Shown: positions 1 to 64,000 of the stretch, piece by piece
Layout: every line of letters starts with the position of its first letter
Numbering within the stretch: the stretch's first letter is position 1
Assembly: GCF_013912375.1 (NCBI RefSeq)
Contig: NZ_JACETV010000001.1
Location: 248,001-312,000 of the forward strand
From: Emticicia sp. BO119
GTDB lineage: Bacteria; Bacteroidota; Bacteroidia; Cytophagales; Spirosomataceae
Reading direction: 5' to 3'
Length of the DNA stretch: 64,000 nucleotides
The notes under the pieces: model-generated
What the model was told of the DNA's origin: nothing
Databases searched by the model: none
What the model saw: only the letters and a program-made list of their open reading frames with translations
Made by a program: the position numbers and the translations under genes

Positions 1-1
1 T

Positions 2-43
2 GATTCGGAGTATGCCGGATACTCGATGAGAATAACTGCTTAA
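2..43 (+). CDS. 3' end of an upstream gene (partial)
   Basis: The first bases read as 13 codons followed by TAA (DSEYAGYSMRITA) in one frame. This could be the tail of a gene cut by the window edge. It is too short to identify, and the only support is that the frame is open and a new promoter and gene follow. Confidence 0.25.
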   Translation, partial: DSEYAGYSMRITA

Positions 44-97
44 TCATTCATATATTCTACTTAATAAATACCAGACCTCTGAAATTACCATTTACTA

Positions 98-105
98 TAT
101 CTTTG
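98..105 (+). promoter_or_regulatory. possible -7 promoter element
   Basis: TATCTTTG fits the Bacteroidota -7 consensus TAnnTTTG and lies about 30 bases before the ATG at 134. No clear TTTG element lies 17-20 bases upstream, so this is only a half match. Confidence 0.3.
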
Positions 106-133
106 GAATACTATCAAACCAGTATTCCAGACC

Positions 134-1495
134 ATGAAAAAACTTGCTTATTTATTTTTTGCCCTAATGATTGTGTCAGGCACAGCCTTCTCGCAGATTA
201 TCAATCCGAAGGAAACTGCTAAACGTAAAGCAAATGACCGTATTAATAATGGTATAGACCGTAATATTGATAAAGGTTTAGATAAAATTGAAGAAGGTAT
301 CGGGAGTATTTTCAAGAAAAAAGATAAAAAAACGAAGAAGTCGGCAGATGAAGATTCAGAAGAAGAGGTAGTAGACAACAAAACTAAAACAAAGAAAAAA
401 TCATCTGAAAGTGAAGAAGAAATGAATGAAGAAGCAGATGCGTCAGCTTCTAATAAAGCTACCGCAAAGGCTTCAACAAAAATTTCAATGAAATCTTACT
501 CAAAGTTTGATTTTATACCCGGCGAAAAAGTAATCGCTGAAGAAGATTTTTCACAAGATGCTATTGGCGATTTCCCGGCTAAATGGAACACAAATGCCAG
601 TGGAGAAATAGTAAGTGTTGAAGGAAATTCGTTTAAGTGGTTACAATTTCCTACTCAGGGGGTTTTTTATCCGGAGTTTATAAATGAATTGCCTGATAAC
701 TTCACCATAGAGTTTGATATGATGATTTCTGAAGAATTTGATAATAATGGTTCGGGTCTGAAAGTGATTTTTCCGGAGTTAAGCCAAAGGAATGCAGGCT
801 ATGATCAACACTTTAATGGTGAAGCAAGAACTAATTTTGATATACACCCATTACCAGAAGGCAAAGGAATATCCTATGCTTGGGTAATTGATAATAAGAA
901 TACTAAAACACTTGATAACTCTAATGAAATAAGCTGGAATGTCGGAGAACCTAACCGTATTTCAATCTGGCGACAAAAAAATCGTATAAGACTCTATATC
1001 AATGAACTTAAGATTTGGGATCTGCCAAGAGCCTTCATTACAGATGTAAAATACTCGTTACTTTTTGCTACTTATACTAACGGAGGGTTGCCTTACATTA
1101 CTAACTTACGTGTAGCGGTAGGTGCTCCTGATACGCGTAATAAACTACTGACCGAAGGTAAACTGGTTACCAGAGGAATATTATTTGACATAAACTCCGA
1201 CAAACTCAAACCCGAATCTTATGGGGTGCTGAAAGAAATTGGCACGGTACTGAAAGAAAATCCAACATTAAAAGTAAAAATAATCGGGCATACGGATAGT
1301 GACGGCGATGATGCCAAAAATCTTGATTTATCGAAACGCCGTGCTGCTGCCGTAAAAACAGCACTTAGTACCGAATTTGGTATTGCTGCCTCACAAATGG
1401 AAACCGATGGCAAAGGTGAAAGCGAACCTTCAGAACCTAATAACACAGCCCAAGGCAAAGCCAACAACAGAAGAGTAGAATTTATTAAACTTTAA
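134..1495 (+). CDS. OmpA-family outer-membrane/periplasmic protein
   Basis: This 453-residue protein has a signal peptide (residues 1-20, ending in AFS-Q). A Lys/Glu-rich low-complexity stretch follows (about 30-115). The middle part (about 135-330) looks like a lectin/LamG-type beta sandwich. The C-terminal OmpA domain starts near ILFDINSDKLKPES and contains GHTDSDG and the LSKRRAAAVKTAL helix used for peptidoglycan binding. It probably anchors the outer envelope to peptidoglycan. It leads a run of co-directional secreted proteins with an 8-base gap to the next gene. The domain call is firm, the biological role is not. Confidence 0.85.
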   Translation: MKKLAYLFFALMIVSGTAFSQIINPKETAKRKANDRINNGIDRNIDKGLDKIEEGIGSIFKKKDKKTKKSADEDSEEEVVDNKTKTKKKSSESEEEMNEEADASASNKATAKASTKISMKSYSKFDFIPGEKVIAEEDFSQDAIGDFPAKWNTNASGEIVSVEGNSFKWLQFPTQGVFYPEFINELPDNFTIEFDMMISEEFDNNGSGLKVIFPELSQRNAGYDQHFNGEARTNFDIHPLPEGKGISYAWVIDNKNTKTLDNSNEISWNVGEPNRISIWRQKNRIRLYINELKIWDLPRAFITDVKYSLLFATYTNGGLPYITNLRVAVGAPDTRNKLLTEGKLVTRGILFDINSDKLKPESYGVLKEIGTVLKENPTLKVKIIGHTDSDGDDAKNLDLSKRRAAAVKTALSTEFGIAASQMETDGKGESEPSEPNNTAQGKANNRRVEFIKL

Positions 1496-1502
1496 ATAAG
1501 AA

Positions 1503-2204
1503 TTGATGAAAAAACTACTTTTAATCTTGTGCTATGTCAGTAATGCTGCTATTGGGCAGGTAGGAATGGTATCGGCTGATTCGGCTACGTTGAGCGGTAC
1601 TGTTAGGTTTGCAAATGGCATTGTAGAGATAGAAACCAAAAATCCGGTTGCCAGATTTATGTGGTTTGCCAATTTGTATAATTTACCTGACCCGGATTTA
1701 TATGAAAAAAAACAAGTAGGTGAAATAACAGCCGACCACACAAATGGTATGGTTACATCTTCCTTTAACCTGCCTGTAAAACTAAAGAGTTATAGTGATT
1801 CAACAAGTTCTGATTTGTCAATTTTTCCCAACGGGGATATGACTTATCGACCCGTTGCAAGTAATGCCTCCGCCAAATTTACAAGTGTTGGCTTTACCAG
1901 GCTTGGAGAAAATGCCCCTGCTATTAAGATGAGAAAAATTACTGGAACAACCGCCTCATCTCAGGGGGGCAATGTAACAATTCCTTTAGGTATTGCTTCT
2001 TATAAAATATTGGGAGTACAAGTACTGGTGGAATATGGAGCAAATTCTTTTCTCTCAGCAAATTATGGAGCAGCTGATGGATATGAATTTAATTATTTTA
2101 TCTACGGAGGTATATCCGGAGCTATTTATATCCTGAATAAACCAGGTAACAGTACTAATATATTATCTAAACCTTTCAAGGTTTTAGTCACTTACGAAGA
2201 TTGA
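1503..2204 (+). CDS. secreted hypothetical protein
   Basis: This 233-residue protein has an N-terminal signal peptide (MKKLLLILCYVSNAAIGQ). I recognise no family. The rest is rich in Ser, Thr, Gly and aromatic residues, as in beta-rich surface proteins. It lies 8 bases after the OmpA-like gene and 8 bases before the next secreted protein, so the three are probably co-transcribed. The first ATG, one codon before the Lys-Lys start of the signal peptide, fits well. Confidence 0.6.
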   Translation: MMKKLLLILCYVSNAAIGQVGMVSADSATLSGTVRFANGIVEIETKNPVARFMWFANLYNLPDPDLYEKKQVGEITADHTNGMVTSSFNLPVKLKSYSDSTSSDLSIFPNGDMTYRPVASNASAKFTSVGFTRLGENAPAIKMRKITGTTASSQGGNVTIPLGIASYKILGVQVLVEYGANSFLSANYGAADGYEFNYFIYGGISGAIYILNKPGNSTNILSKPFKVLVTYED

Positions 2205-2211
2205 TTAAAAA

Positions 2212-3651
2212 ATGCGAATAAAAATTTTAATATTTTTTTTGTCCTGTCTAAGTGTACAGGTAATGGGTCAATCAGTAACTGTTGAGCCGGGTAGAAGCAT
2301 TTTTGCCAATTCAACAATTGGAACCGAAATCAGATCGGAGCATACAAAACCGCTAAAAATTACTTCAGACTTACACCTTACGCCAATTGACTTTTATAAT
2401 TACTCCCAATTGCATGGGCGTATCCGAACATCGTATAGTAGTATGCAGATTTATGGAAAAAACGGCGTTTTGCTATTCCCAAGTGTGGACTCTACTATTG
2501 GCCCAAAGTTTAATCTGAATGCCAATGGTAAACTGGTTTTGGCCGACAACGCCAGCGATGGCTTTTATAGGCTCAATGTCCTCGAAAATGATGAAAACGT
2601 TGCTTTTTTTGGTAATACTAATGGTAATGCCACTATCAGTCTGAATAACAAGGCTTATTTGACATCAGGCACAGGTAATTTTAAAATTGCCACAGATGCC
2701 GCAGTAACGATTGAATCCAGCACAACTGGTTCTTTTCTGTTCAGGTCTGATAATCTAAACCGTTTTATCATTAATGGTAATAATGGTTTTACAGGTATCG
2801 GCACGAGCACCCCAAAATATGCATTTCATGTGGAAGCTAAAAGTGATACATTAGCTAAATTTAAGAATACCCTCAATAGTTTCTCTCAGATACTCATCCA
2901 TGACCAGCTAACCTTGAGAGCAGGGAAAATCTTTTCAGGAGGTTTGCTTGATGATTTTGGGGCATTATCTACCAAAGGCTTTTTATTTTTTACCTCAGCT
3001 AAACAACAAAACTATAACGTAAATGGTAATTACGCCATGCGGATAGATGACGATGGAATGGTGACTGTCAGACCCATCTATTCTGGTAGTGATTATATTC
3101 CCGCCAAGGCTAATCTTGATGTAGGCGGAACCATACGTTCCAATATTCTGGATTTTACAGAAGTAAATGCGCTCGAACGTCGGCCAGTATTTGCCGACAA
3201 AGACGGGATTCTACGAATAGATAATAGCTCAAATCAATATATGAGTTATAATTTCAGCCATGTACAAGTGCAGGACTGGGACGACGAATTACGCAAAGGT
3301 AGTGGATATGCCTGGTTTAATACCACCACAACTGGCGGAACGATGTATCTGCCTGTTAATCTCCCTGATGGAGTAAAAATAACAAATATCCGGATGTATG
3401 TTTTAGACAACTCAGCATCAGACATATCGTTTACTTTTAGCCGTAACGCACATACAACTAATAATTTTACCACCATTGCCACAGCGACAAGTAGTGGTGC
3501 GATTAGTAGTATAAGAAGTATCAATAGTGTTGCTAATGAAACTATCAGTAATCTGGATAATTCGTATTATGTCAATGTCTCATCTGTTGGTAACTGGACA
3601 GGTGATACTTTGCGCTTTCATAGTTTAGTCATTACGTATCAATACCAATAA
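2212..3651 (+). CDS. secreted tail-fibre-like surface protein
   Basis: This 479-residue protein has a signal peptide ending near VMGQ. The centre carries the phrase GFTGIGTSTPKYAFHV, a motif common in large Bacteroidota surface and tail-fibre-like proteins. Asn/Gly-rich beta repeats surround it. The C-terminal 130 residues form a separate Thr/Ser-rich beta domain. It belongs to the same tight gene run (5-base gap to the next gene). The function is unknown; adhesion or a surface layer is an inference only. Confidence 0.6.
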   Translation: MRIKILIFFLSCLSVQVMGQSVTVEPGRSIFANSTIGTEIRSEHTKPLKITSDLHLTPIDFYNYSQLHGRIRTSYSSMQIYGKNGVLLFPSVDSTIGPKFNLNANGKLVLADNASDGFYRLNVLENDENVAFFGNTNGNATISLNNKAYLTSGTGNFKIATDAAVTIESSTTGSFLFRSDNLNRFIINGNNGFTGIGTSTPKYAFHVEAKSDTLAKFKNTLNSFSQILIHDQLTLRAGKIFSGGLLDDFGALSTKGFLFFTSAKQQNYNVNGNYAMRIDDDGMVTVRPIYSGSDYIPAKANLDVGGTIRSNILDFTEVNALERRPVFADKDGILRIDNSSNQYMSYNFSHVQVQDWDDELRKGSGYAWFNTTTTGGTMYLPVNLPDGVKITNIRMYVLDNSASDISFTFSRNAHTTNNFTTIATATSSGAISSIRSINSVANETISNLDNSYYVNVSSVGNWTGDTLRFHSLVITYQYQ

Positions 3652-3656
3652 AAGTC

Positions 3657-4346
3657 ATGAAAAAAATTATTTTATTTTTTTTGCTGAGTGTTTTCAGCAT
3701 TACTCAATCGTCTTTAACGATAGATGATTCAGATAAGTCCTCTTTTATTAAAACAGATGATTGTTTGCTGTCTTATCAGCCTAAATTAGACCACCTTTTG
3801 CCTTTGGCAACAATAAAGAGATATTATACTATTAACATATCAGAAGCAAAACTTTCCTATCAACCATCAAAAAATGGTAACTACGATAGAGATTCTTACA
3901 GTTATAGATGGCCGAGCGATCGGAAAATGAAGGGGTTTGACTTTTATCAATCAAATGAAATTGGGTTAAAATGGGTAAAAATTATTGATTTTTATAAAGA
4001 GAAAGAACCTCCGCTAATCACATTCAATCATTTATATAGAAACCCCTCAGAAGCAGACAAAGAAAAGGCTTTTCAGGAAGCGGATAAAGAATTAGTAAAA
4101 CGCGGAGTACCCCAGAAAGATGTGCAGAATACAGTTAAAATAGCAAAAAATCTTGCCTCTACTACCAGGTATCTGAGGATAGAGGGAGTTGGTGATGCAG
4201 CAGCTTGGGAGTATAGCAGTAATTATCTGATTGTGTTATCCGGAAAAGTTACTTTCAGAGTAATTGTGAATGTAAGTGCTAATACCGATGAAAATATCGC
4301 TATTGCGCAGAGACTTGCATTAGAGATTTTGAAAAAATGTAAATAA
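3657..4346 (+). CDS. secreted hypothetical protein
   Basis: This 229-residue protein starts with a hydrophobic signal sequence (residues 1-18). No catalytic motif or known family was recognised. The later part (about 130-229) reads like a compact alpha/beta domain, with a short Lys-rich end. It starts 5 bases after the preceding secreted protein and is probably part of the same transcript. Confidence 0.5.
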   Translation: MKKIILFFLLSVFSITQSSLTIDDSDKSSFIKTDDCLLSYQPKLDHLLPLATIKRYYTINISEAKLSYQPSKNGNYDRDSYSYRWPSDRKMKGFDFYQSNEIGLKWVKIIDFYKEKEPPLITFNHLYRNPSEADKEKAFQEADKELVKRGVPQKDVQNTVKIAKNLASTTRYLRIEGVGDAAAWEYSSNYLIVLSGKVTFRVIVNVSANTDENIAIAQRLALEILKKCK

Positions 4347-4405
4347 CATCTGGCAATAACTTTAAACTTTATTTATTAAAGAATATATTTAGAAATACCC
4401 AAGCC

Positions 4406-5119
4406 ATGAATAAACTAACTTTCACTTTAAAGAAAAACTTTTTTATCTTAACTCTGATACTGACTCTTGATTTCGAAGCTTTTGCTCAGAGTAATGAAAA
4501 ACCCAAAGTAGCTTTTTGCCAACGTCCGGAAGGTTGTGTTTTTTATGACCACCCATTTAGTTATAAACAATTAGATTTAATGTTTAATTATTTGGGTGAT
4601 TATGAAAATAGAAAAGGTATTTTAACATTCGTAACTGATGCTACTGGCGAAAGAATGAATTATCCGGACCGAAAAAGATCTCCAAAAGAATTGAATGAGT
4701 ATTTTGGGGGTAAAGGTGAGCCCTTAGTAGTGCCGTGGTCGTTGTCTATTCATCAGAATATACAACCAGAAGACGGTAAGTGGACTATAGCAAACGAAAA
4801 ACCGCAGGTAAGAAATTGCCCAAAAGGTGTTGAAACGCAACTGGAAAAAGCCAGAATGATTGAAAGTGGTAATAAAGTATTTGATAAGCCCTTCTCGCCC
4901 TTTACCCTATTACCAGCCAGGGAGGCAAAATGGTTTCCGGTAGAACCCAATATCTACAAGTGTATATTGCAATTGACAGAAAGCGATGTTGTTACAACAG
5001 TTTATGATGTAAAAGTATTAACCCCTAAAACTATGGAAGGCACTATGAATTATACATTCAAGATACCCAACTTGCCAACCTGCCGGATAAAAGTAAATTT
5101 TAAATACACAAAAAACTAA
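4406..5119 (+). CDS. secreted hypothetical protein with four cysteines
   Basis: This 237-residue protein has a signal peptide (about residues 1-27, ending in FAQS). After it come CQRPEGC, a later NCP and a TCR cysteine, so disulphides in the periplasm are possible. No family was recognised. It stands alone between 60-base gaps and precedes the sensor kinase. Confidence 0.5.
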   Translation: MNKLTFTLKKNFFILTLILTLDFEAFAQSNEKPKVAFCQRPEGCVFYDHPFSYKQLDLMFNYLGDYENRKGILTFVTDATGERMNYPDRKRSPKELNEYFGGKGEPLVVPWSLSIHQNIQPEDGKWTIANEKPQVRNCPKGVETQLEKARMIESGNKVFDKPFSPFTLLPAREAKWFPVEPNIYKCILQLTESDVVTTVYDVKVLTPKTMEGTMNYTFKIPNLPTCRIKVNFKYTKN

Positions 5120-5187
5120 GATAATCTGCCTAAGATTTACCAATTTGGCAATATTATTTATTTAAGGGTTCATGATTTTCTGGCTGA

Positions 5188-7104
5188 ATGAGTAGAGAAT
5201 ACCTAAAGATAGCCTTGTTTTTATGGGTAACTTTTCCTGTGTTCGGGAAGAGAGACACATTGATTGTAAAAGATGATTCTGATTACTCTCCACTATTTTA
5301 TTGGAGTGAAATTTATACTTCATCATCTGTTGAAACGATTAATGAGGTAAGAAAAAAAAATCAATGGCAGACCCTTACTAAAGAATTTCAGATTCCCGGA
5401 AATCAGACCGTTTGGATAAGATTTTATCTGAAAAATCCACTGGATACTTCTCAGCAATATTTTATCAGGAATCCAGATAATGAAATCAGTGATTATTATA
5501 TTTTCGGGCAGCGAAAAAAAGTAATTCATTTTAGAAACGGAGAGTTCGTTTCTACTTTAAACATGAATGAAACCGGACTACTGGGTGTAGGTACTATTAC
5601 AATTGCCGCCAACGAAACAGTTGAAGTATATATTAAAGCTTCCAATCATGAAGGTGTTTTGCCATTTTTACGAGTTTTTCCACAGAAAAATATCAAGACC
5701 ACCTATGCGCTATTAAATCAAAAAAGATTCGAACAATGGCTTAATAATTACTATGCCCATAATCTGGAAGAATTACAGGTAAGAACCTTTTACCAAGGGG
5801 CTCTTGGAATCATTATGGCCATTGCCTTCCTGATTTTTTACAGAAACCGACAGGAAAAAATCTATAAGTATTATTTACTTTATGTGCTTTCTGCATTTGC
5901 CTTTACTTTGTTCAAGAGCCGAAGCTTTACTTATATAGGCCAACTACTGGGTTTGATACCTATTGTGAAATTTTATGCCGCCGAAACTATTATGTGGTTA
6001 GGGTTTGCAGTATATCTGTTTTTTGTTGCCGAACTACTTGATCTTAACAAAACTCATCCTGATTTCCAGAAGTTTCTTCACAGACTCGGTAAAATTTTCA
6101 CAATTTATAGTCTCTCAATATTTGCCTGGCTTCTATTAACGAATGACTCTGGGTTGCAAAAATGGTTGTTTAACAATAACCGTATTCCGCTTTTTCTGTT
6201 CTATGCAGGAATATTGATTTATATAGCCCGCAATGTTCGCTCATCAATGGTGAAATACCTGATTATCGGCAATGTGCTTCTTATTGTATTTGGCATGATT
6301 GCATGGTTAAAAGCGGGTATTTTAAACCATCAGCACTGGTATGGGGTATTCAATCATTTATTTACTCTTCCATTGGCTATTTTGCTCGAAATTATTGTCT
6401 TTGCTCTGGCGATAGCAAAAAAAATTGAAGAAGAAAGAAACGTTAAAACCGAATTGGAACAAAAAACCATGCAGGTAGAAATGATGGCTTTGCGAAGTCA
6501 GATGAACCCGCATTTTCTGTTCAATAGCCTGAACTCTATCAGATATATGGTAATGGTAAACGACAACGAAAATGCTACTGATTACTTGTCGAAATTTTCA
6601 AAACTATTACGCATGATATTAAATCATTCAGAAAAGAATGTAATTCGTTTGTCAGAAGAGCTGGTAGCACTACGATTATATCTGGATATAGAGAAAAGAC
6701 GTTTTGGTGATAATTTCAACTACGCGATTATGATTGATGAACAGATTGAAATTGAAGCTTTGCAGATACCTCCTATGTTATTGCAACCATTTGTAGAAAA
6801 TGCCATCTGGCATGGATTAATGCCAAGTACTAAGGCAGATAAAAGAATAGAGGTATTTGTCAAGAAAATTAACGATTCGATGGTAGAGTTTTTGATAAAA
6901 GACAATGGTGTGGGGCGGTTAAAAGCCAACGAACTGAAGCAGAAGTCAATGAAACAGCACCAGTCTAAAGGCACAGATATAACTAACCAACGAGTAGAAT
7001 TATTTAACCGTAACTATCTGAATAAAATAAATATTACAATCAACGACTTGCATGAGCATAATATTTCAATAGGAACAATGGTCAGGGTCTTATACGAATT
7101 ATAA
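5188..7104 (+). CDS. 7TM-DISM sensor histidine kinase, LytS type
   Basis: This 638-residue membrane sensor has a signal peptide, then a periplasmic 7TMR-DISM extracellular beta domain (about 30-165) and a seven-helix 7TM-DISM region (about 205-415). A short coiled coil leads to the His_kinase domain. MNPHFLFNSLNS carries the phosphoacceptor His442, and QPFVENAIWHG (about 533-543) is the N-box of the GHKL ATPase. The family passes phosphate to LytTR-type regulators, but no such regulator lies next to it, so its partner is elsewhere. ATG at 5188 gives a normal signal peptide. Confidence 0.88.
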   Translation: MSREYLKIALFLWVTFPVFGKRDTLIVKDDSDYSPLFYWSEIYTSSSVETINEVRKKNQWQTLTKEFQIPGNQTVWIRFYLKNPLDTSQQYFIRNPDNEISDYYIFGQRKKVIHFRNGEFVSTLNMNETGLLGVGTITIAANETVEVYIKASNHEGVLPFLRVFPQKNIKTTYALLNQKRFEQWLNNYYAHNLEELQVRTFYQGALGIIMAIAFLIFYRNRQEKIYKYYLLYVLSAFAFTLFKSRSFTYIGQLLGLIPIVKFYAAETIMWLGFAVYLFFVAELLDLNKTHPDFQKFLHRLGKIFTIYSLSIFAWLLLTNDSGLQKWLFNNNRIPLFLFYAGILIYIARNVRSSMVKYLIIGNVLLIVFGMIAWLKAGILNHQHWYGVFNHLFTLPLAILLEIIVFALAIAKKIEEERNVKTELEQKTMQVEMMALRSQMNPHFLFNSLNSIRYMVMVNDNENATDYLSKFSKLLRMILNHSEKNVIRLSEELVALRLYLDIEKRRFGDNFNYAIMIDEQIEIEALQIPPMLLQPFVENAIWHGLMPSTKADKRIEVFVKKINDSMVEFLIKDNGVGRLKANELKQKSMKQHQSKGTDITNQRVELFNRNYLNKINITINDLHEHNISIGTMVRVLYEL

Positions 7105-7169
7105 TCTGAGAAATACTATAAATCTCGTTTGCCATCTTCAGGATGTATCCAAATAGATTCTCTTCTTTT

Positions 7170-7931
7170 TTACTTTTCAAAAAGCCACTTAAATGGTACT
7201 ATTCTTCTGTTTTTTGCAGGTAAAAGCTTAAAATCCTGGATAGAATATTTTTCAATGTGCGTCCGTGCTTCCTCTAAAGAATCTGTAAACAAAAATAGTT
7301 TTAGATCCGACTCATCAATAGTTCCTATTTGAGCCATATAATCTATTTGCTCTTTTAAGTTTGCATAATATGATGTGCCAAATAAAACGATGGGGAAACG
7401 CTTCATTTTACCAGTCTGGATTAAAGTCATTGCCTCAAACATTTCGTCCATTGTGCCAAATCCACCAGGAAAAACTACAAAACCATAAGAATACTTTGAG
7501 AGAAGTATTTTTCTGACAAAAAAGAAGTCAAATTCAACTACACGGTCTAAGTAAGGGTTAGGATGTTGCTCATGTTCAAGCACAATATTACAGCCTATTG
7601 ATAACCCACCGGCTTCTTTAGCTCCTCTATTTGCCGCTTCCATGATGCCCGGCCCCCCGCCGGTCATGACTGTAAACCCCAGATCTGTTAATATCACACC
7701 CATTTGCCGGGCAAGTTGATAATAGTCATTATCTTCTTTGAACCGGGCTGAACCAAATACCGTAACACATGGCCCTACAAAATGTAGTTTTCTGAATCCG
7801 GCTATAAATTCAATAAAGGTAGAAAAGAGAAATTTTAATTCGTCCAAACGAGATTTAGGCCCCTCCAAAAAGTGACGTTCATTATTTTTTGCCATAAGTA
7901 CGGTAACTACATTTTTGGCAAAAGTTGGCAA
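7170..7931 (-). CDS. LOG-family nucleotide phosphoribohydrolase
   Basis: This 253-residue protein carries the LOG/TIGR00730 signatures GGGPGIMEAANRGA and PGGFGTMDEMFEA. The family cleaves nucleoside 5'-monophosphates to a base and ribose phosphate; plant members activate cytokinins. It is cytoplasmic. The gene is convergent with the kinase gene, with about 65 bases between them. The N-terminal extension of about 50 residues is usual for the longer bacterial form. The actual substrate here is unknown. Confidence 0.85.
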   Translation of the reverse strand: MPTFAKNVVTVLMAKNNERHFLEGPKSRLDELKFLFSTFIEFIAGFRKLHFVGPCVTVFGSARFKEDNDYYQLARQMGVILTDLGFTVMTGGGPGIMEAANRGAKEAGGLSIGCNIVLEHEQHPNPYLDRVVEFDFFFVRKILLSKYSYGFVVFPGGFGTMDEMFEAMTLIQTGKMKRFPIVLFGTSYYANLKEQIDYMAQIGTIDESDLKLFLFTDSLEEARTHIEKYSIQDFKLLPAKNRRIVPFKWLFEK

Positions 7932-8213
7932 AGTTATTATTTCTAAAAATGATACAAATCACAATACCTATTATTATTAATCATAAACAACCTCAGGTGT
8001 ATTATAACGAATGTATAGAGTTCAGCTCTTTTATTTAAAGGCAATAAAACAGATAATTTACCTGAAAAGCCTGTTTGGAATCATCAGAAGAAATGATTAC
8101 AGTCATGTAATATTTTCTGTTGAGTAACTTAATTTGCCATATGTTCAGAGAGTGAAATTTCCTGAACTTTAAGAAAACCTTTGATCCCCAATTACAATAA
8201 GATTCACTATCTA

Positions 8214-9023
8214 ATGAAAAATTCAATTGAGAAACTATTTAATTTAACAGGTAAGACTGCCATAGTAACCGGAGGGGCAATGGGTATTGGTAAAGGGATA
8301 GCTATAAAATTGGCAGAAGCAGGAGCATCTGTTATGATTGTCGATATTGTGGCTGATAAAGAAGCTTCTGAGACCATTGAGGAAATCAGGAATAATGAAG
8401 GGATTGTTGATTATATACAGATAGATTTAAGTATTACTTCTAATCTGCCTTTAGTCATTGAAAAAACTATTCAGGTCTTTGGCGATATTCACATTCTTGT
8501 AAATAACGCAGGTATATTTAATTATATGCCTGTTACTGAATTAACAGAAGAAGTATGGGATAAAACCATAAACCTGAATTTAAAAGCAGTTGCCTTTCTG
8601 TCGAAACTGGCTGTTAATACCATGATCAGTAAAAAACATGGAGGGAAAATAATCAATATTTCATCAATTGATAGCTTAAAACCTACAGGTAATCTGGCTC
8701 AGTATGATTCCTCAAAAGGAGGCGTCAGAATGCTTACAAGGTCCTTTGCTAAAGAAGTAGGGAAATATGGTATAACCGTAAATGACATAGCACCAGGAGG
8801 TGTAAATACACCGGGGGTTCAGAAAATTGCAGGAACCAATTTGTCAAAGGAGCAAATGGAGGCAACAAAAGTACAAATGGAGCAACTAATGAAAATGCTA
8901 CCTATGCAAAGAATGGGTGAGCCAGAAGATATAGGAAATACCGCTTTGTTTCTGGCCAGTAGTGCCTCTGATTATATAACCGGAAGCACTATTATAGTTG
9001 ATGGTGGGTTATTGCTGATGTAG
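8214..9023 (+). CDS. SDR-family NAD(P)-dependent oxidoreductase
   Basis: From ATG 8214 this is a 269-residue classical short-chain dehydrogenase. The Rossmann motif TGGAMGIGKG lies near the N-terminus. NNAG follows, then the catalytic Ser in INISSIDS and Tyr164-x3-Lys168 (YDSSK). The C-terminus has the usual DYITGSTIIVDGG. An upstream ATG at 8181 would add 11 residues that do not resemble the family. The substrate cannot be read from the sequence. Confidence 0.88.
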   Translation: MKNSIEKLFNLTGKTAIVTGGAMGIGKGIAIKLAEAGASVMIVDIVADKEASETIEEIRNNEGIVDYIQIDLSITSNLPLVIEKTIQVFGDIHILVNNAGIFNYMPVTELTEEVWDKTINLNLKAVAFLSKLAVNTMISKKHGGKIINISSIDSLKPTGNLAQYDSSKGGVRMLTRSFAKEVGKYGITVNDIAPGGVNTPGVQKIAGTNLSKEQMEATKVQMEQLMKMLPMQRMGEPEDIGNTALFLASSASDYITGSTIIVDGGLLLM

Positions 9024-9051
9024 TTAAACAAACCACTCTAATTTTATCATT

Positions 9052-9408
9052 ATGGAAATCAATGTAAGAAAAGAAATGAGAGTGAATGAACTGGCAAAAA
9101 CTTTTATTGAAAAATATCCATTGTTAAAAATGGAGATATACAATAATGGAGAAGAAATGAATAGGGATAGTTTTCATACTCTCGCAAATCTGTCCAGCAA
9201 AAAAGAACCTGAAAATTTCACAATTTTGCCAGATATGACATCCGGAAATGTGGAAAAGCTTTTTTGGGACAAGATGGGTTTGCAGGTAACAATTTTTCGA
9301 AGAATAGGTCATACCTGGTCGCCTCTTTCTTTTACCAACCACTTTACATTAGAATACCAGAATCGTATCACAGAAAATATGGCATCAGATTTACACAAAC
9401 TTGATTGA
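9052..9408 (+). CDS. hypothetical protein
   Basis: This 118-residue soluble protein has no recognised family. It begins 28 bases after the SDR gene on the same strand, so the two may be co-transcribed. The N-terminal 35 residues look helical (RVNELAKTFIEKYP). The rest mixes short helices and strands with several Trp and Phe residues. Confidence 0.5.
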   Translation: MEINVRKEMRVNELAKTFIEKYPLLKMEIYNNGEEMNRDSFHTLANLSSKKEPENFTILPDMTSGNVEKLFWDKMGLQVTIFRRIGHTWSPLSFTNHFTLEYQNRITENMASDLHKLD

Positions 9409-9811
9409 CATTCTATTTTAACCATTATCCGAAAAGTATCTGACATATTTCAATATCAAATTCCAGGCTTACTTCATATCATTAAGATATGATCATTAAT
9501 ACCCGTGAAAAATCATTTCGTATTATGATTACCGTTAGTTTTTATGTAAAAGTTGCTATTTACTTTTGAGCCTACAACTAAGCATACTTTAAGAGGAAAA
9601 TAACAGTAATAAATTATTCTTGTGTTGCGTCGTCAGGTGGCAAATAATAATAGTTAAAATAATAAGTCATAGTGTGAAGGTTAAGTTAGGACTGAAAATT
9701 AGGGTTTGGTTTAAAAAAGACAGGTAATACCTGTCTTTTTTATGGTATTTTCAGAGAATCAATTAATAAAAACTCACCTGCCTGATATAGCTTATTGTAT
9801 AGTAAAGTGGC
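9409..9811 (+). other. gap without a protein gene
   Basis: No credible reading frame was found in this 400-base stretch. It ends in a strong intrinsic terminator (9713-9741). TACTTTTG occurs near 9560-9570, which resembles a TAnnTTTG -7 box. The stretch between could therefore be transcribed as a small RNA of about 150 bases, but this is an inference. Confidence 0.4.
9713..9741 (+). terminator. strong intrinsic terminator
   Basis: AAAAAAGACAGGT, a 3-base loop AAT and the exact complement ACCTGTCTTTTTT form a perfect 13-bp stem ending in a T run. The A/T arms make it usable in both directions. The nearest upstream gene ends 300 bases away. Confidence 0.85.
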
Positions 9812-9847
9812 TTGATAAGAGTAATTATTTCAAAAGATAAACTTATA

Positions 9848-10654
9848 ATGAAACAATTAGTTACCTTCTTTGTACTCAGTTATTGTATCAGCTGGTTTAT
9901 ATGGCTTCCTTTTTACGGTCATTTATTCGGGTTAAACAACCTTTATGTAATACCTTATCAGCATGCCATAGGAGGTTTAGGCCCACTCTTGGCCTCTTTT
10001 CTTACAACATGGATATACCTCAAAAAAGATGGATTGAAGGTTTTGTTAAAACAGAGTTTTCGGCTTAAACCTTTAATCTACCTCTGTACTGCATTATTTA
10101 GTCCTTTTCTATTAGCTGTTTTTGCCGCAGTCATCAACAATCTTATAGCTAAAACGCCAGTTAACTTGTCTGCTCTATTTACTGTAAGAGAATTTCCTCA
10201 TTTGAATACTCTTACTTTTTTTATTTATAATCTGGTTTTCTTCGGCTTTGGTGAAGAAGTCGGTTGGCGTGGCTTTGCCCTACCAAGGATTCAAGCAAAG
10301 AACACTGCTTTAGCAGCAAGTATTTTTCTTAGTTTTTTCTGGGCATTATGGCATTGGCCACTATTCTTTTACAGACCTAATTATATGACAATGGGCATTA
10401 CAGGTGCAATAGGTTGGTTTTTTAGTTTACTTACAGGAAGTGTTCTGTTAACCTGGCTTTACAATGCCTCTCGCGCAAGTATCCTGGCTTGTGCTGTTTT
10501 TCATTCTACCGTCGACATCGTCTTTACTGCCGACTTTGCAGACAACGCAATTATAAATACTATGGGTTTTTTAATTACGATTTGGGGTATTCTTATTATA
10601 GTCATTTTTAAGGCTGATAACCTTTCTTCAAATAAACGTCAGGTACTTCCATAA
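9848..10654 (+). CDS. CPBP-family intramembrane protease (CAAX protease-like)
   Basis: From ATG 9848 this is a 268-residue membrane protein with about eight helices. The Abi/CPBP motifs are all present: EEVGWRGFALPR (the EExxxR glutamates), FWALWHWPLFF (the FxxxH histidine) and FHSTVD. Members cleave within the membrane or act in immunity to bacteriocins; the substrate is unknown. An ATG at 9812 would add 12 polar residues before the first helix and is less likely. Confidence 0.85.
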   Translation: MKQLVTFFVLSYCISWFIWLPFYGHLFGLNNLYVIPYQHAIGGLGPLLASFLTTWIYLKKDGLKVLLKQSFRLKPLIYLCTALFSPFLLAVFAAVINNLIAKTPVNLSALFTVREFPHLNTLTFFIYNLVFFGFGEEVGWRGFALPRIQAKNTALAASIFLSFFWALWHWPLFFYRPNYMTMGITGAIGWFFSLLTGSVLLTWLYNASRASILACAVFHSTVDIVFTADFADNAIINTMGFLITIWGILIIVIFKADNLSSNKRQVLP

Positions 10655-11110
10655 AAGGTGGCTGGCTGTAATTTTTTCGGTGAAAATAATATAGAGGTCT
10701 GTTGTGCCAAAACCATAACATGAATTGTGGCTATCAGATGAATATGGTGTCTAAGTCTGCTCAAAATCATGTGATTTACTATTTCTGATCAGGTTTTTTT
10801 ATTCTTTTATCCTGCAACTTTGTTTTGTTATTTGAGCGAAATAGAAAACAAGGGTCTCATCAACTTTCAGTTTTTTATCCGCATAATTTAATAACGCAGA
10901 CCTGAAACTAATATTTTTAGAAAATGATGTAATCCTTCAGGATGATTTTTAAACTCACATACTGAAAATTTGGCCTTTAGCATAACCTGAATCTTGTTAA
11001 TACTCATAAATTTCAACAGATACAGAATTTTCGCTACCAATTCATAATCTGAAAATTAAGTAGATGAAATGCATTCTCTTAAATAAATGCCAACTAAATA
11101 AACAAAAATC
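10655..11110. other. gap without a gene
   Basis: No open frame with a plausible start or codon pattern was found on either strand in these 456 bases. No clear terminator hairpin or promoter pair was found either. Confidence 0.4.
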
Positions 11111-11386
11111 ATGAACGCAGTAATTGATAAAATATATGTCGATAATCTGAAATGCAAAGGCTGTGCAAAAACTATCCAGGATTCACTGATGAATATGGTC
11201 GGAGTAATTTCTGTGTATTCCAACCCCGACGAAGGATGGGTGGAAATTGAGCACGAAGATTTCACAGATATTGAAAGTATTAGTGATAAACTGGCCGATC
11301 TTGGTTATCCAAAAGCCGGTACAACTAATCTTAGACAAAAAGCAGAATCATACTTTAGCTGTGCTGTAGGCAGGCTACGTCTTTAA
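11111..11386 (+). CDS. HMA-type heavy-metal-binding protein
   Basis: This 91-residue protein has an HMA ferredoxin-like fold with the metal site KCKGCAKTI (CxxC, residues about 16-19). It ends with one more cysteine in YFSCAVG. Such proteins carry Cu(I) or a related soft metal to P-type ATPases or regulators. A P-type ATPase lies 4 kb downstream on the same strand, but its sequence looks like a Ca/cation type, so a partnership is not proven. Confidence 0.78.
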   Translation: MNAVIDKIYVDNLKCKGCAKTIQDSLMNMVGVISVYSNPDEGWVEIEHEDFTDIESISDKLADLGYPKAGTTNLRQKAESYFSCAVGRLRL

Positions 11387-11430
11387 ACTGTTTTATACCT
11401 GTTTTTAAACAATTTATAATTCACCATATC

Positions 11431-11847
11431 ATGAAATCAACCATCAGAAAATCATTACCCGATGTGACATCTTTTTTCGATGATAATTTATTTTTTTCGA
11501 ATTTCTTGACTAAAGATAGCTTTCCGGCAGTAAATGTAAAAGAAAGCGAAAATGCTTTTGAATTAGAAGTGGTAGCCCCCGGAATTAAAAAAGATGGGTT
11601 TAAGTTAGAGATCGATAATGAAATTATGACAATTTCTGGAGAAGCCGAAGATATGAAAGAGAAAGAAACCAAAAAATACTACCGTAAGGAATATAATTTT
11701 GAGTCTTTTTCAAGACAGTTTGTCTTACCAGATAATCTTGATACAGATAAAATTGAAGCAAACTACACCGAAGGTGTTTTAAGAATAAATCTTCCTAAAT
11801 TAAAAGAAGAGATAAAAACTGCAAAAAAGACAATTTCTATTGAATAA
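11431..11847 (+). CDS. Hsp20/alpha-crystallin small heat-shock protein
   Basis: This 138-residue chaperone has the alpha-crystallin domain (about 30-125): FPAVNVKESENAFELEV starts it, and GVLRINLPK is the closing beta-strand signature. The C-terminal ISIE resembles the I-x-I tail. It holds unfolding proteins without ATP. It sits in a stress cluster with the HMA protein and a universal stress protein, and an intrinsic terminator follows 28 bases after its stop. Confidence 0.92.
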   Translation: MKSTIRKSLPDVTSFFDDNLFFSNFLTKDSFPAVNVKESENAFELEVVAPGIKKDGFKLEIDNEIMTISGEAEDMKEKETKKYYRKEYNFESFSRQFVLPDNLDTDKIEANYTEGVLRINLPKLKEEIKTAKKTISIE

Positions 11848-11874
11848 TCAGATAGCTAAGGACGATTTGAAAAG

Positions 11875-11900
11875 GCAGTGCAATTAGTACTGCTTTTTTT
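11875..11900 (+). terminator. intrinsic terminator after hsp20
   Basis: GCAGT pairs with ACTGC across a 9-base loop and is followed by seven T residues. It lies 28 bases after the Hsp20 stop codon. Confidence 0.7.
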
Positions 11901-12057
11901 ATGTACCGACGTAGAATAATCGAGAAGGGCAAATTCAGAATTCTTTAAGCAAAGAACAATTTTCAGGCTGATTAAAATCATTTCTATACTTGCGTATAAT
12001 CATAATTTAATTCTGGAAGGTAGCATAGATTTGTTTATTAATACATAGGCTCATATT

Positions 12058-12918
12058 ATGAAGAAGATTCTCCTTGCTACAAATTTTTCGAAGTCATCAG
12101 AAAAAGCAATTCAGTATGCTTTTCACCAATTTGGTGATACTCCCTGTGAATTTACGCTTATGCACGCTTGCGATAAAACTCCTCTTTATGGGTCCGCCGA
12201 AATTGCATTCAATTTGATGGGAGAATTGTATCTGCGTGCTAAAGAAAAGCTGTCACATCAACTGAAGGAAATTAAAAAGCTTGATACAAGGGAAATTCAT
12301 TCGTTTAAAACAGAGTTTATTGCTACTTCGACAGGCCGTGCCATTGAAATTCTGAATCGTAAACATCCTTATGACTTTGTAGTGGTAGGTGCCAGTGGAA
12401 AAGGAGAAGATATACTATTTGGAAGCACAGCTACTGAGGTTATCTTAAACACAAATGTAAATACGGTTGTTGTGCCTTCTGAGCTAAAACCCGGGCCTGT
12501 TAAAAATGTTGTCTTAGCAGTTGACTACTTACCTGTCCAGTCTTTTAGTCAATTTGATTCCTTAAAAGAATTTCTTCTTGAGAGAGAGGCTCAACTGACT
12601 TTATTAACCATAATCACAGATAATACCCTTTTTGGTGAAAGAGATAGCCAGACCCGAGACCAATATATCAACTATTTTGAGCCATTAAGTATAGCTACAG
12701 ATCATATTTGGTCATCAGGTATTGAAGCCGGGATTATGGAATATCTTCAATTCAAAAGTACCGATTTGTTAGTAATGCTTACCCGGCATCATTCCTTCTA
12801 CGATGTTATTTTTAATCGTTCAGTTACTCGGAAGTTTGCCTTTAATCCAACCCTTCCACTTATTAGTATTTCTGATACTATAACAATAGATACTAAGATG
12901 CAACTACTCACTTTGTAG
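12058..12918 (+). CDS. tandem-domain universal stress protein
   Basis: This 286-residue cytoplasmic protein has two Usp folds. The first (about 1-140) opens with KKILLATNFSKSSEKAIQYA and holds a nucleotide-loop version GASGKGEDILFGSTATEV. The second (about 145-275) opens with VKNVVLAVDY and is more degenerate. The loop in domain 1 is two residues shorter than the usual G2xG9xG(S/T). Members bind ATP or AMP and aid survival under stress. Confidence 0.88.
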   Translation: MKKILLATNFSKSSEKAIQYAFHQFGDTPCEFTLMHACDKTPLYGSAEIAFNLMGELYLRAKEKLSHQLKEIKKLDTREIHSFKTEFIATSTGRAIEILNRKHPYDFVVVGASGKGEDILFGSTATEVILNTNVNTVVVPSELKPGPVKNVVLAVDYLPVQSFSQFDSLKEFLLEREAQLTLLTIITDNTLFGERDSQTRDQYINYFEPLSIATDHIWSSGIEAGIMEYLQFKSTDLLVMLTRHHSFYDVIFNRSVTRKFAFNPTLPLISISDTITIDTKMQLLTL

Positions 12919-13037
12919 CCAGAATCAGGCAACAAGGTAAAATAAGAACTAAAATAATAAACTGATTAAATTTATTCTTCTTATAGGATGTATAGATCAT
13001 TTAAATACTCATCATTATCTTAATAAATTTTGTAATC

Positions 13038-13259
13038 ATGAAAAAGAATGTTGGTTTTGTTGATAGCATTTTACGGTCATTAATTGCTATTTCTATTGGC
13101 ATCTTATATTTAAACGGTATTATTTCCGGTACGATGGCAATAGTATTAATTACTATTGCTGTAATTTTATTCCTTACGGCCTTTCTGGGATTTTGCCCTT
13201 TATACTGGGCAGGAGGCATTTCTACTTGTTCTACCAGAAGAAAGCGCCTGAAAAGTTAA
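13038..13259 (+). CDS. DUF2892-type small membrane protein
   Basis: This 73-residue protein begins KKNVGFVDSILR and has two membrane helices (about 12-30 and 33-52). It then ends with FCPLYWAGGISTC. The pattern matches the DUF2892/YgaP membrane domain family. The terminal cysteines are typical. Its role is unknown; it belongs to the stress gene cluster by position. Confidence 0.75.
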   Translation: MKKNVGFVDSILRSLIAISIGILYLNGIISGTMAIVLITIAVILFLTAFLGFCPLYWAGGISTCSTRRKRLKS

Positions 13260-13643
13260 AAGCTTTATCTGCTCAGAATTTAACTAAGGGAAGTTTCTAT
13301 GTATGATAAAGTTTGCCATAAATAGAAACTTACTTTGATTAAATTTTTAAACCCCTCGGAATATCTTTTTAGTAATACATAATTCTTAATACGATTATTG
13401 AATTGTGAAAGTAGTTCTTATTAGCGCTTAATTTATAAATTTTGCTGATTATTCAGGTTCATTCACGGCAGGTATTCTTCCTGACCCAATACTTACTTAT
13501 CTGTTTTTCCTCATCTGTTTCAATGACCTTGCTCATAATTTATGATAAAAAAAATGAAGATTTTTGAGTGATGGAGAAGAAGATTATTGAATCAGAACTA
13601 AAGCCGAATACACATATTCGCTTAAGCAAAAGCCATTATTCAC
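13260..13643. other. gap without a clear gene
   Basis: I see no convincing gene in these 384 bases. A 28-codon frame starts with ATG near 13571 and overlaps the next gene's start, but it has no independent support. Confidence 0.35.
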
Positions 13644-14048
13644 ATGAAAACACATAACAATCAATTGCTGAACCCTATTCATCGGGAACGGAGACTCTGG
13701 CGGAACAAATTAGAGTTGATTGAACAGGATAATGATTTTTTATTAAACCTTCTGGTAACATTACAGATTGAGCATGTGATTACAGCAAGACACGACGCAA
13801 AAACAGCAATATTTTTTAATTATTTTCAACATGTATCTGATGTGGTTAAACATCTGAATGGGCTATTGCAGATTATTGATAAAGAAGCTAAGTTGAAAAT
13901 CGAACCTGACAATGCTTCATCTGATGACAGGAACCCCTATCTTTCTATTTGCAAAGAGGAGATTAATTATCTTGAAAAGGAGTACCAGACTTTAAAATTT
14001 AATTTTGAGGCATTTGTCAAAAATTTATCCAGGCATAATAATAATTAA
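13644..14048 (+). CDS. helical hypothetical protein
   Basis: This 134-residue soluble protein is predicted mostly helical, with a long heptad-like first half (LWRNKLELIEQDNDFLLNLL). No family was recognised. It lies between the stress genes and the DUF6544-like membrane gene on the same strand. Confidence 0.5.
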   Translation: MKTHNNQLLNPIHRERRLWRNKLELIEQDNDFLLNLLVTLQIEHVITARHDAKTAIFFNYFQHVSDVVKHLNGLLQIIDKEAKLKIEPDNASSDDRNPYLSICKEEINYLEKEYQTLKFNFEAFVKNLSRHNNN

Positions 14049-14121
14049 TATACTTTTTTTTACCCTCGTATAAGAAAATGCCAATATCTTCATTTGAAAT
14101 TAACCTCTTTTGTTAGTAGTT

Positions 14122-15225
14122 ATGAGAATCGTATTTTTTATCTTTCTGGTTATCCATAGCTGTATTCATCTGATAGGTTTCCTTATAGCTTTCGGGTTAT
14201 CCGAATCTACGATTCTTAAGCAACCGATCTCAAAAATAACAGGTATTTTATGGTTAGTAGCCCTCATTTTACTATTTTACTCTGCCCTGTTATTTATTTT
14301 TAAAAACCCTTATTGGATGCTTTATGGGGTATTCGGAATCGTTATTTCTCAGATAGTTATTTATTACTCGTGGCATGACGCCAGGTTCGGAACTATCATT
14401 AATATCATTATTCTTTTCGCTATCCTTATTCTTTACCCCACATGGAGGTTTAATAACAAATATAAAGAAGAAGTAAGAAAGAGTTTCAGACAGCTAACTA
14501 CCCACCAGGAGACATTATTAAATGAAGTATCAATTAAACATTTGCCAGAGCCGGTTAAAAAATATCTGTATTACACTCAATCTGTAGACAAACCTAAAAT
14601 TGAGGATTTTAAAGCCGAGTTTAGTGGAAAAATAAGAAAAAATAAACAATCTGAATGGATGCCTTTAACTTCAGAACAATATAATTTTATAGAAACCGCC
14701 AAACGCATTTTTTTTATGAAGGCTACCATGAAGCACCTGCCTGTAGAAGGGTTTCATTTTTTTAACAATGGTAGTGCTTTTATGGATATACGTTTATTAT
14801 CTTTGTTTAAAGTTCAGTACCAATCAGGTGATGAAATGGGGAAAGCCGAGACCGTAACATTTTTTAATGATATGTGTTGCCTTGCCCCTGCCACGCTGAT
14901 AGACAGTAGAATTAAATGGTTAGAGACCAGAGGAAATCAGGTGAAAGCGTCTTTTACGAATAACCATATAACTATTGTGGCGTGGTTATATTTTAACGAC
15001 AACGGAGAACTCATCAATTTTGTTTCAGATGATCGGTACGCCTTTGAAGAAGGAAATGCGATGAGAAAAATTCCGTGGGAAACTCCTCTCAAAAATTATA
15101 AAGAAAGAAACGGATATAAATTAGCCAGCTATGCTCAGGCTATATACAAATATCCCGAAGGAGATTTATGTTATGGAATTTTCAATATCTCCAATGTTCA
15201 ATACAATTGTGATATACCTGAATAA
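14122..15225 (+). CDS. DUF6544-like membrane protein
   Basis: From ATG 14122 this is a 367-residue protein with four N-terminal membrane helices (about 1-115). A large soluble domain follows (about 130-367). This layout and phrases such as WMPLTSEQYNFI and FFNDMCCLAPATLID match DUF6544-like proteins. A TTG at 14110 is a less likely start. The function of the family is unknown to me. It lies 44 bases before the P-type ATPase gene and may be co-transcribed. Confidence 0.6.
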   Translation: MRIVFFIFLVIHSCIHLIGFLIAFGLSESTILKQPISKITGILWLVALILLFYSALLFIFKNPYWMLYGVFGIVISQIVIYYSWHDARFGTIINIIILFAILILYPTWRFNNKYKEEVRKSFRQLTTHQETLLNEVSIKHLPEPVKKYLYYTQSVDKPKIEDFKAEFSGKIRKNKQSEWMPLTSEQYNFIETAKRIFFMKATMKHLPVEGFHFFNNGSAFMDIRLLSLFKVQYQSGDEMGKAETVTFFNDMCCLAPATLIDSRIKWLETRGNQVKASFTNNHITIVAWLYFNDNGELINFVSDDRYAFEEGNAMRKIPWETPLKNYKERNGYKLASYAQAIYKYPEGDLCYGIFNISNVQYNCDIPE

Positions 15226-15269
15226 TTGATTATTACTTAGAAAATTTTATTTATAAATAACTTTTTACT

Positions 15270-17792
15270 TTGATAAATAACTTATTTAATATTCAAGGGT
15301 TAAGCAATGAAGAAGTCCTTATTTCTCGTCAGAAACACGGGGCAAATCAGTTAATTTACAAAAAGGAAAATGATTTTATCCGTGTTATAAAAAGCTTGAT
15401 TAAAGAGCCAATGATAATTTTGTTATTGGCTACTTCTTGCATTTATTTTATTAATGGATCCATTTCTGATGGTGTTTTTCTCGCTTCAGCCATTATTCTT
15501 GTTTCTCTCATTTCTATTTATCAGGATACCCGAAGCCTGAATGCTTTAGAAAAACTAAAAAACTACAGCCAGTCAACCTGTAAAGTTATCAGGAACGGGG
15601 AGGTTATTGCTATTCCGAGCGAAGAGTTGGTAATAGGAGACAAATTGGTAGTGGAAGAAGGCACTTCTGTAACCGCCGATGGCATCATTATTCATGCAAA
15701 TGATTTTTCTGTAAATGAATCAATTCTTACCGGGGAGTCTCTTCCTGTTTTCAAAGACCACGACAAACAAGACCACTTCATCTATCAAGGTACTACAGTA
15801 TCAAGCGGATTAGCTATTGCTACTATTACAGCGATAGGAAATAAGACTCGCTTAGGGCAGATTGGGAAAAGCATTGAAAACATTGAAGAAGAGAAGACTC
15901 CGTTAGAGTTGCAGATAAACAACTTCGTGAAAATGATGATCTTCGTAGGGCTTATTATCTTCATTATTGTCTGGCTCATAAATTATATTACCTCTCATCA
16001 TATTTTAGATAGTTTACTACAGGCACTTACTTTAGCAATGAGTATTTTACCTGAAGAAATTCCTGTTGCTTTTACCACTTTTATGGCGCTTGGTGCCTGG
16101 CGACTCATGAAAACCGGAATTATTGTAAAACAAATGAAAACCGTTGAAACCCTTGGTAGCGCTACGGTTATTTGCACTGATAAAACCGGAACACTGACTG
16201 AAAATAAAATGAGCCTGGCAGATATTTTTGTTGTTGGTTCTCAAAAAATAACCAACCCGGATGAGGTTTTAAGCAATAAAGAAAAAGAACTGATTAAACT
16301 AGCCATGTTTGCCAGTGAACCTATTCCATTCGACCCGATGGAAATAGCCTTACACAATGCTTATGTCAGAATTGCAGACATTGATGAAAGGCAGCTTTAT
16401 AAAATGATTCATGAATATCCGTTAGAAGGAAAACCACCAATGATGACTCATTTATTTGAGAACGGACAGAAAGATAGAATTATAGTAGCCAAAGGTGCAC
16501 CTGAGGCTATTATGAGCGTTTGTTATCTGACAGCAACTGAAAAGAAACAGATCGAGGAGAGCATCAGAGTTATCACTTCAAATGGATATAGGGTATTAGG
16601 AGTAGGGGAAGCAAATTTTGAGGGAACAGATTTCCCTGAAAAACAACAGGATTTTAAATTTACGTTCAAAGGTATTGTTTCTTTTTACGATCCTCCAAAA
16701 AAGAATATTCCAGAAGTATTAAAGAGTTTTTATGAAGCAGGAATAGAGGTGAAAATTATTACAGGCGATAATGCCGCCACTACTGCTGCTATTGCAAGGC
16801 AAATCGCTTTTAAAGGCTATGAGCAAAGTATATCCGGCGACCAACTGATGCAATTGTCTGAAACAGATCTGCAAAAAGTAGTGAAAGAGACAAATCTTTA
16901 TACAAGAATGTTTCCAGAAGCCAAGCTAAGAATCATTAATGCCCTGAAAAGGAACCATGAAATTGTAGCCATGACAGGCGATGGAGTAAATGATGGACCT
17001 GCATTAAAAGCCGCACATATTGGTATTGCAATGGGTAAAAAGGGAACAGAAATAGCAAAACAGGCCGCCTCACTTATTTTATTAGAAGATGATTTATCAA
17101 GAATGGTCGATGCTATCGCTATTGGTAGAAAAATATATGCAAACCTGAAAAAAGCCATTCAATATATTATCTCTATTCATATCCCGATTATTCTGACAGT
17201 TTTTCTGCCTTTGGTTTTAGGTTGGATTTACCCCAATATTTTTTCTCCGGTCCATATCATTTTTTTAGAACTTATTATGGGTCCTACATGCTCAATTATC
17301 TATGAAAATGAGCCCATAGAAAAGAATACAATGATTCAGAAACCAAGACCTTTTACTAATACGTTTTTCAACTGGAAAGAGCTGATCAACAGCATCTCGC
17401 AAGGGTTTTCAATAACAGCAGGTACTCTTTTTATTTATCAATATGCTACCTATCAAGGATTTAACGAATCCATTACCCGGACAATGGTATTTATTACCCT
17501 GATAGCAGCGAATATATTTCTGACTTTAGAAAACAGGTCGTTTTACTATTCAGTTTTTACAACAATGCGATACAAGAATAACCTGATTGCGGTTATCATA
17601 AGCATTACTGTAATACTCACTGGGCTTATTCTTTATATTAAGCCATTGTCTGATTTTTTTCAGTTTTATCCACCAACACTATCGCAATTATCACTTAGTG
17701 TCGTGGTCGGATTTACAGTGGTTGTCTGGTTTGAAATAATTAAACTTGGTAAAAGAATGAGACTTCCAACGCGCAGATTAAATAATTCGTAA
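15270..17792 (+). CDS. P-type cation-transporting ATPase
   Basis: This 840-residue pump has an N-terminal cation-ATPase segment, then the actuator motif LTGES (about 154) and helix 4 with PEEIP. The phosphorylation motif DKTGTLTENK has Asp304, and the hinge is TGDGVNDGPALK (about 568-580). About ten membrane helices are present. PEEIP in helix 4 resembles the calcium/P2-type group (PEGLP) rather than the CPC copper group, so Ca2+ or another hard cation is likely. The start is TTG at 15270, with no nearby ATG in a better position. Confidence 0.88.
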   Translation: MINNLFNIQGLSNEEVLISRQKHGANQLIYKKENDFIRVIKSLIKEPMIILLLATSCIYFINGSISDGVFLASAIILVSLISIYQDTRSLNALEKLKNYSQSTCKVIRNGEVIAIPSEELVIGDKLVVEEGTSVTADGIIIHANDFSVNESILTGESLPVFKDHDKQDHFIYQGTTVSSGLAIATITAIGNKTRLGQIGKSIENIEEEKTPLELQINNFVKMMIFVGLIIFIIVWLINYITSHHILDSLLQALTLAMSILPEEIPVAFTTFMALGAWRLMKTGIIVKQMKTVETLGSATVICTDKTGTLTENKMSLADIFVVGSQKITNPDEVLSNKEKELIKLAMFASEPIPFDPMEIALHNAYVRIADIDERQLYKMIHEYPLEGKPPMMTHLFENGQKDRIIVAKGAPEAIMSVCYLTATEKKQIEESIRVITSNGYRVLGVGEANFEGTDFPEKQQDFKFTFKGIVSFYDPPKKNIPEVLKSFYEAGIEVKIITGDNAATTAAIARQIAFKGYEQSISGDQLMQLSETDLQKVVKETNLYTRMFPEAKLRIINALKRNHEIVAMTGDGVNDGPALKAAHIGIAMGKKGTEIAKQAASLILLEDDLSRMVDAIAIGRKIYANLKKAIQYIISIHIPIILTVFLPLVLGWIYPNIFSPVHIIFLELIMGPTCSIIYENEPIEKNTMIQKPRPFTNTFFNWKELINSISQGFSITAGTLFIYQYATYQGFNESITRTMVFITLIAANIFLTLENRSFYYSVFTTMRYKNNLIAVIISITVILTGLILYIKPLSDFFQFYPPTLSQLSLSVVVGFTVVVWFEIIKLGKRMRLPTRRLNNS

Positions 17793-18024
17793 TTTTATGT
17801 ATCCTCAAATTGTAAGTTAGATTGTAACTCATAGGATTGTTGAAGCCCATGTTTTTGTAATAAACCGTGGATTTACGAATGCAATATCACAAAAAAGCGC
17901 ATGCACAATGTAACTTTTTGTACGCATACGATTAGATACCCCTTTTACCTTAGGTTCTGTCAAATGGTTTTTAATTCCAGGCTAAAGCTGTTTCTAAGAA
18001 ATGTCGTTTCGGCGATCCGATTCA
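17793..18024. other. gap without a gene
   Basis: No reading frame of note was found. The bases nearest 18024 continue, frame-shifted on the minus strand, the transposase remnant described next. Confidence 0.4.
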
Positions 18025-18132
18025 TCAAGGGCGCAAAAATTTTGTTTTTTCACTAAAAGGCTTTAAATCATATACGTCTTTAATAACTTGTTTCTTAAAC
18101 TCTTCAAAATCAGATTCTTCTTTCTGTTCCAT
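18025..18132 (-). pseudogene. IS256-like transposase N-terminal remnant
   Basis: A 35-codon minus-strand frame begins MEQKEESDFEEFKKQVI and continues DVYDLKPFSEK. It resembles the first residues of Bacteroidota IS256-type transposases (EFKKQ...GKPL...). It stops after FLRP, and the next bases continue in another frame as PLMNRIAETTF. I infer a decayed insertion-sequence end. No inverted repeats were identified. Confidence 0.35.
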
Positions 18133-18210
18133 AAAAAAACTGTGCTTAAAGTAAAATTAACATTTTAGCTAAATTTTACATTAACACAGTTTAATTTACA
18201 ATCTCTTTAC

Positions 18211-18768
18211 CTAAAATAATAAAACCCTTACCTCAGATAAAAAGGCGGTAAACATTTTGAAAAAAAAGTGTTTTCTTTCTACGCAAAGAATTTTAAATGG
18301 CTTTACTTTTCCGAAAACCAGCACCTCTCCATTATATAATTCTACATTTAACACCCTTCTCATTCGGTTATTAAAAGCGGTTACTACACCTCCACCAAGA
18401 ATATATTTTTTCTTCTTTGCACGAGCCTCAAACAAAGAACGAATCAAAATCGATAATCTTTGAATGGGGTTAGTGTGTTTTTCAAAAAAAATAAAAGTAA
18501 TCTCGGCACATTCTTCTTCTTTATAGCCTTGCTTCAAAATGTTTGAACGCTGTTCGAAAGAGAGGAAATCATAATACCTTAAACTCTGATTCTGGTTGGT
18601 TGTTGAAACTACATAACCTCCCAAAAACTGATGTTTAGTATCATAAAACATTCTTGGTCTGGCATTATCAAGATAACTTAGATTATTGGTGGTGTTACCT
18701 GAAGCTCTATCATAAGATTTTGCAAAAAATAATACATCTAATGGGTTTTCAGCTAATTTACTCTTCAT
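18211..18768 (-). CDS. hypothetical protein
   Basis: This 185-residue protein was not recognised. It is basic, with a Lys cluster (EARAKKKKY) before a Gly-rich turn. The C-terminus is Phe-rich (KHFFFKMFTAFL). No signal peptide or clear membrane segment is visible. It lies between an IS scrap and a regulator, so it may be an accessory gene. Confidence 0.4.
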   Translation of the reverse strand: MKSKLAENPLDVLFFAKSYDRASGNTTNNLSYLDNARPRMFYDTKHQFLGGYVVSTTNQNQSLRYYDFLSFEQRSNILKQGYKEEECAEITFIFFEKHTNPIQRLSILIRSLFEARAKKKKYILGGGVVTAFNNRMRRVLNVELYNGEVLVFGKVKPFKILCVERKHFFFKMFTAFLSEVRVLLF

Positions 18769-18975
18769 TTTATTAAAAAATTGATTGCCAATTTTTCAAT
18801 GAGAGCCTGACCCGATATTTGTCTTATATTTCTTGCATTTTACGATTTAACAAGCCTATTACGGTTACATTTATTACAAAATTTGCTTCAAAATTACGTA
18901 TAATTCCAATATTGCAATGGTGTTATAATACAAATGGTTTAAGTGTATGTCCGAAGGTTATTTTTAGGGATAAAA

Positions 18976-19815
18976 TTATACAAAGCCATTTTTTTTCATC
19001 AGTATTGCTATACTTTTGGCACTATCAATTTCAGAGTCGTTGAAGAGTAGCCTCCCTTTTTTGATAATCCTTTTTTTTAGAGTATTAATTGTACCTGTCT
19101 GATTTTTAAAAATGGCTGCCAGATCTGAAGATTTTATATCCGGTTGATAAGCTATCTTACGTATAATCCGTATTTCCTGGATACTGAAAAATATTTTATT
19201 GGCTTCAAAATACAAAGATGCATTCTTGTGTAGTAAATCTTCAAGGTTGAACATTTTGTCACCATTAGCATCTATTATTCTTGGAAGTAGTTCAGGACTT
19301 ATATCATCAAGATAAGGATTTATGACAGTAAATTCATTGAAATAATGAGTAAGTTCCTGACGGATTTTGTCATAACGCCATTGCCACGGGCTTAATGCCC
19401 GTTTGCATAAAACATAATGTCCTTTCGAATGCCTTAAAGCAACGTCGACTACATATCTTTGTTCTCTGAAACCTACCCTGAAACCCTTAGAACTAACTAT
19501 CTGGAAAGTTATTTGCGCTAAATGTGTTAAAAATTCCAGATAGCTGGGATGAATAATACTCAGGTACTTTTCAAGAGTAAACTCTTGTTCACCGTAGCCC
19601 AGCCACCTCTCAACTCCATGAGCATGTTCAATCCTGCTTTCAATTGAAGACACTACAAAAAAAAACTTTTCGTGCCTGATGACCTCCTTCATTGATTCAA
19701 GCTCATTTTGCTGCTCTTCAATGCTTATGGCCTCTGGTAACTCTTCATACTTTTTTCTCGTAATTGCTTTTTTTGCCCGTTCAATCTGATCGCTTTGTGT
19801 TTTAGAAGAGAGCAT
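18976..19815 (-). CDS. LuxR-like regulator with an N-terminal PAS-like sensor region
   Basis: From ATG 19815 this is a 279-residue protein. The middle (about 50-150) looks like a PAS fold (GYGEQEFTLEKYLSIIHPSY), a form common in Bacteroidota regulators. The C-terminal 70 residues form a LuxR-type helix-turn-helix (SIQEIRIIRKIAYQPDIKSS, then NTLKKRIIKKG). An upstream start at 19875 would add a hydrophobic tail that is not part of the family. It is divergent from the cas operon, 306 bases away, so it could regulate it, but nothing in the sequence proves this. Confidence 0.65.
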   Translation of the reverse strand: MLSSKTQSDQIERAKKAITRKKYEELPEAISIEEQQNELESMKEVIRHEKFFFVVSSIESRIEHAHGVERWLGYGEQEFTLEKYLSIIHPSYLEFLTHLAQITFQIVSSKGFRVGFREQRYVVDVALRHSKGHYVLCKRALSPWQWRYDKIRQELTHYFNEFTVINPYLDDISPELLPRIIDANGDKMFNLEDLLHKNASLYFEANKIFFSIQEIRIIRKIAYQPDIKSSDLAAIFKNQTGTINTLKKRIIKKGRLLFNDSEIDSAKSIAILMKKNGFV

Positions 19816-20054
19816 AAGTATTTGTATATAGGATAGATACAAAAATATAAAAATCTGAAAAAATACTTGTCCCAATCAATAAATTTTATTTAACTTTAGA
19901 TTTGTGACAATAAAATATTCTCTTAGGAGTCGTTTTAAAACTTATTAGGTGCTGACAAAGAACTTAATATCAGATTCGTATATCTAATAAGGTTAAATAC
20001 TTATACTGACTTGCATCTTAAATTAAGAACTTTTCTTTGCAAGGTTTTTAGTTT

Positions 20055-20080
20055 GCTGTAGATGAATACAGCGCCTTTTT
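20055..20080 (+). terminator. hairpin plus T run ahead of cas10
   Basis: GCTGTA pairs perfectly with TACAGC across six bases and is followed by GCC and five T residues. It ends about 40 bases before the cas10 start. It could act as an attenuator or could stop upstream transcripts. Confidence 0.4.
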
Positions 20081-20121
20081 ATATTAGATACCACAATTTT
20101 ATTTTTTAATTATAAAAACAA

Positions 20122-21699
20122 ATGAGCTATTTTTTATATGGTGCCAGTGTACAGGGCATCCAGGATTTTATTTTCCAGACCAATAAACTAAAAGAAATTG
20201 GTGGAGGAAGCGAATTGGTAGAACAAATCTGTTCCTCGAAATTTTTTGAAGAAGCCGGTATCCTTCCGAATGATGGAAACATTATCATCAATGCGGCAGG
20301 CAATATAAAATATCTTTTCGAAGATGAAGTAAAATGCAAGGCATTAGTCAGAAAATTTCCTAAATCAATTGCTGAATTTGCTCCTGGAATTACCCTTAGT
20401 CAGGCGGTTGTGAAGTTTGATGAATCTGAGAAACTTTCAGATGCCATCAATAAACTTGAAGATAGTCTAAAAGCCCAACGGAATAAAGTTCAAAGTCCGT
20501 TTGAGATAGGATTTATGGGTTTAGAAAGAGCAAGGCGAACAGGAGGGGTGGGGGTGGAGTATTTAGAAAATGAAGTTATAGACGCTTCAATTCAAGCAAA
20601 ATTAGATGCGTTTGATGAATCTATTAAACGCATTAAACCAAGCAATTCTAAAGCTCCTGGAGAGGGCAATTCTGAAATTTACTCTAATTTATATCTGAAA
20701 TTTTTCGGTGGTAAGCTAAAGGCGCAACAAATTCCTCTTGATCTTAATGAAATAAGCAAAGATTCCTCGAACCCTTGGCTGGCTGTAATCCATGCCGATG
20801 GAAACGGGTTAGGCAAGCTGGTTCAACAGTTAGGGAACGTTTTAAAAGAAAAAGATACTGAACTATCAAAAAATACGTTTGCGAGATTTTCAAGAGAATT
20901 GGATAATGCTACACAGACCGCGGCCAAAAGAGCATTTGAAAAATTAGACTTAATAATATCAACAGAAGAAAAATACCCTCTCCGCCCAATTATTTTAGGT
21001 GGTGATGACATCACACTGATTATCAGAGCCGATTTAGCCTTTGATTTTACTGTAAATTTTTTAGAAGAGTTTGAGAACCAAACGGAAAGTAAATTATCAT
21101 TTCTAAGTAAAGATTTTGGATTGACAGAATTTGAAGAAGGCCTGACGGCCTGTGCAGGCATTGCTTATATAAAATACTCATATCCCATTCATTATGGTTT
21201 ACATCTGGCAGAAGAGTTAACCAAGAAGGCCAAAAGAACCTCCAGAAGCACAGTGCCTGAAGGAGTATTAGCTCCATCGAGCCTTTCATTTTATAAAGTC
21301 CATTCTTCTTTTATTGAAAATTTGGAGGAAATAGAGAAAAAGACTTTAACTGCCGGAAGTTTGAGCTTTGATTACGGTCCTTATTTTCTAAGCGAACGCT
21401 ATAACCATCCAACGGTCAATAATCTGTCAGACCTTATAAAGGTATTAGAAGCCAGTAAAGACGAAAAATCGAAGGGTGTCTCGAAGCTAAGGCAATGGGT
21501 TTCCGAACTCTACAAAAATGAATCAACTGCTGATTTTATGTTAAAGCGTATGAAAGAAATTGATGGGGACTTCTTCAAAAAAATGAAGTTGGATTCAGCT
21601 ATTGCAAAAGAAGACATGACTAATGCGGATGGCAAAACAACCGGGCTTAAAGGAAAAACAATTATATATGATGTACTACAATTATTCTCATTTTTATAA
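20122..21699 (+). CDS. cas10: Cas10 large subunit without HD domain
   Basis: This 525-residue protein is the signature type III subunit. The first palm domain starts at once (YGASVQGIQDFIF), so the usual N-terminal HD nuclease is missing. The second palm has HADGNGLGK (about 224-232) and the cyclase motif LGGDD (Gly293-Asp296) intact. It should therefore make cyclic oligoadenylates when target RNA is bound, but should not cut ssDNA through an HD site. It is the first gene of a tightly packed operon, with 3 bases to the next gene. Confidence 0.9.
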   Translation: MSYFLYGASVQGIQDFIFQTNKLKEIGGGSELVEQICSSKFFEEAGILPNDGNIIINAAGNIKYLFEDEVKCKALVRKFPKSIAEFAPGITLSQAVVKFDESEKLSDAINKLEDSLKAQRNKVQSPFEIGFMGLERARRTGGVGVEYLENEVIDASIQAKLDAFDESIKRIKPSNSKAPGEGNSEIYSNLYLKFFGGKLKAQQIPLDLNEISKDSSNPWLAVIHADGNGLGKLVQQLGNVLKEKDTELSKNTFARFSRELDNATQTAAKRAFEKLDLIISTEEKYPLRPIILGGDDITLIIRADLAFDFTVNFLEEFENQTESKLSFLSKDFGLTEFEEGLTACAGIAYIKYSYPIHYGLHLAEELTKKAKRTSRSTVPEGVLAPSSLSFYKVHSSFIENLEEIEKKTLTAGSLSFDYGPYFLSERYNHPTVNNLSDLIKVLEASKDEKSKGVSKLRQWVSELYKNESTADFMLKRMKEIDGDFFKKMKLDSAIAKEDMTNADGKTTGLKGKTIIYDVLQLFSFL

Positions 21700-21702
21700 G
21701 AT

Positions 21703-22260
21703 ATGTTAGAAATTCACTACAAAATTACTTTTTTAAGCGATTGGCACATTGGTTCCGGGCTTGCAGGCGGCCCTGAAGCTGATGCCATCGTTTTGAAAGA
21801 TAAAGATAGTCTGCCTTATATACCTGGTAAAACAATCAAAGGGCTTTTGCGTGATGCTTTGGAAGATATTCAGGAGGCAACCGGACATAAAATAATTGTT
21901 GAACAGATTTTTGGTAAAAAAGACTCTGGAACCCGTTCAGTAATTAATTTTTCAAATGCAGAACTAAGCCCTAAGGAAAAACTGGAGATAACAGCCAATG
22001 GTCTCAGTGATTTTCTCTACAGAAATATAGCCTCCACTGCTATTGATGCGAATGGAGTAGCCCAAAAGCAAGCACTACGGGTAATGGAAGTATGTATTCC
22101 GCTTAAACTCACAGGCACTATAGCAAACATTGAAACCCCTGAAATAAAAGATAAACTCCTGCAAACGCTGAAATGGGTAAGGCATTTAGGAGTAAACCGA
22201 AACAGAGGATTGGGCAGATGTAAATTTATTGAGATTCTAACACCAGAAGAAAATGATTGA
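21703..22260 (+). CDS. Cas7-like RAMP subunit (Csm3-like)
   Basis: This 185-residue RAMP protein opens with LSDWHIGSGLAGG, followed by the RAMP phrase LPYIPGKTIKGLLRDALE. It ends in the Gly-rich loop GVNRNRGLGRCKF. It is shorter than classic Csm3 (about 220-250). Cas7-type subunits line the guide RNA and cut target RNA every six bases, using an Asp in an early loop. Its stop overlaps the next start by 8 bases. Confidence 0.8.
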   Translation: MLEIHYKITFLSDWHIGSGLAGGPEADAIVLKDKDSLPYIPGKTIKGLLRDALEDIQEATGHKIIVEQIFGKKDSGTRSVINFSNAELSPKEKLEITANGLSDFLYRNIASTAIDANGVAQKQALRVMEVCIPLKLTGTIANIETPEIKDKLLQTLKWVRHLGVNRNRGLGRCKFIEILTPEEND

Positions 22261-23692
22261 AATAGTATATACATGCACGTTGGAGACAGATATAGTCTTG
22301 AACGCCAAACTGGCTACAGAAGGCAATATGGAGACTTTAGATTTTATTCCGGGAAGTAATTTCTTAGGTATAGTTGCCAACAATATCTATAAGAATTATA
22401 AGCCTGATGAAGCCTATGATATGCTGCACTCCAACAAAGTTTTATTTGGCGATGCCCATATTTCCAATATAGCGGGTTTAAGAAGTTATGCAATGCCCTT
22501 GGTATTATTTAAAGATAAATTAGACAAAAGCCAAACCTGGGTTCAGTATGAAATTGATGAAAAAATTGATGAGAACCTTAGATTAAAGAATAAGCAGCTA
22601 AAACAAGAGCGTATTGGATACATTTCTGAATCAGGAATATTTTTTAAGGATGTCAAAAAGAATTTCGCTTTAAAATCAGCTCAGGACCGTTCAACCAGAA
22701 GCTCGGCAGAAGGACAGATGTTTGGTGTTAGTTCTTTGGCAAAGGGGCAGGTTTTTACATTTGCTGTTAAATATGCATCAGAAGATTTAAAGGCAAAAGT
22801 TGAAGCTTTTCTGATTGGAAAAAAACAAATCGGTAAGTCAAAAACGGCTCAATTTGGTCAGGTTAATATTCAGCCAATTGATGTAAATCCTGTTGTCAGG
22901 CAGATATCGAATAATGGCTATCACATCATCTATGCCGAAAGCAATCTATGTTTCTTTAATGAGTCAGGGCACCCTACCTTTCAACCATCAGCCAATGATT
23001 TAGGTATAGATGGAGGTGAGATTTGCTGGGAAAAATCTCAGGTAAGAACCTATTCTTATGCACCCTGGAATTTTAAAAGAAATACGCCAAATACACAAAG
23101 ACACTGTATTCAGAAAGGCTCCGTTTTCTATATAAAAGGCGGCACAATCAACAATCCGTATAACGTTGTGGGCGAATATACCAATGAAGGCCTTGGCAGG
23201 GTAATTTATAATCCGGCTTTTTTAAAAGCTAAAGATGATGCTACATGGGATTTTAGTTTAACCGAACCGGATGATAATGGAAATGAGCGGCCAAACGCCG
23301 TTCAAATTGGCTCTATGCTTGGGCTATACCTCAAAAGCAAAAAAGAAGAAAGTGAAAAAGAGGTGGTAATAGCCAAATCAGTGCATGAGGCTGTTTATGG
23401 CATAAGTAATGAAAACCCAAAAAATATTACAGCAAGCCAGTGGGGTTCAATTCGTGCCGAAGCTTCAAAATGTAGCTCTGTATTTGATTTACACAACTTG
23501 CTCTTTGATAAGGAAAAAGGTATCCTGACTTCCGGCGTTTCGGCAAAAAAATACTGGGATAAAAGCCGCAACAGAGAGAAACTTGAGGCAATAATTAAAG
23601 CCAATTGCCTTTTAGGAACTGTTTTCGTTACCAGATATGCCGAAGAAATGGCTAAGAAATCCTTAAAACCAAACAAAGAAAATGGGAAATAA
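22253..23692 (+). CDS. Csx10/Cas5-like RAMP subunit
   Basis: This 479-residue protein has the phrase LDFIPGSNFLGIVANNIY. It matches the IPGSxLRG-type segment of Csx10, the Cas5 group subunit of type III-D. A second Gly-rich loop (NEGLGRVIYNP) lies near residue 315, and the C-terminal 120 residues are helical. The assignment rests on motif memory and on operon position between two Cas7-like genes. Start and stop overlap with both neighbours. Confidence 0.65.
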   Translation: MIEIVYTCTLETDIVLNAKLATEGNMETLDFIPGSNFLGIVANNIYKNYKPDEAYDMLHSNKVLFGDAHISNIAGLRSYAMPLVLFKDKLDKSQTWVQYEIDEKIDENLRLKNKQLKQERIGYISESGIFFKDVKKNFALKSAQDRSTRSSAEGQMFGVSSLAKGQVFTFAVKYASEDLKAKVEAFLIGKKQIGKSKTAQFGQVNIQPIDVNPVVRQISNNGYHIIYAESNLCFFNESGHPTFQPSANDLGIDGGEICWEKSQVRTYSYAPWNFKRNTPNTQRHCIQKGSVFYIKGGTINNPYNVVGEYTNEGLGRVIYNPAFLKAKDDATWDFSLTEPDDNGNERPNAVQIGSMLGLYLKSKKEESEKEVVIAKSVHEAVYGISNENPKNITASQWGSIRAEASKCSSVFDLHNLLFDKEKGILTSGVSAKKYWDKSRNREKLEAIIKANCLLGTVFVTRYAEEMAKKSLKPNKENGK

Positions 23693-25154
23693 CTATCGAT
23701 ATATAGCAAGAGTTGTTCTGGAAGCCAAAACAAGCCTTTTTGTAGGCTCGGGAGAAACATCTCTGCTGAAAGATGCCATCGTTCAGAAAGACCATCTTGG
23801 CTTGCCGATGATACAGGGTACATCTTTGACCGGAGTATTAAGACATTCATTTTTTGACCGGTATAGCCCTGACGAGTTTGAGAAAGAATTTGATGAAACC
23901 AAAGAAAAACTCATCAAACTATGGGGGTACCAATTATCGAAGGATGAACAAAAAGCCTATAATCTCTATTTTAAAAAAAATAATCACGGCAAAAAAGATG
24001 AGGAAATACCCAAAGGCTATGGTTCAAGGCTTAAAATTAGCTCGGCTTACATGCTCTATGAAAGAGCTAAGGTAGCTGAGGGTCTGGATAGAAGTGAAGT
24101 GGAATCGGTTCTCACAAAATTTGCGAATTTACCCGCCAGGCAGCACGTCAGAATTACCGATAAGGGTGTGGCCGATGAACACGGATTGTTTAACCACGAA
24201 GTAGTATATGCCGGTACACGGTTCATTTTTGAGATAGAGCTGATTGGAACAAAGGAAGATGAGAATACCTGGAAAGAGATGCTTACCCGCTTGTATCAAC
24301 CTTCATTCAGAATAGGGCAGGGTTCCAGAAACGGCTTTGGTAGTTTACAAATCAAAAGAATTGAACAAAGAAGCTATAATCTGACAGATGCCGTAGACTT
24401 CAATAACTATCTGAACTTTGACCCCTCATTTAACGCACAGAATAAAGGACTGACTGAATTCAAAGCAGCACAGGCATACAGTTTTCAAAGTTATACGCTT
24501 GAATTAAAGCCGGATAGTTTCTTTATTTTCAGTGAAGGCTACGGCGATGATAAAGTTGATAACCGCCCTGTAATGGAATATACCGTTTCTTATGATGCAA
24601 ATGGTAAAATGGTATTCAAAAACAAGACACTGATTCCTGCCTCTTCCATCAAAGGAGCCATAAGCCATCGGGTGGCCTTTCATTATAATAAACTTCTTGG
24701 CAGATGGGCAGGTGGAACCATAGAGGCGAAAAAAGGTACTAACAATGAAGCAGTAAAGGCTTTGTTTGGTATTGAAAAAAATGACACGGATGGCAAAAGA
24801 GGTATTGTATTGATTGATGATATCTACTTCGATGAAGAGGTAAAAAACGACAAAATATTTAATCATGTAGCAATCGACCGTTTTACAGGAGGGGCAATGG
24901 AAGGCGCTTTATTTTCTGAAAAAGTCTCAGGATTTACCAATGATGAATCAAGATTGAAAATCGAAATTTATCTGGAGAAAAATGACTTTGATGATACAAA
25001 AATTATAGAAGCTTTAGAATTAGCCCTGATAGATATTTGCAAAGGATTATTGCCTTTAGGAGGAATGACCACCAAGGGTCACGGTATTTTTACAGGTATA
25101 TTAAAAAAAGGTTCCAACCAAATTTTCAATTATGAAACTCAATCAACTAACTGA
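23682..25154 (+). CDS. double-RAMP Cas7-type subunit
   Basis: This 490-residue protein holds two RAMP units. The first has LFVGSGETSLLKDA, LPMIQGTSLTGVLRHSFF and the Gly-rich IGQGSRNGFGSLQI. The second has LIPASSIKGAISHRVAFHY and ends with LPLGGMTTKGHGIFTG. It corresponds to the Cas7-2x protein of type III-D variants. The phrase AIDRFTGGAMEGALF is typical of Csm3-like domains. It overlaps the previous gene by 11 bases and the next by 23. Confidence 0.8.
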   Translation: MGNNYRYIARVVLEAKTSLFVGSGETSLLKDAIVQKDHLGLPMIQGTSLTGVLRHSFFDRYSPDEFEKEFDETKEKLIKLWGYQLSKDEQKAYNLYFKKNNHGKKDEEIPKGYGSRLKISSAYMLYERAKVAEGLDRSEVESVLTKFANLPARQHVRITDKGVADEHGLFNHEVVYAGTRFIFEIELIGTKEDENTWKEMLTRLYQPSFRIGQGSRNGFGSLQIKRIEQRSYNLTDAVDFNNYLNFDPSFNAQNKGLTEFKAAQAYSFQSYTLELKPDSFFIFSEGYGDDKVDNRPVMEYTVSYDANGKMVFKNKTLIPASSIKGAISHRVAFHYNKLLGRWAGGTIEAKKGTNNEAVKALFGIEKNDTDGKRGIVLIDDIYFDEEVKNDKIFNHVAIDRFTGGAMEGALFSEKVSGFTNDESRLKIEIYLEKNDFDDTKIIEALELALIDICKGLLPLGGMTTKGHGIFTGILKKGSNQIFNYETQSTN

Positions 25155-25533
25155 CATACCTGATTACGTATATGAGGGGTACGTGTGGCTGTCGGATAAT
25201 GATAAGCCAATTGTATATAAAGATGTGAAATTTAAGCCAAATGAAATTAAACAAAACCCTTTCATAGTTGAGGGGCTTCTTTGGGCTAAAAAAGAAGGTA
25301 TATCTATACACATAAGGCACACAGGCAGGTATTTAATTCATAAATATGATATGAATGCCTCAGATTTATCTAAAGATATTAAGCAATACTTGCCTCATAA
25401 AATTGAAGGTATCAAAAAACTTAAGTTCAAACCAGTATGGAAGCCTGAGACAGACCCTCTTTGCGAGGGTATGGAAGTATTAAAAATGAAAGCACTTGTG
25501 TTTATTGGTTTTGTCTATGAAAACATTAAATAA
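25132..25533 (+). CDS. small type III-associated protein, Csx19/TIGR04423-like position
   Basis: This 133-residue soluble protein lies inside the effector module and overlaps the preceding RAMP gene by 23 bases. I cannot assign it firmly. Its size and position fit Csx19 or the small Bacteroidota CRISPR family TIGR04423. Visible features are a short N-terminal acidic/aromatic stretch (YEGYVWLSDNDKP) and a basic middle (IKGIKKLKFKPVW-like). It could be the small subunit of the complex. Confidence 0.5.
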   Translation: MKLNQLTDIPDYVYEGYVWLSDNDKPIVYKDVKFKPNEIKQNPFIVEGLLWAKKEGISIHIRHTGRYLIHKYDMNASDLSKDIKQYLPHKIEGIKKLKFKPVWKPETDPLCEGMEVLKMKALVFIGFVYENIK

Positions 25534-25535
25534 TT

Positions 25536-27947
25536 ATGGTAAAGTCACCTTATAATTTTGTTCCTGCGCCTTCTGAGGGCGAAGTATTCACACCCCATTG
25601 GGCAGATGATGTGAGCCACGATATTCCGTTTGAAGATGGCGAGAGCGGAGAAATTTCAGTATGTATTACGGCTGAAACTCCGATTTTTGTGAGAAATGGA
25701 CATGCTGAAGGAGAGGAAATGAATGAGTTTTGTCATGTGGGAAAAGAAGCTGACAAGCAGTATTTTATACCGGCAACTACATTTAAAGGATTGATAAGGA
25801 ATACATTAGAAGTAATAAGTCAGTCTGGAATGAAACAAATTGATGATAGTAGACATTCTATTCGTCAGATTATGAAGACAAAAGATGTAATTATAGATGA
25901 GGGCTATGAGCTAACTGGCAAAAAAGATGATATTTATTGCGGGTATCTGATAAAGAAAGATGATAGATATTGGATTTATTCTTGTGATAAACCCTATAAA
26001 ATTAGGTACACTGACCTTGACAAAATTTTTGATGGTGGATTCTCAAGGAATTTTGAGAATGGCGTAAGTAATAATTTTGATGAACGCACTGGTGCATTCA
26101 AATATGAAAACATCATTAAAGGAACTGAGCTGGAGCATATATTTGAAGAGCATCCACTTGATGAGACCGATAAGCAAAAAGCATGGGTAAGCATTTTTCA
26201 GCGGTTAAAGTATGTACGTTTAAAATCCGTAGATAAAAATGCTTTTTGGGGAAGGATTGTTTGCACGGGACAAGCCAGTGAATACTCGGCAAAAATCAGC
26301 AGAAGAGGGGAATATGTTTTTAGAGGAAGAAAAGAGGAAATTTTGAAAGATGATAAAAGGAAAATAGAAGTATTACAAAAACAAATGGATACTTTTCTAT
26401 TTCTGAATAGAGATGGGAAAAAAGACTCGGAAATACTGAAAGACTGGAAATACTGGAAAGACAGTATTAAAACAGGTATCCCTGTATTTTTTAGAAAAAA
26501 AGATAGTACACTAATAGATTTTGGATTGACATTCATGTATAAGCAACCGGTTAGGTTTTCGACAAAAGAGATTTTAAGTTATAAACCAGACTTAGATTTA
26601 GCTGAATGTATATTTGGTTCAATTCAAAAGAATTATGAACTGAAAGGAAGAGTTTTCATTTCGGATATGAAAGCTAAAGGAAAAGTGAAGGTTTTGCCAC
26701 TTCTGGATAACGTACTTTCAAGTCCTAAATCTTCTTATTCTCCGTTTTATTTAAATCAAGATACTAATCAGCAAACTTTATCTGCATACAATACATATCA
26801 GGTTGGGAATCCAAGCCTTAGAGGATTTAAAAAATATCCGATAAGGGCAAATGAGAGCAAACAAACTATTGATTCTTCTAAACAAAAATTAATTTCCAGG
26901 TCGATGCCTTTATCAAAAGGAACTGTCTTTGAAGGTAAAATCAGATTTCATAACTTGAAAAGAACAGAGATCGGTGCGCTAATATCATCTCTTACATTAC
27001 ATGGCTCTGAGAATGTGTTTTATAATATTGGTGCTATCAAGCCATTAGGTTTTGGTAGAGTAAAAATTGCTATAGATACGAATTTTGATCAAGATTCTTT
27101 GATGAAAGAATTTGAAAAGTTTATGCGGGTGCATAATGAAAATGCCTGGAAAAATAGCCTCAAAGAACTATTGGCAATGAGTAGTATTGCTGCTGACGAA
27201 AGAACGCTTGATTATATGACTTTAGAAAATTTTCAAAAGGTTAAAAATCAGGGTTTATATCTGCAACAGTATTCCAAAATAAGTGAAATTAACAAAAATA
27301 TCAGGTTTTTAGCTACTCCTGCGGAGATTGAGGAGGCAAGAATACGTATCAAAAATGAAATAAATGTTAATAAAGAAAGAAAAGAATATTATTTGAATCT
27401 TGCTAAAAATCAACTGGAAAACGATGCCTACGATGAGGCTTCAAAAAGCTATAAGTTATATGCTGAATCAAATCGAAAATTTGATTTAAAGACAACACTT
27501 TCAGAGATTGAGAAGATTAAGAAACTTTTTATAAAATTTACAGAATTGAATACATCTGATGACCTAAGTGTATTGGAGTCTTCATTAAAAGATTTTTACC
27601 ATACTAAATGGTATCAGCTACTTCAAAACAAAATTCAACAGATTAAAACTGATATAAGAAAACGACTTTTACAATTAGCAGCAGAAGAAAAATTAAACCT
27701 TGACGACTCTGCTTTTGATAAAATAAAAGCGGAATTAAAAAAACGTGAGAAAAAAAATATTGCGTTTTCTGAGGAATGGAGAAAGGAAATTGAAGAGTCG
27801 CTTAAGAGGAATTATGTTCATGAGAAAAATAATAAAAAATCCGAATGGCAAAAAGGGGCTTTCCCAAAATATCCTTGGTCAGATATTATCAAATGGTTGG
27901 GCCCAGACAAAGCAAAAGCACTATACGAAGAACTAACTAAACCATGA
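25536..27947 (+). CDS. TIGR03986-like RAMP protein with helical C-terminal extension
   Basis: This 803-residue protein begins SPYNFVPAPSEGEV and then SHDIPFEDGESGEI, the hallmark start of TIGR03986 RAMP proteins. FIPATTFKGLIRNTLEVI is the RAMP helix segment. The Gly-rich loop GAIKPLGFGRVKI lies near 500. From about 575 to 800 it is almost wholly helical and charged, with a TPR-like stretch (YDEASKSYKLYAE), which looks longer than the family core. It probably is a Cas7 subunit with an insertion. It overlaps csx3 by 4 bases (ATGA). Confidence 0.75.
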   Translation: MVKSPYNFVPAPSEGEVFTPHWADDVSHDIPFEDGESGEISVCITAETPIFVRNGHAEGEEMNEFCHVGKEADKQYFIPATTFKGLIRNTLEVISQSGMKQIDDSRHSIRQIMKTKDVIIDEGYELTGKKDDIYCGYLIKKDDRYWIYSCDKPYKIRYTDLDKIFDGGFSRNFENGVSNNFDERTGAFKYENIIKGTELEHIFEEHPLDETDKQKAWVSIFQRLKYVRLKSVDKNAFWGRIVCTGQASEYSAKISRRGEYVFRGRKEEILKDDKRKIEVLQKQMDTFLFLNRDGKKDSEILKDWKYWKDSIKTGIPVFFRKKDSTLIDFGLTFMYKQPVRFSTKEILSYKPDLDLAECIFGSIQKNYELKGRVFISDMKAKGKVKVLPLLDNVLSSPKSSYSPFYLNQDTNQQTLSAYNTYQVGNPSLRGFKKYPIRANESKQTIDSSKQKLISRSMPLSKGTVFEGKIRFHNLKRTEIGALISSLTLHGSENVFYNIGAIKPLGFGRVKIAIDTNFDQDSLMKEFEKFMRVHNENAWKNSLKELLAMSSIAADERTLDYMTLENFQKVKNQGLYLQQYSKISEINKNIRFLATPAEIEEARIRIKNEINVNKERKEYYLNLAKNQLENDAYDEASKSYKLYAESNRKFDLKTTLSEIEKIKKLFIKFTELNTSDDLSVLESSLKDFYHTKWYQLLQNKIQQIKTDIRKRLLQLAAEEKLNLDDSAFDKIKAELKKREKKNIAFSEEWRKEIEESLKRNYVHEKNNKKSEWQKGAFPKYPWSDIIKWLGPDKAKALYEELTKP

Positions 27948-28234
27948 TACAATACAAAATTACACAAACTGACAAATGGAATTTCGTGGAGTTTGAATTG
28001 GCTAAGAATATAGAACCCGCCGATTTGAAAAAAATGATAATGCCTGATATAAAAAAATTCTATAATAAAGGCGTTATCATTTCCGGCCGTGGCCCTATCT
28101 GGCTATACGGAGTATTGATTCATCATTTTCACCCTACACGTTTTATAGCCACTTTTGAGCCTCGCCTCAATGCCGGGGTTGTGATTGAAACACACGAAAC
28201 CGAATTTCACATTGGAGATTTAATAGATTTATAA
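27944..28234 (+). CDS. csx3: Csx3, cA4 ring nuclease family
   Basis: This 96-residue protein contains the Csx3 core IISGRGPIWLYGVLIHHFHP and ATFEPRLNAGVVIETH. Family members (Crn3) degrade cyclic tetra-adenylate and so switch off type III signalling. Its presence with an intact Cas10 GGDD motif suggests that cA4 is the messenger used here. The start overlaps the previous stop as ATGA. Confidence 0.88.
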   Translation: MIQYKITQTDKWNFVEFELAKNIEPADLKKMIMPDIKKFYNKGVIISGRGPIWLYGVLIHHFHPTRFIATFEPRLNAGVVIETHETEFHIGDLIDL

Positions 28235-28251
28235 TTTAAAGTATAGCGACT

Positions 28252-28920
28252 ATGAACAAAGAACTTTGGGTGTTTATCAGAGAAAAATATTCCGGAAAAA
28301 TTACATTTTGGATTGTAGCCTTTCTAATTTGCCTTGTAATATTTTGGGGCATTAACAAACGCAATAGTATCTGTAATATAGATGGTTTGTGGACAGATGT
28401 CATTGATCCTGTATTTACGCTGTTTGGTTTTCTGGTGCCAGTTTTACTGTGGTATTTTCTATTAGACAAAGAATGGAAAGATAGTCTGGACAAAAAATTG
28501 ACAGTACATTTTAAGCTTAAAGAACATTATGTGATGTCATGCTTTGAAGTATATCTCTCAAGCCCGGCTGATATCCGAAATTGGGGACAACAAATCGGAC
28601 AACAAATGAACCTTGGAAATTTTCTTTCATTTTATCCTTACCTGAGTCAAAAACTTATAGGAAAAATAAATAGACTCAATAAAAAATCTTTTATGCTTTA
28701 TGAATTGACTATTTATTTAAAATTCGATGAAAGTGGCAATTATAAATCAATTTCAAGTAAAAGTCAAGAATTCGACCCTAAAGAATATAAAATATGGTTT
28801 GATAATAATAGTGAAGTTTCTGGCAATGAAGAATTAATTCTGGAACCAAGAAAAGAGGCTATTACTTTAGAAGAAGTAAAAATGGAATATGAAAAAAAAC
28901 GCCTAAAACGCAATATATGA
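28252..28920 (+). CDS. two-helix membrane protein in the CRISPR operon (candidate effector)
   Basis: This 222-residue protein has two membrane helices (about 16-34 and 50-68), with a short loop holding two acidic residues between them. The rest (about 70-222) is a charged soluble domain, probably cytoplasmic. No family was recognised. It lies between csx3 (17-base gap) and cas6 (ATGA overlap), so it is surely part of the operon. The plan, membrane anchor plus soluble domain, resembles Csx23-type cA4-sensing membrane effectors, but I see no shared motif. Its base composition is AT-rich like the effector genes and unlike cas6. Confidence 0.6.
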   Translation: MNKELWVFIREKYSGKITFWIVAFLICLVIFWGINKRNSICNIDGLWTDVIDPVFTLFGFLVPVLLWYFLLDKEWKDSLDKKLTVHFKLKEHYVMSCFEVYLSSPADIRNWGQQIGQQMNLGNFLSFYPYLSQKLIGKINRLNKKSFMLYELTIYLKFDESGNYKSISSKSQEFDPKEYKIWFDNNSEVSGNEELILEPRKEAITLEEVKMEYEKKRLKRNI

Positions 28921-29750
28921 TTAGCCTCCTCATCCCCTCCATCCTCGTCCGGTTCCTTGAATATGAACTCCGGCCAGACCAGATTCAGGACTTTAAAACT
29001 AAAATCAACCGTTTGCTGGATGGCCAGGTGGAGGAGTTCCATAACCATATCGCAGGGAGCGAACAAACCAGGCTGGGGTATCCCTACATACAATATCGTT
29101 CTATTAAAACCCTGATGCAGAATGATCTCGGCGATAAGCGAAACTTTCATCTGGCCGCATTATTCGGCGTTGCTGATGGCGTTGATCTAATTCTTGATTT
29201 ACTCAACCAGATTTACCATACAGGCAAACCTGAAAGCTTGTATCATTTTGAGGTAGAAGAATATCAAACCCCTGTGATGATGACAGAAACCCCTCAGAAA
29301 TATAAAATTAACCATTGGCTGCCGCTTAATACCATTTTCAGAAAAGAAGAAAACCAAAAAACGGATAATTATGAAAAGTGGAAAACAGAAATGAAAATGA
29401 CCGGGCGCATTAGCTTTCTTGAAGGAATTGTGGCAGGGCATATCAAAGATTTTTGTAGCGAAATCGGCTTTAGAATCCCCGACAGACAATTGACAGTAAG
29501 CCTGCTCGATTACCGGACACTGGGAAAAATAAAATATCCCAACAACGACCACCACGAAGTAAAGTACGAAGCATTTGATGTCATTTACGAAGCCAATATT
29601 CAACTGCCCGAATACCTCGGCATGGGCAAAGGCAAGAGCAAAGGCTTTGGCTGGCAAACCCGAACAGAGCACCATCAACTGATAGACCCTCAGAGGCTCA
29701 GAGACTATCAGGCACAAAAACAGCAAAAGAGTTGGCGACGGAGCAGATAA
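28917..29750 (+). CDS. cas6: Cas6 pre-crRNA endonuclease
   Basis: This 277-residue protein shows the C-terminal Cas6 glycine-rich loop GMGKGKSKGFGW (about 235-247), and a basic end follows. N-terminal His residues near 40 are candidates for the general base, but I cannot name one. Cas6 cuts the repeats of the long transcript to free crRNAs. The gene is clearly more GC-rich than its upstream neighbour. Its TAA overlaps an ATG as TAATG, which would couple translation to the next frame. Confidence 0.78.
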   Translation: MISLLIPSILVRFLEYELRPDQIQDFKTKINRLLDGQVEEFHNHIAGSEQTRLGYPYIQYRSIKTLMQNDLGDKRNFHLAALFGVADGVDLILDLLNQIYHTGKPESLYHFEVEEYQTPVMMTETPQKYKINHWLPLNTIFRKEENQKTDNYEKWKTEMKMTGRISFLEGIVAGHIKDFCSEIGFRIPDRQLTVSLLDYRTLGKIKYPNNDHHEVKYEAFDVIYEANIQLPEYLGMGKGKSKGFGWQTRTEHHQLIDPQRLRDYQAQKQQKSWRRSR

Positions 29751-29814
29751 TGCTCAAACAATCGTTCTTTGACATATCGGCAATAAAAATTTTCAGGGAA
29801 ACCGTATTGAATCA

Positions 29815-30867
29815 ATGGCTTGCGCAACCGGAAATATCAGGTACTTTAAATCTCTTCAAAACCAGCTTTTGCAGGCGCGAACCGTCGAAAAAATGGCACG
29901 CCTCCTCGGAATTGAACACAGAACACTTGATTATCTGGCCGAAAGGCCCCAATACAATGAATTCGATGTGCCTAAAAAGAACGGAGGTTTCAGGCACATC
30001 GAAGACCCTGACAATGAGCTTAAAAACGTACTTCGCCTATTCAATGATTACCTGCAAGCGGTGTACTATTTCCGGAAATCCGATGCCGCTTATGGATTTG
30101 TGAGAGTACCCGACAACGATACAGCCCCCCGTAATATTCTTTCAAATGCCGAAAAACACCGCAACCGGCCCTGGATGCTCAATGTAGATTTTCTTGATTT
30201 TTTCCACCAGATAAAACAGATAGAAATATACGAATTATTTGTGTGCCCACCTTTCAATTTCGGTGAAGAACTGGCTGTTCTGCTTTCAAAACTGACTACT
30301 TATAAAGGACGCCTCCCGATGGGCTCGCCTACCTCACCGGTCTTGTCAAACTTTGCAACACTTTTGCTCGATCAGGATCTGCTCGGTTTTGCCACAAAAA
30401 AAGATCTCGTTTATTCCAGATTCGCCGACGACCTCACCTTCTCTGCCAATAGTCCGCTTTCGGTTGAACACCTCACCGGAATCAGGCAGATTTGTGCCTT
30501 CTACGGCCTGAAATTAAATGAAAATAAAATAAATTTTTTCTTGCCTCATCAAACCAAAATCGTAACCGGATTAATCGTCACAAACCGCGTAGACATACCG
30601 CATACCTATCTCGAAGACCTCCGGAAAGAAATTGACAAGCTCAGAACAGTGCTTGAAATCAATTACCGTACAGGCAGGCAGGCCTCAGAATGGGTGCAGC
30701 GGTTTCATCAGCAAATCGAAGGCGCCATCGAATTTATACGTCAGATAGAAACCTCTAAGAGCCCGGATTACCAGCAGATCAGGCAGTACTACGCAGAGTC
30801 TCAACAAATGGCAGAAAATTATCAGCCCACCAGCTGGTTAGATTTTGGGTATCATAAATTTATCTGA
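29815..30867 (+). CDS. CRISPR-associated reverse transcriptase
   Basis: This 350-residue RT carries NVDFLDFFHQI (catalytic Asp near 125), LPMGSPTSPVLSNF and the active site YSRFADD (Asp205-Asp206). It allows spacers to be taken from RNA through Cas1-Cas2. The frame opens at ATG 29815, but a TAATG at the cas6 stop starts another frame at 29750. That frame reads as plausible protein (LKQSFFDISAIKIFRETV) and would need a -1 shift to join the RT. So the true N-terminus is uncertain. Phe replaces the usual Tyr of YxDD-type RTs. Confidence 0.85.
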   Translation: MACATGNIRYFKSLQNQLLQARTVEKMARLLGIEHRTLDYLAERPQYNEFDVPKKNGGFRHIEDPDNELKNVLRLFNDYLQAVYYFRKSDAAYGFVRVPDNDTAPRNILSNAEKHRNRPWMLNVDFLDFFHQIKQIEIYELFVCPPFNFGEELAVLLSKLTTYKGRLPMGSPTSPVLSNFATLLLDQDLLGFATKKDLVYSRFADDLTFSANSPLSVEHLTGIRQICAFYGLKLNENKINFFLPHQTKIVTGLIVTNRVDIPHTYLEDLRKEIDKLRTVLEINYRTGRQASEWVQRFHQQIEGAIEFIRQIETSKSPDYQQIRQYYAESQQMAENYQPTSWLDFGYHKFI

Positions 30868-30869
30868 AA

Positions 30870-31850
30870 ATGCACCTCGTACTCGATACTAAAGGAATTA
30901 ATATGCAGGTGCGGAACGCCTGCTTCTATCTTAAAACCGATAAACACGAGCGGATCATCAATCCGCATAAGATTTCAAGCATATCGGTTCTTTCGCAATG
31001 CTGGCTCAGTAGCTCGGCTATCCGCTTGGCAGTGCAGCATCGTATCCCGATTTACTTTCATAATGGGCTTGGCAATATCGAAGCTCGGCTTTGGAGTGCT
31101 TCTTTTGGCCATCTCGCAACCAACCGGCGCCAGCAGGTATTATTTAGTACAGCCTGCCAGGCCACCGAATGGATAATCAGCCTCTTTGATTACAAAGCAC
31201 AGGAGCAGATAAAAAACCTGAGATACCTGAAATCAAGAAAAACAGCCCAGGCAGACCCTATCGAAAAAGCCATTGAACAAATTACCGGTAAAATAACAGA
31301 TTTGCATACACACAAAACCCAGAGACTCTCTGATTGCGCAGCATCAGTTATGGGTAAAGAGGGAGCTATCGCACGCTGCTATTGGCAGGCATTAACCCTA
31401 TGTATGCCAGACAATATGCAATTCGATAACAGGAATCGAAGACCCGCGCACGATAATTTTAATGCCGCCCTGAACTACCTCTATGGCATGCTCTATGGAG
31501 TAATCGAAAACGCATTGTTTACCGTAGGTCTTGACCCTTATCTGGGGTTGCTCCATGCCGACGAGTACAACCAACCCACACTCGCATTCGACATGATAGA
31601 ACCCTTCCGGCCCTGGGCCGACAGGCTCCTGTTAGAAGCGATTCTGAAATCAGAGATGAAAGATAGTTTTTTTGAACCCAGAAACGAAGGTATCTGGCTT
31701 AGCAAGGCAGGCAAACAATTTTTTATCCCCCGCTTTGATAGTTTCTTTGCCGAGAAAACAATCTTCAGAAACAAAACACTCAGTAGAAATGCACAGATTT
31801 ATAGAATAGCAGGTGATTTTTTGGAAATATTAAATAACTTTACAGAGTAA
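30870..31850 (+). CDS. cas1: Cas1 integrase
   Basis: This 326-residue protein has the Cas1 catalytic triad: Glu164 in GKEGAIARCYW, His229 in GLLHADEYNQ and Asp241 in LAFDMIEPFRPWADR. It inserts new spacers at the leader end of the array together with Cas2. The start is 2 bases after the RT stop. It is stand-alone here, not fused to RT. Confidence 0.95.
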   Translation: MHLVLDTKGINMQVRNACFYLKTDKHERIINPHKISSISVLSQCWLSSSAIRLAVQHRIPIYFHNGLGNIEARLWSASFGHLATNRRQQVLFSTACQATEWIISLFDYKAQEQIKNLRYLKSRKTAQADPIEKAIEQITGKITDLHTHKTQRLSDCAASVMGKEGAIARCYWQALTLCMPDNMQFDNRNRRPAHDNFNAALNYLYGMLYGVIENALFTVGLDPYLGLLHADEYNQPTLAFDMIEPFRPWADRLLLEAILKSEMKDSFFEPRNEGIWLSKAGKQFFIPRFDSFFAEKTIFRNKTLSRNAQIYRIAGDFLEILNNFTE

Positions 31851-31858
31851 TACAGCAA

Positions 31859-32152
31859 ATGTACCTGGCGTTTTATGATATTGAAATAGATAGAATCAGA
31901 ACACGGGTAGCCGATAAACTGCTCAGAGCAGGACTTGAGCGGATACAATATTCTGTATTTTTTGGCCCCCTGACCGATACTCAAAAAAAGAAATTGCTGA
32001 CCGACATCGAAAAAATAGTAGGAGATTTATCTAAAAGTAATTTTTTATTGATACCCCTCAGCCCCACAAACATTGAAAACGCTTACCATTGTGGAGAGAC
32101 ACCCCCAGATTGGGAGTATCTTTTAGGGAAGCAGCTAACACTTATTATCTGA
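31859..32152 (+). CDS. cas2: Cas2
   Basis: This 97-residue protein starts MYLAFYDIEIDRIRTRVADK, with the conserved Asp7, followed by LLRAGLERIQYSVFFG. It ends with two strands. Cas2 forms the dimeric core that bridges Cas1 dimers during integration. It starts 8 bases after cas1, and the leader and array start 97 bases after its stop. Confidence 0.93.
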   Translation: MYLAFYDIEIDRIRTRVADKLLRAGLERIQYSVFFGPLTDTQKKKLLTDIEKIVGDLSKSNFLLIPLSPTNIENAYHCGETPPDWEYLLGKQLTLII

Positions 32153-32249
32153 TTGCTTATTTTAGACCAAATGCATCAATTGCCTGATTCTAAAAACAAA
32201 CAAATAAGTAGTATTTTATTGATTATCAGTACATTAGAACCCATTAAGG
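32153..32249 (+). promoter_or_regulatory. CRISPR leader
   Basis: These 97 AT-rich bases lie between cas2 and the first repeat. The far end of the array has the degenerate repeat, so new spacers enter here and the array should be transcribed rightward from here. No clear promoter pair was found. The 12-mer TTGATTATCAGT at 32219-32230 recurs at 41459-41470. Confidence 0.7.
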
Positions 32250-35200
32250 GTAGAAATGAAGACCTTTTCAAGATAGGATTACGACGATTAATTGGTCTAC
32301 CTTTTTCACCTGTGCTTTCGTAGAAATGAAGACCTTTTCAAGATAGGATTACGACATAATTTAATAATGCCATAAGATTAGAAAAATTGTTGTAGAAATG
32401 AAGACCTTTTCAAGATAGGATTACGACTCTCTTCTATCGCCTTAGTCTGGAACTCTCTCCATTGTAGAAATGAAGACCTTTTCAAGATAGGATTACGACA
32501 TAACGAGCGGTTGGATTACCGGAGCAACTACAGGTAGAAATGAAGACCTTTTCAAGATAGGATTACGACTACTTGTCCTGTGTTATGTGTGATTTTTCTG
32601 TACTTGTAGAAATGAAGACCTTTTCAAGATAGGATTACGACGTTCATTGAAGTTATGTGTATCAGATGTCTTAGCGGTAGAAATGAAGACCTTTTCAAGA
32701 TAGGATTACGACAGTTCACGTTCTGTCTCGTTACTTCTGATAATGTAGAAATGAAGACCTTTTCAAGATAGGATTACGACTCTCGACTATACTCGTACAG
32801 AGTAATGGTGCGACGTAGAAATGAAGACCTTTTCAAGATAGGATTACGACGCTTACAATCTTAGGGACGTCCTCCCCCTTATCAAAGTAGAAATGAAGAC
32901 CTTTTCAAGATAGGATTACGACATTAAGTAAATCTTCAACAGTCATTTGAAGTATGTAGAAATGAAGACCTTTTCAAGATAGGATTACGACACTTCTTCA
33001 CGCCCTGTTGCTTTAGGAACGTGGTGTAGAAATGAAGACCTTTTCAAGATAGGATTACGACACTAAGAGTAGTGTAACAATCCAGAGGATTGTTCTCGTA
33101 GAAATGAAGACCTTTTCAAGATAGGATTACGACACTTCTTCACGCCCTGTTGCTTTAGGAACGTGGTGTAGAAATGAAGACCTTTTCAAGATAGGATTAC
33201 GACAGTGGGGCGGTACAAATCGTCCGCGATTTGTCCGGTAGAAATGAAGACCTTTTCAAGATAGGATTACGACACCAGTTGTTCCGTCCTGAAGTCGCGT
33301 TGTAGTTAGGTAGAAATGAAGACCTTTTCAAGATAGGATTACGACTACTGTTTGAGAGAACTGGCGAGATTTTTCTGTGTAGAAATGAAGACCTTTTCAA
33401 GATAGGATTACGACTGTTCTCGCTCGTATACACCGTGTACACGGTGATAGGTAGAAATGAAGACCTTTTCAAGATAGGATTACGACAATTCTTATTGTAA
33501 GAAATACTTACAATACCTATGGTAGAAATGAAGACCTTTTCAAGATAGGATTACGACTCTACAATTTCGTTTTCTTGATGTACATTTTCCTCAATGTAGA
33601 AATGAAGACCTTTTCAAGAAGGATTACGACTCTTCATCATCCTGGATGTTCACATGTAACTTTTCTGTAGAAATGAAGACCTTTTCAAGATAGGATTACG
33701 ACTTTTTCATCAGGCTCAAACCCGCCCAAAAACCCTTGTAGAAATGAAGACCTTTTCAAGATAGGATTACGACACTGAACACCTACGGCTTCAATTGATT
33801 CAGCCAAGTAGAAATGAAGACCTTTTCAAGATAGGATTACGACAACAACATACTTAACCAGGGATTTGAAAATAGTTGTAGAAATGAAGACCTTTTCAAG
33901 ATAGGATTACGACACAAAAATACCGACTTCAAATCAGCGTACTGATTGTAGAAATGAAGACCTTTTCAAGATAGGATTACGACTAAAAGTGCCGCCTGAA
34001 CGCAGGCGATGATTTGAAGTAGAAATGAAGACCTTTTCAAGATAGGATTACGACAGTACGTTCTTTTGTAGTGAAATGAAAATAACAAGTAGAAATGAAG
34101 ACCTTTTCAAGATAGGATTACGACTTAAATAATCTGTTTCTCAGAAGCTCTTTGTGTAGAAATGAAGACCTTTTCAAGATAGGATTACGACACTCGTCCT
34201 CTTCGTTCTGATAGCTCTTAGGCGTAGTAGAAATGAAGACCTTTTCAAGATAGGATTACGACATCTTCGTCGGAAATGTAGGTCTCCGACACTACGTGTA
34301 GAAATGAAGACCTTTTCAAGATAGGATTACGACTCTTCATCATCCTGGATGTTCACATGTAACTTTTCTGTAGAAATGAAGACCTTTTCAAGATAGGATT
34401 ACGACCTCTATATCTGAAGTCTTATAGATCTCTACGACGTAGAAATGAAGACCTTTTCAAGATAGGATTACGACGAATTCAGAACGAACGAATCCGAGAA
34501 TAACGTCCGCAGTAGAAATGAAGACCTTTTCAAGATAGGATTACGACATATACTCAAAAATATCTTCTTCTACTGGTGTCCATGTAGAAATGAAGACCTT
34601 TTCAAGATAGGATTACGACTCTGTGTTGCATATATGGCGTCTTGCCAGTGATTGTTACTGTAGAAATGAAGACCTTTTCAAGATAGGATTACGACGTCTT
34701 GTATTCGGCCAATATATGCTGATGTAACTCGTAGAAATGAAGACCTTTTCAAGATAGGATTACGACAATCTACAATGACGTCTTTGTTTTCGGTTGTATT
34801 GAGTAGAAATGAAGACCTTTTCAAGATAGGATTACGACGTTGGGGTGATCTTATTTTCGCCTCCAAGCGCTGTGTAGAAATGAAGACCTTTTCAAGATAG
34901 GATTACGACCATAGTTTTGGGGCTTGATTCGACAGTTTTTCTTCGTAGAAATGAAGACCTTTTCAAGATAGGATTACGACTTTTAGTTAAATTACTGGTT
35001 GCTCGTAAACCTGACTGTAGAAATGAAGACCTTTTCAAGATAGGATTACGACACCCGGATTAATGGTGACAGATTGAGCAAGTGATGTAGAAATGAAGAC
35101 CTTTTCAAGATAGGATTACGACCGCTCGGTGAGGAAACTATGCTATCGTGTGCAATGTAGAAATGAAGACCTTTTCAAGATAGGATTACGACAATGTTTA

Positions 35201-38200
35201 CAAATTGCCATCATTACTAATGGTACTGTAGAAATGAAGACCTTTTCAAGATAGGATTACGACTGAGGAAGTCAGTTATGGCTGGCAAGAGCCAGGAAGT
35301 AGAAATGAAGACCTTTTCAAGATAGGATTACGACATCTTAGGCACACCCTCACCCTTATCAAAAGAGCGGTAGAAATGAAGACCTTTTCAAGATAGGATT
35401 ACGACTCCCTCGGTGAATACTCGGATAGCTGTGAACACACGGTAGAAATGAAGACCTTTTCAAGATAGGATTACGACAGTGAACACACGCTTAGCGTCGG
35501 TTACACCTAACAGCGTAGAAATGAAGACCTTTTCAAGATAGGATTACGACACTCCGGCACTTGTTTGTTTTAATATTTCTGTAGAAATGAAGACCTTTTC
35601 AAGATAGGATTACGACACTAAGTTTTTGGCTGTTTTCACGTCTTTTTGCGTTGTAGAAATGAAGACCTTTTCAAGATAGGATTACGACAGTCAGATAACT
35701 GAATACCATGCGTAGCCGTCGCTTGTAGAAATGAAGACCTTTTCAAGATAGGATTACGACACTTGTTACTTTTATACTTAAATCTTCCATTTTCTGTAGA
35801 AATGAAGACCTTTTCAAGATAGGATTACGACGTTCCTGACCTGGTTGGCTTCGGATCTACTACCGGGTAGAAATGAAGACCTTTTCAAGATAGGATTACG
35901 ACTTTGCTTCAAAATTTTCGTATGTTTTATCAAACTGTAGAAATGAAGACCTTTTCAAGATAGGATTACGACATTTCCGTATATGTTATTGCCGTCGCCG
36001 TATGGTAGAAATGAAGACCTTTTCAAGATAGGATTACGACTATTCGGGGATATAGCTGGCCACTACCATAGTAAGTAGAATTGAAGACCTTTTCAAGATA
36101 GGATTACGACTTTGGTAAATAAGCTCTGCAATAGACTGGGCTGCAGTGTAGAAATGAAGACCTTTTCAAGATAGGATTACGACAGTATTAGCCAAGCCTC
36201 CTCCGAAGACATGTCTTTGGGTAGAAATGAAGACCTTTTCAAGATAGGATTACGACTAAATAGTCTTCTTGGAGTTGTTCCAAATTCCTGTAGAAATGAA
36301 GACCTTTTCAAGATAGGATTACGACCTTATGCCCGGCTTGCATCGCCATTCGGTGATAGAGTAGAAATGAAGACCTTTTCAAGATAGGATTACGACTTCC
36401 TCTCCCTCCTCTTCACTCGTCTCAACATCATGTAGAAATGAAGACCTTTTCAAGATAGGATTACGACAAGCTGCCATCGACGTAAAAACCAAATTGATTG
36501 GTGTAGAAATGAAGACCTTTTCAAGATAGGATTACGACATCCTCCAGAGCCACCATTTCATTCACTCAACTACGTAGAAATGAAGACCTTTTCAAGATAG
36601 GATTACGACAGAATTAATCCCAATCCTAATAGAGACAATAGGACTGTAGAAATGAAGACCTTTTCAAGATAGGATTACGACACCTAGTGTTGCTGTAATC
36701 GTAAAGGAAAAACCGTAGAAATGAAGACCTTTTCAAGATAGGATTACGACAGTACCCTCCACCAACCCGACAACTGTTGAAAAAATGTAGAAATGAAGAC
36801 CTTTTCAAGATAGGATTACGACCTTTCTGGTTTCACATAAGCGTCTTGCCAATGATGTAGAAATGAAGACCTTTTCAAGATAGGATTACGACACTCAACT
36901 GTAGGGCGTAATGTAAAAATAGAGCAAGTAGAAATGAAGACCTTTTCAAGATAGGATTACGACATAACTTGCAGTTGCTCTGAAATTAATGTTGTCATGT
37001 AGAAATGAAGACCTTTTCAAGATAGGATTACGACATTAAACCCTTTCGGTGCAGGCGGCATGCCCAGGAAATAATGTAGAAATGAAGACCTTTTCAAGAT
37101 AGGATTACGACCTTGCAAAATGAATTCTCCGTGCAGTTCTTTTTCAGTAGAAATGAAGACCTTTTCAAGATAGGATTACGACATCCTCCAGAGCCACCAT
37201 TTCATTCACTCAACTACGTAGAAATGAAGACCTTTTCAAGATAGGATTACGACTGAATAATATCTGGAACAATAGGTTCTTCATAAGGTAGAAATGAAGA
37301 CCTTTTCAAGATAGGATTACGACATCCTCCAGAGCCACCATTTCATTCACTCAACTACGTAGAAATGAAGACCTTTTCAAGATAGGATTACGACTGAATA
37401 ATATCTGGAACAATAGGTTCTTCATAAGGTAGAAATGAAGACCTTTTCAAGATAGGATTACGACTTCCGCATAGATAGCCATGTGATGCTGTGATCGTAG
37501 TAGAAATGAAGACCTTTTCAAGATAGGATTACGACTGTCATTTTTATATTCCCTATCTGCTACGATATGGGTAGAAATGAAGACCTTTTCAAGATAGGAT
37601 TACGACTTTTCGTGATGGTAAGTTCCAATCAGGTTTGGTATGGTAGAAATGAAGACCTTTTCAAGATAGGATTACGACCGTTAGCTATGCCAGAGTCAGG
37701 TTGAGTAGGAGTGTAGAAATGAAGACCTTTTCAAGATAGGATTACGACATTCTTCCTTGTTTATACCTATAGCGTCCATTTCCTGTAGAAATGAAGACCT
37801 TTTCAAGATAGGATTACGACGCTTCCTTTTTAGATGGTGTTGCTATATATAAAGTAGAAATGAAGACCTTTTCAAGATAGGATTACGACACCTTGAAGAC
37901 TTTATCGTCTTTCTTTCCTAAGTAGGTAGAAATGAAGACCTTTTCAAGATAGGATTACGACCTCTTAGAGAATCTGCTTTTTTTATAAAGCAACGTAGAA
38001 ATGAAGACCTTTTCAAGATAGGATTACGACACCATTAGGCAATCTTATCAATTTGCCTTTCGCTGTAGAAATGAAGACCTTTTCAAGATAGGATTACGAC
38101 CCAAAATAACTTAAATACTGAAAATAAAACATTTCACAGTAGAAATGAAGACCTTTTCAAGATAGGATTACGACAAAAAAGTCTAAGTGGCCCAGCTTTT

Positions 38201-39593
38201 TTACCCCTTATGGGTAGAAATGAAGACCTTTTCAAGATAGGATTACGACATTCTCTTCTGCTATTAGTATTTCGCTACCAATGTAGAAATGAAGACCTTT
38301 TCAAGATAGGATTACGACTCCAATTTCTTTCCAGGCATAAATTCGCTCGGTGAGTAGAAATGAAGACCTTTTCAAGATAGGATTACGACAGTCATCGTCA
38401 TCACGCTCAGTGCTACGCTCCCCGTAGAAATGAAGACCTTTTCAAGATTGGATTACGACGCTTCACTATCTTCACGGCCTTCTTCGTATTGTCATAAGGT
38501 AGAAATGAAGACCTTTTCAAGATAGGATTACGACATCTTGTCGATTACTCGCATAAGCTTACGGGGTTAAGAGTAGAAATGAAGACCTTTTCAAGATAGG
38601 ATTACGACGTTTCTTTCGAATGCCTCGTCGATATGTGACTGCAGTAGAAATGAAGACCTTTTCAAGATAGGATTACGACTTTCTCCAACGAACACAATCT
38701 CGGAACCCTCTTTCGGTAGAAATGAAGACCTTTTCAAGATAGGATTACGACATATCTTCAGGCTTTGCAACCCACGCAGCAGCGCCGTAGAAATGAAGAC
38801 CTTTTCAAGATAGGATTACGACACATCTGCAACTTCATTAAGCTTTTTCTGACGGCGTAGAAATGAAGACCTTTTCAAGATAGGATTACGACCATATTTC
38901 TTCGCCTGGGCGAGCGAAAGTATAAAAAGTAGAAATGAAGACCTTTTCAAGATAGGATTACGACTGCTAACTGCTCCAGATCAATCATCTTAGTACGGCA
39001 TAGAAATGAAGACCTTTTCAAGATAGGATTACGACTGGTACAGTGCCTCCAATACTTGGCTCGGGAATTGTAGAAATGAAGACCTTTTCAAGATAGGATT
39101 ACGACGCTGTATAAGGATTTTTGATACTATCCTTAGCAAAGGTAGAAATGAAGACCTTTTCAAGATAGGATTACGACAGAAAAAAGAAATACAGGCAGAA
39201 GAAAAGCAATCGTAGAAATGAAGACCTTTTCAAGATAGGATTACGACTTGGACGAAGTTTGAGAAGTCTGACTCATTTTATTTGTAGAAATGAAGACCTT
39301 TTCAAGATAGGATTACGACTTCCACACCTAAGAAATACTTAAATTCCTCATTTAGTAGAAATGAAGACCTTTTCAAGATAGGATTACGACCCACCGTCCG
39401 CCGCATCGGCGTCTTCGCACAGCGTAGAAATGAAGACCTTTTCAAGAAAGGATTACGACTTCCTCAATACATTTAAAAGCTTTTCTTGCTCGTAGAAATG
39501 AAGACCTTTTCAAGATAGGATTACGACCTTCCATTTTACTTACTAATTGTTCAGCTCTTTCTGTAGAAATGAAGACCTTTTCAAGATAGGATT
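32250..39593 (+). CRISPR. CRISPR array, about 104 repeats of 36 bp
   Basis: The repeat begins GTAGAAATGAAGACC and ends GGATTACGAC (36 bases, weakly structured). I counted about 104 copies and 103 spacers of roughly 31-40 bases. The last copy (39563-39593) keeps 31 bases and then diverges, marking the old end. Repeat variants are near 33596 (one base lost), 36075 (A to T), 38424, 39000 and 39424. Some spacers occur twice or three times (for example 32992/33134, 33631/34334, 36539/37183/37324). The last eight bases, ATTACGAC, would be the crRNA 5' tag if processed like other type III repeats. Confidence 0.98.
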
Positions 39594-39632
39594 TTTATTA
39601 TTAGTAGAATTATTTATTATCTAAATTACTTA

Positions 39633-41177
39633 ATGCTTTTGACTATGATAATGATTTGCTTTTCAACCGAACAAAATACCACTAATCTTATTCCTGCAAT
39701 TCAAATTGCCGAAGTTAAGGAAGTAGTAATTATAGAATCTGCTATTGCTGAAAATAAGAAATGGGCTGATGGCATGATAAGAGTCTTGCAGAAAAGAGGC
39801 AAGAAAACAGATAAAATCAATTTAAAAGTTGGCGATGGGAAAGGTGGCGAAGATACCCAGATACTCTCCGTATTAGAGAAAATAAACGTATATATTCAAA
39901 CCAAAACCAAACCTCATGATACCATCTATTGGAACACAGGCGGAGGGCTCAAACCCCTGATACTTGCCATGTATCAGGCTTATTTACAAAGAAATAACCC
40001 TGAAGATAAAATCTGCTATAGTAATCCGTTTAATGCAAAGCCAAGCATAGACTTCTTCCAGAATGTCAATGGCATTCAAAACAGTAGCAGTATAAATATC
40101 GGTGTAGATTTAACAGCCCATGAGATCATCCAAACCTATGGTTTGAAAATCAAAAGCGCCAGGCTTTTCTACAACAAACATAACCTCGTTACCTCTTATC
40201 CATTTGCAGATTACTTTAAATTTAAGGAATTCAGAAATTATGCTTTCGGCCTTTCGCAATCAGGAAGCAATGATTTATCAGAAGAATTTACCCTGAATGA
40301 CCTGGCAAATATCTTTAGTGACCCTCAGAAGAGTAGTTTTTTTGAAGAGTCATTAACTGATAGTTTAAAAAAATACTTCGGAAGCGTTAGCATTAGTAAA
40401 AAAGAAATTATTTCTGCCTATGATAATACACGTGCATACATTGATGTTAAACACCAGCATTTTTTTGAAGCTAACAAAATAAATCTTTTTGTTGATTATC
40501 TACGCGCGCTCTTCATCAAAACAAAAGACAAATTTTCAGATTCACTATTTGCCAAAACTATTAATCATAAAAGTGAAAAGCCTTGTATTGATATCACAAA
40601 TGCTGAATTGGCCAGTAAATTGAATACCAAAAGTATTTGTCTTGACAATACCCTTCTACGTAATTTAGGATTTAGCGGAGCAGGTAGTTATTTTGAAGGT
40701 ATTCTTGAAAAAAGAGTCTATCAATTTTTAAAATCAGGTAATCATAAAATCATCGAAGCTTATTCCAATGTCAAAGTCATTAGAGAGAATCATGAAGAAA
40801 TTGCCCAGTACGATGTTCTTTTAGTTACCAATCACGGAACAGTAATAGCACTTGAAGCAAAAACCTTTGATTTTGAGCAAAAGGATATTGATGCCAGACA
40901 ATTTAATCTTGAAAAAGCATCAAGTAGAATAGTAGAAATGTATGTGGTTTTACCTTATGATCCTGAAGATTTTAATGAACCATACTTTTCTAAAAATCTT
41001 GAAGATTTACCTTTCAGACTAAAAGAGAGAAACATAAAATTTTTTGTTATTGCCGATAGTGTTCAGGATAAAAGTTTTCAGGTCGATCGAACAGATAATA
41101 AGTTGATGGAAGCAAAAGATAAGGGAATTCAAATAAATAAATTAGAATGTCTTTTTGATAAGCTTTGCCTCATTTAA
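39633..41177 (+). CDS. CARF-domain PD-(D/E)XK nuclease, Card1/Can2-like
   Basis: This 514-residue protein starts with a CARF-type Rossmann fold (MICFSTEQNTTNLIPAIQ, then the ligand loop WNTGGGLKPLILAMY near 105-120). The C-terminal part holds a PD-(D/E)XK nuclease: an early Glu in GSYFEGILE (about 355), Asp in QYDVLLV (about 393) and ALEAKTF (about 406-412). The plan matches Card1/Can2, which bind cA4 and then degrade nucleic acids. ATGs at 39645 or 39651 may be the true start. The gene begins 40 bases after the degenerate last repeat, so it may be read from the array transcript. Confidence 0.82.
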   Translation: MLLTMIMICFSTEQNTTNLIPAIQIAEVKEVVIIESAIAENKKWADGMIRVLQKRGKKTDKINLKVGDGKGGEDTQILSVLEKINVYIQTKTKPHDTIYWNTGGGLKPLILAMYQAYLQRNNPEDKICYSNPFNAKPSIDFFQNVNGIQNSSSINIGVDLTAHEIIQTYGLKIKSARLFYNKHNLVTSYPFADYFKFKEFRNYAFGLSQSGSNDLSEEFTLNDLANIFSDPQKSSFFEESLTDSLKKYFGSVSISKKEIISAYDNTRAYIDVKHQHFFEANKINLFVDYLRALFIKTKDKFSDSLFAKTINHKSEKPCIDITNAELASKLNTKSICLDNTLLRNLGFSGAGSYFEGILEKRVYQFLKSGNHKIIEAYSNVKVIRENHEEIAQYDVLLVTNHGTVIALEAKTFDFEQKDIDARQFNLEKASSRIVEMYVVLPYDPEDFNEPYFSKNLEDLPFRLKERNIKFFVIADSVQDKSFQVDRTDNKLMEAKDKGIQINKLECLFDKLCLI

Positions 41178-41198
41178 AACGATACCCGAACTATTCAG

Positions 41199-41369
41199 AA
41201 CTATTATGAGAAAATCCTGAACTTTTTCGACAGAAGAAGTACCAATGCATCAGCAGAATCCTTTAATCGCTGCGGCGAACCGTGCAAAAGTTAAGGCACT
41301 AAGAAATCAGTTTAGAGTTGTAAGAAATATTACTTTTTCCTCTTTAAACTCCCTAAAATTTATGCTTAA
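41199..41369 (+). pseudogene. ISL3-type transposase C-terminal remnant
   Basis: In one frame the bases read ILNFFDRRSTNASAESFN. After an insertion they go on in another frame as AKVKALRNQFRVVRNI, and in a third as FFLFKLPKIYA and stop. Joined, this is the usual end of an ISL3/IS204-family DDE transposase (...FDxRSTNAxAESFNAKIKxFRxQFRGVRNxxFFLFRL). At least two frameshifts make it dead. It marks the join between the CRISPR locus and the element to the right. Confidence 0.7.
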
Positions 41370-41422
41370 TCCTCAACTTTTAGACATAATCCACTTTTTC
41401 GCTTGATCCGAGGTTATGCAAC

Positions 41423-41460
41423 TAAAATAAAAAAGCACCTAACATTGCTGCTAAGTGCTT
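41423..41460 (-). terminator. intrinsic terminator, minus strand
   Basis: On the minus strand AAGCACTTA pairs with TAGGTGCTT (one G-T pair) around a 10-base loop and is followed by TTTTTATTTT. It lies about 55 bases after the stop of the XRE gene and suits that gene. Confidence 0.7.
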
Positions 41461-41517
41461 GATTATCAGTGCTCCCGAAGCTGGGAACCAACAAGTAATC
41501 ATAGAAGACTGATAATC
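41461..41517. repeat. 10-bp inverted repeat around a small hairpin
   Basis: GATTATCAGT (41461-41470) faces its exact complement ACTGATAATC (41508-41517). Between them GCTCCC and GGGAAC form a second small hairpin. It sits next to the IS remnant and at the left edge of the putative element. It could be an attachment-site relic or part of a terminator region. Confidence 0.5.
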
Positions 41518-41917
41518 AATGTGTTACTGACGTGAAATGCGCTTGCATTTCTAAGGATGGGTTGCCATCTGGGACAATTGGATAAAAAAAATTGTGTCCT
41601 GATGGTCGTAAATACAACCCACCCTTAATTTTTCCCAAGTCTAGTTTGATGCCATTTAAAGCCAATAATTCCACAGCTTTAAAATACTTCTCTTTCCATT
41701 CAACATTCTCTTTTTCAGACCCTCCTAAAAGTTCAGGAATTGATGTGTCTAAATACTCGCTAATTTTCTCCAGAGTGTTAAGATTTATAGACTTTCTGTC
41801 AAACATATTATGATAAGTTTGTCTGGATAAATCTAAATCTTCAAACATTTTCATCTTTAAAACCCCCTTTTGGCGAATTTTCTTCTCTATCCGCTCCTTA
41901 AGTGCTGTGTAATCCAT
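41516..41917 (-). CDS. XRE-type helix-turn-helix repressor
   Basis: This 133-residue protein has an N-terminal helix-turn-helix (about 15-65: KMKMFEDLDLSRQTYHNMFD, then LNTLEKISEYLDTSIPELL). A short helix and a small C-terminal domain follow. It is the only leftward gene at the start of a long rightward gene series. That is the usual arrangement of a prophage or element repressor. The rightward promoter lies within 60 bases of its start. Confidence 0.75.
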   Translation of the reverse strand: MDYTALKERIEKKIRQKGVLKMKMFEDLDLSRQTYHNMFDRKSINLNTLEKISEYLDTSIPELLGGSEKENVEWKEKYFKAVELLALNGIKLDLGKIKGGLYLRPSGHNFFYPIVPDGNPSLEMQAHFTSVTH

Positions 41918-41950
41918 AGTTAAATATTTTTTATAATTTTGTTAATAAAA

Positions 41951-41981
41951 TTTGACTATGTCAATATTTTGTTTACATTTG
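41951..41981 (+). promoter_or_regulatory. Bacteroidota-type promoter with dyad operator
   Basis: TTTG (41951-41954), exactly 19 bases and TACATTTG (41974-41981) form a complete TTTG-N19-TAnnTTTG promoter reading rightward. TTGAC-TAT-GTCAA (41952-41964) is a perfect 5-3-5 dyad overlapping the -33 box. It is a good candidate operator for the divergent XRE protein. Confidence 0.75.
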
Positions 41982-42086
41982 TGCATTATATCTTAAAACA
42001 TGACGAAATAACGTAAAAAAAATGATACATAAAGCATATTGGCGTCAATTTTTTAACTATTAACAATGCTTTAACAAATCAAATCT

Positions 42087-42506
42087 ATGGAATTGATAAT
42101 AAATACCGGTGAATCCAACAATGTAGTGGAAGAAGTTTCAATTGGCTATAATTCTGCTACAATGAAAAGACTTTTTATCACATTGAGACTTCCGGTTAAA
42201 CAATTTCATAGTGATATAGAAATACGTAATCTAATATTTCTTCCAATCATCAATGCTGCCTTATTGAGGCATGGAAAAGGGGTTAATTCTTTTGAGTGCA
42301 AAATAAAATCAGAGAAAGAAAATTTGATTTGTGAAGCCAGATTCTATGGCAAGGTAGATATTGCTAGAGTAGAGGAAGACTGGAATAGTATTTTAGGTGC
42401 CTACGGATATACCCAGGCTGCGAAATATCAGGATGAAGCATTAAGTCGACTCTTTTTAAAAAGAGAGCAATTTTTTCCTGCATCTACTTTTGTTGCAGAA
42501 TATTGA
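42087..42506 (+). CDS. hypothetical protein
   Basis: This 139-residue soluble protein is the first gene after the regulated promoter, so it is probably an early gene of the element. No family was recognised. It looks like an alpha/beta domain with no Cys or metal-binding pattern. Confidence 0.5.
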   Translation: MELIINTGESNNVVEEVSIGYNSATMKRLFITLRLPVKQFHSDIEIRNLIFLPIINAALLRHGKGVNSFECKIKSEKENLICEARFYGKVDIARVEEDWNSILGAYGYTQAAKYQDEALSRLFLKREQFFPASTFVAEY

Positions 42507-42614
42507 GTGTAGGATTGATATTTACAAACGAGTAAGGCTATTATTTGAGCCATTTTTTTATAGATGTGCTACATTCTATGTTGTTCATCATTAACATTTA
42601 ACTTTTGAATACCG

Positions 42615-42947
42615 ATGGGATTAACAAAACAAACCGACCCCCAATTAAACGAATTGGGAAAGAAGTTTTTTGAATCACCGGAAAGTGAGAAAAAACGATT
42701 TATTGAAATTGCTGAAGAAAAAGCCATAGAGCAGGGAGAGGATTCTGATAGAAATTTCAGAAGAATCTTTCAAGAGACGTATGCCAGATGTCCAATCGCA
42801 AACGTGTATCCTTTTTTCCTGCATGCAGCTCATATGGTTTGGGGATTAAACTTTGATTTTAGTTTAAAAACCCAAGCAACCAAAGGTACTACGGTTCATA
42901 CAGTAGTAGATGGAAGTTTGTTGGCCTTAACCATAGAAAAAGTCTGA
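42615..42947 (+). CDS. hypothetical protein
   Basis: This 110-residue protein was not recognised. The first 60 residues are helical and charged (SPESEKKRFIEIAEEKAIEQ), the last 40 are more hydrophobic. Its TGA overlaps an ATG as TGATG, starting the broken frame described next. Confidence 0.5.
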   Translation: MGLTKQTDPQLNELGKKFFESPESEKKRFIEIAEEKAIEQGEDSDRNFRRIFQETYARCPIANVYPFFLHAAHMVWGLNFDFSLKTQATKGTTVHTVVDGSLLALTIEKV

Positions 42948-43198
42948 TGTTTTTTCATAGTGCCAGATTAAAGCTATACCTGGGATTGATTGAAAGGCAA
43001 AACGGTGGATATTAATTTATACGATTCTCCATTGCTGAAAAATCTACCGGTTACTGGAGAGAGCAAGTAAACTCGAATCAGGTGATAGCAAATTTTATTA
43101 AAGTAAGTGGAGATAGAAGCGGTTTCAAGCAAATCACAGAACGCACATTCGAACAAGTCCTACAAGAAAACATAGGACTTTTATTGACAAGAAATTGA
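42947..43198 (+). pseudogene. 83-codon frame interrupted by one in-frame TAA
   Basis: An ATG overlapping the previous stop (TGATG) opens a frame that reads HSARLKLYLGLIERQNGGY, then TAA at 43013-43015. In the same frame it goes on as RFSIAEKSTGYWREQVNSN and further coding-like sequence to TGA at 43196. The start context and smooth composition suggest one gene broken by a nonsense change. Readthrough or a sequencing error are alternatives. No family was recognised. Confidence 0.45.
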
Positions 43199-43227
43199 AT
43201 AGACTATATCGATAGTAAGAGATAATA

Positions 43228-43256
43228 GGTTCCAAGTTGCCTTTCCACTTGGGGAT
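43228..43256 (+). repeat. hairpin family A, copy 1
   Basis: GGTTCCAAGTTGCC is followed by TTTCCACTTGG. CCAAGT (43232-43237) pairs with ACTTGG (43247-43252). The loop TGCC..TCC is shared with the other copies while the stem bases differ. Confidence 0.6.
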
Positions 43257-43310
43257 AGTTTTCTTAAAAGCTTAGGTTGTTTTATTTATGAAAAGGGTTT
43301 TTTAAATGTA

Positions 43311-43350
43311 GGGTTCCAGTTGCCTACCCACAACTGGCGACACTGTCGCC
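43311..43350 (+). repeat. hairpin family A, copy 2
   Basis: CCAGTTG (43316-43322) pairs with CAACTGG (43331-43337) around CCTACCCA. A second stem, GGCGAC with GTCGCC (43336-43350), follows at once. Confidence 0.65.
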
Positions 43351-43407
43351 TAATTAAAAGGAATTTAGAGTGTGAATAAATTTTGTATTAGTAAAAGCTA
43401 ACTAACG

Positions 43408-43445
43408 GGTTCCAGATGCCTATCCACAACTGGCAATTTTATTGC
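43408..43445 (+). repeat. hairpin family A, copy 3
   Basis: CCAGATG (43412-43418) pairs with CAACTGG (43427-43433) with one mismatch around CCTATCCA. The second stem is GCAAT with ATTGC. It lies 31 bases before the ATG at 43477. Confidence 0.6.
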
Positions 43446-43476
43446 AAAACGGACTATTGATTAATTATTCAAATAA

Positions 43477-43662
43477 ATGAGTGTAACAAAATTTAGTGTC
43501 TTAAAACTGGATGATGCCCGTAGCCACGGTTCAGAATTGGAGTTGAATGGGGTTTATATCGGTGAATTAGATGAGAGCAAGAGCCTTGTCTATTTTACTG
43601 ATAAAGCCGAGGACGAATGGTTTTTTTATATAGGTGATTCCTGTGAATTAGTAATTTCTTAA
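43477..43662 (+). CDS. small hypothetical protein
   Basis: This 61-residue acidic protein follows three family A hairpins. It has no recognised family and looks like a single beta-rich domain (VYIGELDESKSLVYFTDKAE). The next gene starts 10 bases later. Confidence 0.45.
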   Translation: MSVTKFSVLKLDDARSHGSELELNGVYIGELDESKSLVYFTDKAEDEWFFYIGDSCELVIS

Positions 43663-43672
43663 CCATCATACA

Positions 43673-43906
43673 ATGAGCTTTATTATTAAGTCAAACGTCA
43701 AAAACGAAACTAACTGGTCGGGTAAAGAATTTTCAAACCTTCCGGCTAAAATTTATGGCAGCCTTCAAAGTGCTACTGATGCTTTAGAAGGTTACTGGTT
43801 TTCTGAGCATGTTCCTTATAAAACAGATAAACGTCGTGTTATCATTGTTCCTTTGACCGACTATATGCAAAAGAAATTACTGGAGCAGAAAAAGATACGC
43901 TGGTAG
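43673..43906 (+). CDS. small hypothetical protein
   Basis: This 77-residue soluble protein has a basic end (KKLLEQKKIRW). No family was recognised. It lies 10 bases after the previous small gene and before hairpin copy 4. Confidence 0.45.
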   Translation: MSFIIKSNVKNETNWSGKEFSNLPAKIYGSLQSATDALEGYWFSEHVPYKTDKRRVIIVPLTDYMQKKLLEQKKIRW

Positions 43907-43967
43907 TTGTATAATATAGGTTGAATCCCAAATTATAAGATACTTTTTTAGTCACAGCAAAGTTGTA

Positions 43968-44006
43968 GGGTTTCGAGTTGCCTACCCACACTCGACGAAT
44001 CTTTCG
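43968..44006 (+). repeat. hairpin family A, copy 4
   Basis: TCGAGT (43973-43978) pairs with ACTCGA (43990-43995) around TGCCTACCCAC, so the loop is conserved while the stem has changed on both sides. A short second stem, CGAA with TTCG, follows. It lies 36 bases before the ATG at 44043. Confidence 0.65.
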
Positions 44007-44042
44007 AGAGAATACGCTAAACACTTAAATGATAATAACCAC

Positions 44043-44204
44043 ATGGAGGAAGAAAAGCCAAAGAAAAATAGGAGAGGTCTGAAAGCCCTTTTAGGCATTG
44101 CTCTGGGCATTGTGGTTGTTACCTCCTTGAGAAGTAAAAAAACTGCGAGTGGCTCAATAAAACATCATGAGGAATATGATCCTGAAAAGGAAATTGGATT
44201 GTAA
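44043..44204 (+). CDS. 53-residue single-helix membrane protein
   Basis: The frame reads MEEEKPKKNRRGLKALLG, then a membrane helix (IALGIVVVTSL), then a polar tail with His-His and acidic residues. It follows hairpin copy 4 and is followed by another small membrane gene. The charged-helix-charged plan is typical of small phage or plasmid membrane proteins. The function is unknown. Confidence 0.5.
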   Translation: MEEEKPKKNRRGLKALLGIALGIVVVTSLRSKKTASGSIKHHEEYDPEKEIGL

Positions 44205-44217
44205 ATAAAGAGCGAAT

Positions 44218-44418
44218 ATGAGATTTGATAAGTCAGCGTCGATTGGTGAAAAGATAGTAATGGCCTTTGTATTTTTTTACTTTGGGCTATATTCTGCCAT
44301 AGGTGTAACTAAAGAATTAGCGATTCTTTTTGGTATGAAACATACCGGCCCTTTAGAATTTGCAATTCTCTGGGCATCATACACTTTGCTATTTCGAGTG
44401 TGGCAAAAAATCTACTGA
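44218..44418 (+). CDS. small membrane protein
   Basis: This 66-residue protein has two membrane helices (about 12-34 and 47-62). No family was recognised. It starts 13 bases after the previous small membrane gene. Confidence 0.45.
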   Translation: MRFDKSASIGEKIVMAFVFFYFGLYSAIGVTKELAILFGMKHTGPLEFAILWASYTLLFRVWQKIY

Positions 44419-44448
44419 AGTTGAGTATTCATGCTAATTCCAATATAT

Positions 44449-44658
44449 ATGAGTTTAGTCGCTGAAAAAAACAAAGTATCTCCTAGCCTAAAGAAATTCG
44501 GTTCGCTTTCACCAGCTAACCAGCAGGAGATATGTCAAAAAATGAATGAGGCTTACAACCTTAAACTTGAGCCTCATAAAATCAATTTGGAGAAGCTCTC
44601 TATTGGGCAATTATCCTCATTTGAGCAGTTAGTAGAATATTACCTGGATAACTCTTAA
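44449..44658 (+). CDS. small hypothetical protein
   Basis: From ATG 44449 this is a 69-residue helical protein (SLSPANQQEICQKMNEAYNL). An ATG at 44431 would add six hydrophobic residues. No family was recognised. The next gene starts 4 bases after its stop. Confidence 0.45.
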   Translation: MSLVAEKNKVSPSLKKFGSLSPANQQEICQKMNEAYNLKLEPHKINLEKLSIGQLSSFEQLVEYYLDNS

Positions 44659-44662
44659 TGTA

Positions 44663-45007
44663 ATGGAGTATCAGGATGCGATACAGCAGATTCAGGATTG
44701 GGTAGAAGAGGGCAAAAAACAGCGCACCCAAACTGGTCAGAGGAATTACCTGGAGCGGATAATGAGGGTTGCCGCTACTAGTAATGTTCTACCCTTTGAT
44801 GCCATGTTCCAAGCCTCGTCTACAAAGTCCACAGGGGGAGTGGTGACGAAGCCGGAGGTAAAGGTGAGCGAAAGTGTGCCTAAGCCACTTCTGATTGAAA
44901 GTCCCTCCAGTGCGATTATATGTACCTTTCCTGGTTGTGGCGAAACATTGAAAAACGCCAAAGCCCTGAACGGCCATATGAAAAAGCACCGGAACGAAAA
45001 ACATTAG
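44663..45007 (+). CDS. C2H2 zinc-finger protein
   Basis: This 114-residue protein ends in a classic C2H2 finger: Cys87-x4-Cys92-x12-His105-x3-His109, with the usual Leu102 and a basic tail. The spacing is that of eukaryotic-type fingers rather than the Ros/MucR type. The first 40 residues are helical and basic (YQDAIQQIQDWVEEGKKQRT), the middle is low-complexity. A DNA-binding regulator is likely. Confidence 0.6.
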   Translation: MEYQDAIQQIQDWVEEGKKQRTQTGQRNYLERIMRVAATSNVLPFDAMFQASSTKSTGGVVTKPEVKVSESVPKPLLIESPSSAIICTFPGCGETLKNAKALNGHMKKHRNEKH

Positions 45008-45232
45008 ACCCCTATTCTATTTTGTGTCTGAACTTTTTTAGGTTTTGATACAGATGGTTAGGAATAATCAGATTCCTCTCATCTCACTTTTTGTGAAAAT
45101 GAGAGTAGGGGTGTTTTTTGCCAATTCTTAAAAAAGCTTGCTATTAAAACCAGGTGGGCGGGGTTGGCACAGGAGCCAGGAGGCTCGATAAAGTTCTTTT
45201 TTAACCGCAAAATCTTAACATACAACAAAAAA

Positions 45233-45991
45233 ATGGATAAACCCAGTTTTCCCATAGGGGGCTATGCCACCCTACGAAAATCTATGCCCGTCATAGACTT
45301 TCACAAGACCTTTGCTTTATGCAAAGCCTTTCGTATAGAGAATAACGTACAGCGTTCCAGACAACTCCAGGCGCTTATCGACCAGGGGCATGACCTCAAG
45401 CAATTAAGACAAGACCTTAGCCGGTTAGAATACGAAGCCTGGGAAGCCAAGCAAGGTGTATTCCCGCACATTGGTGGCACAGTAGAGACTTCGATGGAGA
45501 AACTCATAGCTTTCTTTATGCACGAATTTAAACGTGGGAAAGTGTATCTGAATAACCAGATAAGGTTTACCTGGTCATACTTCCGGACGTTCTACAATGG
45601 CGAGGAATGCCTGAGCTTTGCCCGAATCAGTAAGAATACCTTACGCAACCATTTCAATAAAATCTCACACGCCTATAAAAGTCTGTTTGAGAACAAGTAC
45701 AGAGGACAATTGTGCCTTCCTGATTACATGAGCGTTAACTGCGTTGTACTCACGTTTCAGCCTGACTTTATTCAATTCACCAACCCTAAGCATACAGCCG
45801 TCCTTAGTGCCAAAGAAGAGCCTTTAAAAAAGAAAAAAGTACCTCAAAACACGGCCTTCATGGAAAAAATACAAGCCACCTTATCCACATTTTCAGGAAA
45901 TAATCCACACTCGGAAGACCGAACTGGTCAAATGATAGACGTGGCCAGTCTTTCAAAAGCCTTGATTGATAGTTTTTATAAGGGAACATAG
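45233..45991 (+). CDS. possible replication or DNA-binding protein
   Basis: From ATG 45233 this is a 252-residue basic protein. The middle reads as a helix-turn-helix (SFARISKNTLRNHFNKI) after an aromatic stretch (FTWSYFRTFYNGEE). I recognise no Rep family with certainty. Its place directly before a set of nested inverted repeats (46011-46043) suggests a replication initiator, which is an inference. A TTG at 45164 would add 23 residues. Confidence 0.35.
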   Translation: MDKPSFPIGGYATLRKSMPVIDFHKTFALCKAFRIENNVQRSRQLQALIDQGHDLKQLRQDLSRLEYEAWEAKQGVFPHIGGTVETSMEKLIAFFMHEFKRGKVYLNNQIRFTWSYFRTFYNGEECLSFARISKNTLRNHFNKISHAYKSLFENKYRGQLCLPDYMSVNCVVLTFQPDFIQFTNPKHTAVLSAKEEPLKKKKVPQNTAFMEKIQATLSTFSGNNPHSEDRTGQMIDVASLSKALIDSFYKGT

Positions 45992-46010
45992 TCCAAAATT
46001 TTCAGCTAAT

Positions 46011-46043
46011 GTTCAATTGGTTCACTGAACTTATAAATTGAAC
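46011..46043. repeat. nested GTTCA inverted repeats
   Basis: GTTCAATT (46011-46018) faces AATTGAAC (46036-46043). Between them lies the palindrome GTTCA-C-TGAAC (46020-46030). A further GTTCATTT occurs near 46150. It could be an iteron or operator region for the preceding gene's product. Confidence 0.5.
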
Positions 46044-46177
46044 TTTTAAAAGGTTGTTTAAAGCTGTACTCCGAAGCCCGACCCTGCCAAAGTGACAGAA
46101 TTGTGAAATTCGGGAATGATGAAAAGGGGAGAGGAAAGGAAAAGGAGAAAGTTCATTTAAAATAAACTAAGGGTCTG

Positions 46178-46191
46178 GGGGCCGGCGCCCC
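46178..46191. repeat. GC-rich hairpin
   Basis: GGGGC and GCCCC are separated by CGGC. Such a pure G/C stem stands out in this AT-rich region. No T run follows. It lies about 50 bases before the ATG at 46239. Confidence 0.45.
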
Positions 46192-46238
46192 TGGTTTGGT
46201 GACTCTTTGCTCAGATTTTTAAAATTAAATTCCTAACC

Positions 46239-46697
46239 ATGTCTCAAGACAGAAATTTTAACGTGTATGACCCAGTTAACTCTATCTATCTGCTATTTGT
46301 CGGCTATAAGTATGGATGGAGAAACGGACAAACCAGTATGACTTATGGAATGCGTTATGCCAATGATCCGAGATATACCGGTAACAATACTGAGGTGAAT
46401 AGAATAATGAATCTGCTTTCTCAAAGGGTAACGGCAGAGTATGTTAGTAAAGATAACCCACTCAATAAGGTAATTCTCTATAAAAATCTCAACAGAGGCA
46501 GAACTATTCAAGGCATTAGTAACCAGGTGATTTTTGAGATTTCATTCAAAGATGGATTTATTAAAGAGGAGCCTTATATCTATACGCAGGACATGTCACA
46601 CAAGGAGAGACAGTTCTGGTCGAAATTATTAAATATCCTGGTTGAATACAGTAGGTCTAATAAAACCCGATTCGATACCGAATATGCCCAACCTTGA
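46239..46697 (+). CDS. hypothetical protein
   Basis: This 152-residue soluble protein was not recognised. It is rich in Asn, Tyr and Arg in the first half, and the last third is helical. The next frame starts inside its end, overlapping by 14 bases. Confidence 0.45.
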   Translation: MSQDRNFNVYDPVNSIYLLFVGYKYGWRNGQTSMTYGMRYANDPRYTGNNTEVNRIMNLLSQRVTAEYVSKDNPLNKVILYKNLNRGRTIQGISNQVIFEISFKDGFIKEEPYIYTQDMSHKERQFWSKLLNILVEYSRSNKTRFDTEYAQP

Positions 46698-46959
46698 AAC
46701 ATTCCCCGAAAAGTATTTCCCAACCTTTGCTCGTATGGTGGAGATACTTAACGATAAAGGTAGAAAATACGAAGCAACTATGTGTTCGGCCTACTATAAG
46801 ACCTGGATTTACATTCATATGCCAACCACTTATGAATCAATACCCTGTGACAATTTCGTATTCAGGCGTGGAAGATTGTACCAGGAAGCAGAATACAAAG
46901 AGGTAATCACAGCCTTGAATTATTACATTGATAACCAAGAAAAAGGAATTTTAGGTTAA
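46684..46959 (+). CDS. hypothetical protein
   Basis: From ATG 46684 this is a 91-residue protein (MPNLETFPEKYFPTF...). An earlier start at 46642 would overlap the previous gene by 56 bases. No family was recognised. The middle holds a Tyr/Trp-rich stretch (CSAYYKTWIYIHMPTTYES). Confidence 0.45.
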   Translation: MPNLETFPEKYFPTFARMVEILNDKGRKYEATMCSAYYKTWIYIHMPTTYESIPCDNFVFRRGRLYQEAEYKEVITALNYYIDNQEKGILG

Positions 46960-46997
46960 CACCAGAAAAGTAATTGCCTGCAGCTAAAAAACCTGAA

Positions 46998-47025
46998 GCA
47001 ACGCCATCAACAAAGTTACGGTACC
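46998..47025 (+). repeat. family B element, copy 1
   Basis: CAACGCCATCAACAAAGTTAC is nearly identical over 21 bases to copy 2 (47981-48001). Both end just before or near the start of a gene. It begins with AACG and continues to GTTAC, so AAC/GTT can pair. Confidence 0.5.
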
Positions 47026-47028
47026 AGA

Positions 47029-47385
47029 ATGAAAGTGAAAATTCCTTTATATCCCTATCTCTACTTTACTCTCCGACATTTTGTAGAGGGTATCTATCAT
47101 AAGGTAGAGCATATTCTGGATAAAAGAGTAGAAATGAATTTGTATAAAGAGAGCTTCACGATTCACAGATTCTTCCGGACGATGACCTTGACTCAGGAGC
47201 ATACCTGGAAATGCCGGAACAAAAATAAAGAATATGATTTTGCCATAGAAGTAGACATCGCCATGACCATTTATGAACTATTACAGAAGAAAGATTTAAC
47301 CTCAGCAGAGCTGGTTCTGCAAATGAAAATCCATCAGGCTTTAGTTAGTCACAATATTTCACCATTGATTTTAGCACTCGCATGA
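47029..47385 (+). CDS. hypothetical protein
   Basis: This 118-residue basic protein was not recognised. It is mostly helical, with a Phe/Tyr/His-rich start (YFTLRHFVEGIYHKVEH). The ATG lies 4 bases after family B copy 1, and its stop overlaps the exonuclease start (ATGA). Confidence 0.45.
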   Translation: MKVKIPLYPYLYFTLRHFVEGIYHKVEHILDKRVEMNLYKESFTIHRFFRTMTLTQEHTWKCRNKNKEYDFAIEVDIAMTIYELLQKKDLTSAELVLQMKIHQALVSHNISPLILALA

Positions 47386-47960
47386 AAGTATTATTTATTG
47401 ATACAGAAACAACCGGCTTGCCTGTAGATATCACTCAGGGTTATCTCGCCCCAGGTAATTTTCCCAGGATGGTTCAACTCGCTTATAAATTATATAAATG
47501 GACTGACAACGATCGGATACTCCTGACACTCGAAAATACCTATGTGATCCCTACTTTCGAAATACCTAAGCTAGCGGTTAAAATTCATGGAATCACTACA
47601 AAAAAAGCTACTAAACGTGGAAAGGAATTAAGCGAATGCCTGATGCCGCTTTCAAAGGCTTTAAAGGAAGCAGATAGAATAGTGGCACATAGTGCTGAAT
47701 TCGATGGAGGGGTCATTGGCCAGGAATTCTTTATCTGTTTTGAGATGGATGTCATGGCTTCTCATTGGTACAAATTATTCTGTACCAAAAAGCATGGGAG
47801 AGATATATGTAAAATTCCACTGAATGACCTGAACTACAAATTCCCTTCATTACAGGAATTACATAAGTTTTTTTATGGAAGACGGTATTGGGGCTCACAT
47901 GATGCGCAAAATGATGTCAATGCGCTTATCAGGTGTTATCACCTATTTGATAATGTTTAA
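47382..47960 (+). CDS. DnaQ-like 3'-5' exonuclease
   Basis: This 192-residue protein has all three exonuclease motifs: ExoI FIDTETTG (Asp7, Glu9), ExoII HSAEFD (about 98-103) and ExoIII HDAQND (about 176-181). That is the DEDDh type. The substrate is unknown. Stand-alone members are common in phages and plasmids. Confidence 0.82.
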   Translation: MKVLFIDTETTGLPVDITQGYLAPGNFPRMVQLAYKLYKWTDNDRILLTLENTYVIPTFEIPKLAVKIHGITTKKATKRGKELSECLMPLSKALKEADRIVAHSAEFDGGVIGQEFFICFEMDVMASHWYKLFCTKKHGRDICKIPLNDLNYKFPSLQELHKFFYGRRYWGSHDAQNDVNALIRCYHLFDNV

Positions 47961-47980
47961 GTCAGACTTCTCAGATATCA

Positions 47981-48007
47981 CAACGCCATCAATAAAGTTA
48001 CCTGATC
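47981..48007 (+). repeat. family B element, copy 2
   Basis: CAACGCCATCAATAAAGTTAC differs from copy 1 at one base of 21. It lies just after the exonuclease gene and 23 bases before the ATG at 48030. Confidence 0.55.
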
Positions 48008-48029
48008 ATTTTTTCTAAATTTTAAAACT

Positions 48030-48239
48030 ATGTGTAATGCGCTCTGCTATTTCGTGCCATTTGGAGAATATGTCCAGTGTATTTCCTGTGGATTTTGTAC
48101 GCTCAAGGTTGTGATGAAAGAAGAATTTGAAGAGCCAAAATCACCAAAGGAAAAGATAGACAAACTAATCAATTATAGGGCATTAACTCCTGAATTATCA
48201 AAGTATCAAAATCTAAAATTAATCTATAAATGGAATTAA
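48030..48239 (+). CDS. small cysteine-containing protein
   Basis: This 69-residue protein starts MCNALCYFVPFGEYVQC and adds SCGFC, so a small metal-binding or thiol motif is possible. The rest is Lys/Glu-rich. It was not recognised, and it overlaps the next gene by 10 bases. Confidence 0.4.
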   Translation: MCNALCYFVPFGEYVQCISCGFCTLKVVMKEEFEEPKSPKEKIDKLINYRALTPELSKYQNLKLIYKWN

Positions 48240-48847
48240 CGGACGAAATCAAAACCAAAATCATTGCCATGTATGGCGAAAGTCATTGTATAACTCCCGA
48301 TGGGCAAGGTGTAATTAAGGATTTAAGTTTCTTAGATAGTGATGTCAATGTTTTTCTACCTGGTGAGTCAGGAGAATTAAAACTGTTCCTGATTAACGAT
48401 ATTAAATTGATTCTTAAGCCTATTGAAAAACTTACGCTAGAAGTAGCAAAGGAAATAGGTTCACTTTTTAAAAAGAATTATCATAAAGAATTTAGTGTAA
48501 CTGAAGTTAAAATCACAACAAGTGAAACAATTGTCATAGGTTATTTCATTACTTATATTGATGTCCATATTGATTCTGTATTACTTAACAACTCACCGGA
48601 AAAGAATATTTATAAAATTGCTATTAACAATTGGGGAGGAATTAATATTTATGGTTCTAGACCTAATAAAAGCGAATTGTTGCATAATGATTATGCATAC
48701 TTCATTTATCAGATTTTAATAGAAAATGGTTACGATATGCCCAATATTTACTTAGACCAAAAAACTTTGAAAAAAGCTGGCTTAGCAGTTTATCAAGAGG
48801 AATTTATAGAATTATCTACTGATGCCAACGAGAGTTTAAAGAAGTAG
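48230..48847 (+). CDS. hypothetical protein
   Basis: This 205-residue soluble protein was not recognised. It alternates short strands and helices, with a charged end (STDANESLKK). Two small genes of the modification cluster follow. Confidence 0.45.
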   Translation: MELTDEIKTKIIAMYGESHCITPDGQGVIKDLSFLDSDVNVFLPGESGELKLFLINDIKLILKPIEKLTLEVAKEIGSLFKKNYHKEFSVTEVKITTSETIVIGYFITYIDVHIDSVLLNNSPEKNIYKIAINNWGGINIYGSRPNKSELLHNDYAYFIYQILIENGYDMPNIYLDQKTLKKAGLAVYQEEFIELSTDANESLKK

Positions 48848-48863
48848 AAAGAGAGGGTGGAAA

Positions 48864-49130
48864 ATGCCACTTGACACCATTTATGTTGGAAGGCCAGTCA
48901 AATATTTCAGCAATCCTTACAAAATAGGAACCTATTCACCTTGGTTAAAAAGGAACTGCGAAAACATTGAAGATGTAGTGGAGAGTTTCAAACAATTAGT
49001 TGATGCTAGTCCGCATCTCCAGAGACTAATCCGAATGAAATTGAAAGGTAAAAATCTTGCCTGTTGGTGTAGCTTAGATAAAGCCTGCCACGCAGATTAC
49101 TTATTGAAAATTGCAAATCAAGAGATGTGA
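48864..49130 (+). CDS. DUF4326 protein
   Basis: This 88-residue protein has the DUF4326 pattern: IYVGRPVKYFSNPYKIG at the start, then LKGKNLACWCSLDKACHADYLLKIAN. The function is unknown; the family is common in phages and mobile elements. Its stop overlaps the methylase start as TGATG. Confidence 0.8.
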   Translation: MPLDTIYVGRPVKYFSNPYKIGTYSPWLKRNCENIEDVVESFKQLVDASPHLQRLIRMKLKGKNLACWCSLDKACHADYLLKIANQEM

Positions 49131-49849
49131 TGAAAGAATTGGAAAAACCATTTCCTGAATATTTCGGTGGTAAAGGTGGTGATGGAGTTTATCAGTTCAT
49201 CATTAACCATATCAGACCACATGAAATATACATTGAAGGCTGTGCCGGCAATGTCACCATTGCCAGAAAGAAAAAGAAGGCTTCGCTCAAAAATATTATC
49301 AATGATATTAATCCGGAAGTAGCAGCTAGATTGACTGAGGTAATGGAAGGTTTTCAGGTTGAAAATGTAAGTGTGCTGAATTTGCTAAAGCTCTATCTGA
49401 CGTATTCAAAAATCTGGAGTTACAAAATTGTTATCTACCTTGACCCACCTTATTTGCATAGCACTCGTAAGTCCAGAACAAGGTATCCATTTGAGATGTC
49501 TGATGAGGAGCATGTGCAAATGCTGGATTTATGTCTCCAATTTGACCCTGATTATGTAGACATTATTATATCGACCTATCCGAATGAATTGTATGCTAAT
49601 AAACTAAAAGGTTGGGCAATGGAGGAATATGAATCAAGAACCAGGAGCGGAAAAGTGGCAAAAGAAAACCTGTATATGAATTTTCATGAGATAAAAGAAT
49701 TGCACGAATATACCTTTTATGGTAAAACCCATCGACAGCGGCAATTAATTAAACGTAAGGTTAACCGGTGGAAAACAAACTTTAAAAAACTCTCTCGATT
49801 AGAACGTGATATGATGTTTAAAGCCTTGAAATCTGTCCATGGAAACTAA
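49130..49849 (+). CDS. Dam-type (D12) adenine-N6 DNA methylase
   Basis: From ATG 49130 this is a 239-residue methyltransferase. FGGKGGDGVY and EGCAGNVT (here Cys replaces the usual Phe of EPFAG) form the AdoMet site. YLDPPYLH is the catalytic motif. A GTG at 49127 is less likely because TGATG is used at other junctions. It is an orphan, with no restriction enzyme beside it, so it may protect the element from host enzymes. Confidence 0.82.
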   Translation: MKELEKPFPEYFGGKGGDGVYQFIINHIRPHEIYIEGCAGNVTIARKKKKASLKNIINDINPEVAARLTEVMEGFQVENVSVLNLLKLYLTYSKIWSYKIVIYLDPPYLHSTRKSRTRYPFEMSDEEHVQMLDLCLQFDPDYVDIIISTYPNELYANKLKGWAMEEYESRTRSGKVAKENLYMNFHEIKELHEYTFYGKTHRQRQLIKRKVNRWKTNFKKLSRLERDMMFKALKSVHGN

Positions 49850-49883
49850 CGCCCTATAAAGCGTTCCCAGCTCTGCATCGAGC
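49848..49883 (+). repeat. family B element, copy 3
   Basis: AACGC (49848-49852) pairs with GCGTT (49861-49865) and is followed by CCCAG and a second stem, GCTC with GAGC. The element starts within the stop codon of the methylase gene. Confidence 0.5.
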
Positions 49884-49944
49884 AAAGTCAAATAAAGCTA
49901 TACAGGCCTTTCAAAAACATTCAAATTTCATTAATTCTTTCATC

Positions 49945-50160
49945 ATGACAAAGTACGATAAATGGTTAGAGGTGGATGACTTCAAATGCTCGAAGTTTGA
50001 AAACTTCCTTTTTATGTCTTATCATATAAGTAATGGCAGCGATAAGAGTAAACTCCGAGATAGTTTTCCTGAACTCTTTACAGAGGAGCATCTAGACCCA
50101 CCGACCACTACTACTGATTTTATCAGGAAGCATAGAAACTTTAAAGAGTCTAAGCAATAA
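49945..50160 (+). CDS. small hypothetical protein
   Basis: This 71-residue soluble protein was not recognised. It has an acidic middle and a basic end (RKHRNFKESKQ). Family B elements lie on both sides. Confidence 0.4.
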   Translation: MTKYDKWLEVDDFKCSKFENFLFMSYHISNGSDKSKLRDSFPELFTEEHLDPPTTTTDFIRKHRNFKESKQ

Positions 50161-50180
50161 GTGAAAATTATTGTCTCAAG

Positions 50181-50210
50181 CAACGCTACGTATAGCGTTA
50201 CCCGATAGCG
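50181..50210 (+). repeat. family B element, copy 4
   Basis: AACGCTA (50182-50188), CGTA and TAGCGTT (50193-50199) form a perfect 7-bp stem with a 4-base loop, followed by ACCCGATAGCG. It lies 42 bases before the ATG at 50252. Confidence 0.6.
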
Positions 50211-50251
50211 AAATTAAAATAATTTTTTAACTATAATTAACTTTCTTAACC

Positions 50252-50815
50252 ATGCGTAGAAGAACTAAAAAACGTGTCGAAAAAATACAAAAGCATAAAG
50301 GATATTGGAAGCTGGTTAGAGCATTCCGAGAGGTTTATGGTGACGCAAAAGACGATTGGGAATGTAAGTACAGGATAAAGCAACTAAGGGGAACAAAGCA
50401 AGATGACCTGGGAGAAATTAAAAGTTTGGCTAGGTCTAAAAGACAGGATTTTTATCTGGAAGTTAATAAATACGATTCTGCTCAGGATTATGATTTTTAT
50501 ACCAATGGTCTTATTGAACAATTACAATTCATTCAAAAGCTGGAAGGATTAATAGATTTACTGGATATTAGTAGAGATATTTATAGAGACTTAGAACAGG
50601 AATATAAATTTGAAAAATCTATTAACGAATCTTACTCAATTGAAGATATTCAACGTCATATTAAATATAAACATAACGAATTATGGGAAGATGGATATAG
50701 AGTTTCAAAAACTTTTTTATTTACCCCCAACGGAAAAAAACAAATTACTTTCTTTGATGAAATTGGTTGGTTGCATAATAAAGGTGCAACTGCATTCGAA
50801 ATAATCTACCGGTAA
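50252..50815 (+). CDS. basic helical hypothetical protein
   Basis: This 187-residue protein begins MRRRTKKRVEKIQKHKG and is largely helical. The start is highly basic, the middle has several Asp/Glu/Tyr stretches. No family was recognised. It may bind nucleic acid. Confidence 0.45.
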   Translation: MRRRTKKRVEKIQKHKGYWKLVRAFREVYGDAKDDWECKYRIKQLRGTKQDDLGEIKSLARSKRQDFYLEVNKYDSAQDYDFYTNGLIEQLQFIQKLEGLIDLLDISRDIYRDLEQEYKFEKSINESYSIEDIQRHIKYKHNELWEDGYRVSKTFLFTPNGKKQITFFDEIGWLHNKGATAFEIIYR

Positions 50816-50848
50816 TCTTACTCAATTAAATATTTTAATAACAGAAGT

Positions 50849-51637
50849 ATGAGAAAATTTAAAGCATTAGTCTTAAATGACTACAAAGATGCTCCTTATG
50901 CTCAGTGGATAAAAGAAGGAAAAAAATCTATTGAAACTCGCATGGGTCGTTTGTTCCAGCACAGAGGCGATGTAGTCATTTGTTGTGGTAAATCCAAGTC
51001 AGTTGGTAAGAATGCCGGTAAAGCTTTATGTATCGTAGAAGTCTGGCATGGCAGAGCCATGTTGCGAGGTGATGAAGAAAATGCCTGTATTGAATGGCAT
51101 AAAAATAGAAAGGCTTTGCTCCTGCGTAACTGGCGTTACTTCAGCAGAGATTTTGAGTTTGCACCAATGGCTATAAAGAAGAACTTTCAAGGCATATTTG
51201 AAATTCAAATACCGGATGATGTTGATATTATTGATAGACCGGATATTATGCCTAATTGGGATGACAATCCAGAATTTGATTTTGATTTCTCTGTTCCTGA
51301 AAACCAGGGTGTTTGTAGTGGCTGTCAGAAAGAGGATAGTATAACTGAGGTCTATCTTGATGGAGAACTTCAAGATGGAGAACTTTGCTATGATTGTTGT
51401 CAAAAACAAGGATACTGCTTTGGCTGTGGACACTTCTCAGCCGGCACAATGGAATATGACTTTTCAAATGTGGGTGCTTATTGTGAACATTGTCAGGACG
51501 AAATAAGGGCTAGTTATGGAGAAGATGAGTACGATGAAGATTTCGATGACGAAGATGATGACGATAAGGACTATTCAGATAGTGAAGAAGATGATGATGA
51601 CGAATATGATTCCTGGCGAGATGCAGGATTTGAGTAA
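50849..51637 (+). CDS. ASCH-like protein with zinc-ribbon and acidic tail
   Basis: This 262-residue protein starts with an ASCH-like beta fold (about 1-130: YAQWIKEGKKSIETRMGRLF, GDVVICCGKS). Then come paired cysteines (CSGCQKED, CYDCC, CFGCGH, CEHC), consistent with zinc knuckles. The last 35 residues are almost pure Asp/Glu. ASCH folds usually bind RNA or modified nucleotides. The acidic tail might mimic DNA, which is an inference. Confidence 0.6.
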   Translation: MRKFKALVLNDYKDAPYAQWIKEGKKSIETRMGRLFQHRGDVVICCGKSKSVGKNAGKALCIVEVWHGRAMLRGDEENACIEWHKNRKALLLRNWRYFSRDFEFAPMAIKKNFQGIFEIQIPDDVDIIDRPDIMPNWDDNPEFDFDFSVPENQGVCSGCQKEDSITEVYLDGELQDGELCYDCCQKQGYCFGCGHFSAGTMEYDFSNVGAYCEHCQDEIRASYGEDEYDEDFDDEDDDDKDYSDSEEDDDDEYDSWRDAGFE

Positions 51638-51676
51638 AGTCCTACTGAGACTCAACTGGAATTTTTTGCGCTTGAG

Positions 51677-51705
51677 CAACGCTACGTATAACTACACCCG
51701 ATAGC
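51677..51705 (+). repeat. family B element, copy 5
   Basis: CAACGCTACGTATAACTAC then ACCCGATAGC match copy 4 closely, but the second arm of the stem has changed, so the perfect hairpin is lost. It lies 31 bases before the ATG at 51736. Confidence 0.55.
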
Positions 51706-51735
51706 AATTTTTCTTTCACTTTAAAATTTATTGTA

Positions 51736-52233
51736 ATGAACTTAATACAATTTGCCCAGCAAATAGACGGGCTACAATTACAACAATGGCTCACAGACGT
51801 TTCAATGAATAATCAGGCAAAAGAGTTAGGAATTGTGATTTGCTATATCAGTATTGATGATGGTGAGCAAATGATAAATTTAGAAGGCGAATTAGAAGAA
51901 TCTTTTGATTCTTATGCTGGGCCTGACTGGGATTATGACGAAACATATGTTTCATTGGATGGAAAATTATTGGTTGATGAGGAATTGTCAACCCTCCGTC
52001 ATCATTTAAACAATTTCAAATATTATCCTTTTGAAACATATTATAAGTTAGACGAAAATGGAAAAGTCAATGCAACCTTTCAAATTGAACTCTCTAATAA
52101 TATTAAATACGAGAAATTTACTATTCTAAGAGGACAAGAGTTGTATTGCATAGGTATTGTATTTAATCAAATTAAGCAACAACAACTTAACCTAAGCACT
52201 AAATCCATATTTATAAATACCATTTCATGGTAA
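51736..52233 (+). CDS. acidic hypothetical protein
   Basis: This 165-residue protein was not recognised. It is acidic and Tyr-rich (SFDSYAGPDWDYDETY). It overlaps the next gene by 7 bases, so it may work with the PAPS-reductase-like enzyme. Confidence 0.45.
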   Translation: MNLIQFAQQIDGLQLQQWLTDVSMNNQAKELGIVICYISIDDGEQMINLEGELEESFDSYAGPDWDYDETYVSLDGKLLVDEELSTLRHHLNNFKYYPFETYYKLDENGKVNATFQIELSNNIKYEKFTILRGQELYCIGIVFNQIKQQQLNLSTKSIFINTISW

Positions 52234-53180
52234 ACATTCAGAATTACGATAAATTTATAGTTGCCTTTTCTGGAGGAAAGGATTCTATCGCATGCGTACT
52301 TCATCTATTAGATGTTGGTGTTGATAAAAGCAAGATAGAACTCTGGCATCATATAGTCGATGGGAAAGGCGAGACCTTAATGGATTGGGAGATAACCGAG
52401 GATTATTGCCGACAATTCGCTAAAGCTTTTCAGATACCAATTTATTTTTCATGGAAGGTTGGAGGTTTTGCCAGAGAAATGCTTCGGAAAAATAGCCTAA
52501 CAGCCCCAACAGTGTTTGAAACACCAACTGGTAAATATCAGGTAGGAGGGAAACGAGGCAAGAAAAGTACCAGACTTAAATTCCCACAAGTGAGTGCGGA
52601 TTTATCAGTTAGATGGTGTTCTGCATATCTTAAGATAGATGTATTCTCCCTGGCCATCAGAAACCAAAAGAGATTCACAGGAGTCAAAACCCTGGTCATT
52701 TCAGGTGAACGTGGACAGGAAAGTGCAGCACGTGCCAGGTATAAAGCTTTTGAGCCGGATAGGGCTAACTTGAAGAATAAACGCATTGTAGATAGATGGA
52801 GACCTATTCTGGAATGGAAAGAATCAAAAGTATGGATTACCATTAAAAGACATAAGGTTGTTGTCCATCCATGTTACTACCTAGGCTTTAGCCGGTGCTC
52901 TTGTAAGTTCTGCATTTTTGGGAACGCAGATCAGTTTGCCAGCGCAAACAAAATCTCTCCTGATAAGTCAAAGAAGTTGCAATTGTATGAGCGAAGATTT
53001 AAAGTCACTATGAAAAGAAATATTAGCCTGAGTGAATTAATTGCTAATGGTAGTCCCTATAAAAGCATTACTCAGGAGTTAATTCAGGTGGCAACCAGTA
53101 AAACTTACAGTGGTAAAATATTTATAGAAAATTGGGTTATGCCTGCGGGAGCTTTCGGGAAAAGCTGCGGGCCTACATAA
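52227..53180 (+). CDS. PAPS-reductase-family protein
   Basis: This 317-residue protein has the PP-loop SGGKDS (Ser15-Ser20). A C-terminal cysteine cluster (HPCYYLG, then RCSCKFC) could bind a metal or iron-sulphur centre. The family includes sulfate-assimilation reductases and the DndC enzyme of DNA phosphorothioation. Here no other assimilation genes are present, so a role in DNA or tRNA modification is more likely. It starts inside the end of the previous gene. Confidence 0.75.
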   Translation: MVNIQNYDKFIVAFSGGKDSIACVLHLLDVGVDKSKIELWHHIVDGKGETLMDWEITEDYCRQFAKAFQIPIYFSWKVGGFAREMLRKNSLTAPTVFETPTGKYQVGGKRGKKSTRLKFPQVSADLSVRWCSAYLKIDVFSLAIRNQKRFTGVKTLVISGERGQESAARARYKAFEPDRANLKNKRIVDRWRPILEWKESKVWITIKRHKVVVHPCYYLGFSRCSCKFCIFGNADQFASANKISPDKSKKLQLYERRFKVTMKRNISLSELIANGSPYKSITQELIQVATSKTYSGKIFIENWVMPAGAFGKSCGPT

Positions 53181-53232
53181 AAATATTAAATATCTTTTTT
53201 TCTTGAAAGATTTTTTGACTATCAATGTTAAT

Positions 53233-56151
53233 TTAGTCAGAATTTAGCACCTCAACATGGAAATCATTACAGAATTCTTCATAGGCCTTCTCAATTTGCT
53301 CTTTTGTAGTTTCAGTGTAGTATTTATTATTATATACCCAATCGATTAATTCATTATTGATAACCAATTTCAAAGCCACACTAGAAGAAAGATTTTCTTC
53401 TCTAATGTATGGAGAAAGCATTTTAGGATATGGAATATAAATCCCATTGTAAACTTCTTCATTTGAAACATATGGAATTAAAAAATTATCTTTTAATCTC
53501 AGATGTTTATATTTATTTAAACAAGGGATTATCTGTCTTGCATAAACACTGTAAGTATCTTTATGCTTTCTCAATAATTTCTTTACAAATTCTTCTTCAA
53601 TTGGACAATCATCTATTAAATTTTTTGATAAAATTAAAGTATCACTTCTTTTTCCTTTCCCAATTGGAATTATTTTAAATGATTTAAAGTAGTCTTTTGT
53701 AATAAATAATAAAAAATTGTGAACTGAAGATGAAGGTGATGAAATAATACTCAATTCTTTTCCATCTAACTTTATTTTATAATCCTCATCCGCATCAAAA
53801 TATACGGTTATTATATCACAATCATTTAATAGGGTAATCATAGTTTTTTTCTCACTAGTCCCATTATTTTCCACTTCAAACTCATAGGATTGCCATTGTT
53901 GAAAATTTTCTAATTTTATTCCTTCTATCAAATTCTTACTAAGGAAGAATTTATAAACGTAACTATAATAGTTAATAAACATGCTTCCCAACACTTTATC
54001 ATCATCATTAATAAAAATCGAATTAAAGTTTTCTAAATTGGTTAAAACCCTAAATGAGGCATTCATGAAATCTTTAGATAATTCGCTAATATATTCATCT
54101 CTAATATGATTTCGATTTAATGTTAAAACTTTTGAGGCATTATCTTTATGAATATTTATTTCAAAATTTAAGAACTTTAATCCCCATTTAGTTTCTACCT
54201 CTTGATTTTTATAAAACATAGTAAAGGTATCATTAATAACTCCATTATTAAGAGGGAAAATATTTAATTCTAAAGAAGATTCAGAATCGAAAAAATTAAA
54301 CTTTTTATTTTGTGTATATGTAGATTTGTATTCATTATTAATCTTCAGAGATATGGGTATATAGCTTTTTCGAGCGAATGCTAGAATTTCATCATATATT
54401 TTTCCGTATTCTATATCCAAAGATTTGTTTGCAAATGGGTCATAATTATTAATAATCCTACGTGCATATCGTTGTTGCTTATTATCTATTCTCCATTTTT
54501 CAGGAATGGCCTTATTGCAAATGGTGAATTGAATTTTAGAGCCAGGCTTATCTGAATGAGTAGTTTTTTGTTTTTGAATTAAAATTGCACCATCTTTTTT
54601 TGAATGTGGGCTATTTAATTGAATTTTTTGTAACTCCTCAGTAAAATAACTTTTGGAATCAATATTAACAACATCCGTTATCATAAAAATGCTTTGGAAA
54701 CCGATGCCAAAATAGCCTGATGGTTTCATCCAAACAGGCATATTAGTAATTACTTCTGTTTTTATTTGGTTTCTACCGGAACTTCCTGTATTCATTAGAA
54801 ATATTAAATCATCTTTTGAAATACCTATACCTTTATCTTTTATTTTTATCTCCCATTTTTGCCATTCATTTTCTATGCCTTCATCAACCATCTCAATTTC
54901 AATAGTATACATTTCTGAAAATTTCAAAAATTCACTACAATTGGGTGATTTGAAATTGTCTCCATTATTGTGATCTAACCAAATTTTTATCAATGTTGCA
55001 TCGACAGCATTTTGAAGAATTTCTCGAATACACTGAAAAGCACTATCATATATACCTGAACCTTGTAGTAATTCTAAAGCTTTATCTGAGTCAACTTTAA
55101 ATTTAGGTTTGTTTTTACCATCGATAAAATCATAATCCTTTAAATTAACTATTAAATTTCCAAGTGTTGGTAATAATCCAAATTCTTTAGTTGGAATAAT
55201 TTTATTCCAGTTAATGGTTTGTTCAGTTATTTCTGTATTTAAGTAATTGAACCAATGTTGGGTGATATTGGCTACATCATAATTATTGCAGCTAGCAGTA
55301 ATTTCAATTTTTTCTTGGTCTACTCTAAAATATTCAATTGATAGGTGTTTATCTTTATGATTTAAAGAATCTGTAGGGGCTTTGGTTAATGTTCTAAGCA
55401 TTACCTCAGAGAAGCGGTTATTATCCAAATCTAATAAATCACCAATCCTTAACATACACGCAATAAATCTAGGATGTGCATCCTCAACATCTATTCCAAC
55501 TTCACAAAAAGGAAGATTCATCACATCAGTAAAATCCTTCGTATGGCACGAACAAATTTTCCCTAATACTTTTTTTATTCGTATTGGAATTACTCCGGTC
55601 GGAGAATCTAACGAAATTTTTTCATACGGATTATTAACTATATTTTCACTGCGCTCTCCATGTCTCCATCTAAAAAATTCCGCAAGAATAAATCTCATTC
55701 CATCATTAACTTCTAAACTAAATTCTTTATTGGTATAGCAAATTTTTTTATCAACGATTTCAAATTTATTTGCAAACTCATGTAAATTATCTTTTTTATT
55801 CTCAATTAAACTTTTGAAAAATGTAATAAATTCTACTGATTTAAGAGCCTCAATCAAATCTTCACTTGGAACTACCATACCTATATCATGTATGTAAGCA
55901 GCTTCAAGCATTAACCAAATATCTATTGCAGAAAGTTTAGCTATTTTCTCTTTCCCTAAAACTCTTACTATATTATTTAATATAGTTTCTGAATGTGATG
56001 AGTCATGTAAGCTAAAATGAGGAAACAACGCAGACACAGCATTTAAGGCGGTTGGTATTACTTTTTTATCATAACTCCATTTTGCGTACAAAATGTCACT
56101 TGGTGTTCCTTTTGTTTTTTCTAATAATAATTGCTCAAGATATTGTACCAT
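53233..56151 (-). CDS. HD-domain plus GHKL (Hsp90-like) ATPase protein
   Basis: This 972-residue protein begins with an HD phosphohydrolase-like domain (His49-Asp50 and His53 in SLHDSSHSE; His88-Asp89 in AAYIHDIG). The middle is a GHKL/Hsp90-type ATPase. EILQNAVDA (about 385-395) is the N-box, DKGIGIS (about 442) the G1 box, and GYFGIGFQSIF (about 480) the G2 box. The last 400 residues are unassigned. Such HD plus Hsp90-like proteins occur in bacterial conflict systems. It stands alone on the minus strand, divergent from an anchored partner. Confidence 0.7.
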   Translation of the reverse strand: MVQYLEQLLLEKTKGTPSDILYAKWSYDKKVIPTALNAVSALFPHFSLHDSSHSETILNNIVRVLGKEKIAKLSAIDIWLMLEAAYIHDIGMVVPSEDLIEALKSVEFITFFKSLIENKKDNLHEFANKFEIVDKKICYTNKEFSLEVNDGMRFILAEFFRWRHGERSENIVNNPYEKISLDSPTGVIPIRIKKVLGKICSCHTKDFTDVMNLPFCEVGIDVEDAHPRFIACMLRIGDLLDLDNNRFSEVMLRTLTKAPTDSLNHKDKHLSIEYFRVDQEKIEITASCNNYDVANITQHWFNYLNTEITEQTINWNKIIPTKEFGLLPTLGNLIVNLKDYDFIDGKNKPKFKVDSDKALELLQGSGIYDSAFQCIREILQNAVDATLIKIWLDHNNGDNFKSPNCSEFLKFSEMYTIEIEMVDEGIENEWQKWEIKIKDKGIGISKDDLIFLMNTGSSGRNQIKTEVITNMPVWMKPSGYFGIGFQSIFMITDVVNIDSKSYFTEELQKIQLNSPHSKKDGAILIQKQKTTHSDKPGSKIQFTICNKAIPEKWRIDNKQQRYARRIINNYDPFANKSLDIEYGKIYDEILAFARKSYIPISLKINNEYKSTYTQNKKFNFFDSESSLELNIFPLNNGVINDTFTMFYKNQEVETKWGLKFLNFEINIHKDNASKVLTLNRNHIRDEYISELSKDFMNASFRVLTNLENFNSIFINDDDKVLGSMFINYYSYVYKFFLSKNLIEGIKLENFQQWQSYEFEVENNGTSEKKTMITLLNDCDIITVYFDADEDYKIKLDGKELSIISSPSSSVHNFLLFITKDYFKSFKIIPIGKGKRSDTLILSKNLIDDCPIEEEFVKKLLRKHKDTYSVYARQIIPCLNKYKHLRLKDNFLIPYVSNEEVYNGIYIPYPKMLSPYIREENLSSSVALKLVINNELIDWVYNNKYYTETTKEQIEKAYEEFCNDFHVEVLNSD

Positions 56152-56283
56152 AACTTATTTAAGAATAAACTTAGTTTAATCAAAATTTGGACTTATTTAC
56201 TTAAAAAATTTAAATATTTACATTTAGAATATTTGAAGGTAAATTTAGTATTATTTTTTATCCCTTAAAATAAGTTAAAAACT

Positions 56284-56312
56284 TTTGTTTACTATACATT
56301 TTTGTATTTTTG
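56284..56312 (+). promoter_or_regulatory. Bacteroidota-type promoter
   Basis: TTTG (56284-56287), 17 bases and TATTTTTG (56305-56312) fit the Bacteroidota promoter. Transcription would start near 56319, so the gene below must start at 56351 and not at upstream ATGs at 56285 or 56315. Confidence 0.6.
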
Positions 56313-56350
56313 AAATGAATATTTCTATCTTAATTAAAATCAACAATTTT

Positions 56351-56992
56351 ATGCCACGGCCTGTAGATACTTTCAAAAAATATAAAGACCATTATAATTT
56401 ATATATTCAAATAATAACTTTGATTATAGCTGTATTTGCACTAATTTTTTCAATCTTTACATGGAGAGAAGCATTACCGAGTGAAAGTAACATCGACTTA
56501 AGATTAGGAAATGAATTTATTATGAAAATAAAACCACTTAATGTCGACAATTTTTCAGATTCTTCAGCTTTTAAATACAGATTAGAAGTTTATATTCCAG
56601 TTAGTATAATGAATCTAGGGGGTAAACCAAACATAATTAAAAATATAAATTTAAAAATTCCGGGTTTTAGCAATTTTGCCTGGTTTGAGGTAGATAATTA
56701 CAGTTTTAAAGAAAAAGCAAGTCCAATACTTGTGTTGCCGAATACTTCTTTAAGATATTATGTTGGATTTGCTGGAGACTATTCTAAAAAAGGTTATTGG
56801 GTTCCAACCTGTAATGAAGACTATTTTTTTCATGTTGGATATGAAATGATGGATGAAAATGAAATTACACAAAACTATGGATTTATGTATTCCTTTTCTA
56901 AAAGTGATTCAATTGGATTTAGCCTTCGGCCATTTGAAGGTAGGAAATTTGATTTTCTTTCACTAAACTCACAATTTAAAAGGAATGATTAA
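56351..56992 (+). CDS. membrane-anchored hypothetical protein
   Basis: From ATG 56351 this is a 213-residue protein. It has one membrane helix (about 18-38: IITLIIAVFALIFSIFTW), then a beta-rich soluble domain. The start choice rests on the promoter at 56284-56312. It is divergent from the HD/GHKL gene with about 200 AT-rich bases between, so the two could form a two-gene defence unit. No family was recognised. Confidence 0.5.
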   Translation: MPRPVDTFKKYKDHYNLYIQIITLIIAVFALIFSIFTWREALPSESNIDLRLGNEFIMKIKPLNVDNFSDSSAFKYRLEVYIPVSIMNLGGKPNIIKNINLKIPGFSNFAWFEVDNYSFKEKASPILVLPNTSLRYYVGFAGDYSKKGYWVPTCNEDYFFHVGYEMMDENEITQNYGFMYSFSKSDSIGFSLRPFEGRKFDFLSLNSQFKRND

Positions 56993-57351
56993 TTTAATGG
57001 GTTTCTTTTTTGGACCTTTTTATTATTTACTATCTCTTAAATAATAAATAGTTTGTTAGTATCAAAAAAATCATAAAATCACTGAATTTAATTGCAGTAA
57101 ATACTAATAAACGCGAAATGCATTTATATACTCTACTGATTAAAAAATATCCTTAGAATAATAAGTTCAAATAATACTACATCTATAGAAGAGTGAATTA
57201 CATCCAAAGGTATTAGGCTTTTAAAAAAGCCTGAAAGTAGATAAAAATGTTTACATTGGAATAGTAGATGTGTCATGTCTCAAATAAATCAAACAGGAAA
57301 ACGACAAGACTCCCTCGGTACTTTTCTTACATTACAATTGAATGGCAAATC
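56993..57351. other. gap without a gene
   Basis: No reading frame of note, clear hairpin or terminator was found in these 359 AT-rich bases, on either strand. Confidence 0.4.
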
Positions 57352-57558
57352 CTAGCTTGCCTTTCGACTATACGTCTCCCAGTTCTTGCAATTCCCTAAA
57401 TGCTGCTGAATGATTACCATATCAGTAGGGAAGAATACTGCCCTTTTCTGATTGATTTTCGGCAATGCGATTGCCAATCCTGATTGTGCTACCCTCTTGT
57501 TAAAAGTCCGAATGTCGATGATGCCATACAGCATGGCAATATCTGTCTTATGATACAT
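57352..57558 (-). CDS. small DNA-binding-like protein
   Basis: This 68-residue protein looks like a short winged or excisionase-like helix-turn-helix (DIAMLYGIIDIRTFNKRVAQ, then a basic turn NQKRAVF). A pair of 8-bp direct repeats lies just upstream of its start. It is leftward while the following gene run is rightward, as for a local repressor. Confidence 0.4.
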   Translation of the reverse strand: MYHKTDIAMLYGIIDIRTFNKRVAQSGLAIALPKINQKRAVFFPTDMVIIQQHLGNCKNWETYSRKAS

Positions 57559-57568
57559 ATCCGTAAAT

Positions 57569-57587
57569 TAGGTGTAATGTAGGTGTA
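57569..57587. repeat. direct repeat TAGGTGTA, spacing 11
   Basis: TAGGTGTA occurs at 57569-57576 and 57580-57587, one helical turn apart, directly upstream of the 57352-57558 gene. It may be an autoregulatory site. Confidence 0.4.
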
Positions 57588-57753
57588 TATAAAATGTAAG
57601 CTATTGTGCTAGGTTAAAACACAATATACTTTTACTAACGAAGCCCGAGGGACGGCTTAGAAAGAAGGCTGGTATTTTTGTTTGACAACCAAATATACAG
57701 CCTTTCTTTAAAATTTCAAAAGAATCTTCCGTAAAGTAAAAACGCCTTTTATC

Positions 57754-58398
57754 ATGTTGCACACCGACGTAAATTCTACACCGCAGTCAGAAAAGGCGTT
57801 CCCGTATATGGATAGAAGTGTATATGCCCATGAACCATTCAATAAACACCTGAATACCAAAATTCAGGGTAGTTTATTTGAGCATATACAAGGCAATTTA
57901 GGTTTCCTGGGAACGGTTTCCATTCAAGATTTCGTAAGAAACCTGCTCAGTGACTTTTTTGAAGGAAACCTGGTTTACACCACCCTCAATATTGCGGAAA
58001 CCACAGGAAACCTCAAGTTTCCACAGGTTTCCACCGTCGGAAACCTAACGGAAATCTCAGGTTTCCCAGTAATGGAAACCGAAGGAAACCTAAATGAGAT
58101 AGGTTTCCTGGAACAAAAACTTCTAGCACTGTATCAAGAAAATCCCAATCAAAGAACCCTTATTGGCATTGAAGAATATGAACTGTTGAGTAATGAGTAT
58201 AATGTCTTATTACAACAACACGAAGCTATGTTAGGGGAGGCCGCAGGTGCAGCACAAGTAGTCGTACTTAGTCTGGAGGAACTACTAGCGATAAGCTTAA
58301 CGGATGAAAAAATTGAGGATATTCTGGAAATGGCTAATCAATACGAAAATGCTTTTGACCTAATCAAAGAAAAATATGGCGCAAGGGAACTTGAATAA
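57754..58398 (+). CDS. hypothetical protein with GNL repeats
   Basis: This 214-residue protein has irregular Gly-Asn-Leu repeats between about 45 and 115 (QGNLGF, EGNLVY, TGNLKF, VGNLTE, EGNLNE). They are encoded by the GGAAACC/GGTTTCC cluster at 57901-58108. The C-terminal 100 residues are helical. No family was recognised. The protein repeats may be a by-product of DNA sites kept for another purpose. Confidence 0.5.
   Translation: MLHTDVNSTPQSEKAFPYMDRSVYAHEPFNKHLNTKIQGSLFEHIQGNLGFLGTVSIQDFVRNLLSDFFEGNLVYTTLNIAETTGNLKFPQVSTVGNLTEISGFPVMETEGNLNEIGFLEQKLLALYQENPNQRTLIGIEEYELLSNEYNVLLQQHEAMLGEAAGAAQVVVLSLEELLAISLTDEKIEDILEMANQYENAFDLIKEKYGARELE
57901..58108. repeat. cluster of 11 exact GGAAACC/GGTTTCC sites
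   Basis: GGAAACC starts at 57964, 57996, 58006, 58039, 58074 and 58084. GGTTTCC starts at 57901, 57915, 58026, 58060 and 58102. Near matches occur at 57937, 57972, 58016 and 58050. Eleven exact copies of one 7-mer (both strands) within 208 bases is far above chance. Spacings are irregular and both orientations occur. A binding site for an initiator, partition or packaging protein is likely. Confidence 0.8.
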
Positions 58399-58852
58399 AA
58401 CATTTCTTATTGTCGCTGAGGTTTCGCCTGAAGGGAGAATCGCTAAAGTAATTGAAAAGGAAGAAACAACAATCCAGGAATTAGTGAATTACCATCAGCG
58501 AAAAGAGTACCTGGAGAAGCAAGTGCTAGAGGTTACCAGAAACTATCATTTGCTAATGGCCAGATATGAAAATATCAGTCAAAAAAATGAGGCAGCTTTA
58601 GCGGCATTAACCGGTCTACTCACGGCATATGGCGTATATGACCCTCAGAAACATACGCTCAACCTGGAGCCGATAGTTAAACCCTATGTTTTGAAGACCT
58701 TACAGGATATTCAGAATCAGGAAGCAAGATTAGGTTATTTAGCAGGGAAATGGGAGGATTTTAAGTTGAAACATAAACTCAAATTAAGTAACCTTTTATT
58801 GAGTGCTGCACAATGGTTTGGTGGATTTTTTAAAAAGAAAGATAAATCATGA
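58376..58852 (+). CDS. helical hypothetical protein
   Basis: This 158-residue protein has a long coiled coil (about 25-75) and a basic end (FFKKKDKS). It overlaps the previous gene by 23 bases and the next by 4 (ATGA). No family was recognised. The tight overlap suggests a structural or assembly gene run. Confidence 0.5.
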   Translation: MAQGNLNKTFLIVAEVSPEGRIAKVIEKEETTIQELVNYHQRKEYLEKQVLEVTRNYHLLMARYENISQKNEAALAALTGLLTAYGVYDPQKHTLNLEPIVKPYVLKTLQDIQNQEARLGYLAGKWEDFKLKHKLKLSNLLLSAAQWFGGFFKKKDKS

Positions 58853-59784
58853 AGATTTTTGATAACCTTAAAAATAGAATTTCTGGTAAACTGGAACAAA
58901 GCGCAGAGAATCTGGTAGGACAGGTGATTGATAAAGGTGCAGAAAAAGCAGCTGATTTGATAGGGCAAAGTTTCAGTAACCCTATTCCTAATCCGATTCA
59001 GATTCCGGAAGGAGCCAAACAGGATTACATGAATCAAGTATTAGGGAGTTCACCTAATTCTGTTTCATCAGTTCAGTCAATGCCCCAGCAGCCACCGCCA
59101 CCTGTTCAACAACAAATCCCTTTTCAGGAATACTCACAGCCTCAACCTTACCCGTTTACACAGGAACAGTACCCTTATGGATACCCTCCGCAGATGAATC
59201 CCTATCCGGTATATCCACAGATGGGTTATCAACCTAACCCATATTCCTACCCAATGCCACAAGTGCAACTAACGATGGATACACCTGTTCCCAAGTTAGA
59301 GGCGAGTAGAGTAGAGAAGATGGCCACCTATGAAACCTGGTTCTTTTTTAAAGTGATGAAGGTAGCCAAAGATACCATCCGGTTTGTGGCTATTAAGTAT
59401 TTCTCCTGGAGAATTGATGAGGATATACAGGTAATTCAGCAATATGAGCAATCCCTCGATGCTGACCTGGAAAAAGCCTATAAAAAAGCCAAATATAATC
59501 TTCAGAAACTGGAGGAAATCAAGACCATCAAAGATGATAAAGGGCAGGATGACCCTATTTTCAAGGAATTTGTCTATGATGCCATTCTGGATAACCTGAT
59601 GAAGAAAAACGAATTAGGGCAGTTGAAAATACCATCTATCTGGGAGATAGGTTTAAGAGAAATCGGTTTTTTTACCTACGAAGTATTCAGCCCGAATAAA
59701 AGTATCGAAATGTTTTTTGAATCGATACAATCAGATATTGGAAAAGCAATTTTGAACAATGGCCAAACGAATAGTACAGTCTGA
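58849..59784 (+). CDS. Pro/Gln/Tyr-rich virion-like protein
   Basis: This 311-residue protein starts with an amphipathic helix (about 1-42). A Pro/Gln/Tyr-rich disordered stretch follows (about 70-145) with many PYP and YPQ units. The C-terminal 150 residues are helical. No family was recognised. The next gene starts within its last 26 bases. Similar Pro/Gln/Tyr-rich stretches appear in the protein encoded at 60592-61308. Confidence 0.5.
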   Translation: MKIFDNLKNRISGKLEQSAENLVGQVIDKGAEKAADLIGQSFSNPIPNPIQIPEGAKQDYMNQVLGSSPNSVSSVQSMPQQPPPPVQQQIPFQEYSQPQPYPFTQEQYPYGYPPQMNPYPVYPQMGYQPNPYSYPMPQVQLTMDTPVPKLEASRVEKMATYETWFFFKVMKVAKDTIRFVAIKYFSWRIDEDIQVIQQYEQSLDADLEKAYKKAKYNLQKLEEIKTIKDDKGQDDPIFKEFVYDAILDNLMKKNELGQLKIPSIWEIGLREIGFFTYEVFSPNKSIEMFFESIQSDIGKAILNNGQTNSTV

Positions 59785-60595
59785 AAATATTGCCATACCA
59801 GCTAAGTATGTAAATTCTTATCCTATTAAATCCACACAACAACCTTCTATAAACACTATCAAATTATCCCAGATGGGAGAAAGATTAGGAGCTAATTGGG
59901 GGGTATATGGAGAAATGAAGACAGGAAAAAGCTATACAGTAAAGTTATTGTCCCTGTCTTATTTCCGGAAAGGCAAAAGGGTGTTGATTTTGGACCATAA
60001 TTACAATGACCTGACTTACAATGATTTTTGGGGTATTACACCCATCATCATCAATCAGGATAAGTTTATGGAAATTGAATGGAATAGAATGCCTGACAAT
60101 ATTGTCGTTCGAATTCAGCCTAACAGTGATTTGGAATCTTTTGATTTTGACAAGTTCTTTTTAAAAGCGAAACGGATTACTGATAGTGTATTAGTCCTGG
60201 ATGATATGATGGATGTTTTCGGAAGTAAAGCTACTTCTAATGTGATGAACTTCCCATCTACAGTGATGAATAACAGAAATGAGGCTTTCTATCAGTTTCA
60301 TACATTCACTCAGGCACAGCCTTTTTTACGGCAAAGATTACAGAACCTGGTTCTGAAAAATTTGCCTAAAGACGTGGAAATACCAAAAGATTTTCCAACC
60401 TCGATTAGTTACATCAAATGGTCAATTGAGGAAATTAATGCCACAAATGAACATCTACCCTTTGGCAAAAGATTCGAGTGGCGAATCATACATATGGATG
60501 ATGGATTAGTAACCAGACCTGTCAAATTAGATGGAAAAACAGAGGAAATCGTTTCATATCCTCTCTCTCAATACTTTAAAAACAGAATGAAATGA
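59759..60595 (+). CDS. FtsK/HerA-like packaging-type ATPase
   Basis: This 278-residue P-loop ATPase has Walker A GEMKTGKS (51-58), Walker B LVLDDMMD (145-152) and a sensor-like FTQAQP (about 183-188). The size, single domain and motif spacing suit the FtsK/HerA group, which includes the packaging ATPases of tailless dsDNA viruses and Zot-like proteins. No membrane helix is visible. Its setting among membrane and disordered proteins favours packaging or assembly over conjugation. I could not run a family search. Confidence 0.65.
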   Translation: MAKRIVQSENIAIPAKYVNSYPIKSTQQPSINTIKLSQMGERLGANWGVYGEMKTGKSYTVKLLSLSYFRKGKRVLILDHNYNDLTYNDFWGITPIIINQDKFMEIEWNRMPDNIVVRIQPNSDLESFDFDKFFLKAKRITDSVLVLDDMMDVFGSKATSNVMNFPSTVMNNRNEAFYQFHTFTQAQPFLRQRLQNLVLKNLPKDVEIPKDFPTSISYIKWSIEEINATNEHLPFGKRFEWRIIHMDDGLVTRPVKLDGKTEEIVSYPLSQYFKNRMK

Positions 60596-61308
60596 ACCAA
60601 CAATTTATTCCAAGACCCCCCTATTACGGGCAGCCACAACAGCCCATGCAAGGCCAACCTATATCTATGTATCAGCAGCCTGTGCAGCCTATCCCTCGAA
60701 GTTATCCTGGCTATCCCTATCAGGAGCCAATGGAGCCAACTGAGAACAAAAGTTGGAAGTACATACTTTTAGGCTTGCTTTTTACCATAATCGCCGGCAT
60801 CACCTTCTGGTTTTTTAAGAAGCGTCCAGGTATGACTTTTAACCTGAACAAATCGAAAAAATTTGTAGATGAGTCTCTACTAATAGCCAAAGACGAGGAA
60901 ATTGCCAGTCTGAAACGGATGCTAGAAAAACAAAAGCCTATCAATGGTCATAAATTCGATGATATAGGGGAAAAGAAGGATTTAAGCAAATTAGATGACG
61001 ACCCTGAACAGGCACATAAAAATTTCAAGAAAAACGTCGGCTTACCAGGAACTATATCAACTGATAAAAAACCAGAGCAAACCATTGATAGCTTTATTGA
61101 CTGGATAATTGAACAGCGAGGTTTCTCTTTTGCTAAGGAAAATCAATATTCCAATGCCGAAATTGCCTGTAAGGTTACCATCGAATCTCAGGGCATACTT
61201 ATCAAAATTGGTGATTTGAATCCGGTTTTCAGACCAACTACTGAAATAGAAACAATAGATTTCAGAGACAAATTCGATGAGTTAATTTCCTCTGCATCAG
61301 TGGATTAA
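60592..61308 (+). CDS. membrane-anchored Pro/Gln-rich protein
   Basis: This 238-residue protein starts with a Pro/Gln/Tyr-rich stretch (about 1-50). Then comes one membrane helix (about 57-74: YILLGLLFTIIAGITFWFF), a charged linker and an alpha/beta end domain (about 165-238). Its start overlaps the ATPase stop (ATGA), which suggests a functional link. No family was recognised. Confidence 0.5.
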   Translation: MNQQFIPRPPYYGQPQQPMQGQPISMYQQPVQPIPRSYPGYPYQEPMEPTENKSWKYILLGLLFTIIAGITFWFFKKRPGMTFNLNKSKKFVDESLLIAKDEEIASLKRMLEKQKPINGHKFDDIGEKKDLSKLDDDPEQAHKNFKKNVGLPGTISTDKKPEQTIDSFIDWIIEQRGFSFAKENQYSNAEIACKVTIESQGILIKIGDLNPVFRPTTEIETIDFRDKFDELISSASVD

Positions 61309-61317
61309 AGGTGTGTC

Positions 61318-61357
61318 AAGATTATGCTTGCGACATTAATGTCGCAAGCATAATCTT
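61318..61357. repeat. perfect 40-bp palindrome
   Basis: The left arm AAGATTATGCTTGCGACATT (61318-61337) is directly followed by its exact reverse complement (61338-61357), with no loop. It lies 9 bases after the stop of the previous gene. No T run follows, so it is not a plain terminator. Confidence 0.95.
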
Positions 61358-61567
61358 ACCGGTAGATAACCCCATATTGAGCGTTACTTCCGGATAATTA
61401 ATCTTATTGTAAATAAGCATTGCTTTTAAATATCCAAAAGTTTCGTCAAAACTATTACCATGGGAAGTAACGCCAGAAATAGCTGCAATCCAGATATTAC
61501 ATTCAGGACCATAACGTTTTATGTGGCGTTGCCACCAGGTAAATGAAAACTTTTAAATAGAATCTGC

Positions 61568-61747
61568 ATGGGAAAAGCTAGGAATTCGTGGCAAAAATGG
61601 TTAGCCCACCAAGAAAAACGTAGAGTCAGGAGGAGGAAAAGACAATACATTCGAAAACAAAAAGCGGAGTGGGAAGCAGAAGTAAGGCTTAAAAGCAGAA
61701 CCATCATTCGGAGAATCATGGATTTTATCAGAGGAAAATATTTTTGA
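61568..61747 (+). CDS. very basic 59-residue protein
   Basis: The frame starts MGKARNSWQKWLAHQEKR and goes on with RRRKRQ, with over a third of residues Lys or Arg. It has one helix-rich domain and no family. Such proteins in viral gene runs usually bind DNA or RNA. The ATG lies about 30 bases after an AACG...CGTT hairpin (61513-61530). Confidence 0.5.
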   Translation: MGKARNSWQKWLAHQEKRRVRRRKRQYIRKQKAEWEAEVRLKSRTIIRRIMDFIRGKYF

Positions 61748-61774
61748 TGCTAGTATAAAACAGGTTTATGAAAG

Positions 61775-62356
61775 ATGAAAAAGCGTGATAAAAATCTTCT
61801 TATAGCTGGAGCTGTGGGCATTGTATTAGGAGGTGTAGGTATGAGTCTGGCCGGTACTAACGATATTGTTTCTCCCTTAAAAATCCGTGTGGATGGCGAA
61901 GGCGATGGTAATTTCGGTACTTCCAGATTGCCTCCTTACAACAAACATTATGGCTTGGATTTAGAAGTAAAAACAGGTCAGAGAGTATATGCTCCTTTTT
62001 CCGGAACTATTATTCTCATTCCAAAGGCGCTCAAAGATAAAGATGGTTACCAAGGTGTGCGAATCATGGCTGACAATGGTTTGAAAATAGATGTTTTGTA
62101 TATCAAACCTGCTGTCAAAGCAAATACCAGAATTAAAAAAGGTGATTTAATCGGGTATGCTCAGGATATAACCAAAGCCTACTCAGACACTATGAAAAAC
62201 CATATCCACATCGAGCATTTTGACCCGAAAACGCTCACGTTTCTCAACCCGACTTCTTATTATTTTGGCAGCTCAGTAGTGGGCTCGATTTCTGAATTCT
62301 CCTTTCAGGTAAGTCCTGAATTTTATGCCAATTACGTAGCCCATCAAGGTGAATAA
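61775..62356 (+). CDS. M23-family peptidase-like protein with N-terminal membrane helix
   Basis: This 193-residue protein has one membrane helix (about 8-27). The M23/LytM domain carries HxxxD (His58, Asp62 in HYGLDLEV) and HxH (His143, His145 in HIHIEHF), so zinc binding and endopeptidase activity are likely. In a viral gene run it would open peptidoglycan during entry or release. The next gene overlaps by 8 bases. Confidence 0.78.
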   Translation: MKKRDKNLLIAGAVGIVLGGVGMSLAGTNDIVSPLKIRVDGEGDGNFGTSRLPPYNKHYGLDLEVKTGQRVYAPFSGTIILIPKALKDKDGYQGVRIMADNGLKIDVLYIKPAVKANTRIKKGDLIGYAQDITKAYSDTMKNHIHIEHFDPKTLTFLNPTSYYFGSSVVGSISEFSFQVSPEFYANYVAHQGE

Positions 62357-62606
62357 AAAACAATATGAAATATTTGACTATGCAAATAAATGCTTTCGGA
62401 TGTGTACCATAAAGGACATTCGTGATTCCTGTTTTGAAGGAATCGACCAGAGAACCTTTAAGGATTTGTTGTCAGTAGACGATTATAAGGCACTAGAAAA
62501 CTTAGGATTTGAGAGTTTTCTAGGTTTGCAAAAAAGAGAAGTAGTAGAATATCTGGTAGAAAAAGTGGGTAAAATTACTAAATATATTCCCCTAAAGGCT
62601 GTATAA
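62349..62606 (+). CDS. small hypothetical protein
   Basis: This 85-residue protein starts with GTG inside the end of the peptidase gene. It is helical (FKDLLSVDDYKALENLGFE) and may be a small DNA-binding or adaptor protein. Its stop lies within a 10-bp tandem repeat. Confidence 0.45.
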   Translation: MNKKQYEIFDYANKCFRMCTIKDIRDSCFEGIDQRTFKDLLSVDDYKALENLGFESFLGLQKREVVEYLVEKVGKITKYIPLKAV

Positions 62607-62660
62607 GCCTGCAAGAGCCTGCACAAGGCTACATCAGGCTGCAAGAGACTGCATGAAGCG
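62601..62660. repeat. 10-bp tandem repeat, six units
   Basis: Successive decamers read GTATAAGCCT, GCAAGAGCCT, GCACAAGGCT, ACATCAGGCT, GCAAGAGACT and GCATGAAGCG. The exact 10-base period equals about one helical turn. It lies between two genes of the run. Confidence 0.7.
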
Positions 62661-62725
62661 GGTAAGGTGGTAAAAATTGAAGATAAGTTTGGTCGAAAAA
62701 TCGCACAAACAAAACATTTTCAATA

Positions 62726-63376
62726 ATGGCAAAGAAAGTCTTAGTATCAGCCCAGATTTTGATTGCAAACTATAAAGCTGCAGTCAATGATTCAAGTGGA
62801 ATAGAAGCAGGATACATCATTACTCCTCAGACGGATAGTGTATCAGGATTAAAAATTTATGCCCGCATCCGTCCAAACGTGAATCGGGTTGACCTATTGG
62901 CAAAAGACAGTTTAGACCCTCGTGGGATTACTGAAACGGTAGCCAAAGACAAGTTCATGGCCAATCTGGCTGCCATCAAAACCTTCTTTGCGTTGACAAA
63001 TGTAGGAGAAACAGCCGCAGCGTTGGATATGCCGCAAATTAAATTGGATAGTGGTGGCGTTTTCTGGGATACCACAGTAACCAGCTTCCCTCAACCAACC
63101 GTTTTCAGTACTAACGTAGTTGAAGGTACAACCACAGACCCGTCAGATACGCATAAATATCTGAACTATTTCACCCCGTCAATTGGTGATTTCTCTGCCA
63201 AACCTGTTACCACACCAGCAGCCGCAACTGCTTCAGATGAAGGTTTCTTTGCTAAATATAAAAGACCGATTTTGTGGGGCGTAGGTGTTGTAGTAGTGGT
63301 AGTCGGATTTGTAGCCATTGACCCATTCAAATGGTTCAAAAAGAAGTCTAAAAATCTGCTCAAAAGAAAAAGATAA
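62726..63376 (+). CDS. virion-like protein with C-terminal membrane helix
   Basis: This 216-residue protein has a soluble beta-rich part (about 1-165). One membrane helix follows (about 178-196: ILWGVGVVVVVVGFVAI), then a strongly basic tail (WFKKKSKNLLKRKR). The plan, soluble domain outside and basic tail inside, fits a phage membrane or spike-anchor protein. No family was recognised. A strong terminator follows. Confidence 0.5.
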   Translation: MAKKVLVSAQILIANYKAAVNDSSGIEAGYIITPQTDSVSGLKIYARIRPNVNRVDLLAKDSLDPRGITETVAKDKFMANLAAIKTFFALTNVGETAAALDMPQIKLDSGGVFWDTTVTSFPQPTVFSTNVVEGTTTDPSDTHKYLNYFTPSIGDFSAKPVTTPAAATASDEGFFAKYKRPILWGVGVVVVVVGFVAIDPFKWFKKKSKNLLKRKR

Positions 63377-63401
63377 GAGTCACTTAACTCATAGGTCACA
63401 T

Positions 63402-63437
63402 AAAAAGGCGTAGTCATTCACTTGCTACGCCTTTTTT
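63402..63437 (+). terminator. strong intrinsic terminator
   Basis: AAAAAGGCGTAG pairs with CTACGCCTTTTT around an 11-base loop and runs into T residues. It lies 25 bases after the previous stop codon. Confidence 0.88.
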
Positions 63438-63453
63438 AATAAAATCTCCAATC

Positions 63454-64000
63454 ATGGCACAGTCAATTCTTGAATACATTTCCAAGCAACAACAGCCTCA
63501 AACCGATGTACTTATCGGAAAAGTGGCTATTGCGGCTAAAGGTATTGCAACTGTGTATGAGTCAGTCAATAAACAAACCGGGGCAGATTCAGGACGGAAA
63601 GTGATGACCTATCTGGAGGGTTCTTCGATTGGCATTATTCAGAAAGTGGGATATATCGGACAGAGGATTTTTGCTTCTATTACCCTGTATTCTTATTTCA
63701 AACATCCCTATCTGGTAGGTAATCCGACTGTAAGGCAGGTATTAATTGGTATTGAAAAACTGGCATTTGAAGGCTCAAATCTAAAAGGCAATCAATCAGA
63801 ATTATATGCCACCAGTACCATCAATATCCGTTCCACTCCCAGTGTGAATGCTACTAAAGTAGAATCCTATGCCAAGAACCAATTGGTAGGCTATACCGAT
63901 GGTTTGCTAATCACCAGTACGGATACCATCAGCACTGCTAAATGGTATAAAATTATAACCGTAAGTGGGAAAACCGGCTTTGTTCGTAGCGACATAGTCA
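63454..64000 (+). CDS. protein with SH3b-like end (partial)
   Basis: The frame from ATG 63454 is open to the window end (182 codons). The last 75 residues look like a bacterial SH3 domain (NIRSTPSVNATKV, then GKTGFVRSDIV), which usually binds peptidoglycan. The first 110 residues contain conserved Gly and hydrophobic stretches (GSSIGIIQKVGYIGQRIF). It is probably another virion or cell-wall-binding protein. Confidence 0.6.
   Translation, partial: MAQSILEYISKQQQPQTDVLIGKVAIAAKGIATVYESVNKQTGADSGRKVMTYLEGSSIGIIQKVGYIGQRIFASITLYSYFKHPYLVGNPTVRQVLIGIEKLAFEGSNLKGNQSELYATSTINIRSTPSVNATKVESYAKNQLVGYTDGLLITSTDTISTAKWYKIITVSGKTGFVRSDIV

Follow-up and report, generated by a model that had tools for sequence, protein, structure and literature searches.

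What kind of mobile element houses a tight run of genes around a small FtsK/HerA-type P-loop ATPase in the chromosome of Emticicia sp. BO119? The run closes a 64,000-nucleotide stretch of contig C1 (hereafter the window, whose position 41470 is C1 289470), and a preliminary description, made without database searches, likened it to membrane-containing tailless viruses of the PRD1, PM2 or FLiP kind. The comparisons below support the view that it works like a tailless phage, but not its membership in any of these groups. A tailless provirus is the best reading of the element that holds the run, and, going by the genes alone, we consider it fairly probable that it is the provirus of a temperate, membrane-dependent phage lacking a tail.

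Two integrated elements in one genome

All the open reading frames (ORFs) described at 57754–64000 are present (Table 1), and the run continues beyond 64000. It belongs to a 61,750-bp element integrated in the chromosome, E1 (C1 289470–351219), which begins at window position 41470 and reaches about 39 kb past the window end. Its ends are exact 16-bp direct repeats, one copy lying at the 3' terminus of a tRNA-Asn gene, next to a tyrosine integrase. Cargo genes of E1, mostly on the opposite strand, occupy C1 327.4–337.4k. A second element of the same genome, E2 (36.7 kb), sits at a tRNA-Thr gene and likewise has exact 16-bp repeats at its ends; Pfam finds an integrase domain among the proteins of the two elements. 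The insertion site of E2 is uninterrupted in G001 (query 359–900, 89%) and G008 (query 357–634, 87%), the match spanning the junction at 401 in both; of the two elements, E2 is the one with an observed empty site.

E1 and E2 have in common the small FtsK/HerA-type ATPase (49% identical), many C-terminally membrane-anchored proteins, peptidoglycan hydrolases, and spike-like and endolysin-like proteins. Since a large part of the gene run is found again in E2, it is more than a chance assemblage.

Table 1. Features of E1 that fall within the window (window coordinates)
Feature	Position	Strand	Evidence or relatives
attL, 16-bp direct repeat	41470..41485	.	second copy C1 351204-351219, 3' end of tRNA-Asn, outside window
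HTH repressor-like regulator	41516..41917	-	Pfam HTH_26 2e-5; phrog_8 3e-10; 45% to E2 counterpart
139-aa Rep-related ORF	42087..42506	+	profile match 1.9e-43 in iterated Rep family, sole E1 match there
DNA methylase-like	49127..49849	+	relatives in E2, G015a, G015b; E2 copy MethyltransfD12 3e-4, below cut-off
Module's first gene	57754..58398	+	relative in E2 only
158-aa protein	58376..58852	+	relatives upstream of ATPase in other elements
311-aa Pro/Gln-rich protein	58849..59784	+	relatives immediately upstream of ATPase in other elements
FtsK/HerA-type P-loop ATPase, proposed genome-packaging ATPase	59759..60595	+	domain and profile searches
238-aa Pro/Gln-rich protein, one membrane helix	60592..61308	+	relative in E2
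59-aa very basic ORF, uncertain gene	61568..61747	+	ORF list
M23 peptidase with N-terminal helix	61775..62356	+	Pfam 3e-10; 57% to E2
85-aa protein	62349..62606	+	relative in E2
216-aa protein, C-terminal membrane helix and basic tail	62726..63376	+	55% to E2
255-aa SH3b protein (start), C-terminal membrane helix	63454..64000	+	ends C1 312221

Architecture of the module

The tight overlap of the genes is borne out: across C1 305754–327247, 21 of the 29 gaps between 30 chosen plus-strand ORFs are overlaps or measure at most 20 nt. The membrane-helix proteins also hold up, a C-terminal helix with a basic tail occurring in 9 of the 31 ORFs of the E1 block and 7 of 27 in the E2 block, as against 1 of 35 flanking ORFs; the G046 element, where just 2 of 25 ORFs are anchored, counts against this pattern. 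The M23 peptidase is confirmed, while two smaller assignments stand in part: the SH3b protein does match an SH3 domain, but weakly (1.3e-4, below the Pfam cut-off), and the tiny basic protein exists as an ORF but is an uncertain gene. Neither of these two has a counterpart seen in the E2 ORF set used. The 139-aa Rep-related ORF belongs to no Pfam family and displays no HxH motif by eye; E2 carries a G2P-type, HUH-type Rep, and HUH-type Reps also occur in some relatives.

Further enzymes include an endolysin-like protein (phrog_181, 2e-33), a lysozyme domain in 1 of the 112 E1/E2 proteins (Pfam, 2e-28) and a transglycosylase (phrog_873, 6e-36). The spike-like proteins, that of E2 being of the pectate-lyase type, have signal-peptide-like N-termini as judged by eye. 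For some E1/E2 proteins, PHROGs with a tail, head or neck label are among the matches (25 of 87 matched PHROGs listed); common enzyme or spike domains appear to account for this. The match to the "neck protein" phrog_19519 falls on a 1041-aa GDSL protein and is not read as a neck.

The ATPase and its affinities

A packaging role for the ATPase, as first proposed, is plausible from its sequence relationships, because a mixed family profile reaches B204, the packaging ATPase of STIV (E = 9e-4, aligned 8–164), and because, of the 38 IMG/VR loci detected with nothing but the sister-clade capsid candidate, 37 carry the ATPase as well. The alignment to B204 covers most of the protein, including Walker A and the "NRH...Q" stretch; the second match of the mixed profile is ClpB (0.0042, P-loop only). 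Taken alone, the E1 ATPase matches weakly, both to DUF87 (E = 0.019) and to phrog_2666 (0.0042), which bears the label terminase large subunit and which sister ATPases match at up to 4.7e-6. The profile of its own clade, clade A, has no match to B204; it does find sister-clade ATPases that did not go into it, those of the two Fibrella elements scoring 8e-12 and 1.9e-11. Grouping with conjugation proteins had been named as an outcome that would speak against a tailless phage, and here the result is not clean, because on its own the E1 ATPase has its best match in a VirB4-like P-loop (0.0023, residues 39–80).

The family recurs sporadically across Bacteroidia, and the ATPase was found in none of the 10 congeners searched. 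A tblastn search of 50,697 phage records found no relative, and sister-clade proteins and the E2 Rep find none there or weak tailed-phage matches (E = 0.3–0.4). Scans of viral contigs with the 216-aa protein, the E1/E2 ATPases and the Fibrella capsid candidate, and of genome contigs with alignment A3, gave nothing useful.

Search for a capsid protein

A double-jelly-roll capsid gene had been named as something to look for beyond 64000; no capsid protein was recognised in E1 or E2. The 216-aa protein is the first candidate for the main structural or shell protein. Its family is confined to this genome, where it was seen in E1 and E2: of 222 family genomes 2 gave a match, one of them no more than a weak C-terminal one. 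This confinement speaks against the provirus reading. The best profile match in the PDB (E = 0.016) is not convincing. A Fibrella 208-aa protein was rejected as a homologue, the alignment covering mainly residues 166–198, i.e., the membrane segment. The sister clade encodes near its ATPase a capsid candidate of about 230 aa, most copies of which are without a membrane helix; it has no convincing match among PDB sequences, and several profile searches did not find it in clade-A elements, although one earlier iterated profile drew in a 167-aa G046 protein, a possible exception. In general, iterated profiles containing membrane helices drift widely (254 matches) and are excluded as evidence of kinship.

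Comparison with known viruses

The likeness to the STIV/PRD1 lineage lies in the ATPase, by the mixed profile; no PRD1-type capsid was found. FLiP and PhiCjT23 resemble these elements in having Bacteroidota as hosts, and the small membrane-helix proteins of FLiP adjoin its transglycosylase, the one FLiP protein with a significant match in E1/E2. The proposed FLiP likeness itself failed: a 169-aa membrane protein first gave a profile match of E = 0.0023, but with the transmembrane helix cut it scores 3.1 bits against shuffled decoys of up to 10.8, because the link rested largely on transmembrane segments. The FLiP MCP profile matches only itself among the proteins searched, and no hhalign probability of the FLiP capsid against the families tested exceeds 15%. 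FLiP (9.2 kb; L144) and PhiCjT23 (7.6 kb; PMC9719478) differ from E2 and the 61.75-kb E1 in size; PhiCjT23-like prophages use dif sites, whereas E1/E2 use an integrase and tRNA genes. Finnlakeviridae have circular ssDNA genomes; E1/E2 are known in integrated form only. PMC5894146 reports an M13-like Rep for the FLiP group, comparable to the G2P-type Rep of E2, and describes the group as without an ATPase.

The tailed prophages on C22 and C24 share the host and have phage genes, but Terminase_6N scores on both and Phage_portal on C22, whereas these two Pfam families have no match on C1, and hence none in E1; E2 has none either. The first impression that terminase, portal and relaxase are missing is supported for the families searched, a PF03432 relaxase (one family; control matched in 1 of 14) having been found nowhere in the genome. 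Presumably a terminase family, phrog_2 matched in 13 of 14 control genomes and was not relied on, the Pfam searches being used instead. CRISPR targeting was likewise set aside: 101 spacers (97 distinct) gave a best E of 0.004, and shuffled controls 2e-4 to 0.017.

A possible life cycle and its rivals

If E1 is such a provirus, it would have entered the chromosome by site-specific recombination at the tRNA 3' end, in keeping with the observed repeats and integrase, and its repressor would hold it silent. Upon induction the DNA would be copied, E2 and some relatives using an HUH-type Rep and E1 perhaps a DnaE-type polymerase of its own. To judge by the family, the C-terminally anchored proteins of the block from window 57754 to C1 327247 might line a membrane that joins the particle, into which the small ATPase would push the DNA. 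The gene content suggests that the M23 and transglycosylase enzymes breach peptidoglycan at entry, that the spike-like proteins may bind or digest surface sugars, and that the endolysin and neighbouring small membrane proteins would lyse the cell.

A virus that has no icosahedral shell and whose particles form at the cell envelope, either extruded in inovirus fashion by an ATPase like pI/Zot or vesicle-like with anchored spikes as in pleolipoviruses, seems unlikely. The G2P-type Rep of E2, shared with Inoviridae, the many anchored block proteins, the signal-peptide-like N-termini of the spikes and the missing clade-A counterpart of the capsid candidate would suit it, and we take the ATPase to resemble that of Inoviridae. 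However, no Zot family is among the Pfam matches of the five family ATPases scanned, the genomes are large, several lytic enzymes suit a lytic exit better, and the sister clade has a capsid candidate mostly without a membrane helix.

That E1 is instead a satellite or decaying provirus, dependent on a helper or bereft of its capsid gene, is distinctly improbable: the lack of a recognised capsid gene, the cargo and the single 139-aa ORF found by the Rep profile point that way, but the module ORFs are open and conserved between E1 and E2, which are integrated separately, and several of them recur in further genomes. Very improbable is a conjugative or other DNA-transfer element with a virus-like membrane apparatus; the integrase, the cargo and the weak P-loop match to VirB4/HerA-type proteins fit it, against which stand the failure to find a PF03432 relaxase in the genome, a sole genome match of AAA_10 on C12, the endolysin and spike genes, and the occurrence of relatives in IMG/VR. 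No relaxase, VirB4 or T4SS appears in the Pfam census (25 of 32 families listed). A plasmid form of E1 was rejected, no plasmid record matching its ATPase; a relative of the Rep does occur on a Spirosoma plasmid.

Significance

With a tailless provirus as the preferred reading, it can tentatively be proposed, as a possibility that we still doubt, that an undescribed lineage of large tailless viruses, of family or order rank, resides in Bacteroidota and has an FtsK/HerA-type packaging ATPase of its own, and that the 216-aa family is a novel, membrane-anchored capsid protein of which E1 and E2 make their particle and which differs from every capsid solved. The proviruses span 36–62 kb and IMG/VR contigs reach 102 kb, whereas the tailless Bacteroidota phages compared above are small. 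If true, a large, temperate, ATPase-bearing lineage would fill an evolutionary gap in membrane-containing viruses and add a class of prophage that would escape searches relying on terminase and tail genes. Two named Fibrella strains with sister-clade elements offer cultured hosts for particle isolation.

Two related elements integrated at tRNA genes

The reading frames at window positions 57754-64000 are present as the preliminary description gave them, and their plus-strand gene run extends past the window (C1:248001-312000 of the 6.57-Mb host genome) to C1 327247, with 21 of 29 gaps between the chosen ORFs being either 20 nt or shorter or overlaps. The run belongs to an integrated element, E1, whose length can be placed at 61,750 bp because it is bounded by exact copies of a 16-bp repeat, one at window 41470-41485 and the other at C1 351204-351219, the 3' end of tRNA-Asn. 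E2, a second element on the same contig, encodes a related integrase (43%). The joined E2 flanks give a match unbroken across position 401 in two congeners, G001 (query 359-900, 89%) and G008 (query 357-634, 87%), which therefore have an apparently empty E2 site, the left flank contributing 42-44 bases to this judgement; in the remaining congeners the match covers mainly the tRNA and the right side. None of the 10 congeners searched yielded the ATPase.

Features of E1, E2 and associated loci
Feature	Position	E1 vs E2	Remarks
tRNA-Asn	C1 351205-351279		E1 insertion site
E1 tyrosine integrase	C1 349787-351010		Phage_int_SAM_5 1.3e-7; adjoins tRNA-Asn
E2	C1 834610-871347		36,738 bp; own exact 16-bp repeat; integrase adjoins tRNA-Thr
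ATPase	window 59759-60595	49%	
M23 protein		57%	
216-aa protein	window 62726-63376	55%	
169-aa protein		56%	N-terminal helix
185-aa transglycosylase		58%	phrog_873 6e-36
155-aa protein		54%	phrog_1128
703-aa protein		75%	
269-aa protein		60%	
Weak ATPase match	C12:867843-868388		10 stops
Shorter candidate paralogue	L104:8339-8920; L160:6775-7428; L222:605-1267		30-39% identity to the first row of the alignment
E2 retroelement	L006:5210-6918 = C1 840210-841918		
CRISPR locus	window 20122-39598		103 repeats of 36 nt
972-aa ORF	window 53233-56151		minus strand
E1 cargo regions	L005:8676-11690; L005:14489 to L008 about 400		

A shared phage-like module

A phage-like module in which no tail genes were recognised is common to the two elements. 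It takes in most of the block stretching from a 214-aa gene to a 113-aa gene, while E2 counterparts of the 255-aa SH3 protein, a 59-aa ORF and the 301-aa SLT protein were not found (blastp, 1e-4). A C-terminal membrane helix with a basic tail recurs in 9/31 ORFs of E1, 7/27 of E2, and 6/26, 10/28 and 2/25 in the related G015a, G045 and G046, and in 1/35 ORFs of at least 100 aa from the E1 flank, counts that come from a simple hydropathy test with the flank set chosen differently from the block sets. Two small membrane proteins precede a 207-aa endolysin-like protein (phrog_181, 2e-33), the order expected of a lysis cassette with a putative holin. E2 also encodes a pectate-lyase spike and E1 a 1041-aa GDSL protein.

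The ATPase and its relatives

With the host genome counted, ATPase homologues occur in 4/98 near genomes, 13/390 of the order and 18/395 of the class, the weakest matches being doubtful; their hosts include Fibrella aquatilis and F. forsythiae (G272, G325), of the same family as the window's. A third match in the host genome itself, on contig C12, is weak and possibly a decayed relic or chance. In a collection of 50,697 phage records no relative turned up for the ATPase, 216-aa or 269-aa proteins of E1, nor for the Fibrella capsid candidate.

A profile built from 19 ATPases, of which 17 lie outside the window's clade (clade A), had as its best PDB match the STIV genome-packaging NTPase B204 (full-sequence E = 9e-4, and 0.014 over the aligned stretch 8-164); ClpB came second (0.0042), with HerA and VirB4 lower, all in the P-loop region only. 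The six-sequence clade-A profile gave short PDB matches around the P-loop only, and the E1 ATPase alone best matched a VirB4-like P-loop (0.0023). The clade-A profile does find the Fibrella sister-clade ATPases, which are absent from the model (1.9e-11, 8e-12). The packaging assignment thus runs through a chain from clade A to the sister clade and on to B204, by which the E1 ATPase probably packages DNA.

A capsid candidate in the sister clade

Within the sister clade, this wide ATPase family is linked to a possible capsid protein. In some relatives a 220-298-aa protein, in most copies lacking a predicted helix, lies downstream of the ATPase, and its position, size and conservation make it a capsid candidate; 3/25 members weakly match PHROG 'major head protein' (best 0.0017), and a PDB search gave no match. 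Searching IMG/VR with one candidate alone gave 38 loci; the ATPase is encoded in 37 of them, and in the exception (L154) the candidate lies ~0.5 kb from the contig end. A second IMG/VR scan gave 46 loci, many on the same contigs. Contigs are as long as 102 kb. When the loci are pooled, 87 of the 111 with the ATPase also have the candidate, a figure that overstates linkage because the pool holds duplicates and loci picked by the candidate.

In a midpoint-rooted tree of 37 ATPases, some from truncated loci and with an unsure support label at the deepest split (68 or 100), E1 and E2 group at 100% with G045 and L059, and L049, G015a, G015b, G046 and L047 join them with lower support (65-89%). The remaining 28 take in every sequence whose locus carries the candidate, which was not seen in the available sequence of E1, E2 or these seven relatives, L047 stopping shortly after the ATPase. 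An early iterated profile pulled in a 167-aa G046 protein (2.2e-35 once included) that a larger profile did not recover; clade A may thus contain a diverged copy. On some sister-clade contigs the candidate also has a shorter paralogue, which may be a minor capsid or vertex protein.

Tailed, conjugative and tail-less alternatives

The terminase and portal genes, which the preliminary description did not see, are likewise without match on C1 for the two families searched, Terminase_6N and Phage_portal; elsewhere in the genome both match on C22, and Terminase_6N on C24. Neither matches any of 29 IMG/VR records from the lineage at large, which may be fragments. Tape measure, head and tail injection transglycosylase labels do appear among the 25 listed of 87 PHROG families in the E1/E2 census, and single-protein scans traced them to the transglycosylase. 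The E1 ATPase weakly matches phrog_2666, labelled terminase large subunit (0.0042), and a Fibrella copy does so at 4.7e-6. As for conjugation, the reported lack of a relaxase is upheld by PF03432, unmatched in the host genome (control positive in 1/14); AAA_10 has a single match there, below cut-off, on C12, and no conjugation family is among the 25 listed of 32 Pfam families from 112 E1/E2 proteins. E1 would probably make tail-less particles.

Among tail-less phages, those of the FLiP group are reported to combine an M13-like Rep with a double-jelly-roll capsid, to lack a packaging ATPase and to have genomes up to 17 kb (PMC5894146), and PMC9719478 describes PhiCjT23 as temperate, with 7,642 nt and related prophages at dif sites. 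E2 Rep matches REP_ORF2-G2P (1e-8), but once masking was applied no match to the capsid or structural proteins of FLiP was significant. A 4.6-kb marine element (PMC12324425) is distinct from this lineage, of which no description was recognised in full-text literature, most subscription journals lying outside its coverage. That E1 and E2 represent an undescribed large tail-less Bacteroidota virus lineage, with the 216-aa family as a new membrane-anchored capsid, is a tentative and rather doubtful proposal, held no higher because that family is confined to the host genome (2/222 host-family genomes, the other being a weak match to the last 39 residues). The 28.4-kb plasmid pTS of Spirosoma taeanense (L226) encodes a 30% relative of E2 Rep, which is therefore common to element and plasmid.

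Cargo and neighbouring loci

E2, a putative tail-less provirus, contains a diversity-generating retroelement with a reverse transcriptase (RVT_1, 2e-19) and, besides a template-like repeat, two variable ones; 9/9 substitutions in the most similar repeat pair fall at template adenines, as do most of those in a second pair. At the window's CRISPR locus a reverse-transcriptase-like ORF precedes a Cas1-like ORF (named by eye), and its spacers gave no match to E1, E2 or relatives beyond control. The 972-aa ORF inside E1 is defence-like cargo and probably bears the HSP90-type ATPase and HD-CE domains (one census member each). Other E1 cargo includes a DnaE-type polymerase (phrog_405, 7e-198; one census member), a transglutaminase-like/methylase protein related to proteins of G046 and L049, and a 1417-aa protein, a helicase by eye, for which G046 has a relative. 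Another L049 protein, of 1340 aa, is related to proteins encoded close to the ATPase in L232-L237.
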